Positions 1 to 36,379 of a stretch of 36,379 bases of DNA are shown one piece after another. Position numbers and translations under genes: made by a program. Within the stretch, counting starts at the first letter, position 1. Each line of letters opens with the position of its first letter. The stretch is from an uncultured Treponema sp. (GTDB lineage Bacteria > Spirochaetota > Spirochaetia > Treponematales > Treponemataceae), in assembly GCA_946061765.1 (NCBI GenBank), contig CAMGTC010000002.1, positions 1 to 36,379 of the forward strand, given 5' to 3'. The notes beneath the pieces were generated by a model. It was not told the origin of the DNA. It worked only from the letters and a program-made list of their open reading frames with translations, and did not search any database.

Positions 1-72
1 TGCCTTTGCTGGAACTCCTGCATTATGTCTGGGATTTTAGGTGCTGAATAGTTACAATTTTTCAGCAAAACG

Positions 73-675
73 ATGATCGCTTTCCATTTTCCAAGATTGG
101 CTCTGTATTTTTGTTTATTTACCTGCGCACTCATAATTGCAACTACAAGAACGTTCCTTGCAATTTCAACCCTGGAAGAACAGATTCCCCTTGTATTGAA
201 AATTGGTCACTGGATTTGCCGTGAGAACTTTGTCTGCGGTTTCTTCACTACCCTAATGCTCTGTGCTTCACTTTTACTGTTCTGCAAAATGCATGTAAGC
301 AGGTCTCAGGAAGTAGCTGCCAGATTCTGTCTTGATAGAATGACCCAGGAACTGTTTGATATTGACCAGCAGATTGCCCGTAAAGAAGTAACAGAAGAAG
401 AAGGCGAAGTCTTAAAAGAAAAAGTTCGGAACCAGATAGACCATTACAGCTCTATGGATGGTTCTGCAAAATTCCTGTTGGGAACAATGGGCGCATTTAC
501 CGTATTATATATTATTGCTGTTGGAGGAGGCGTTGCCGTAGGAGTTCTGGACAGAAACATGTACTGGAAAGATGCCCTGGATCAATATGTAATGCTTTCA
601 AGCGGATACCTGGTACTGTTTGTAGTTCCTCTGTTTCTTACTTCTCTTGGATTTAAAACAACGAAGGCAAACTAA
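73..675 (+). CDS. FlhA/FHIPEP-family transmembrane-region protein, truncated (no N-terminal TM helices, no cytosolic C-terminal domain); possibly a gene fragment
   Basis: 200 aa ORF. 'IATTRTFLAI...ENFVCGFFTTLMLCASLLLFCKMHVSRSQEVAARFCLDRM...DIDQQIARKEVTEEEGEVLKEKV...SSMDGSAKFLLG' follows FlhA 'ASTRLIL...[53 protein letters not shown]...EEARxRR...GSMDGASKF'. In-frame TAG at 49-51 upstream. Confidence 0.62.
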   Translation: MIAFHFPRLALYFCLFTCALIIATTRTFLAISTLEEQIPLVLKIGHWICRENFVCGFFTTLMLCASLLLFCKMHVSRSQEVAARFCLDRMTQELFDIDQQIARKEVTEEEGEVLKEKVRNQIDHYSSMDGSAKFLLGTMGAFTVLYIIAVGGGVAVGVLDRNMYWKDALDQYVMLSSGYLVLFVVPLFLTSLGFKTTKAN

Positions 676-684
676 GTGATTGCT

Positions 685-731
685 TGCCTAATGACTTTCA
701 GCACAGTCTTTGTGAATTGAGTCATTAGGCA
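685..731. terminator. Bidirectional hairpin between convergent genes
   Basis: Perfect 12-bp arms TGCCTAATGACT (685-696) / AGTCATTAGGCA (720-731) in the 77-bp gap between convergent stop codons; further imperfect pairing inside the loop. Confidence 0.7.
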
Positions 732-752
732 GATATTGTTTTCAGAACCTTC

Positions 753-3074
753 CTAGAAGTCATCTTCGTAATCATAATCATCTATGAAGTTCTTGATTAC
801 TTTTTTGTATTCCCTTGGATAATGAACTTTCATATACATTTCCCACCAGGCCATCAGCGTGTATGAAAGTGCATGAGATTTATTGAATGCGTAACCTGCG
901 AATGGAATCAGAATTTCGAAGATTTCAACAGCTTGTTTTTCTGTTACTATTGCCTTCTGTACGGCTCCTGAAACAAAATCCTCTTTTCGATTCATGAGAA
1001 CATCAGGCTTTTTCTTTCCTAAAGCGCGGCGGAACATATCTGCTGCTCCAAGGGTATAACCTGCTATGTTTTGTGCAATCTGCATAATCTGTTCCTGATA
1101 TACAGGAAGACCATAGCTTTCATTTAATATGTTTCTGCAACCTGGGAAATCATATCTGTTACGACAGCCTTCCTTTGTTTCTATAATTGTTGGAATGTAA
1201 TCCATTTGTCCAGGCCGATACATAGTATTCATAAGAACAAGGTCAGAGAAGACTTCAGGTTTGAATTGTTTTAGAATCTTTTTCATTCCTGGGCTTTCAA
1301 ACTGGAAGACATCTGTTGTGCTGCCTTTTGCGAATGCTTCTATTGTGCTTTCGTCCTCTAAAGGAATTGATTTGTAATCAAACTCAACCTTTTTGTTCGT
1401 TGCTATTTCATCTGAAAGCTGCTTGAGTTTCGTCAGTTGCTTCAAACCGAGTAAATCATTTTTATAAAGGCCGACGAATTCCAGAATATCAAATGTATAT
1501 TCTGAATATAACCAGTTGGTTTTCTCATCCTTCAGAACAGGAACATATTGAGAAGCTGAATTGTTTGTTACGATGTATCCGCTTGCATGTAGCCCTTTGT
1601 TGCATTTTACGCTTTCCAGACAGCAGGCGATTTTTATAAGTTTTTCATTCTTTTTGTCACGGAAAAATCCCTGAAGTTTAACTCCATCCCAATGGGGTAT
1701 TATGTCATTGTCGTAAATATTTGACCTGCTATCTAGAAGTCTTGAGAGAGATAATCTTGGAGTGTAATTGTTAACAATTATTGTTTTAATCTTTTCAATT
1801 TCTTCGTCAGCGTAATTAAGGTATTTCCCAGCTATTTTAAGAGACTGCCAGCACTTTAATCTTCCATACGATATAATTCGAATAACGCTTCCGCTACCGT
1901 ATTTTTCTTTTAGATGATTAATAACTTCGTCTAAGCGTTCATAGTCATAATCAATATCAAAATCAGGATAGCAAAGTCTCAAAGGACTTAAAAAGCGTTC
2001 ATACAAAAGCCCATGTTTTAAAGGATTTACATTTGTAATTTCAAGCAGGTATGATACAAGGGAACCTGGTGCACTTCCTCGCCCTGGCCCATGTTCGATT
2101 CCGTTTTGAGAACACCAGGATACAAGTTCATGATGTAAAAGGAATACTTTCTCCCAATGATGGGAGACAATATCGTTCACTTCATATTCTAGTCTGGCAA
2201 TGGCTGTATTTATATCTTCAAACTCGTTGGCCTTTGATTCGAGTCCTTCATAACCCAGAGCTCTAAGCGTTTGTTCTGCATTGTCAAATTCTGGAAGACT
2301 GTCCAAAAGTCTTTCATGTGCTTCTGGTGTTGTGAAATAGTTTTCAGGGAAGATGAATGAAATCTGTTCTTCAATGTGATGAAGATTTTCTAAGAGTTCG
2401 GGATGATCAATTTTTTCTAAGAACGGGAGAATCTCTGTGCCATCGATGAAGTAATGTTTACTTTTTATATCTTCCGGATTTTTAAGATAAAGTCTCATAG
2501 CCGCAAGTGCATCAGCATCTTCCTTTTCAATAAATCTAATAGGACTTGTGATTACGCATTTTGTCGTATCGAGTTTTTGAGCGATTTCAGGATGAGCCCC
2601 CAAATCTGAAAAATCAATTTGCGTATAGAGGTTATCGCTGAATAAATCTTGAAGACCTTTATTAGAATAGAGCGCTGTGCAAACAAAATGAGAAGCTTCA
2701 TTTTTTGTGAGCGATAGTTCAGTTACGGTAATCGGGCAGTTATTCGCTTCCTGAATATCAAGTGAATGCCTGCAAAGAATTTTATATGCTTCAAAATCCT
2801 TGCAAAGAAGATTCACTTCGTTATTTCCAAATGCGATTTTCTGTCCGACTATCGGCTTGATATTATTGTGTTTACAAAGCAGGTAAAACTCAATCACTCC
2901 GCTAAGGGTTCTGTCCGTAAGGGCAAGAGCCTTCATATTCAAAGACTTTGCTTTTTTTACAAGCTCTGGAGTACGGGCAATACTCTCCCCTATTGAAAAA
3001 TCAGACATTACATCCAGAGGAATATATTTGCTCTCAGGGATTCCTTCCGGGCAATCAAAAGTATAAATATCCAT
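753..3074 (-). CDS. Short DnaE-like C-family DNA polymerase (PolIII alpha-like), lacking C-terminal beta-binding/OB regions; PHP domain degenerate
   Basis: 773 aa. Motifs GPGRGSAPGSLVSYLLEITNVNPL, LCYPDFDIDYDYERLDEVINHL (catalytic DxD), NDLLGLKQLT, LPVYQEQIMQIAQNIAGYTLGAADMFRRALGKKKP, FAGYAFNKSHALSYTLMAWWEMYMKVHYP, then stop. SD GAGGTG upstream of the ATG. Confidence 0.9.
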   Translation of the reverse strand: MDIYTFDCPEGIPESKYIPLDVMSDFSIGESIARTPELVKKAKSLNMKALALTDRTLSGVIEFYLLCKHNNIKPIVGQKIAFGNNEVNLLCKDFEAYKILCRHSLDIQEANNCPITVTELSLTKNEASHFVCTALYSNKGLQDLFSDNLYTQIDFSDLGAHPEIAQKLDTTKCVITSPIRFIEKEDADALAAMRLYLKNPEDIKSKHYFIDGTEILPFLEKIDHPELLENLHHIEEQISFIFPENYFTTPEAHERLLDSLPEFDNAEQTLRALGYEGLESKANEFEDINTAIARLEYEVNDIVSHHWEKVFLLHHELVSWCSQNGIEHGPGRGSAPGSLVSYLLEITNVNPLKHGLLYERFLSPLRLCYPDFDIDYDYERLDEVINHLKEKYGSGSVIRIISYGRLKCWQSLKIAGKYLNYADEEIEKIKTIIVNNYTPRLSLSRLLDSRSNIYDNDIIPHWDGVKLQGFFRDKKNEKLIKIACCLESVKCNKGLHASGYIVTNNSASQYVPVLKDEKTNWLYSEYTFDILEFVGLYKNDLLGLKQLTKLKQLSDEIATNKKVEFDYKSIPLEDESTIEAFAKGSTTDVFQFESPGMKKILKQFKPEVFSDLVLMNTMYRPGQMDYIPTIIETKEGCRNRYDFPGCRNILNESYGLPVYQEQIMQIAQNIAGYTLGAADMFRRALGKKKPDVLMNRKEDFVSGAVQKAIVTEKQAVEIFEILIPFAGYAFNKSHALSYTLMAWWEMYMKVHYPREYKKVIKNFIDDYDYEDDF

Positions 3075-3075
3075 A

Positions 3076-3108
3076 TTTTCACCTCACAATCAGTATAAGA
3101 GGTGAAAA
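3076..3108. promoter_or_regulatory. 10-bp perfect inverted repeat flanking a -10-like TATACT and including the SD of the polymerase gene
   Basis: TTTTCACCTC (3076-3085) and GAGGTGAAAA (3099-3108) are exact reverse complements, 13-nt spacer. On the minus strand the downstream arm carries the GAGGTG SD one nt before ATG-proximal sequence. Confidence 0.6.
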
Positions 3109-3125
3109 CTATCATATTGTGATAT
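3109..3125. promoter_or_regulatory. Operator-like palindrome, copy 1 (divergent)
   Basis: CTATCATATTGTGATAT, 14/17 match to copy 2; upstream of the polymerase start (3074). Confidence 0.5.
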
Positions 3126-3134
3126 TGTGCAAAA

Positions 3135-4631
3135 TTATTTTGCAGCTTCACGAAGTTTTTCCAGTACCTTTACCATGGCAAAGGTATCAAGTTCACAGTA
3201 GCGCAAAAGGTGTTCACGCCATTTCTCAAGTTCTTCTTTATCCATTTTCTGCATTGCCATGAAAGTATTGCTTGCTTCTCCACCGTTATGAACGCCTTCA
3301 AGGTTATGATAATTCAAACTTGGATCATCTGGATAAAGTGCTGGGAGTACATATTTAATGGAATAAGAGCCCTGCATTTCCTTGGTGTAGTACCAGCGTT
3401 TCTGGAACGGAATCATAATGTCCTTGATGTTATCGTGAATATTCATCAAGTGGCCTTTTAAATCTGGATATAAGGCAGCCAGTTCTTTGATACGTCCTTT
3501 TTCAAATCCCATAAAATATGCGGTTGTACAAACATTAAGAGGAATATCTTTACATAGTTGTTCTGCAATTTGTCGGCGAGGGTCGCTTCCAGGATAAGCA
3601 AGACATTCTTTATGTTTTAATTCTCCACCTTCTTTTTCAATGTAATGTAGTGAATATTGGAATACTACATGATGATATGGAGATGAGTTGTCATACATAG
3701 GGATTGCCGGATTGAAGGATTCAAAATCCAAAAAGTAAAGCGGATAAGATAGCGTGCCTACAAAGTTCTTTATTTGTTTTTTATCTATTTGTGGCGGAAG
3801 ATTCTGTACTTCAACTTCTACCTGTTGTAAATATTTTCCTTTCAAAGCTCCGGCATTATACAACTGTTCAAAAGTGATGAGCCCTTCATCATAGAGACTC
3901 TGCTTTTTATTTTTTCGAAGACTTGCAATTTCCCAAACAGTAGGTTCTTCTGATTCTGGCATATCAACCGCACAATGTGTCCAGTATCCGCACTCATATG
4001 GATCCGAACACTGACCACCAACGTTACATTCTGGTTCTGTTTTGCTCTTCAGATATTCACGGAACTTCTTGATATTCTCTTCTACTTCCGTGAGTTTTGA
4101 TTTTGCAGTCTCTGTTAAATCTACAATCTTAAAGAGTTTATCCAGTTCAAGTTCACCGTGACGTACATAAGATGTATCTATATGAACAAGACATACTTTT
4201 TGTACATCATAGCCTAGCTTTGTCAGCACGTAATATTGGTATGATACATCATGCTCATAAATCCAATGAACGCTGGTAGAACTTTTTACTTCGTAGAGTT
4301 CAACCTTTTTGTTTCCAAGATTTTTGAGAATATCAACGCTGCAGAAACAACCGTCATAGCTGAATGAAGCTTCGCAGATATTCTTTACCCCTTTATCAAT
4401 TAGCTCTTGAGTAGCAGGAATCATATCCCCAAGCTTTTCTGAATATGGAACTTCTGTATAATCTCCAAAAAGTCCCATTGCAAGGTCTCCGACATCATTT
4501 CCTGTTGAAAGCACGGCCTGATTTACTACGCTATCATCGAACTCATCAGGAAGATGTTCTTTAAGCCAGAGAATCTTTGGACACTGAATACAAGAGCAGT
4601 AACGCGATTTTGAAAAGTGCTGAATGGACAT
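3135..4631 (-). CDS. DUF2779-type protein: Cas4-like (RecB-nuclease/Fe-S-type) N-terminal region plus DEDD exonuclease-like C-terminal region
   Basis: KSRYCSCIQCPKILWL start, KKVELYEVKSSTSVHWIYEHDVSYQYYVL (PD-(D/E)XK-like ExK), CNVGGQCSDPYECGYWTHC cysteine cluster, YFLDFES and LLRYCELDTFAMVKVLEKL exonuclease-like motifs. Confidence 0.75.
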   Translation of the reverse strand: MSIQHFSKSRYCSCIQCPKILWLKEHLPDEFDDSVVNQAVLSTGNDVGDLAMGLFGDYTEVPYSEKLGDMIPATQELIDKGVKNICEASFSYDGCFCSVDILKNLGNKKVELYEVKSSTSVHWIYEHDVSYQYYVLTKLGYDVQKVCLVHIDTSYVRHGELELDKLFKIVDLTETAKSKLTEVEENIKKFREYLKSKTEPECNVGGQCSDPYECGYWTHCAVDMPESEEPTVWEIASLRKNKKQSLYDEGLITFEQLYNAGALKGKYLQQVEVEVQNLPPQIDKKQIKNFVGTLSYPLYFLDFESFNPAIPMYDNSSPYHHVVFQYSLHYIEKEGGELKHKECLAYPGSDPRRQIAEQLCKDIPLNVCTTAYFMGFEKGRIKELAALYPDLKGHLMNIHDNIKDIMIPFQKRWYYTKEMQGSYSIKYVLPALYPDDPSLNYHNLEGVHNGGEASNTFMAMQKMDKEELEKWREHLLRYCELDTFAMVKVLEKLREAAK

Positions 4632-4654
4632 ATTATTATTCCTGCTGTCTATTC

Positions 4655-5599
4655 TTATAATTTGATATAAGAACCTTCGAAAGCATAATAGACAAACTGC
4701 ATTATAGTATCTATTACAGATAGATTCTTATTTTTTGCATTCTGCAGGAATTCTGCCTTTTTAGTCTGATATCCTTCAATGTATTTCTTGGCAATTTTCA
4801 CCTCATCAGATAGAAAGTGGTTCATAATAAAGCCATAATTACTATCCTTCCAGCATAGATACATAGAAAAACTCTGATCCATGTTAATAGGCCCGTTGCA
4901 CATTTCATAGGCATCATCATCAATATTTTTAATTTTTTTAGAGAAGATGACAGAGAAATTATCGATTACCATTTCTGGTGCAATATATGGTTCCAGATCC
5001 AGATCTCCGCTAGGGAAGAAGTTCAGAACTTCTGATTCATCAATTTTCAAAAATTGAGCCCAGTCTTTTGGTGTTGGCTTATAAGGTAATTCGCCAATTG
5101 CCGACATATAATCCTGCATAAATCCGTAGAAGTATTTTTCTCTATCAGCTGCTGTAATACCCTCTGGAACTTCAACATTCTTTGCAGTTTTGTATGAGGC
5201 ATGTTCTGCCATTGCCTGAGATAACAGATAAGGATAATGAACTTCAGGAGCAGGTTCATCATAACAACTTTCCTGATTTTTGAAGAATTGCGATAAGGGA
5301 TTAAACAAGATTTTGAGATTATCTTTTGTAATGGAATTCTGAAATAGTCTCTTTTCTGATTTGAGCACTTCTTTCATCATGTTGTCATGAATTTCATATT
5401 CATCAGGAATGTAATCTCCAATATCATCTTCATCGAGCCAGATCATTCCGCAATTTGAGCATTCATACTGTTCTCCATCGAAGTATATTTCTTCACAACC
5501 ACACTGGTCACAGCGTTTACCTTTTAAATGCCCATTGAAATCACTCATATCGAAATCATCTTCAAAGTCATCTTCTATTTCATCATCATAAAAGTCCAT
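4655..5599 (-). CDS. Acidic N-terminus plus zinc-ribbon protein of unknown function
   Basis: CDQCGCEEIYFDGEQYECSNCG zinc ribbon (CxxC...CxxC) after a D/E-rich N-terminus; TATAAT (5621-5626, minus) and AGGAG upstream; 23 bp from the DUF2779 gene. Confidence 0.65.
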   Translation of the reverse strand: MDFYDDEIEDDFEDDFDMSDFNGHLKGKRCDQCGCEEIYFDGEQYECSNCGMIWLDEDDIGDYIPDEYEIHDNMMKEVLKSEKRLFQNSITKDNLKILFNPLSQFFKNQESCYDEPAPEVHYPYLLSQAMAEHASYKTAKNVEVPEGITAADREKYFYGFMQDYMSAIGELPYKPTPKDWAQFLKIDESEVLNFFPSGDLDLEPYIAPEMVIDNFSVIFSKKIKNIDDDAYEMCNGPINMDQSFSMYLCWKDSNYGFIMNHFLSDEVKIAKKYIEGYQTKKAEFLQNAKNKNLSVIDTIMQFVYYAFEGSYIKL

Positions 5600-5620
5600 A
5601 AAATGCTCCTATTTGATTTT

Positions 5621-5629
5621 ATTATACCA
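5621..5629 (-). promoter_or_regulatory. Extended -10 promoter element TGGTATAAT
   Basis: Minus strand reads GTGGTATAATAAAATC upstream of the start at 5599. Confidence 0.5.
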
Positions 5630-5656
5630 CGCAATTCTCAATTTAGCACTTACTTT

Positions 5657-5673
5657 CTATCATTTCGTGATAG
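5657..5673. promoter_or_regulatory. Operator-like palindrome, copy 2
   Basis: CTATCATTTCGTGATAG: perfect 6-bp arms, 5-nt spacer; upstream of the zinc-ribbon/DUF2779 unit. Confidence 0.6.
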
Positions 5674-5681
5674 TGAATCGA

Positions 5682-6602
5682 TTATTCATCACTTCCTTTC
5701 TTAAAGGACATTGTCTTCGGATTATAAGTGAGATCTACTGTACCAGTCCATCCATTTAGGTTCTTTACAATGTTAAATTGTGCTTCTTCCTCTTTCTCTC
5801 TGCTTCGATTAAGTAGAATAATCATATCTGCCATGCTAGGAATGATCATATATTTTTTGAAATCTTGTAATGAAGGTTCTGTATCCGATTCTGCAGGGGG
5901 AAGTTCTATTTCTAATATAATTGGTATATGCTGCTCCACTGCAAACTTTTTCAAGTTTTCTAGCAACGATTCGAGATTGTTTCTATATTCCTCTTTCTCA
6001 GAATCAACAAGTTCTTCAAACAATTCAAAACCATTTATAATAATTAACTGAACCTGATTCTTGTCAATCATAAGTTGTGTTTTCCATGCAAATGTATTAA
6101 AACTACTGTTAGGTTCGTTAATTAGATAAATAGGTGATTCCCATAAAACTTCAGCTGATTTATTGATTTTTTCACAGTCTGAAACCTTTAACATCCCTGA
6201 GCGAATTTTCATCATAGATACGCCAGAATTAATAGAGAGTAAGTGTCCTCCAAATGAAGTTTCTTCTGTACAGCCTAAACTTATATAACCGACAGGTATT
6301 TTTTTGTTTAATGCAAGTTGATTTAGAAGACTTAATGCAAATGCCGTTTGTCCAAGTGAAGACCTGGCGGCAATAACGATCAAATCGCCTCTGTGTAAAT
6401 CCAGTCCACAAAAGCCTGTTTCTAAAAAATCTGAATTATTTGTTTTAGATTTGAATCGTGAATCAATAGATTCTATTGTGTTTACCATTATATTTTTTAT
6501 AGACTTATAAAAATCTGAATCTTCCTGTTCTTCCTTTCCTTTCAAGAAATCAAACATACTTATTTCAAGATCAATATCTTTATTTTCATTTTCGTCTTCC
6601 AT
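5682..6602 (-). CDS. DnaB-C/RecA-fold protein with degenerate Walker A and B (predicted pseudo-ATPase)
   Basis: DFLETGFCGLDLHRGDLIVIAARSSLGQTAFALSLLNQLAL resembles DnaB 'TGYxxLD...DLIIVAARPSMGKTTFAMNL'; GWTGTVDLTYNPKTMSFKK resembles the DnaB C-terminus 'RNGPIGTVRLTFN...RF'. No DnaB N-terminal domain. GGAGG SD. Confidence 0.75.
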   Translation of the reverse strand: MEDENENKDIDLEISMFDFLKGKEEQEDSDFYKSIKNIMVNTIESIDSRFKSKTNNSDFLETGFCGLDLHRGDLIVIAARSSLGQTAFALSLLNQLALNKKIPVGYISLGCTEETSFGGHLLSINSGVSMMKIRSGMLKVSDCEKINKSAEVLWESPIYLINEPNSSFNTFAWKTQLMIDKNQVQLIIINGFELFEELVDSEKEEYRNNLESLLENLKKFAVEQHIPIILEIELPPAESDTEPSLQDFKKYMIIPSMADMIILLNRSREKEEEAQFNIVKNLNGWTGTVDLTYNPKTMSFKKGSDE

Positions 6603-6679
6603 TTTTAGCCTCCAGAAGAAATTATATGTATTTGAACTATCAAAACCTGAGAGTGTCGAAAGATTAAAAAAGTTTTAAA

Positions 6680-6700
6680 AACTATCACGAAACGATAGTT
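6680..6700. promoter_or_regulatory. Operator-like palindrome, copy 3
   Basis: AACTATC-ACGAAAC-GATAGTT, perfect 7-bp arms; its reverse-complement core CTATCGTTTCGTGATAG matches copy 2 at 16/17. Confidence 0.6.
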
Positions 6701-6736
6701 CTCAAGCCATAGACTACTCAAAAGAGGAGTAGGTCA

Positions 6737-8626
6737 TTAAACTTTAAGAATATCAACTCTTTTTTCAATTAATTGCATAATATTGTTGTAATGCTTCTTA
6801 ATCTTTTCTTTATTCCATGTATAAGTTTCTTCAGAATCCTTTGACATTTTATACATGATTTGTCTTTTTGCGCCTAAATTCCCTTTACCAAAAGTCTGGA
6901 CTTTTTCTTTTATATCTCTATCGCTTAATCTTGAATTAGAACTTTTACTTATTAAACACAGGTTCCCAAGACAATTTATATAGTTATCCTTATCAGGCAC
7001 TTTATTTCGTTCAGCCCATTCCTGAGCCATATGATGCTCAACAGAATTCCAATATTTAAAATCGAAATTTTCGATATCATATTCTGTATTAATATTGGTT
7101 GGATTCTTATTGTCTACCCAATATAAATAATCTATGAAATTGAAAATGAAATGAGGCGTATCTGTGCCAAGAGAATATGAATTATTTTTGTTAATATCTT
7201 CATTTTCTGGAATAGGAGAAGATACGAACTTTCTTTCTTCATAATATTTTAGAATGAGGTTGTCTAATAGACTTTGATATTCCATTGCCGTAATATAAAC
7301 ATTTTTTTTGCCCTCCCAGAACCATTTTAGAATATCTTGCAACCAATTCTTATATATTCTTGTTCTAAAAGTAACTTGTAGCATAGAAAGAGCTTTTACA
7401 ATTCTATCCTGTTCTAGCGTATCTCCAAATGTTCCGGTGTATTTCCAGCTATTTTCATATTTAGTGGGTTTGTGCAAAGTCCATTTAATTTCATCTTCTA
7501 CATTTTGGTCAGAAATTGTTTTTACGATAAAACGGTCAAAAATTGTACGACAAAATAATAAAGTATTTATAAAATCTTTAGGGCCTATTTGATTACCTAT
7601 GCTGTCATAAACTTTTAAAAGATATTTTTCATTTAATTGAATTTCATTCGTGTTTGTTTTGTATCTTAATTTAAGGATATGCATCAAGAAATTTGGAAAA
7701 TCAATTATGGATTTATATTCAGAGGCTTCTTCTTCAATCTCTTCATCATCCACATTCTTATTATCTGTCAACCCATTATCTGCTTTTCCTTGAAGTATAT
7801 CAGAAATGCTGAACGGCTTTAATTGATTAATTGGAATATTATCTTCTGGTGAATCTTTAAACGGAAATATAAAGTCATCATATTTTTCCCCAAAGTATTT
7901 TCTTCTTAATTCGGTATTAAAATTTCTTTGAATAGGAGAATCCATTTGAGAACAAGCATCCCAAATATATGCAAATTCCTTTTGATCTGCTTGGTTATCT
8001 ATTTTCGCCATAAGAAGGGATTTTAATATTTCATGTTTCTGAAGTTGGACACCTCTATTATTCATTATCTCAAAATATGAAGCAACATCCGTATCTCCAG
8101 GAATCTCGACTCTAATCAAGATTACATTATTTGCAAAGAAATCTATAAAGGCTGCTTTATCTGTTAATTTATGTATAGTAACAGGAGTAGTATTATTTGC
8201 ATCTAAATTTGCATCTTCTATAAATTCAATAGCATTTTTCAAATGACTTATTTGAGGATAATCTAAGCATTGAATATTACTATCTGCTTTATAGAACTCC
8301 TTAAAGAATTCTTCAACCTCTGGTCGAGAATCATAAAATAAGCATGGATTTTTTGAAATTCCAAAAATTTTGGTAATTAATGACAGCGTTGTTAATCGCT
8401 GCTGACCATCTATTACTTCATAATCACCATTTTGGCGTTTTAGAACAACAAGACTTCCTATGAAATAATTACCTGTGGGATTTTTCTTAAAGGCTTCATA
8501 AATATCTTGTAATAACTGTTCAATTTCATTTTTACGCCAAGCATAATTTCGTTGATATAACGGAACAACATATTTTCCGCTTTCAAATATTTCTTTTATG
8601 TTTTTTTCTAAATTAACAGTTTCCAT
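6737..8626 (-). CDS. DUF262 + DUF1524-like protein (GmrSD-like type IV restriction)
   Basis: YVVPLYQRNYAWRKNEIEQLLQDI, YEVIDGQQRLTTLSLI, FEIMNNRGVQLQKHEILKSLLMAKI; C-terminal SVEHHMAQEW...NCLGNLCLISKSSNSRLSD (HNH-type DUF1524 pattern). Confidence 0.85.
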   Translation of the reverse strand: METVNLEKNIKEIFESGKYVVPLYQRNYAWRKNEIEQLLQDIYEAFKKNPTGNYFIGSLVVLKRQNGDYEVIDGQQRLTTLSLITKIFGISKNPCLFYDSRPEVEEFFKEFYKADSNIQCLDYPQISHLKNAIEFIEDANLDANNTTPVTIHKLTDKAAFIDFFANNVILIRVEIPGDTDVASYFEIMNNRGVQLQKHEILKSLLMAKIDNQADQKEFAYIWDACSQMDSPIQRNFNTELRRKYFGEKYDDFIFPFKDSPEDNIPINQLKPFSISDILQGKADNGLTDNKNVDDEEIEEEASEYKSIIDFPNFLMHILKLRYKTNTNEIQLNEKYLLKVYDSIGNQIGPKDFINTLLFCRTIFDRFIVKTISDQNVEDEIKWTLHKPTKYENSWKYTGTFGDTLEQDRIVKALSMLQVTFRTRIYKNWLQDILKWFWEGKKNVYITAMEYQSLLDNLILKYYEERKFVSSPIPENEDINKNNSYSLGTDTPHFIFNFIDYLYWVDNKNPTNINTEYDIENFDFKYWNSVEHHMAQEWAERNKVPDKDNYINCLGNLCLISKSSNSRLSDRDIKEKVQTFGKGNLGAKRQIMYKMSKDSEETYTWNKEKIKKHYNNIMQLIEKRVDILKV

Positions 8627-10076
8627 TGTTTCCTTCCTTTATAAAATTGATAATGATGTTTGATTTATCTTTGTTAAAATTAGAAAAATTATCTAAATTT
8701 GCTTTTTCATTCTCTAATTTTTTTTCTAAAGTCGTTTGCAATTTAGATAAATCTGCCAAATCCTTTGCTTGATTTATAATATCAAAATATTTATGAGGAA
8801 GTTCCGCAACAGAATTATATTTAACCTGACGTTTTGTTAATCTATTTAGGTAAACTAAACGATAAAGTGTTTTATAATATTTATTTAATCCTCTTTCTCC
8901 AAATTTATCAAAGAGTACAAATACTAGAGATTTGTATAATTCTCTTAAATATGAATCACCACTTCTACATGCGTTCCCTTTAGGATAAAATGCGTAATCT
9001 TTAGAACGTTCTGTCTCATTATTACCATAGTTTAGACAATATTTATAGAAAAATCCCTTAAACTCTGCGAGCTGGTAAGTCCCTAAATCAATAAACATGC
9101 GTTTATAGATTTCAGCGTAAGTTTCTACAAAATCAAAGAATGGTTTACCGTTTACAATATTCTGATTTATATTTACAAAAGGATTTATGTTTTCTTCATC
9201 CCCAGAAGTAAATCGGGTTTGAGTTGAAATAGTACCTTCTAATACATTTTTATAAAATTTTGACGTCAGATATTGTAGTAATTGAGGATTTTGATAAGGA
9301 AATTGAGCTAAGTGATTTTTATCAATGGTGAATCCCTTAAATTCTTTTATTTCCTTTTTAGAAAATTTATTAGCTTTATTTCTTTTGGACCACAATCTAC
9401 TGCGATATAACTGTTCGTCAAATAATTGCTTTAAAACATCAATATTTCCATTTGCATCTCCAATTATGGTTGGTGTTGCATCATATAAAGTTGCAGATTC
9501 CCATTGTTTATCACATTTTACCTTCTCTTCCTGGCTGTTCTGTTCCATAGCCCTGATATGGTAAGCTTTCAATAAATTATATGCCTCTAATTCTTTACCA
9601 CGTCCATTTTGAGAATCAAACATTTGAAATGCTTCAGATAAATCTGTAACATCTATTTGAACAAAGGAGCATGAATTTGCTGTATAATTCCAAAAGTCTT
9701 CTTTTGAGACACTTATTGCCTCCTTTATCCAAGTGTCAATAAATTTGCAATTTTCTTTAATGTGGGTATATGAATCGATATGATTGAATTTTAACTTCTC
9801 ATCTATTTCTTTACCACAAACACTCTTTAATAAATAGAGAGTTGTAAGCCTTTGTTGGCCATCGACAATATAATAAATACCGTTTTCTTTATGTAAAATA
9901 ACACTTCCTATTCTGTAATTCTGTTTTTTAGATTCCATACTATACAGAATGTCTTCAAGCATTTGTCTGACATTTTCAGTTTCCCATCTATATGGTCGTT
10001 GATAATTGGGAATCTCAAGATTCAAATTCATTACTTCTTCTATAGAAACTATTTTTGCTGCTACAGTATTTTCCAT
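8613..10076 (-). CDS. DUF262-domain protein (GmrS-like) without evident DUF1524/HNH
   Basis: LEIPNYQRPYRWETENVRQMLEDI, YYIVDGQQRLTTLYLL, FQMFDSQNGRGKELEAYNLLKAYHIRAM. The ORF track extends to a TTG at 10094; ATG at 10076 with TAAGGA SD is preferred. Overlaps the next gene by 14 bp. Confidence 0.8.
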   Translation of the reverse strand: MENTVAAKIVSIEEVMNLNLEIPNYQRPYRWETENVRQMLEDILYSMESKKQNYRIGSVILHKENGIYYIVDGQQRLTTLYLLKSVCGKEIDEKLKFNHIDSYTHIKENCKFIDTWIKEAISVSKEDFWNYTANSCSFVQIDVTDLSEAFQMFDSQNGRGKELEAYNLLKAYHIRAMEQNSQEEKVKCDKQWESATLYDATPTIIGDANGNIDVLKQLFDEQLYRSRLWSKRNKANKFSKKEIKEFKGFTIDKNHLAQFPYQNPQLLQYLTSKFYKNVLEGTISTQTRFTSGDEENINPFVNINQNIVNGKPFFDFVETYAEIYKRMFIDLGTYQLAEFKGFFYKYCLNYGNNETERSKDYAFYPKGNACRSGDSYLRELYKSLVFVLFDKFGERGLNKYYKTLYRLVYLNRLTKRQVKYNSVAELPHKYFDIINQAKDLADLSKLQTTLEKKLENEKANLDNFSNFNKDKSNIIINFIKEGNNGNC

Positions 10077-10109
10077 AATATAAATCCTTACCAAAAGATT
10101 TTTTTCTTT

Positions 10110-10943
10110 TTATTTCTCAACCTTTCCTTTATAATCCAAAATTCCGCCAAACTCAATGAGGTTGGTGTACCCTAAATCAAGCAGGTTTTGAGCTGCGATT
10201 TTGCTTCTTCTTCCGCTTCTGCAGTAAATTAGAATCATTTGGTTCTTGTCCGGCAGAACTTTTGCTGCTGTTTCAGCCGTTATTGTCTCCATTGTGAGCA
10301 GTACAGCATCTGGAATGTGGCCGGCTTTGTATTCGTCATCGCGGCGGACATCGACTATAATTGCATCGGGATTCTTCTTTGCAATCTCGATTCCTTCTGC
10401 CATTGAAACCATTTTGAAGGTCTTCGGTGCTATTTCTTCAACATATACAGCATTTGCCAGGGCTGCTAGTTTTTCGCTATCGGCATTCTTTTTCATGCTT
10501 ACGCTGTAGGTCAGGTTTGAAGTCCTGTTTTTCCAGATACAGATTCCCACTACTTCTCCAATTTCTGTTATCTGCCATTTTACAGTAGCGGTATTTTCAC
10601 CAACATTACATGGCGTTTCGTTTGACCAGTTGTAGTAAAAGCCTGATATATCTTCAGATTCGGTATTATGTTCGATTCTTGCAGTACATTCGGCATCGTT
10701 CCAGATAAAATCCATCTGGGCGAGATTTCCTGTGATAATTGAATATCGGACATCTTTTGCGCCATCTGGGACTGCAAAATTTACTTTCAACTGTTCTGTA
10801 ATTTCTTCTGCAGAGGATTCATGAATCGGATTTTGCAAGCCTACAGTCTGTTTTTCAGGAGCCTTATCTACCGTTTTATTTTTCCCAGAGCAGCTGGCAA
10901 GAGTCATCATAAATATCGAAATCAAAATAAGTGTCTTTTTCAT
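10110..10943 (-). CDS. Rhodanese-domain lipoprotein
   Basis: MKKTLILISIFMMTLASCSG lipobox; DAIIVDVRRDDEYKAGHIPDAVLL...MILIYCRSGRRSKIAAQNLLDLGYTNLIEFGGI with CxxGxR active-site loop. Confidence 0.88.
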   Translation of the reverse strand: MKKTLILISIFMMTLASCSGKNKTVDKAPEKQTVGLQNPIHESSAEEITEQLKVNFAVPDGAKDVRYSIITGNLAQMDFIWNDAECTARIEHNTESEDISGFYYNWSNETPCNVGENTATVKWQITEIGEVVGICIWKNRTSNLTYSVSMKKNADSEKLAALANAVYVEEIAPKTFKMVSMAEGIEIAKKNPDAIIVDVRRDDEYKAGHIPDAVLLTMETITAETAAKVLPDKNQMILIYCRSGRRSKIAAQNLLDLGYTNLIEFGGILDYKGKVEK

Positions 10944-11013
10944 TTTAGCCTCACAACCCTCATTCTATCACCACAAGGTGACAACGAAAGGCATTATTCC
11001 CTACTCCTGCTGC

Positions 11014-13428
11014 CTATTTTCTTACATTTACCGCAACTTCCCGGCCAAACTTATCCTGTGAAAGCTCGTAAATCACAGTTTGACCGGTTTGCAAAGATGT
11101 AAATGTCAGATTATCGGTAAAGTTCTGGTGTGCGAAAATCGATTCATCACCGCGGGTAATAAACATATAAGAACAACCGTTTCGGTCACGGCCAATTCGG
11201 ATTATCTTACCGCTGAAAGTTTCAATCTGTTTTTCCTGGACTTCGCTTTCTTTTTGATTGTTTATCTGAGCCTCAGCCCCATGAATATAAGACATGATTT
11301 TACTACTGCTCAGATAGTCGCCCATATTCTTGTTGTTATTCTTTTCTTTGAACAAATGTTTTGCCTTTGTGAAGATTTCCAGAGCCTTTTCAAATTCTTC
11401 AAGAATCTCATCCGTATTTTTCAGGAGAGAAAGAATCTTCTTTGCTACTTCTTCTGTTTTTTCAGTATCATTCAAAGAGATTTTCGCAGGACAAATACTA
11501 CGTTTTACAAGGTAACAAACTGCTGGCTTAGCACTTCTCAGGCTTGCATTAATCCTGTTTTCATAAAGAAGTTTGTCATATGCCGAATAAAGACTGGCCG
11601 CTGCATAATAGCAGATTTCCTTGTGGTTATCGCTGAAAATCTGATTTTTATACATAGTAATCAGTTTGAATTCTGAATTTGTAGCATCATAAGGAGCATC
11701 AAACCAGACTGCAACTGTACTCTGAATCAAAGAACGGAATGTACACTTCTGATAACCGCAGATATTCTCATTCATCAAAGACTTAGAACGGCGTTCATAG
11801 TAAACATGGCGGCTTTCGGCTACATCATTGTAATCGCGGAAGAACTGTTCAAGTTTCTTATGATATTCCTTTGTGATTTCATTTATCATGTCGTGGACAA
11901 TGTTCTGATTATTATTAGCACTTACAATAGAGTTGATTGTTTCGCTTTCGTTTGTTGAAATAATGCGTGCAAATACCTGAACCTTAGAAACATCTAGCCC
12001 TTCTTTGTAAGCATAATATAGCACACTACAGGTCTGGCACCCGTTTACAATCTGGGGATTTGTAACTCTCACCGTATTCAGATTCTGATATTCTAGGCGG
12101 CTTGCAAGAATCGTAATACCATTGTTACGCAGAATAAAACTTTCTGGTGCTGTTTTAATGGTTTCCTTAATAGACTGATTGACATTTGTGTTTCCTTGAT
12201 AATCGCGTACGTTCTCTTCAAAAAGTCCCCGCTTCAGGTTTCCTGTAGTTTCATCAATCAGAATGCCCAATAAAACAGTAGCGTTGATGATTGCAGCGCA
12301 TCCCATAACGGCTTCATCGCCGCTAAGCTGAAGAGGCGTTCCCTGTAAAGCGAGTTTTGCAGAATATGATTCCGTTTCGTTCAGCGTAATCTTCTGAAGG
12401 CGTTTTTCATCAATGAAAACTGGAGATTCAATCTGATAAATTCCGTTTTCAAATCTTGCTGCAGCCTTTTTCAGAGTTTCAAACGATCCCAGAACTTCAC
12501 TTGAATTTGTCCAAGTTGCATTAGCAGCAGCATAGAAAAGCCGAATATCGATATGGCTCATTTCAGTCCAGTATTGGACATTTTCCAAAAGTTCATTTTT
12601 AATATTGAACCAGTACTGTACTTTAGGATTCAGTTTTCTTGATGATTCCCTTTCCAGGAAGTTCTGTACACCCAGAATAAAGGTACTTATTTCCTTAAGG
12701 TCAAACTTATCTTTGCACTTAGACTGAATCAGGATAATTTCGGCAGAGCGGATTGCCTTATCTTTTTCTATAATAAAGTTTAGAAAATCAAGGCTAGTGA
12801 TGATGTGTCCGTTAATGCGTATACAGATGCTGTCGATTCCTGAATCAAAATAGTCATCTACGCAGATAAGATCCAGAAGACCTTCATCATTGTTGATGCT
12901 GTTAGGTACGTCATTTTCGATGATGGCCTGAGTGAGCATACGTTCGAAAATAACACCATCGCGCTGGTCGTTCCCTGCATGTTCCTTTCTGTAAATATCA
13001 AGCAGATTCTTTACTGTGCTCTTATTATTGAGTGGAGTTTCGTCAAAATAGGTTTTTACATCCTGAATGATTGTCTTCTTTTCTGGCTTTTTCTCTTCCT
13101 CTTTTTCTTCTTCAGGTTCTTCTGGATTACAAAGCTCTTCAATTTGTGCTTCTGTCTTAAAACTGTTCAGATACCAGTCCTGTTTAGCATCTTCATGAAA
13201 ATTCGGAACAAAATAGGCAAACAGTTTATTGTTTTCAAGGTCATGGAATGTTGTATCCATGAAAGCAAAGTCGCCGAAAGTCTGGAACGAAGCCCTGTCC
13301 TGCTCATAGATTTTAGACAGATGTATCATCAAATCCGTCTTCAAAACTTCATTGTAGCTGATAATTCGGCGCAGATATTCTGTGTGAGATTTGCTGACAT
13401 ACGCTACATCATAGAACTTGTAAACCAT
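11014..13428 (-). CDS. AIPR-family (abortive infection) protein with N-terminal PD-(D/E)XK-like region and C-terminal cold-shock-like domain
   Basis: GIDSICIRINGHII...AEIILIQSKCK; ESFILRNNGITILASRLEYQNLNTVRVTNPQIVNGCQTCSVLYY (AIPR hallmark); C-terminal SGKIIRIGRDRNGCSYMFITRGDESIFAHQNF...LQTGQTVIYELSQDKFGREVAVNVRK. Start revised to ATG at 13428 (SD AAGGAG) from 13479. Confidence 0.8.
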   Translation of the reverse strand: MVYKFYDVAYVSKSHTEYLRRIISYNEVLKTDLMIHLSKIYEQDRASFQTFGDFAFMDTTFHDLENNKLFAYFVPNFHEDAKQDWYLNSFKTEAQIEELCNPEEPEEEKEEEKKPEKKTIIQDVKTYFDETPLNNKSTVKNLLDIYRKEHAGNDQRDGVIFERMLTQAIIENDVPNSINNDEGLLDLICVDDYFDSGIDSICIRINGHIITSLDFLNFIIEKDKAIRSAEIILIQSKCKDKFDLKEISTFILGVQNFLERESSRKLNPKVQYWFNIKNELLENVQYWTEMSHIDIRLFYAAANATWTNSSEVLGSFETLKKAAARFENGIYQIESPVFIDEKRLQKITLNETESYSAKLALQGTPLQLSGDEAVMGCAAIINATVLLGILIDETTGNLKRGLFEENVRDYQGNTNVNQSIKETIKTAPESFILRNNGITILASRLEYQNLNTVRVTNPQIVNGCQTCSVLYYAYKEGLDVSKVQVFARIISTNESETINSIVSANNNQNIVHDMINEITKEYHKKLEQFFRDYNDVAESRHVYYERRSKSLMNENICGYQKCTFRSLIQSTVAVWFDAPYDATNSEFKLITMYKNQIFSDNHKEICYYAAASLYSAYDKLLYENRINASLRSAKPAVCYLVKRSICPAKISLNDTEKTEEVAKKILSLLKNTDEILEEFEKALEIFTKAKHLFKEKNNNKNMGDYLSSSKIMSYIHGAEAQINNQKESEVQEKQIETFSGKIIRIGRDRNGCSYMFITRGDESIFAHQNFTDNLTFTSLQTGQTVIYELSQDKFGREVAVNVRK

Positions 13429-13439
13429 ACTGCTCCTTA

Positions 13440-14432
13440 CTACATCACAACAAAGCCACCGCTCTGTGCATATTTCCACATATCGCTAATTAGCTGAGGT
13501 TTATATGTTTTGAACTGATTCTGTACAAAACTTGTATTTAGTTTCCTCAAATTATCATTGCGGTTTTGTATTATTTTCACATAGTCCATTTTAGGAATTT
13601 TGTTGCTTTTACGTATATTGCATGTTGGACAAGCTAAAACAAAGTTCCATAGCTTATCTTCTTTTATAAAACTCCATGGAATAAAATGGTCCACATGAAT
13701 TTCATGTAATTTCTTTCCGCAATAAAAGCATGTATCCTGTTCAAATTCCTGATAAAGCACCTGGCGGAAGACAGAAAGATCATCTCTCTGAGGAGTGGCC
13801 AGTTCCAGTTTGTCCAGGAGCTTAACCACAACAGATTCATCATTTATCTTTTCAAGAAATTTCGCCCATGAATAATAGTTCAGTTTCTCGATTTCTACTT
13901 TATATTTGAGCATGAAATTAAAGGCATAGGCATTCAAATAAAGTCCTTCGCCTTTCAAATCAAAAGCATAAAGACACTCTTGAAAATCTCTATGCAAAGC
14001 ACCAATTACATTTCTTCTACAATCACCACTAACCTGTTTTATTATGGATTTTCGTTTTTGTTCCGGAATTGATGTGAATGGAATATCAGCAAAAGAAGGT
14101 TCTTCTTCAATCAGTGCCATGAATATCTGTTCGATTTTGGAATATTCGCTTTTTCCATCGGGAACCATCTGCCTTAAATGATATTTAGTAACCAGGTTCC
14201 AGTAATTTTCTGCGAATTTTCCGAAGAGGTTTTCATAACTGATAAAAAGAGAATAATCTTCACCTTCACTATTAAAAAGATTATCAAGAATCGATTTTAT
14301 GAGACCAAATTTATATGTTGTTCTCTTTGCCGAACTATCAGAAAATACATAATTAAAAAGCATCCAAAATGTATCTTCATCAATAGCCCCTTCTCGGAAT
14401 GTTCCGGAAGTCTGGTTCCATCCTGCTGGCAT
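13440..14432 (-). CDS. HNH endonuclease domain protein
   Basis: CFYCGKKLHEIHVDHFIPWSFIKEDKLWNFVLACPTCNIRKSNKIP. Confidence 0.87.
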   Translation of the reverse strand: MPAGWNQTSGTFREGAIDEDTFWMLFNYVFSDSSAKRTTYKFGLIKSILDNLFNSEGEDYSLFISYENLFGKFAENYWNLVTKYHLRQMVPDGKSEYSKIEQIFMALIEEEPSFADIPFTSIPEQKRKSIIKQVSGDCRRNVIGALHRDFQECLYAFDLKGEGLYLNAYAFNFMLKYKVEIEKLNYYSWAKFLEKINDESVVVKLLDKLELATPQRDDLSVFRQVLYQEFEQDTCFYCGKKLHEIHVDHFIPWSFIKEDKLWNFVLACPTCNIRKSNKIPKMDYVKIIQNRNDNLRKLNTSFVQNQFKTYKPQLISDMWKYAQSGGFVVM

Positions 14433-14439
14433 ATGTCTC

Positions 14440-15354
14440 CTAATTTTTCTTGATATAAACCCAATCCAAAGTCTGGCTGAGCCACTTCTTTGTGTTAGGA
14501 CTCTTATTAATCAGCTTTTCAATATCCTGCCAGTCATAAATTGTTACTGTAGGATCTACTATCTTTTCTGATTTAGATACACAATAGATTATCAGGCCTT
14601 TTTTCTTATATTTATTGTAGGTATCTTTTGACAGATTTAATTTGATTTGAATATTTTCCTGTCGGCCGTTTTTTTTGCAGATTAAATCATAATCCTTCAG
14701 CATTCCGCCTTTATAGGCTGGAACAAAATAACCCTCTTCCTCTTTTAGTTTTGCAATCAGAGTCTCAAATTCAATCGGAGAAAGGCATTCCAGATATTCG
14801 GCAAATGAATCTACTGAAACTTTTTCTTTCTTATTCTTAAGAATAAATTCCAAAGCTTTGATATTACCAAAGTATGAATTCATATGAGATTCCGGATCCT
14901 TTGGATCTTCTATACTCTTGAATGTTCCCATTGTTAATCGTGTATTTGACTTTATAGTTGCAAGAACAAGAGGACAGTCTACAATTTTGATTTTTTTCAA
15001 TAACTTTATTTTAAATCCGATAACATTATCTATATAATTACAGTTTTTATAATTATTTGTATCGACGGATAATGAAGTTATTTCTTCAAGCGGTCCTGCT
15101 TTCTGATAGACGTATAAGGAATCTGTAGAAGTTTCATCTTCGCCTATTGAAAGAATAATGGAGTCATCATTCTTGGATGTCTTAAATATTTCTATAAAAC
15201 TTTCTACGTCAGCAGATACAGGATTTGTTCCAATTTGGTTTAGAGAATCTTGTGTAAAGACCGCTGCATATCCATTGGAAATCCATTTATTTACTGTATC
15301 ATAAAAAGGTCCCCCATGAGGGCCTTCTTTTATTTGAAGCAAATAATATTTCAT
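14440..15354 (-). CDS. Mrr-like PD-(D/E)XK nuclease, predicted, with uncharacterised N-terminal domain
   Basis: ECLSPIEFETLIAKLKEEEGYFVPAYKGGMLKDYDLICKKNGRQENIQIKLN resembles the Mrr catalytic pattern 'l.p.eFE.lv..ll...G.....g..D.D(l/i)......(v/i)Q.K'. Confidence 0.5.
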   Translation of the reverse strand: MKYYLLQIKEGPHGGPFYDTVNKWISNGYAAVFTQDSLNQIGTNPVSADVESFIEIFKTSKNDDSIILSIGEDETSTDSLYVYQKAGPLEEITSLSVDTNNYKNCNYIDNVIGFKIKLLKKIKIVDCPLVLATIKSNTRLTMGTFKSIEDPKDPESHMNSYFGNIKALEFILKNKKEKVSVDSFAEYLECLSPIEFETLIAKLKEEEGYFVPAYKGGMLKDYDLICKKNGRQENIQIKLNLSKDTYNKYKKKGLIIYCVSKSEKIVDPTVTIYDWQDIEKLINKSPNTKKWLSQTLDWVYIKKN

Positions 15355-15360
15355 ATACCA

Positions 15361-16182
15361 CTACTCCAAAGTCTTCGCTACACCATTAACAATTGTCTCA
15401 TGCACAAAGACAATCTGACCTTTTTTATTCTTATAAAAATCGCTGCTTAATCGCTTAAAATATCCACGACGGAAATGTGGTATTACTACCCCATTTTCTG
15501 CTCGTTCTCCGGCTTCTACTACTTTTTCAGAGGTATTTAGATAATGATTATTCTGAGTTTTTATATCATGCGGAGCACCATCAACAAGACATTCTGGAAA
15601 ACAGTAGATGTATGAAATGAGATTTAATGCCAACTTTGTAATTTCATTGATTTCCGGGTTCGTATAAACGATGGATTTTTTATCAGCTATTTCATTGCTG
15701 GAAAGATGATATTGTTCCATTCCGTGGTTTACAAAGATTCGCAGTTCGTTTGTTTCATCAAAAATTGAATATGCAAAAACATATCCCTGACTTACTTTTG
15801 GAAGGTGTAAGCAGATTCCAAAATTTACTCCAGTTGTTAAATTTTCAAGGCTATTGTCTTCATTAAGAGTGACAGTAGACCCATTTTCACGGATATAGGT
15901 TTTAATTCCTTCTAGGTCACGAATTTCAGGTTCTTTAAGAAAGTCAAATAATGAGGAATCTTTTACATAAACATGGATAAGTTCGCCTTTCAGGTCACGA
16001 AGAAAAAGCTGTATAGCAGTTGCATCATCCATGCTCATTGCAACATTGGCATAGAACCAGTCCTGGAACATAGCAGGAGTTTCTGCTGTTGGCTTGCCTG
16101 TCTCAGAATTGTCTCTGCAGAACATTCTGTATGCTTCGTAGAATCTGCCAAATGTTTTACCATAGGTTACATGTTTGCTCAT
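15361..16182 (-). CDS. Conserved-looking protein of unknown function within the DISARM-type operon
   Basis: 273 aa; 4-bp overlap with the upstream PLD gene, 6 bp from the downstream gene; C-terminal PHFRRGYFKRL...VFVHETIVNG motif. Confidence 0.6.
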   Translation of the reverse strand: MSKHVTYGKTFGRFYEAYRMFCRDNSETGKPTAETPAMFQDWFYANVAMSMDDATAIQLFLRDLKGELIHVYVKDSSLFDFLKEPEIRDLEGIKTYIRENGSTVTLNEDNSLENLTTGVNFGICLHLPKVSQGYVFAYSIFDETNELRIFVNHGMEQYHLSSNEIADKKSIVYTNPEINEITKLALNLISYIYCFPECLVDGAPHDIKTQNNHYLNTSEKVVEAGERAENGVVIPHFRRGYFKRLSSDFYKNKKGQIVFVHETIVNGVAKTLE

Positions 16183-16883
16183 TTTACAACCTCGAATACC
16201 TTTAGTCGTTTCAGATTCTTTAAAAGCTCTTCAATTTCCCTTGCTTTCTCTTCGCTTTCAATATAAATTCCAGCTTCGATGTTTCCTTCCATACCATGAT
16301 AAGAAAGATTAGCAGAAGAAATCAGAGATTTGCATTCATCGACCACAATCATCTTTGCATGGAGTGCAGCCATTTTGTCATCTTCGGGCTGAATGTATTT
16401 GAAAATGCGAATAAATTGGTTACCTGTATTATAGGCTATAAGTCGTTTAAGGACTTCTTCATGCTTTTCAAAATCATTCAAATAAAGATTTATATAAACG
16501 CCATGTAGAGATTTTTGAATCAGAAGCTCCTGCATTTCGTCAAAATAATCAGATACGGAATAACCGGTTAGAGTAATACTCTTTTCGGCCTGATTAAGCA
16601 TCGTTTTTACTTCGTCCCAAATTTTTGTTTGTTTTAGCAAAAAGGAAGTTGGACCGGTGAAAACAATTTTGCTTTTATCTGATTTCTTGTTGTTATAAAT
16701 TTGCAGACTTATATTAAGGATTTTATAAAGCTCTTCTTCGTTACATGAAGGAAAAGCCTTTTTGAGTTCTTCTATTGATTTTGAGAACACACTTTCATTC
16801 GTCGTTAGATTATACGCTTTAATCGACTGCTCAATCTCATACGAAAGATAGTTGTTCTTTACATCCTCTTTAATCATCTGCAA
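16179..16883 (-). CDS. drmC: DISARM-type phospholipase-D domain protein DrmC
   Basis: LHAKMIVVDECKSLISSANLSYHGMEGNIEAGIYIE (single HxKx4D...S.N motif); directly downstream of drmB. Confidence 0.8.
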   Translation of the reverse strand: MQMIKEDVKNNYLSYEIEQSIKAYNLTTNESVFSKSIEELKKAFPSCNEEELYKILNISLQIYNNKKSDKSKIVFTGPTSFLLKQTKIWDEVKTMLNQAEKSITLTGYSVSDYFDEMQELLIQKSLHGVYINLYLNDFEKHEEVLKRLIAYNTGNQFIRIFKYIQPEDDKMAALHAKMIVVDECKSLISSANLSYHGMEGNIEAGIYIESEEKAREIEELLKNLKRLKVFEVVK

Positions 16884-16889
16884 ACCTTA

Positions 16890-18665
16890 TTAAAAGAAGT
16901 CTTTGAAATATGCCATTTCTTCGTGATCTGGAAGTGGAACTACAAGAGAGCGGTCCAGCATTCTATTTCCATTTTCACAGGCTGTTTCAGAAATCATACA
17001 GCAGGCATGACAAGCTGCACCATTGATAGTTTCAGAATCTGGTTCTTTATCAAGACATTCTGGATCTGTAGTACAGGTTAATGCATTCTCCAGAGCACCT
17101 TTTAAAAGGCCAAAGAATTTTTCTTTTTTACCAAGCTGAACAAGACCCCCTAGAGATCCTTCCTTATCGGCTGCTCCTGTGTAAATTAAAAGACCATGCA
17201 TATCTTCATTTGCATAAATACGTTCATGCATAGAAGATGAAGAGTATCCTGCCTGCATTGCCATTTCTTTAATAAGAATATGAGCCAGTGTGTGGAGCAG
17301 TACATAGACGGCATTTCGAGCTTTCATGTTCTGCCAGCCTCTAGACTTTGTATATTCATTATATGACTGAGCAAAGTTCGTTGAACGCTCTGAAACTTTT
17401 TTTATATTTAACCATTGTTTAAGATAATCCTCGTTCAGAACAAGAAAGAATCCTTCACCATTAATTTCTGTCGCCGGGAGCCATTTGTCATCATCATCAA
17501 TAGAAAGACGGCAAGTATGAGCATCATCACTTGATTCTGGCTCAGGTGAAACAACTCGTGTATATCCTAAAAGAACCATTACTTCTCGTAATCTATGAAT
17601 TAAAATCATTCTCGAGAAAAACTTATCAAGACCAGAATACAATTCTTCCTCGGTTGCCTTAAAATATGGATATTCTTTTTTAAGAGCAACTTTCTGATGA
17701 TTAACAATTGTCTGATATTCAAGTTCTTTTAGTTCTTTCTTTTCTTTTGTATCAGAGTCCATTGTTGCAAGAGCTTTATCAAACTGTTCCCGAGTATATC
17801 CTTTTGGTTTGAAATAACTGTCGACAACAGTTTGCAGTACCATGTTTTTTGAGGTATCATCAGGCATTTTACGAGCTAAGTCTATTTGTTGAATATGAGC
17901 CATAATTAAATCATAAATCTCATCATTCCAAGGCGGAATTGAGATAGCACTTCTTGTTACTCCAAAGTAAACATTTGAAGCACCCCTCTGAGAACCAATA
18001 GCATCACAATTACATTTTTTGAATTTCTCACCTGGCTTGTGTGGAAATCTGCCTGTACATGTGAACTTTGCAGTTAATGCACCAAGCATTGAACGGCTTG
18101 CCCCACATTTTGTGCATTTTACCCACAGTTCACCAAGAGTTGAATTCTTTCTTGATGTCTGAAGAACTAAATCTCCATCGCAGTTACCACCACTATGAAC
18201 CCATTCGCTCCATGGAAAATCATCCATATGTCCGTTCGGACAGATGGTAATAAATCTTGCTGGGAAAGCCTTGAAAAACTTTGATTTACATTTCGGACAG
18301 ATAACTTCTCCTGGAAATTTTTTATATGTTTCTAAATCAAAATTCCCGTCTTTTCGAATATCAAAAAGATTCTGACATTTTGGATTGGAACAGACATGAT
18401 AAGAAGGAAAGGAAACGGCAGGTAATCCATATGGCTTACCTTCTTTATTCTTTGAATCTTTCGTATTTGGTTTGTAGAAATGATGAACATGAAGGTAGTT
18501 AGCCAGACGTGCATCAAATATTTCATCACCTTTACTGTTCTGATCCCAGTATTTTGTATCAAGAATAGTCAAAGAGTCATTAATTGAATCCAGAATAGCT
18601 CCTGGTCCAAACGTTGTAATAAACTGATTAGGTCTAACTTCTGCAAGTTTTTCATTAAAAGCCAT
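16890..18665 (-). CDS. drmB: DISARM DUF1998 protein DrmB
   Basis: RPNQFITTFGPGAILDSINDS N-terminus, multiple CxxC zinc clusters, C-terminal HTLAHILIKEMAMQAGYSSSSMHERIY...CHACCMISETACENGNRMLDR. Confidence 0.88.
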   Translation of the reverse strand: MAFNEKLAEVRPNQFITTFGPGAILDSINDSLTILDTKYWDQNSKGDEIFDARLANYLHVHHFYKPNTKDSKNKEGKPYGLPAVSFPSYHVCSNPKCQNLFDIRKDGNFDLETYKKFPGEVICPKCKSKFFKAFPARFITICPNGHMDDFPWSEWVHSGGNCDGDLVLQTSRKNSTLGELWVKCTKCGASRSMLGALTAKFTCTGRFPHKPGEKFKKCNCDAIGSQRGASNVYFGVTRSAISIPPWNDEIYDLIMAHIQQIDLARKMPDDTSKNMVLQTVVDSYFKPKGYTREQFDKALATMDSDTKEKKELKELEYQTIVNHQKVALKKEYPYFKATEEELYSGLDKFFSRMILIHRLREVMVLLGYTRVVSPEPESSDDAHTCRLSIDDDDKWLPATEINGEGFFLVLNEDYLKQWLNIKKVSERSTNFAQSYNEYTKSRGWQNMKARNAVYVLLHTLAHILIKEMAMQAGYSSSSMHERIYANEDMHGLLIYTGAADKEGSLGGLVQLGKKEKFFGLLKGALENALTCTTDPECLDKEPDSETINGAACHACCMISETACENGNRMLDRSLVVPLPDHEEMAYFKDFF

Positions 18666-21600
18666 TAGTTATTCTCCCATAAAAAAACAGTTGCACTCTG
18701 TTCAACATCACGCATTGAGTTCAATGTTGGTTTTTCTTTATAACCAGTTGGTTCAAGTCCATAATATGACATCAATCTCTGCTGAGTATCTTTTTTATAT
18801 CTTGTGTGATAAATCAGATTTCCCTGGGCAGCAAGCTCTTTCCAGGTTGAAATAAAACTGGTTAGTGCTTTTTCAGCTTCGTCATGAGCTGTATAATCAA
18901 CAATATCAACTCTTTTAAGAATTGCCTGAACTGTATTTTGTATTTCTGAATCAGATAAATCTAAAATGGCAGCAGCATTAGATGCTGTTTTTTCATACAT
19001 AAGACGTATTAACGCAATGACAAGAGCGTGTAAATCCCTGTCTATTGCTCTGGCTGCAAATGGAGTTGAAGTTGTTCCTTCTACATAGCGGTACATCTGA
19101 GAATGGAATCCGGCAAAATTTTCATAGTTAGACAAGTCTCTTGGACGGTATGGATTATATAGAGAAAAAATAAGACCTGGAGACTGTCGTCCAACACGGC
19201 TTGTTGCCTGTATATATTCGGCATTCTGTTTTGGTTGTCCAAGAACAACCATAAGTCCCAACCTGTCTACATCCATTCCAACTGCAATCATATTGGTTGC
19301 AATTACGACATCATAACAATCCTGTCGTTCAGCATCTTTCTTGTATGATTTAGCAAGGTTTTCCAGAATTTCAGAAATTTCGTAAGATTTTATACGAGAT
19401 GTGATTTCTTTCTTGCTATAAACGCTCATATAACGGTGAGTCTGATAGCCATACTTATCTATAAGATGATCAATTCGTTTAACAATGTCATCATCAAGAA
19501 GGCGCACTGCACCTCCTAATTCTCGGATACTGTTGAAATAACCAATTAAAGTATAATACGGATCGATATAATCTTCATATTCTGGAGTTTTTGACAACTC
19601 ACTTGCTTTCTGTAAAATAGCAGAATACAAACGGATTAATGTTGTTTTTACAGATTGTCCTGGAACGCAGACTCCCACATATTCACGGAAAGGCTTTTGT
19701 TTTTTTGAAACCATTGCAGAAAGTATACTTTCATCTGCGGTTGCAGGCGGAGTTTCAGGTAAATCAATTTCTTTCATAAAGAATGAATCTCTGATATCCG
19801 TACCACTAGGAGGGAATTGGGCAAATTCAGTTCGTCCATACAAAGTTTTGATCTGCTCGCCTGCATTCTTTATAGTAGCAGTCGAAACAATATATTTAGG
19901 CTTATATCCATCTATCGTACAAAGTTGTTCAATTGCAGTTTCGTATCCACCATATATTGTTCCTAAAGGACCTGTAATCAAATGCAGCTCATCCTGAATA
20001 ATTAACTCCGGCGGATAAAAAGGTCTGCACTCTGTGACTTCTGCTGCTGGAAGTCCTGGCGCTTTATTGTGACTGTTAGCATGGTCTTCTCCCACGGCAA
20101 GATACCCATGTCGTGAACACTTTCTGTTTGCATGTCCAAAGAGAAGACCTACTTTTTCATCCCACGGTAGTCGTGCAAATTTATCTACTGTTGAAATAAT
20201 GACGGTAGGACATTTGCGGTAAATCTCTCGGTCTACTAGATAGACTGGCAAAGATACTTTTTTAGCTTCTGTATAAAGACAATCTGGATTTGAACAGTAA
20301 ATCTTAATGGTTTCGTCATCCGTATTTACATGATAATTATCAGCTGTAAGAGGTCTACCGCAATAAGGACATTTTACGAGCTGGCTTGAAACCATTCTCA
20401 TAAACTTTTTCTTCTTAAAATCGTCCTTATATTCTGTAAAATCGTTTGGAGTAAGCTGCCCTCCGACCCAGAATCCAATTGAAATACGTTCAGTACCAAA
20501 AATTGGAGTTCCTTTCTTTTCATAAGAGTTGCGGATAGTTTCCATTGCAATTATGAGTTTTAAAAGACGGTCTCTCTGTTGTGTTGTGAGCAGTCTCAAT
20601 GTATAACGCAGAAATACTGTAACTCCACCATCTTTATTATATGTGTCATTTTCATTTGCAGATAAACGGCGAAGTCCCACGGTAAAAGCTATCAAACCTA
20701 AATATGCCTCAGTTTTACCACCACCAGTCGGGAAGTAAAGCAAATCTACTATTTCTCTATCATCTGAAGATTTATCTGCTATACCTGTAAGATTAAGAAG
20801 AATAAATGCAATCTGGAAAGGTCTCCATTCCAGAAGATGACGTGGTTTCCCTTCTGAATCTAGCATAACTTCATTTTTAATGTTATTTCCCTGTATTTTT
20901 GCATATTCTGCAATTGCACGCTGACGATACATTGATTCGTTCATAAAAAGAAAAGCTTTAAATGCCTTTTCATCAGAAGAAAGCAGTTCAATTCCCATTC
21001 GCATTCTTTCTAATGCTTTATTACATTTAGCAATAATAGCATTGTATGTTTCCTGGTTAATTCCTTCTGAAGGAAGTTTATTTACCCATTTCTCGTACAT
21101 AGAAAGTAGTTTATTAAGCTGCTCAAAAGTCCATTCTTTATTATCTGGGAATTTCATTTTATAAGCAGAGAAAGAATATTTTTCTATTTCTTCAATTTCA
21201 GCTTTCACACCTGCAATTTCATAATCTGGAATAAAGCTGCTGCGAACTTCGTTAATAGCGGTTCCTGTGCATTTGTAATTCCATACCGCAGCACACTGTC
21301 GGCCTCTGGCAAACACTGGCCGGCTCTTATAATAAAACTCGTCATCAAGTTCATTCTTACGGCAAATGTATTCGGCAATAAAACTGTCAGCACCATCAAT
21401 TCCATTCAGAATGAGTTCTGTCTGGTACATTGTATTCTGCCATTCAGGAACTTTTGCCCCCGGTTTATCAGCATTCTGAACATATACAGTTACCATCCTG
21501 TAGCCGGTTTCGAGTATTCTGGTAATTATATATAGAAAGATTTTTGGATTTGTCTTTAATGGAACACGATGGGTTGTAGCGACTGAATCAAAATCTATTT

Positions 21601-22117
21601 CTATTGTTTCTGTATTCTGTTTTCTGTAATATTCAAATTTTTTAGGCTTCTTTTTTGAATCCTTATCCTGGTCTGCTCCTTCAGTTTCCTGAGCTTCCTG
21701 TGTGGCAGGAAGAGCAAGTTCAACAGCATTATATGAGCCCCAGTTTACTGTCGCCTGAATTTTTTTTGTTGCTTTATGAACATAGCATGAAACACCAAGA
21801 GAACTTGGCTTCTTAAATTTTTTTCTCTGAACATCATCTGTTTCTTCATAAATAACTTCAGATTCACCGTCTTCTGTCTGATGTTCATCATCTGCTAAGG
21901 TTTCAATATCCTGTCCGCGGTCAAAATCTTCTTCTTCAGAAAAATCTGTATCACTCGGAAACAATATCCCCGCGATATAAGTCTTACTTGGATCTTCGGT
22001 AAGCGGTTTACCGTCGGCACGCGGGCCGATTAAATCTTCACGTACTGCATCTAAAATCTGCTGGCGTACCTGGGCCTGCTTAAAATTATTGTAAAGCTTT
22101 TTTTCCTGCTCTGTCAT
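18665..22117 (-). CDS. drmA: DISARM helicase DrmA
   Basis: VDLLYFPTGGGKTEAYLGLIAFTVGLRRL (Walker A), LIIQDELHLITGPLGTIYGGYETAIEQL (DExH), VSTATIKNAGEQIKTLYGR, NMIAVGMDVDRLGLMVVLGQPKQNAEYIQATSRVGR. AAGGAG SD. Confidence 0.9.
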   Translation of the reverse strand: MTEQEKKLYNNFKQAQVRQQILDAVREDLIGPRADGKPLTEDPSKTYIAGILFPSDTDFSEEEDFDRGQDIETLADDEHQTEDGESEVIYEETDDVQRKKFKKPSSLGVSCYVHKATKKIQATVNWGSYNAVELALPATQEAQETEGADQDKDSKKKPKKFEYYRKQNTETIEIDFDSVATTHRVPLKTNPKIFLYIITRILETGYRMVTVYVQNADKPGAKVPEWQNTMYQTELILNGIDGADSFIAEYICRKNELDDEFYYKSRPVFARGRQCAAVWNYKCTGTAINEVRSSFIPDYEIAGVKAEIEEIEKYSFSAYKMKFPDNKEWTFEQLNKLLSMYEKWVNKLPSEGINQETYNAIIAKCNKALERMRMGIELLSSDEKAFKAFLFMNESMYRQRAIAEYAKIQGNNIKNEVMLDSEGKPRHLLEWRPFQIAFILLNLTGIADKSSDDREIVDLLYFPTGGGKTEAYLGLIAFTVGLRRLSANENDTYNKDGGVTVFLRYTLRLLTTQQRDRLLKLIIAMETIRNSYEKKGTPIFGTERISIGFWVGGQLTPNDFTEYKDDFKKKKFMRMVSSQLVKCPYCGRPLTADNYHVNTDDETIKIYCSNPDCLYTEAKKVSLPVYLVDREIYRKCPTVIISTVDKFARLPWDEKVGLLFGHANRKCSRHGYLAVGEDHANSHNKAPGLPAAEVTECRPFYPPELIIQDELHLITGPLGTIYGGYETAIEQLCTIDGYKPKYIVSTATIKNAGEQIKTLYGRTEFAQFPPSGTDIRDSFFMKEIDLPETPPATADESILSAMVSKKQKPFREYVGVCVPGQSVKTTLIRLYSAILQKASELSKTPEYEDYIDPYYTLIGYFNSIRELGGAVRLLDDDIVKRIDHLIDKYGYQTHRYMSVYSKKEITSRIKSYEISEILENLAKSYKKDAERQDCYDVVIATNMIAVGMDVDRLGLMVVLGQPKQNAEYIQATSRVGRQSPGLIFSLYNPYRPRDLSNYENFAGFHSQMYRYVEGTTSTPFAARAIDRDLHALVIALIRLMYEKTASNAAAILDLSDSEIQNTVQAILKRVDIVDYTAHDEAEKALTSFISTWKELAAQGNLIYHTRYKKDTQQRLMSYYGLEPTGYKEKPTLNSMRDVEQSATVFLWENN

Positions 22118-22202
22118 ACCGCTTTCTCCTTTAATATCTTACAAAGATTGGTCTTCCACGTTTTTCATCACCATAGCATTTATATTTAGTGTTCAAGTCC
22201 TC

Positions 22203-24005
22203 TCAAGATATTTTTCCATGTTCTTTAATATCCTGTATTCTGAACAACTTATAATAATCACTTTGAGGATTTGGATAGCCTAATTTTACGATTTTGCCAG
22301 AATCAGCATAAATTTCTTCTGACTGGTTTACTGTACAAAGCCATGAATTTCCTTCACGGTCATACAATACAATTCTTGAAGGATTAATCCAGACTTCTTC
22401 ATCTGTTAGAGCTCCAGGTCTGCTACCCATGCGAACATTATACAAATGGGTCATCTTTATCCATTCTAAATGTTCTGCAGATTTAACATATCCAAACATC
22501 ATATAGCGGGAATTATGTTTTTCCATATCTATTTGAGATGGATATTCAGATGGTTCTGAAAGAATTACATTCTCACGTGAATACTCTTTTCCATCCGAAA
22601 GTTCATTCTTATTAGCAGATTCAAGAATAGTCTTTATCTGCTCATCAATTTCATTCTGTTTTAGTTTAGAAAGATTAAAAGGAACAACAGTAAGTCTTAG
22701 TCCAAATTCTCTTTTTATTTCTTCATAAAAGAATGCAGGTAATTCTTTTGTAAATGATTCCGTAGCCGGATAAATTAAAACGAGCCTTGGATGAACATCA
22801 TAAAAGTAACCTTCTCCTAATGAATATTTCTGCCCATAAGCATAAAGCTGATACATATCTGAGATACTCATAAAGTAGTTTTTATCGGGTTTGTTCTCGT
22901 CAATAATTTTCCACTTGGTATCAAGAATTATGTTTTCATAAGAAGTAAAATCAGATTTATCAGCAGATTCAACAAAAATATCAGGCCTTATCTGAAACTT
23001 TCCGTGTTTGTTGTGCTTATCAACAAGATAGTATTTTCTGTGCTGGGTATAAACATTATAACCGGGATGTCTTCTGGTATAACTTTTAAATAAAGCTGCT
23101 ACATAGCTTTCAAACAATTTTTCTGCACTAAATAAAAGAGACTGGTTTACATGATTTCCACTGAATGTTGTAAAACCTCTGTTTAGTAAGAACTGACTGC
23201 TCCAGTGCATTAGGTTGTCGTAACTTGCAAAAAGGCGGTTAGCACTAAGGCTTATCTGTAAGTCTGCATTTATATTGGTGCTTTCTGGTATTTCACTGAA
23301 AACTGCAAGCAGCTTGTAGATACGGGCTTTGTTTGAATTGCTGTATGTGAGCTGAACAAGTTTATTTAGAGTAGATACAATAAGCCTGTTCTGTGGAATA
23401 TTTTCCAGGTATTTTGCATATTCAATCTGAAGATGAGTTTTATCTGTAAGATTTCTGCTTATCTGTTTTTGAACTAGCAGCCTACCTTTTAAGAAGCCTG
23501 AATTTTCCTGAATCTTTGTATAATTCTTTTTAAGACCAGTACGCAGAAGGTTTTCTGTTTCAGATAGATAGTTAGAAATATATACTTCAAGAATCGGAAA
23601 GTTTTCTGATGTAGAAAGATTTGCATTCTGGAAAGACTTTGAATCAGAATCACGAAAGTTCTTTAGCATGTGCAGGAACACTTTTCGGGATTTTTTTATA
23701 TCCTGGTCAGAACGGCTGGAACATCCAAAGATTTTTGGTAAAATTTCTATAGTGCAGCCGTCTTTTGTCTGAATTGTACCGACATAGCGGCTGCATTTTA
23801 TATACTGTCTGCCCTTTTTTTTATGAACAGACATTACCTGTTCAAGGTCATCTGATGTTTTATTTTCAAGAATAAAGTCCCAAAGATTACTAAAGGTTAT
23901 TTCTGAAAGTTCAACCTCGTCTTCTTTGTCATTTAGAAAGACTTTTTCATCCTTTTTTATGAGAGTACCAAATTCATGAATAACAACCAGACTCTGCTTT
24001 TTCAT
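22203..24005 (-). CDS. McrC-like restriction nuclease (R2.LlaJI/McrC type) with C-terminal extension
   Basis: CSRYVGTIQTKDGCTIEILPKIF; RPDIFVESADKSDFTSYENIILDTKWKII PD-(D/E)XK; about 100-residue extension RYMMFGYVKSAEHLEWIKMTHLYNVRMGS... . Confidence 0.83.
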   Translation of the reverse strand: MKKQSLVVIHEFGTLIKKDEKVFLNDKEDEVELSEITFSNLWDFILENKTSDDLEQVMSVHKKKGRQYIKCSRYVGTIQTKDGCTIEILPKIFGCSSRSDQDIKKSRKVFLHMLKNFRDSDSKSFQNANLSTSENFPILEVYISNYLSETENLLRTGLKKNYTKIQENSGFLKGRLLVQKQISRNLTDKTHLQIEYAKYLENIPQNRLIVSTLNKLVQLTYSNSNKARIYKLLAVFSEIPESTNINADLQISLSANRLFASYDNLMHWSSQFLLNRGFTTFSGNHVNQSLLFSAEKLFESYVAALFKSYTRRHPGYNVYTQHRKYYLVDKHNKHGKFQIRPDIFVESADKSDFTSYENIILDTKWKIIDENKPDKNYFMSISDMYQLYAYGQKYSLGEGYFYDVHPRLVLIYPATESFTKELPAFFYEEIKREFGLRLTVVPFNLSKLKQNEIDEQIKTILESANKNELSDGKEYSRENVILSEPSEYPSQIDMEKHNSRYMMFGYVKSAEHLEWIKMTHLYNVRMGSRPGALTDEEVWINPSRIVLYDREGNSWLCTVNQSEEIYADSGKIVKLGYPNPQSDYYKLFRIQDIKEHGKIS

Positions 24006-24008
24006 GGG

Positions 24009-25697
24009 CTATTTTTCCAGATGTACAAGGAACTTTTTAGCAGCTTCTTCTGAAGTTACATCTTTTAACGCATCGTTCAATTTGTAATAAGATTTTTCTT
24101 CATTAAAGTCATCAGTATCGCCCACTGCATTTTTTGCATCTTCATCAAGAACATAGAAGTAATCAGTAGAATGAGAATCTGCATCTTTCAGCTCATCAGT
24201 TTCATTAAGAACCCTGCGGATTTTGTCTGTCTCGTTATAAAAGTATTCTTCCAAAAGAGGAATAATGTTTTCTTTCATAACATTAAGAATTTCAAGGTCT
24301 TTGTTCTTTCCTATAAAGTATGAATGACCAATCTGATGATCCTTATCAAGAAGTGCACGAATACGATTATTAATGTTACGTAATATGTTTTCTGCATTTT
24401 CGTTTTCGTTCTTATCATGAAGACATTTATAATCAGGTAAAAGCTCTTCAAACTTAAATCGGCGGCGTAAAGCTGAATCCAAAAGCTGAATTGAACGGTC
24501 AGCAGTATTCATGGTTCCAATAATCATAAGGTTTGCAGGAACTCCAAAATCTTTTTTGCTGTAAGGCAGTTTTGCAGTCATTTCATATTCGGCACCAAGC
24601 CGTTTTGAACTTTCAACAAGAGAAATCAAATCACCGAATACAGAAGAAACGTTTGCACGGTTAATTTCATCAATACAAAGAAGTACTACCTTCTTATTAT
24701 CAACGGCCTCTTTCATTTTAAGTTTGCGGTTTGCTTCAGAATCTTCAAGACATTTATCTAAAGATGTATAACCTGCAAGAAGAGCTGCTTGTTTACAAGC
24801 TTGATAGAAAATTCCTGGTTCAACACGATACTGAACATCGGTCTGCCCTTCTGGAATAAAAGGTTTTAAGCCCTCTACAAATTCTTCGTAACTGAATGAC
24901 TGATGGAAAGTGGTAACAAAACGATTTTCTTTTGAAATTTTGCTTATATAATCGTTTTGCATTTTGTAGGTTTTTCCTGTACCTGGAGGTCCATAAAGAA
25001 TAAGAGGTTGTTTTTCTATTTTTATTCCAGGTTTAAAACTTAAAAAATAATTTCCTTCGGTATCTTTTGTAAATAAGATTTTATCATTTCCATATTTTAT
25101 AATATCTTCTTTTGTGATTGGTTTCCCAGATTCAATTCCAAGACGGAATCTAATATATTTGCCAAGTTCTTTGTTACCTTCTTGTTCATTATCCTTTGTT
25201 GTTTCTAGAGCTTGACCATTTTCATCTTTTTGAGCTCTTGTAAATATAAAAGTTTTTCCATCATCTGTTTTTATTGAAAATTTTTCTGGACTTGGTGGAT
25301 AAAAATCAGATTCGTATATATCCTGTGGTAATGCTATATAAGCTTCATTTCCTGTTCTGGACTCACTTCTTAGGGTTACTCCATCAGGTGAAAAGCCCCA
25401 TCGGAAACAATATCTAATTTTATCCCCATCAAGTAATGATACTTCAAAAGACTGTTCTTTATTTTCTCCAGTGAGATTTGGATACTCGTGTTGAATGATA
25501 GAAATTAAATCTTTCAATCCACGTATATCAAATTGAATGCACTGATCTGCATGTCCACTATTTTTATTATCTTCTGAAGTAAAGGTACTAATCTGAAATA
25601 AATCAGGTTTTGTAGAATATGCAGTTATTTTCTCATCATGTTTAGAAAAATTTCTATCCATCTTATTAAAATCATCTTTTGTATTAACAAATGACAT
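24009..25697 (-). CDS. McrB-like AAA+ GTPase/ATPase (R1.LlaJI/McrB type)
   Basis: PLILYGPPGTGKTYKMQND, VVLLCIDEINRANVSSVFGDLISLVE, NLMIIGTMNTADRSIQLLDSALRRRFKFEEL. Confidence 0.87.
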   Translation of the reverse strand: MSFVNTKDDFNKMDRNFSKHDEKITAYSTKPDLFQISTFTSEDNKNSGHADQCIQFDIRGLKDLISIIQHEYPNLTGENKEQSFEVSLLDGDKIRYCFRWGFSPDGVTLRSESRTGNEAYIALPQDIYESDFYPPSPEKFSIKTDDGKTFIFTRAQKDENGQALETTKDNEQEGNKELGKYIRFRLGIESGKPITKEDIIKYGNDKILFTKDTEGNYFLSFKPGIKIEKQPLILYGPPGTGKTYKMQNDYISKISKENRFVTTFHQSFSYEEFVEGLKPFIPEGQTDVQYRVEPGIFYQACKQAALLAGYTSLDKCLEDSEANRKLKMKEAVDNKKVVLLCIDEINRANVSSVFGDLISLVESSKRLGAEYEMTAKLPYSKKDFGVPANLMIIGTMNTADRSIQLLDSALRRRFKFEELLPDYKCLHDKNENENAENILRNINNRIRALLDKDHQIGHSYFIGKNKDLEILNVMKENIIPLLEEYFYNETDKIRRVLNETDELKDADSHSTDYFYVLDEDAKNAVGDTDDFNEEKSYYKLNDALKDVTSEEAAKKFLVHLEK

Positions 25698-25703
25698 AGT
25701 ATG

Positions 25704-26804
25704 CTACTCCTTTATATTTGCTTCTATTGATTCATAAGGAATCCCTGCAAAAGTTTTAAGAATTGCCTCAAAGATAATTTTAGCACCTTCACATGGAACT
25801 GCCATTCCAATTTGTTTTCGAATGGACTCTTTAGATCCTTCGAAAATATACTCGTCAGGAAATGTTTGGAGTCTTGCTCTTTCCCGATTTGTTAATGCTC
25901 TATTCTCACTCCAGTGATAAATATGAGTTCCTCCACCACCAGAACCCGTAACTGTATAGGCAGGTTTTGTTGGATCAAGTCTTTTATAAATCTGACTTAT
26001 TTTTGCACCTTTTACATTGAGTTTCAAATGCTCTGGTAACTGTGCGGTAAACGCATTTTCTCCCGGCTTTATGTATTTTAGTCTTTCAATAACTTGATTT
26101 GATTGAGATGTAAATTCATTATTTGGAGAATTTTTTTCAATCGGAGGATTATTGATAGCCTCTTCACAAGTTTTCATTTTATACTGTTTAGAAGATGGTA
26201 TCTTAAATTCAAATGGTAAGTCACTTCTAATACCAACAATAATGACTCGATGTCTTGCTTGTGGAATACCATATTCTTCAAATCTATATAGATTTGGATA
26301 TATTTTATACCCTGCTCCTATCATGTCTTCCTTAATTTTTTCAAAGGCTTTTCCTTCATTAGCACTTTTCAAGCCTCCAACATTTTCAGCTAGGAACCAG
26401 TAAGGATGAAATTTATTAAGAACTTTAATACCATAAGAATAAAGCGGACCATACTTTCCTTCAAAGCCTTTTTGTTCTCCTACAACAGAGAAATCATTAC
26501 AAGGAAAACCAAATGCGAGTGCATCTATCTGTGATAGATTTTCGATATTGAGAGTATGGACATCCTGACAAATTACGGTTGATTTTTTTGACTCATCACC
26601 TTTACATATATTTCTAAAATATGTATCACAAGTTGATTTATCAAAATCATTAGCCCATTCATGAACGATTTTATATTCCGGATTCTCTATTTTAGCGTTT
26701 GTAGCTCCCCATGCTAGACCTCCTGGGCCACAAAACAACTCTCCAAGACGGAAAACCTTTGGATCTAATCTGTCTTCTGATTTTTCTATTTTTATTTCTT
26801 CCAT
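25704..26804 (-). CDS. DNA (cytosine-5) methyltransferase, second copy, with PCN motif IV
   Basis: LGELFCGPGGLAWGA, ALAFGFPCNDFSVVGEQKG, WFLAENVGGLKSANEG, GIPQARHRVIIVG, RALTNRERARLQTFPDEYIFEG, IGMAVPC. Confidence 0.9.
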   Translation of the reverse strand: MEEIKIEKSEDRLDPKVFRLGELFCGPGGLAWGATNAKIENPEYKIVHEWANDFDKSTCDTYFRNICKGDESKKSTVICQDVHTLNIENLSQIDALAFGFPCNDFSVVGEQKGFEGKYGPLYSYGIKVLNKFHPYWFLAENVGGLKSANEGKAFEKIKEDMIGAGYKIYPNLYRFEEYGIPQARHRVIIVGIRSDLPFEFKIPSSKQYKMKTCEEAINNPPIEKNSPNNEFTSQSNQVIERLKYIKPGENAFTAQLPEHLKLNVKGAKISQIYKRLDPTKPAYTVTGSGGGGTHIYHWSENRALTNRERARLQTFPDEYIFEGSKESIRKQIGMAVPCEGAKIIFEAILKTFAGIPYESIEANIKE

Positions 26805-26829
26805 CTATAATATCCTTTCTTTTTCCTTG

Positions 26830-26838
26830 ATTATACCA
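26830..26838 (-). promoter_or_regulatory. Extended -10 element TGGTATAAT, candidate internal promoter for MTase2-McrB-McrC-drmABC
   Basis: Minus strand GATGTGGTATAATCAAGG in the 44-bp gap between the two MTase genes; same TGGTATAAT as at 5621-5629. Confidence 0.5.
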
Positions 26839-26848
26839 CATCAAAGTG

Positions 26849-28210
26849 TCAAATAGCGGCACCGATGTATATATTTTGCGGAATTTCTTCGTTTCCTTCT
26901 ATATTTATTATTCCAGCAGCTATAATTCGCTGCTCACCACGAAGCTGCTGCATTATCTGCTGTGCTATTCCATATGCCATCATTGGCGGAACCGCGTTTC
27001 CTATCTGCGTAAACTGGGCAGAACGATTCCCTTCAAAGTAGTAGTTATCAGGGAATGTCTGGAGTCTTGCAGCCTCTCTTACTGTTATTGACCTGCACTG
27101 ATTTATATCCGGATGAATAAAATAGTGGCCGTCTTTTGCCAGGTGAGCCAGTACTGTATGACATGCATTTGTATCTGCCTCTATTACCTTAAAACGATCC
27201 ACAAAGGAAGTCTGATTGTGATGAGTTTTTAAATCATCTGGCAGTTCATTATAATGTAGCCTTTGATGTGCATGATTAATAAACCAGGCATTTATAGTTC
27301 TTCTATAAATTTCCACATCGCGTTCGTTATGAATTCTGGCTTTATGTAAAGTAAGCACATCATCTTCTGTACGCAGGTTATGTGCTCTTACATATGCGCT
27401 GGATTCATCATAAGGACTTGCATATTCAAAAGCCTGGCCACCGCGTTCTACCTGCGGTAAGTCAGAAAGTAAATCCCATACAACCGAATGAATTTCCTGC
27501 TGTTCAAATTCCGGGTAAAAATGTTCTGTTCCCTGACGCCAGCCTATAATTATCATACGTTTTCTGTTCTGCATTACACCGAATGTTTGGGCATTCTGTA
27601 TATGACACTCGAAAGTATAATGAATCCGGTTTAATTCCCTCTGTAAATCAGCGAAAGCTTCGCCGTTTCTGGCAGAAGTTATTCCCTGGACATTTTCAAA
27701 TACAAACATTTCCGGTTCATATCTTTTGAGAAAGTTTACATACTGTTTATAAAGTTCGTTACGAGGATCTTCTTCCATTGGACGCAGCATATGATTTGTT
27801 TGTGCTCTTCCTACCAAAGAATATGCCTGGCACGGCGGACCACCGATGATCACCGACACATGATTTATGCCCTTGTGTTCCATAAGATGGTCTATCTTAT
27901 GATAGATGCTCTTAGCCGTTTTTGAAGACATTTCTTTATTAATTACACTTTCGCGCTCTTCCTGAGGAACTTGTTCAAAAAGCTGTTCTCGAGTAATGAT
28001 TCCACGTTCGTAATCATAATAACTTTGAAGAGCTTCTCTTCCCTGGGATTTGAGATAATGATATGCGGCACGTGTCTCAAGAGTTTGGCAGGCGTAGGGA
28101 TTCATTTCTACGTGTGCAACTGGAGTAAAGCCGGCCTGTATAAAACCTTCGGAGAGTCCCCCCGCCCCTGCAAACAGGTCAATAAATGAAAGCTGTTTTT
28201 TTGTTATCAT
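26849..28210 (-). CDS. DNA (cytosine-5) methyltransferase, first copy
   Basis: SFIDLFAGAGGLSEGFIQAGF, VIIGGPPCQAYSLVGRA, MFVFENVQGITS, GVMQNRKRMIIIGW, CRSITVREAARLQTFPDNYYFEG, QIGNAVPPMMAYGIAQQI. Confidence 0.95.
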   Translation of the reverse strand: MITKKQLSFIDLFAGAGGLSEGFIQAGFTPVAHVEMNPYACQTLETRAAYHYLKSQGREALQSYYDYERGIITREQLFEQVPQEERESVINKEMSSKTAKSIYHKIDHLMEHKGINHVSVIIGGPPCQAYSLVGRAQTNHMLRPMEEDPRNELYKQYVNFLKRYEPEMFVFENVQGITSARNGEAFADLQRELNRIHYTFECHIQNAQTFGVMQNRKRMIIIGWRQGTEHFYPEFEQQEIHSVVWDLLSDLPQVERGGQAFEYASPYDESSAYVRAHNLRTEDDVLTLHKARIHNERDVEIYRRTINAWFINHAHQRLHYNELPDDLKTHHNQTSFVDRFKVIEADTNACHTVLAHLAKDGHYFIHPDINQCRSITVREAARLQTFPDNYYFEGNRSAQFTQIGNAVPPMMAYGIAQQIMQQLRGEQRIIAAGIINIEGNEEIPQNIYIGAAI

Positions 28211-29508
28211 TTTTCAGCTCCCAGTCTTTTAATTTGACCTGCTAAATAAAGAGGTACATTTACCATATCTTCCTGCTTCTTATACTCCAGTGTGGAAAAT
28301 CTGATTGCAAGTTCCGGATTGTTTTCCCTTCTGTATCTCTTAAAACTTGCAGATGTTACATTTCCACCTGCTTTACATTCAACAGGAATAATCTGCATGC
28401 CGTTCTGCAAAAGGAAATCAACTTCGTAATTTCTGTCCGGAGAGTAATAATGAGGCGCTGCATCAAAAAGAGTTCTGAGCTGCTGTACAGTGTAATTTTC
28501 TGTAAGAGGTCCTTTGAACTGAAAATCCTTGTTCAGAATAATTGCTTCGTTTGTTACTTCTGCAGCACATTTTGCAAGACCTACATCAAAATAAAACAGT
28601 TTGAAGCTGGATAAATCTTCAAATGCTTTAAGCGGGTGTTCCGGTTTTGTAACATCATAAATTCGAATTACCAGTCCTGCACTTACAAGCCATTCTATTG
28701 CTTCTTCAAATTCTCTTGCCCGAGCACCTTGCTTTACACATCCATAAATAAATTTTTCATTTTCTTTAGAAAGCTGGCTTACAAGACTTCTGAAAACAAG
28801 CAGTATTCTTCCTGCATTGATTTTGCCACTGTGTTTTGAAATATCATTTTCATATAACTCCAGCAGTTCTTTTTGAAGTCTAAGAACAATACCGGAATTT
28901 TTTTCTGTCATCCAGGAATAAACACAGGAAGGCATGCCGCCTACAATGAGATAATTTCTGTACTGTTCAATCAGCTTATCATGCTGAATCTTTAATATAT
29001 CTTCTGGAGCTGTTTCTGTTATGTATTTATAAAGGCCTGGTGCTAAAGCATTTAAGAATTCTTCAAAATCCATTGGATATATATTTAAAAGATTTACTTT
29101 TCCAACCGGGTAACTCATTGGCTGCGCAAGGAGCGTACCTAACAGACTGCCGGCCGCTATGACATGATATTGATTTGCTTCTTCATTAAAATACTTTAGA
29201 GTATTAAGTGCTTCCGGGCATTCCTGTATTTCATCAAAAATAATTAAATGCTCTTCCGGAAGTATTTTATCTTCCCTAATCGTTCCAAGACTTTCAATAA
29301 TTCTGTATGGATCTTTATTTACTTTAAAAATATCATGAAGAGACTCTTCTTTATCAAAAGAAAAATAGAAGGTCTTTTTATAACATTCTTTACCAAATTC
29401 TTTCATCAGCCAGGTTTTTCCAACCTGTCTTGCTCCTTTTAATATTAAAGGTTTTCTTCCTGATGAGACTTTCCAATCTTTTAATTCGTCTAATGCTTTA
29501 CGATACAT
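28207..29508 (-). CDS. AAA ATPase with DUF4143 C-terminal region
   Basis: RKPLILKGARQVGKTWLMKEFGKE, EEHLIIFDEIQECPEALNTLKYF, YHVIAAGSLLGTLL, C-terminal FLLQNGMQIIPVECKAGGNVTSASFKRYRREN. 4-bp overlap with MTase1. Confidence 0.92.
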   Translation of the reverse strand: MYRKALDELKDWKVSSGRKPLILKGARQVGKTWLMKEFGKECYKKTFYFSFDKEESLHDIFKVNKDPYRIIESLGTIREDKILPEEHLIIFDEIQECPEALNTLKYFNEEANQYHVIAAGSLLGTLLAQPMSYPVGKVNLLNIYPMDFEEFLNALAPGLYKYITETAPEDILKIQHDKLIEQYRNYLIVGGMPSCVYSWMTEKNSGIVLRLQKELLELYENDISKHSGKINAGRILLVFRSLVSQLSKENEKFIYGCVKQGARAREFEEAIEWLVSAGLVIRIYDVTKPEHPLKAFEDLSSFKLFYFDVGLAKCAAEVTNEAIILNKDFQFKGPLTENYTVQQLRTLFDAAPHYYSPDRNYEVDFLLQNGMQIIPVECKAGGNVTSASFKRYRRENNPELAIRFSTLEYKKQEDMVNVPLYLAGQIKRLGAEK

Positions 29509-29533
29509 ATTCCTTATTTTATTCTAGCACAGA

Positions 29534-29647
29534 TTACACATTTTTGCACCATTTATTTTGAGAAAATTACACGTTTTTGCAAATGCTAAGAATATAGTTT
29601 TACACGTTTTTACAGTGAAAATATAGTTATTTTTACACATTTCCACA
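29534..29647 (-). repeat. Four iterons (minus-strand consensus TGYAAAAAYGTGTAA) at exact 33-bp pitch
   Basis: Copies at 29534-29548, 29567-29581, 29600-29614 and 29633-29647, read from the plus strand as ttacacatttttgca, ttacacgtttttgca, ttacacgtttttaca, ttacacatttccaca. Confidence 0.75.
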
Positions 29648-32266
29648 TAAAGCAATCTGCAGTTCCATTGCAGGAAGAGAATAACCATATGAAGGCAAAA
29701 TTTCTTTAACCATGGTATCTACCTTTTCTGGTACTTCAGCAAGGTATTTTAATTCTGGTTTCCCGCTTGAAAGATTATTCATCTCTTTTATAGCAGTATC
29801 CTGTTCAAGACGTGTTGCGTTTCCGGTATTTGAATCATAAGAAATAATTACTAGGTCTTTTGTAATACGCAGGTCTGAATATGTTTTCTGGTCATATACT
29901 TTGTAAATAAAGTATGATTTTGAACCAGCAATTGTGGCTGCGCACTCATCAAGACCTGATGCAAAATCAAGACATTTATCAAACCAGACAAATCCTACTC
30001 CGGCTATATTTTCTGGTTTTTCACCTTTATTAAGTTTTCTTCGGAACACCAGTCCATTGTAATTTAACGCAGAACCATACGGAGCATCTTTGACCCATGC
30101 TTTGGGCAATAAGAATGAATATGTATCGTCTGAACATGAAAGTCTTGAATGGTTCAGACTTAGAGCCTTTTTGAAGAATGGTACCAGGTCTGGAAGATCT
30201 ACTTTTGGTACACCTTTTAAGTCTTTTATATTGAACTTTGCAGAGTTTCCTACAATGCTTCTTACTGTCTCTATTGCATCCTGGTTTCCAAAGGTCTGGG
30301 TCTGGCTGTCAAACCAACTGGATACATTTTCTTTCTTTTGATTTACACCCTCTGCAAAAATATCTCGGAAGAACTTACTGCTCTTCATACCAAGCACCAT
30401 CTGCATCATGTCTTCTGGATCATCCATTCCGGCACTGAATGCCATCTGAATATTATCCAGTTTTGTTTCCAGTTTGTTCCAGAGAAGGGATTCTATGGTA
30501 TCAGGATTTCTTAGAGTTACTACATCAACAGCCTTTGTTTGACCATAACGGTTAATACGGCCTACACGCTGATGAAGCCGCATTGGGTTCCATGGTAAAT
30601 CTGCATGAATCAAGACATGACAATTCTGCTGCAGGTCAATACCTTCGCCAGCTGCTTCTGTAGAAATAAGGAATCGAACTTTTCCTTCGTTAAACTCTTT
30701 AGCAGCATCTTTCCTACGTTTATCAAAACGCTTTGTTGAACCATCTGGCATAGCAACATCTTTTAAAATGTCGTCTCCGTTAATAAACGTTACGCAGTCT
30801 GTACCCCATTTTTTCATGAGTTCTGTCATAAGAAGAGATTGTGTCTTTTTGTATTCTGTAAAGAAAAGAACATTATCGTTTTTATAGTCTTTTTCTACTA
30901 TTTCGATAATACGGTCTATTCGGCTTTCGTGTGTTACTTTATTGCCAAGTTCTATAAGAGCATCAAGATTTTTTACTTCATCCTGCATAAGAATGAACTT
31001 TAAATCTTTTGATTTATTAGCAGCCTGCTCAAAATCTTTTTCGCTCATTGCATCAAGCAGGTCATCAAATGCTGTTTCATCACTTTCTGCCTTCTTCTGC
31101 TCTGCAAGAAGATTGTTTTTACGGGTAATCAAAGCACCTTTTACGGCAGAAATAGAACTTGAGGCCAGCTTCTGAAGTGCTATAAGTACAAGTTGAACCT
31201 GGCTATACTGTTGTCCTGACAAAGTTTGAGAATATGCTTTTCCTTCAGAAATAAAAGAAGACATTTCTTTGTAAAATTCTGCTTCTTCAGGGGTGTAAGT
31301 AAATTCTTCTGCCCTGGTGTTTATAGGCTGAAACAGCTTTTTACCGTTCATATCTACGGTATTAGCCTTGTTGTTACGTATAAAATATTTTGAAAGGCGA
31401 GCATACTGCTCTTTTGTATTTAGTCTTGGATCAAATTCCTGAGGTGCAATAAGCTTCATAAGCATCCAGAAACTGAAATTGAAACCTCTGTGAGGAGTTC
31501 CTGTAAAGAAAACCGTAGAAATAACTTTCTTTGCATCATTTAATTTTTTGAAAAGTTGATATTCCAGAGTCTGTCCGTCGTTATCTGCTGCATTCATGTG
31601 ATGGGCTTCATCGACAATTACTAAATCCCATGGTTCCGATTCAAACAGTTTTTTTTGTCGTTCCTGTTGAGCTTCTGTTGAATTCAACTGCATGGTTGGA
31701 GCCGAAACTATTACATATTTAGGAGAACCTTTCCATGGATTACCACCGGCATTCATTGATTCAGAAGTAAACACAGAAAAATGTAAATCGAATTGTGCTT
31801 CCATTCTGTCTGCCCACTGTCCTGTAAGCGGAGCCGGAACAAGAATGAGAATACGCTGAATATTACGTGCTTCCTTTAACCCCCAGATAATGAGACCTGC
31901 TTCTATTGTTTTTCCAAGACCTACATCATCTGCAACAAGATAACGGACCGGCCACTGTTTTAAAACCTGATTACAAACCCAAAGCTGATGAGGTAAAAGG
32001 TCTATTGCAGAACGGGAAAAAACACCCCATCTATTGTTAATTGTTTCAATCAAAGCTGCCTGAGCTTTTGCAATTACTTTGTCTGAATCCGTTTCTGGAG
32101 CCTTTTGAATGGCAGAATTGATATCTTCCATTTCTGAAAGCTCATCAAACGGGCATTTTAATGTATCGCCACTTTCGAATGTAACAATTGCAAAATCAGG
32201 TTTTACGGCATCAACAGTTCCTATTCCAAGTTTTGCATGTTTTACTTTGGAATCAATAGTTATCAT
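29633..32266 (-). CDS. drmD: SNF2-family helicase, DISARM DrmD-like
   Basis: HQLWVCNQVLKQWPVRYLVADDVGLGKTIEAGLIIWGLKE, DLVIVDEAHHMN, VFFTGTPHRG, FLISTAAAGEGIDLQQNCHVLIHADLPWNPMRLHQRVGRINRYGQ-type motifs (as in the ORF). Start 2 bp after the upstream gene's stop. Confidence 0.82.
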   Translation of the reverse strand: MITIDSKVKHAKLGIGTVDAVKPDFAIVTFESGDTLKCPFDELSEMEDINSAIQKAPETDSDKVIAKAQAALIETINNRWGVFSRSAIDLLPHQLWVCNQVLKQWPVRYLVADDVGLGKTIEAGLIIWGLKEARNIQRILILVPAPLTGQWADRMEAQFDLHFSVFTSESMNAGGNPWKGSPKYVIVSAPTMQLNSTEAQQERQKKLFESEPWDLVIVDEAHHMNAADNDGQTLEYQLFKKLNDAKKVISTVFFTGTPHRGFNFSFWMLMKLIAPQEFDPRLNTKEQYARLSKYFIRNNKANTVDMNGKKLFQPINTRAEEFTYTPEEAEFYKEMSSFISEGKAYSQTLSGQQYSQVQLVLIALQKLASSSISAVKGALITRKNNLLAEQKKAESDETAFDDLLDAMSEKDFEQAANKSKDLKFILMQDEVKNLDALIELGNKVTHESRIDRIIEIVEKDYKNDNVLFFTEYKKTQSLLMTELMKKWGTDCVTFINGDDILKDVAMPDGSTKRFDKRRKDAAKEFNEGKVRFLISTEAAGEGIDLQQNCHVLIHADLPWNPMRLHQRVGRINRYGQTKAVDVVTLRNPDTIESLLWNKLETKLDNIQMAFSAGMDDPEDMMQMVLGMKSSKFFRDIFAEGVNQKKENVSSWFDSQTQTFGNQDAIETVRSIVGNSAKFNIKDLKGVPKVDLPDLVPFFKKALSLNHSRLSCSDDTYSFLLPKAWVKDAPYGSALNYNGLVFRRKLNKGEKPENIAGVGFVWFDKCLDFASGLDECAATIAGSKSYFIYKVYDQKTYSDLRITKDLVIISYDSNTGNATRLEQDTAIKEMNNLSSGKPELKYLAEVPEKVDTMVKEILPSYGYSLPAMELQIALCGNV

Positions 32267-32268
32267 TA

Positions 32269-35200
32269 TTAGCTCCAGTTCTTTCCTAAAATAATGAATG
32301 GTAAATCAAAATCGCATATGAATTTCTGTTTATAGTCATCTTCTGGAAGCTGATTTAGTATTTCATTGTAAATCTGCTGAGATTCTGCATTATCATTCAA
32401 ATCAATCATACTATTCAGTACTATCTTCTTTGGCATATAAGCAAACTTATAAAGTTTTTCAATGTCTTCGTCTTCAAAGTATTCTTTCCAGAATCCGCAT
32501 CTTATCAAATCACGGATTAAAAGAGAGATACCAAGTTTTAAGCTTTTCTTGCTTGATGAAAGCTTTATCGCCATTCCAGAAAGTTCAGGATCTGAAGACG
32601 TTACCAGGAACTGTGTGATATCATCAAGATTCTGCTTCATTGGTAATCTATAAAGCAGATTGTAGAACTTTTCAAAATCCTTTCGTATTTTATATATACG
32701 GAGAAGACATTCAAAATGTCTTAAATAACTTTCATCTGCTTCTGAAACTTCAAGGTATTCATCATACAGTTTCTGGAGTTCCATTCCTTCACTGAATTTC
32801 TGAATCAAGTCTTTAGAATAAAGCCATCTTATAGCATTTCTGTTTGTTACATCTGAATGTCCCCATGCAGTAAGTGACTGTGTCATAGCAAGAAGAAGCA
32901 TAATCGTCCATGATTCAGGCATCTTTCCATTTGAGGGATTATCACATGCAAGAGCAGAACTTAATTCTGAAACTTCAAGGAATTCTGGATATAACTGATT
33001 TGAGTAATATTCTTTTACTTTTTGGTCCCATTCCTCATGCAAAACAGAAATTTTCCACTCATCGTAAACGTCGTTGAATGAAATATGTTTTTCTGGTTCA
33101 GGCCCCTGCTCTGGTATATCTAAGCCTAAGCCCTGTTGTGCGGCGGCCAATACTTCATCATCGTGTTTCTTGTGCGCAGCTCTGGATGGTGTAAATAAAA
33201 CATCAATTATAGATTTTGAGCGGTCATAATCTTCACTTACATTATATATCTGACTTATCGGCTTTAATTTATTATCAGCATCATATAAACGGCATTCTGA
33301 GAGTTTTTCGCTTCTTGGTGATTCCTGAACAAAATCATACATAGCAGTTTTGCTGAAATTCATTAAAATATCTTTCTGAACTTCCAGGTCTGTTTCATAG
33401 TTCAAAAGCTTATCAAGTACACCAATAACTTTTCCAAGATTTTTTGAATCAATATCTAAATCTTTTAATTCATCTGCTGCTATCTGTGTAAGAACAAGCA
33501 TTGGTATTTGAGAATTGGTCTGTATAAATGCATTTGCCTCATCAATAGTATCAAACTGTTTCTGGAATTTATCATTAAAATATGTTGCCGAAAGTGAATA
33601 CAATTCCTGTCCAGAATATTGATAGAACTTAGAAATACCATCAGGAATAAATCCAAGTCCAAGGAATTTCCTAATTAATTTCTTTGGAATAGGTTCAAAT
33701 GGCGATTTGGTTGTACCTATTAATGTAACATTTACTAACGATGGAATTAATTCTTTATAATCCTCAATATTCCACAACTCTACCAATGCATTTGAAAACA
33801 TTGTAGAAATACGGTCAATGAGATTTACATTCTCTGGATTTTCATTAGCTAAAGTTTGTCGTCCAGTATTTGTTTTAAAACTTGCAGATATTGCAAAACC
33901 AATATTTGGTAAATCTAATAATGGTGCCATACACCATATTTTAGGAGCATTTTCGTCAAATGCTATTATTTGGTTTCCTGAACGTCTAAAGGCCAGACAC
34001 GCCTGTTCGTCAAAAAGTGGCTTTGTCCTAAATAAAATAAAGTCTTTACTAATTTCTACATTAAAATCCTTTAACTCAACTTTTGTATCTGGACTCCATG
34101 TATAAGAAGCTCCATAACAATTTATCTGTCGTATTTTCTTTGAAAATAAAACCTGATACTGTGCATCGTTTTGGAATTCAGTAATAATTTCTGATTTACA
34201 TTTCTGTCCATTTTGATTTAATTTCAATATAACTGAAGTTTTATCAGTATAATCTGTCTCTTCCGATGCTGTCTGTGGATATAAAGCTGCTTTTATTATG
34301 AAGTTATAATCTCCGCTTATTACATGAGGTTCATCACAAATAAGATAGACAGTTTTGAAACCATAGCCAAATTTTCCAGTCTGTCTTCCAGAATTCTTCA
34401 TAACAGATTTATCAGACCAACCTATTGTAAGCATATTTGTTAAATCTGCTTTGTAAGATACTTGTGCTGCACCGACTTTATATTGATTAATAGGACGACC
34501 TGAATGTTCTATTGTCATAGTATCTGCATTCAAAAGAACATTAAAATATGGAGCTTTAGCAGGTGTTCCATCCAATTGATTGTATGCATCATCAGCATTC
34601 TGAAATAATTCAAACAGGATACATCTTTCTTTATATTCTGCGTCTCCAATAAATGTTATAACTCTTTGTCGTATCTCTTCCTGAATATTTCCACTATTCT
34701 GCTCAATGTATGCTTTTATTGAGTTATTACATTGCTGCATTACTTCAAAATTGCTTTCACCACTAGCTTCCTGGTATTTTTCCCAGGCAATTGCTATTTG
34801 ATTATACTTACCTGCATTATACTCAAGCTTTAATACTTTTAATGTACTAAAGATAGTATTAAAAATCATATTGACCGCAGTATTTAGTGGTGCTTGTGTT
34901 GGATTTGCTAGGTTATTAAAGAAAGAATCTGGAATAGATTGTATTCCAAACAACTCAAATAAATCTTTTATAGCCGTTTCTATACTGGTAGCAGAAAACT
35001 TCGTGAAATTATCAAACAAATCAATCGTCAGATTCATTCCATCATAGACTGGAGCTTTATAGAAAACCGTATCAACATCAGCAGCGTCTTTTAAATCAAC
35101 TCTCTTACCTGTCAAACTAAGACAATAATTTCCAACAGTATCATGAACAATAATTGTTGATGTTGCTAATTTTGGTACTCTCATACCATCAAGAGCTTCT

Positions 35201-36379
35201 CTTGTCTTCAGTTCAAATAATTCTCCATGTGAATATAAAGAAATTCTGCCTTCAGGTGTAGCCACAATATAACAGAAAGCTCCCCAAAGTTTTTTATTCT
35301 TACAAGCCGAAATTTTTTCTATAAACTCTTTTACTGGCAGTTCATGAGAATTCTGTTCACCTTCACGCTCTTTATTGCTTGGAAAATACTTATGAAGAGA
35401 ATCGGAAAGTGTATGCTCCTCTCCTAAATCTGAAATATCAGTATCAAAGTTTACAAGAGTATCTATAGATTTCCAAATATTTGCTTTTGAAGGCAAACAA
35501 ACTTTTTGTGTAGCTTTATCAATAAAGCTGGTTATGGAATCAGTATCTAAGGTTGAAACTATTTCGACAAGATGATTCTTTTTATAATCTTCAACTTTTT
35601 TGTTTTCAATTTCATCTGAACAGAAGTTAATTAAATACTTAACTTTATAATCAGAGATAATATCTGAATCTGATACGAATAAGTCATCCGATAATTGTTT
35701 GGTATATGATATTATTTCTTCTTCTGATTTAAATTCCTTTAATATGGTAAAAAGAGGATCTTCCGTTTTTATAAGAAATTTAAATACATCATCTTTGTTA
35801 CTTTCTCCCAGAAGAGATGTATATTCTTTTAAATTAAACCAAGGCCATGCACAATCCTTTGTTTTTTTTGCATGAGATATAATTGATTCCAATACTTTAT
35901 CATCGTCTTTAAGGAAATATGATTCCAGACTTCGATAATCTGTATTTAAATTTTTACTTAAAATAAGATTGTCACATAAATCTATGAACTTTTGACTTAC
36001 ACGAGTATTGTTGATTGTCTCATCAAAGGAATAATAGTGTGTTCCTTCTGGTATCCATCTCCTTTTTCTTGCATTAGGCACAATACTCTCAGGTTTTACT
36101 TTTGTCTCTGAAATTAATTCTTTTAAGTAATTTGCATTTCTTATACCGTTTGGATTTCCCAAATCATTTTCAGAATCCATAAGCATAATATTTACAATAT
36201 TTTCTGGCATAAGAGTTTTTATGCAGTCTTTTTGCAAATGAGAATCAGGTATTATACTAATAAGCTTCACCTTCTCAGGAAGCTTGTAGCCATTTGGAAA
36301 TCTGTAAATTTCATTCTCAAGAAATACTTCAATATTATGATTGGTAACAGAAACCAAGTCTCCATCAATTGTTTTATGA
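32269..36379 (-). CDS. Large sacsin/HSP90-type (GHKL) ATPase-domain protein, 5' end beyond the window
   Basis: ERCILFELFQNADDAYNQLDG (N-box), GRPINQYKVGAAQ, GRQTGKFGYGFKTVYLICDEPHVISG, NIGFAISASFKTNTGRQTLANENPENVNL. The track start at 36357 is a TTG; the frame stays open to the edge (..HKTIDGDLVSVTNHN..). Confidence 0.78.
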   Translation of the reverse strand, partial: HKTIDGDLVSVTNHNIEVFLENEIYRFPNGYKLPEKVKLISIIPDSHLQKDCIKTLMPENIVNIMLMDSENDLGNPNGIRNANYLKELISETKVKPESIVPNARKRRWIPEGTHYYSFDETINNTRVSQKFIDLCDNLILSKNLNTDYRSLESYFLKDDDKVLESIISHAKKTKDCAWPWFNLKEYTSLLGESNKDDVFKFLIKTEDPLFTILKEFKSEEEIISYTKQLSDDLFVSDSDIISDYKVKYLINFCSDEIENKKVEDYKKNHLVEIVSTLDTDSITSFIDKATQKVCLPSKANIWKSIDTLVNFDTDISDLGEEHTLSDSLHKYFPSNKEREGEQNSHELPVKEFIEKISACKNKKLWGAFCYIVATPEGRISLYSHGELFELKTREALDGMRVPKLATSTIIVHDTVGNYCLSLTGKRVDLKDAADVDTVFYKAPVYDGMNLTIDLFDNFTKFSATSIETAIKDLFELFGIQSIPDSFFNNLANPTQAPLNTAVNMIFNTIFSTLKVLKLEYNAGKYNQIAIAWEKYQEASGESNFEVMQQCNNSIKAYIEQNSGNIQEEIRQRVITFIGDAEYKERCILFELFQNADDAYNQLDGTPAKAPYFNVLLNADTMTIEHSGRPINQYKVGAAQVSYKADLTNMLTIGWSDKSVMKNSGRQTGKFGYGFKTVYLICDEPHVISGDYNFIIKAALYPQTASEETDYTDKTSVILKLNQNGQKCKSEIITEFQNDAQYQVLFSKKIRQINCYGASYTWSPDTKVELKDFNVEISKDFILFRTKPLFDEQACLAFRRSGNQIIAFDENAPKIWCMAPLLDLPNIGFAISASFKTNTGRQTLANENPENVNLIDRISTMFSNALVELWNIEDYKELIPSLVNVTLIGTTKSPFEPIPKKLIRKFLGLGFIPDGISKFYQYSGQELYSLSATYFNDKFQKQFDTIDEANAFIQTNSQIPMLVLTQIAADELKDLDIDSKNLGKVIGVLDKLLNYETDLEVQKDILMNFSKTAMYDFVQESPRSEKLSECRLYDADNKLKPISQIYNVSEDYDRSKSIIDVLFTPSRAAHKKHDDEVLAAAQQGLGLDIPEQGPEPEKHISFNDVYDEWKISVLHEEWDQKVKEYYSNQLYPEFLEVSELSSALACDNPSNGKMPESWTIMLLLAMTQSLTAWGHSDVTNRNAIRWLYSKDLIQKFSEGMELQKLYDEYLEVSEADESYLRHFECLLRIYKIRKDFEKFYNLLYRLPMKQNLDDITQFLVTSSDPELSGMAIKLSSSKKSLKLGISLLIRDLIRCGFWKEYFEDEDIEKLYKFAYMPKKIVLNSMIDLNDNAESQQIYNEILNQLPEDDYKQKFICDFDLPFIILGKNWS

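Follow-up and report, generated by a model that had tools for sequence, protein, structure and literature searches.

Among the C-family polymerases covered in the text of a published survey, the tandem HhH element, (HhH)2, is described as nearly universal (PMC3919608), whereas an inactive PHP domain is reported to be usual in DnaE2, in DnaE3 and in the DnaE1 of alpha-, beta- and gamma-proteobacteria (PMC3919608, PMC3666897), with five of the nine PHP ligands changed in E. coli (PMC3666897). The loss of the PHP site alone is thus ordinary, while the loss of (HhH)2 is not. DnaE3 and the E. coli-type DnaE1 have a PHP fold without a metal site and retain (HhH)2 and, mostly, the clamp motif, OB fold and CTD, as the same survey describes them (PMC3919608). 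DnaE2, of the ImuA-ImuB-DnaE2 mutasome, is an extra, non-replicative DnaE with a disrupted PHP domain. The 'DnaEX' copies are strongly diverged additions beside a normal DnaE, most of which have architectures already known from DnaE1-3, and in one of which a uracil-DNA glycosylase domain replaces the OB fold and CTD, according to that account (PMC3919608).

The locus described here lies on a stretch of 36,379 nucleotides (the window), which is the whole of contig C2 in the draft MAG of a gut Treponema. It encodes a 773-residue DnaE (the short DnaE) which resembles DnaE3 and the E. coli-type DnaE1 in its metal-free PHP fold, and DnaE2 and DnaEX in being an additional, diverged copy, but which, unlike DnaE3 and the E. 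coli-type DnaE1, ends before (HhH)2. The short DnaE is a selected accessory paralogue of Treponematales DnaE1, with an intact palm and a dead PHP domain, carried in defence-type islands of a few Treponema. A targeted literature search found no prior description of a short Treponema DnaE, and none was described in the main text of two C-family surveys searched by word.

Domain architecture and active sites of the short DnaE

Pfam recognised the PHP (51 bits), DNA_pol3_alpha (194 bits) and DNA_pol3_finger (166 bits) domains in the short DnaE and gave no match beyond residue 707. Residue 760 aligns to residues 786-787 of E. coli DnaE in solved structures and is followed by a tail of only 13 residues, which places the truncation past the start of the fingers; missing from the protein are the remaining part of the fingers and, after it, the tandem HhH, clamp motif, OB fold and CTD. 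The preliminary description had stated that the protein stops right after FNKSHALSY, without HhH, clamp or OB regions, in agreement with these limits. Where it had summarised the loss as that of the clamp-binding and OB region, their absence stands, yet the loss is larger, because part of the fingers and (HhH)2 are gone as well. The C-terminal tail (window 753-800) is acidic, has a terminal Phe in two of the four members (DYDYEDDF, ELEEEDF) and loosely resembles the SSB C-terminal tip, although one orthologue (L035) does not conserve it.

An AlphaFold2 model built from 44 sequences (pLDDT 88.3, pTM 0.85) showed low confidence at residues 111-117 and 766-773 and matched Pol III alpha structures with a query-normalised TM of up to 0.81 (E. 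coli Pol III alpha), so that the fold up to the cut is confidently predicted to be DnaE-like. The short DnaE is about two-thirds the size of the genome's own replicative polymerase (DnaE1, 1251 aa), with which it shares ~35% identity overall, the PHP-palm-thumb-fingers order, the catalytic Asp triad and the GPGRGS, RR and NKSH motifs. This DnaE1 is among its nearest relatives in the tree and differs in being the replicase, with a full C-terminal part, whereas the short DnaE is a second copy.

Residues D371, D373, D375, K538, D540, R682/R683, K688, N731, K732, H734 and Y738 and the GPGRGS motif are retained (Table 1), and the polymerase residues checked were kept in all four intact members of the family, with the exception of one Ser-to-Asn change in L035. 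The view of this protein as a minimal C-family polymerase with an intact palm was therefore upheld. In the alignment with the own DnaE1, which has all nine PHP metal ligands, the short DnaE has none; the loss of the PHP histidines claimed earlier is thus real, but it is not remarkable by itself, being ordinary in other DnaEs. Taken as a C-family polymerase of the DnaE type, the protein has the Pol3 core, with three catalytic aspartates and the basic and NKSH residues, and a PHP domain N-terminal to the palm, recognised by Pfam and modelled like DnaE structures in spite of the missing ligands; it lacks the tandem HhH after the fingers, as the chain stops at the position corresponding to E. coli ~786, short of the HhH region.

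Table 1. Positions of the short dnaE, its motifs and its neighbours in the window, and of the group B loci
Feature	Position	Strand	Remarks
Stand-alone N-terminal membrane part of FlhA/SctV (FHIPEP) protein	73..675	+	200 aa
Hairpin	685..731		11-bp stem, without T-run; between convergent dnaE and FHIPEP genes
Short dnaE paralogue	753..3074	-	773 aa; PHP fold, palm, thumb and start of fingers, then stop
FNKSHALSY	861..887	-	aa 730-738; last conserved fingers motif before protein end
K-N-D in YKNDLLGL	1455..1463	-	E. coli K553 and third catalytic aspartate D555; here Asp 540
PDFDID	1950..1967	-	aa 370-375; first two catalytic aspartates (E. coli D401, D403)
GPGRGSAPGS	2061..2090	-	aa 329-338; conserved palm-region motif
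Degenerate PHP motif II, ALTDRTLSG	2898..2924	-	ALTDHGNMFG in own DnaE1 (alignment)
Degenerate PHP motif I, LDVMSDFSIGES	2982..3017	-	canonical LHVHSDYSLLDS in own DnaE1 (alignment)
DUF2779 protein	3135..4631	-	weak Cas4-like similarity in N-terminal part; 60 bp upstream of dnaE
314-aa protein	4655..5599	-	CxxC...CxxC zinc-ribbon-like start, no Pfam match; same minus-strand row
DnaB C-terminal (RecA-like) domain alone	5682..6602	-	306 aa; related gene near G064 short dnaE
DISARM set	16179..32266	-	drmC 16179-16883, drmB 16890-18665, drmA 18665-22117, drmMII 26849-28210, drmD 29633-32266
Group B dnaE	L153:6669-9098	-	
Group B dnaE	L179:9614-12064	-	
Group B dnaE	L178:8815-11253	+	

Origin and family placement

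A tree of 46 rows united the four intact copies in a fully supported clade (100%), which grouped with Treponema DnaE1 (SH-aLRT 100), apart from E. coli, Bacilli and phage DnaE. More careful trees placed the short DnaE and its orthologues (group A) in a Treponematales DnaE1 clade (98/100), and a second tree, to which a further truncated family (group B, below) was added, placed group A inside the genus' own DnaE1 clade (95/95), although the test also allowed a placement immediately outside the DnaE1 sequences sampled from the order (p 0.47). The phylogeny that the preliminary description had proposed as a check thus allies the short DnaE with Treponematales DnaE1, in trees made up without DnaE2 sequences. 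Separately, the NCBIfam DnaE1 model scored 545 bits against 293 bits for the error-prone model, far below the 939-bit cut-off of the latter, and no imuA or imuB was recognised among the window genes, which sets the short DnaE apart from DnaE2. The best PHROG match was the phage DnaE family phrog_405, aligned over residues 13-758 with a model length of 1190; phage DnaE proteins are ~27-31% identical to the short DnaE, compared with ~35% for Treponema DnaE1, and form a separate clade. A phage origin was rejected, the best phage matches being ~31% identical and outside the Treponema clade. Group A is, as judged from these sequence comparisons, an old, host-derived paralogue of Treponematales DnaE1 rather than a phage polymerase. 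Descent from a host-lineage DnaE1 is accompanied by the absence of the clamp motif, OB fold and CTD of a DnaE1; since (HhH)2, the clamp motif and the OB fold were looked for and are lacking, the protein is filed as a C-family variant and not as DnaE1, DnaE2 or DnaE3.

Orthologues and purifying selection

When 200 species genomes of Treponema were searched with an N-terminal query, five were found to carry the short DnaE, one of them as a broken copy. Besides the window copy, intact orthologues were found in L033 (771 aa, 86% identical to the window copy), in the isolate T. porcinum ATCC BAA-908 (L034; 772 aa, 66%) and in L035 (764 aa, 67%), and identity among the intact members ranges from 59 to 86%. 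In the fifth copy (L036, genome G064; ~49-50% identity), the coding sequence is broken into two frames and the GPGRG stretch is missing. A second DnaE in G147 was considered as a short copy and rejected, as it extends far beyond NKSH and resembles a normal gene of the DnaE2 type. A contig scan with exact short patterns, the outcome of which depends on the patterns, gave close N-terminal matches only in Treponema/Spirochaetaceae.

The genome being a MAG in 368 contigs, the short gene might be a normal dnaE distorted by misassembly or a frameshift. However, the intact orthologues, four copies in separate species, end at the same place in independent assemblies, including that of T. porcinum ATCC BAA-908, and a complete, normal dnaE is present on another contig (L144). 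The hidden C-terminal half that the preliminary description had considered was not found in this 87%-complete genome, and a split gene with its second half elsewhere was rejected on this ground; the full-length dnaE that it had proposed to look for was found, and its presence means that replication is covered. Because the orthologues share length and end point, the artefact is refuted, retaining a vanishingly small probability.

The omega value of the closest pair (window and L033) was 0.14-0.15, with dS near saturation for the other pairs, and the short DnaE is under purifying selection. The broken copy in G064, with its two frames and missing GPGRG motif, and the rarity of the gene in the genus would suit a functionless relic of a dnaE duplication that is being lost, but this is improbable in view of four intact copies in separate species, the omega of ~0.15, active-site residues that are all kept and a confident predicted fold.

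Neighbouring genes and defence islands

The short dnaE is the last gene of a minus-strand row formed with the DnaB_C, CxxC and DUF2779 genes, with gaps of ~82, 23 and 60 bp. Of this row, only the DUF2779-dnaE pairing occurs elsewhere, in the closest relative (L033) alone. DUF2779 is present in 8 of 39 relatives, lies beside the short dnaE in the window and L033 alone, and was rejected as a fixed partner owing to its absence beside the T. porcinum, G014 and G064 copies; the earlier emphasis on a polymerase paired with a DEDD-exonuclease-like protein could not be maintained for a conserved partnership. The most constant neighbour is instead a stand-alone FlhA/SctV membrane domain (FHIPEP_N, FHIPEP residues ~38-229), found within ~2 kb of the short dnaE in four of the five loci, in varying orientations, the surrounding gene set being otherwise unconserved. 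By a simple estimate from ~0.19 such genes per genome, this would arise by chance with a probability of ~1e-13, or ~3e-10 with the two closest loci merged. Treponema islands contain the same domain repeatedly (L146-L152 and window 73-675; ~250-265 aa in complete copies), in several cases near WYL regulators, AAA ATPases, genes for DnaB_C alone or a DEDD-type exonuclease. Downstream of dnaE, the hairpin noted in the preliminary description is real by folding energy (-21.8 kcal/mol, z -3.1), but an intrinsic terminator was rejected there, as it has no T-run and failed to score as one. Promoter-like sites numbered 22 against 21.4 expected by chance.

Otherwise the window consists of a defence island that contains DISARM, GmrSD-like, AbiU-like and McrBC-like genes. 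Between drmA and drmMII, the DISARM set is interrupted by a pair of McrBC-like genes and another cytosine methylase, and the island edge (32269-36357) encodes a protein of 1362 aa that has a sacsin-type (Hsp90-like ATPase) domain and weakly resembles TmtA. After the short dnaE of G064 come AbiEi/AbiEii and a gene for a WYL regulator, and WYL, FliG_C and FHIPEP_N genes lie upstream of the T. porcinum copy. In the PADLOC analysis, the short dnaE itself matched no known anti-phage defence model, its neighbours being DISARM and others.

The genes for DnaB_C alone that lie close to the short dnaE in both the window and G064, the sporadic presence in 5 of 200 species and an IS110-like gene (from sequence) adjoining the T. 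porcinum copy could also point to an integrated or conjugative element copied by the short DnaE together with a DnaB_C helicase. Such a replication enzyme has a slender chance of being the right explanation: Pfam and PADLOC recognised no integrase, relaxase, primase or terminase in the window, DnaB_C is missing near the T. porcinum and G014 copies, the GC content (37%) is host-like, and the polymerase is host-derived and not phage-like.

A second truncated DnaE family and the possible roles of the short DnaE

Three other Treponema species (G060, G172 and G190) carry the group B DnaE (809-816 aa; 96% and 53% identity within the group), which, like group A, ends at the same point and is a DnaE1 paralogue. 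The two groups thus have genus, truncation point and paralogy in common, and differ in that group B is without a catalytic palm and retains the HLHVHSD motif: PNIDIE or PETGVE replaces PDFDVD, K553 is changed to I or R, NKSH is replaced, and in the PHP domain the HxH pair is kept and the TDH His lost. Between palm and fingers, 19 full-length DnaEs share 90 invariant positions, of which 64 are retained in group A and 40 in group B. By these substitutions, group B has a predicted dead catalytic site and is a putative pseudo-polymerase, and its omega of 0.06-0.08 (G060 vs G172) indicates strong purifying selection. A single clade of groups A and B was neither shown nor rejected (AU p 0.43), and the group B gene was not found in the carrier genomes searched (G000, G014, G064 and G081).

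The reading favoured here, held with middling confidence, is that the short DnaE acts as an accessory polymerase, distributive and without proofreading, which perhaps serves in defence or repair. It is favoured because the catalytic residues are kept in intact members despite 59-86% identity, because the low omega, conserved length, confident fold and a DnaE1 covering replication agree with it, and because of the group A clade placement, the defence context (DISARM; AbiEi/AbiEii and WYL in G064) and the four-gene row; the lack of conservation of the gene set around dnaE, except for FHIPEP_N, counts against it, as does the strong selection on the catalytically dead group B. Such an enzyme would be clamp-independent and without proofreading, and is predicted to be active yet slow, with distributive synthesis made without clamp or clamp-loader contact, and it may fill short gaps or ends left by neighbouring DNA-processing enzymes. 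Lacking part of the fingers and an (HhH)2 element described as nearly universal (PMC3919608), it may nevertheless be too weak for useful synthesis.

The main rival, possible though not probable, is a replisome decoy or inhibitor, a truncated alpha that would bind primer-template or PHP/palm partners without being able to join the clamp, and would either compete with the polymerase when a phage infects the cell or sequester DnaE-directed phage proteins, catalysis being secondary or dispensable. The short dnaE sits in defence islands, and its neighbours and the islands of its relatives hold other stand-alone host-machine domains (DnaB_C, the FlhA membrane part, FliG_C), including a G015 island with FlhB_C, FlhA_C and a FliI/SctN-type ATPase. 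Group B, cut at the same place, dead in the palm and strongly selected, implies that truncated DnaEs in Treponema can be kept for a role other than synthesis. However, group A keeps every catalytic residue, which would be superfluous for a pure decoy, the group B gene was not found in those four carriers, and none of these genes has a known decoy function. The G015 island (L145, G015:C3:1-20000) contains two FlhA_C and two FliG_C genes, all of these flagellar-type domains being stand-alone, and also a MoxR AAA, a VWA (DUF2201), two DnaB_C-only proteins and a WYL regulator.

Implications

It is conceivable, if doubtful, that Treponema repeatedly turned C-terminally cut DnaE copies, both live and dead, into accessory island genes directed against phage replication, together with other stand-alone host-machine domains such as DnaB_C and FlhA. 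If so, C-family polymerases would have a defence role, which was not found in the literature examined. PHP-Pol3-(HhH)2 is treated as a nearly universal C-family core in the survey text (PMC3919608), and here a selected natural version stops before (HhH)2, raising the question of how little of Pol III alpha suffices for DNA synthesis, as the dead group B raises that of the role of a polymerase-shaped protein without synthesis. The T. porcinum isolate provides a sequence-verified source of the short DnaE.
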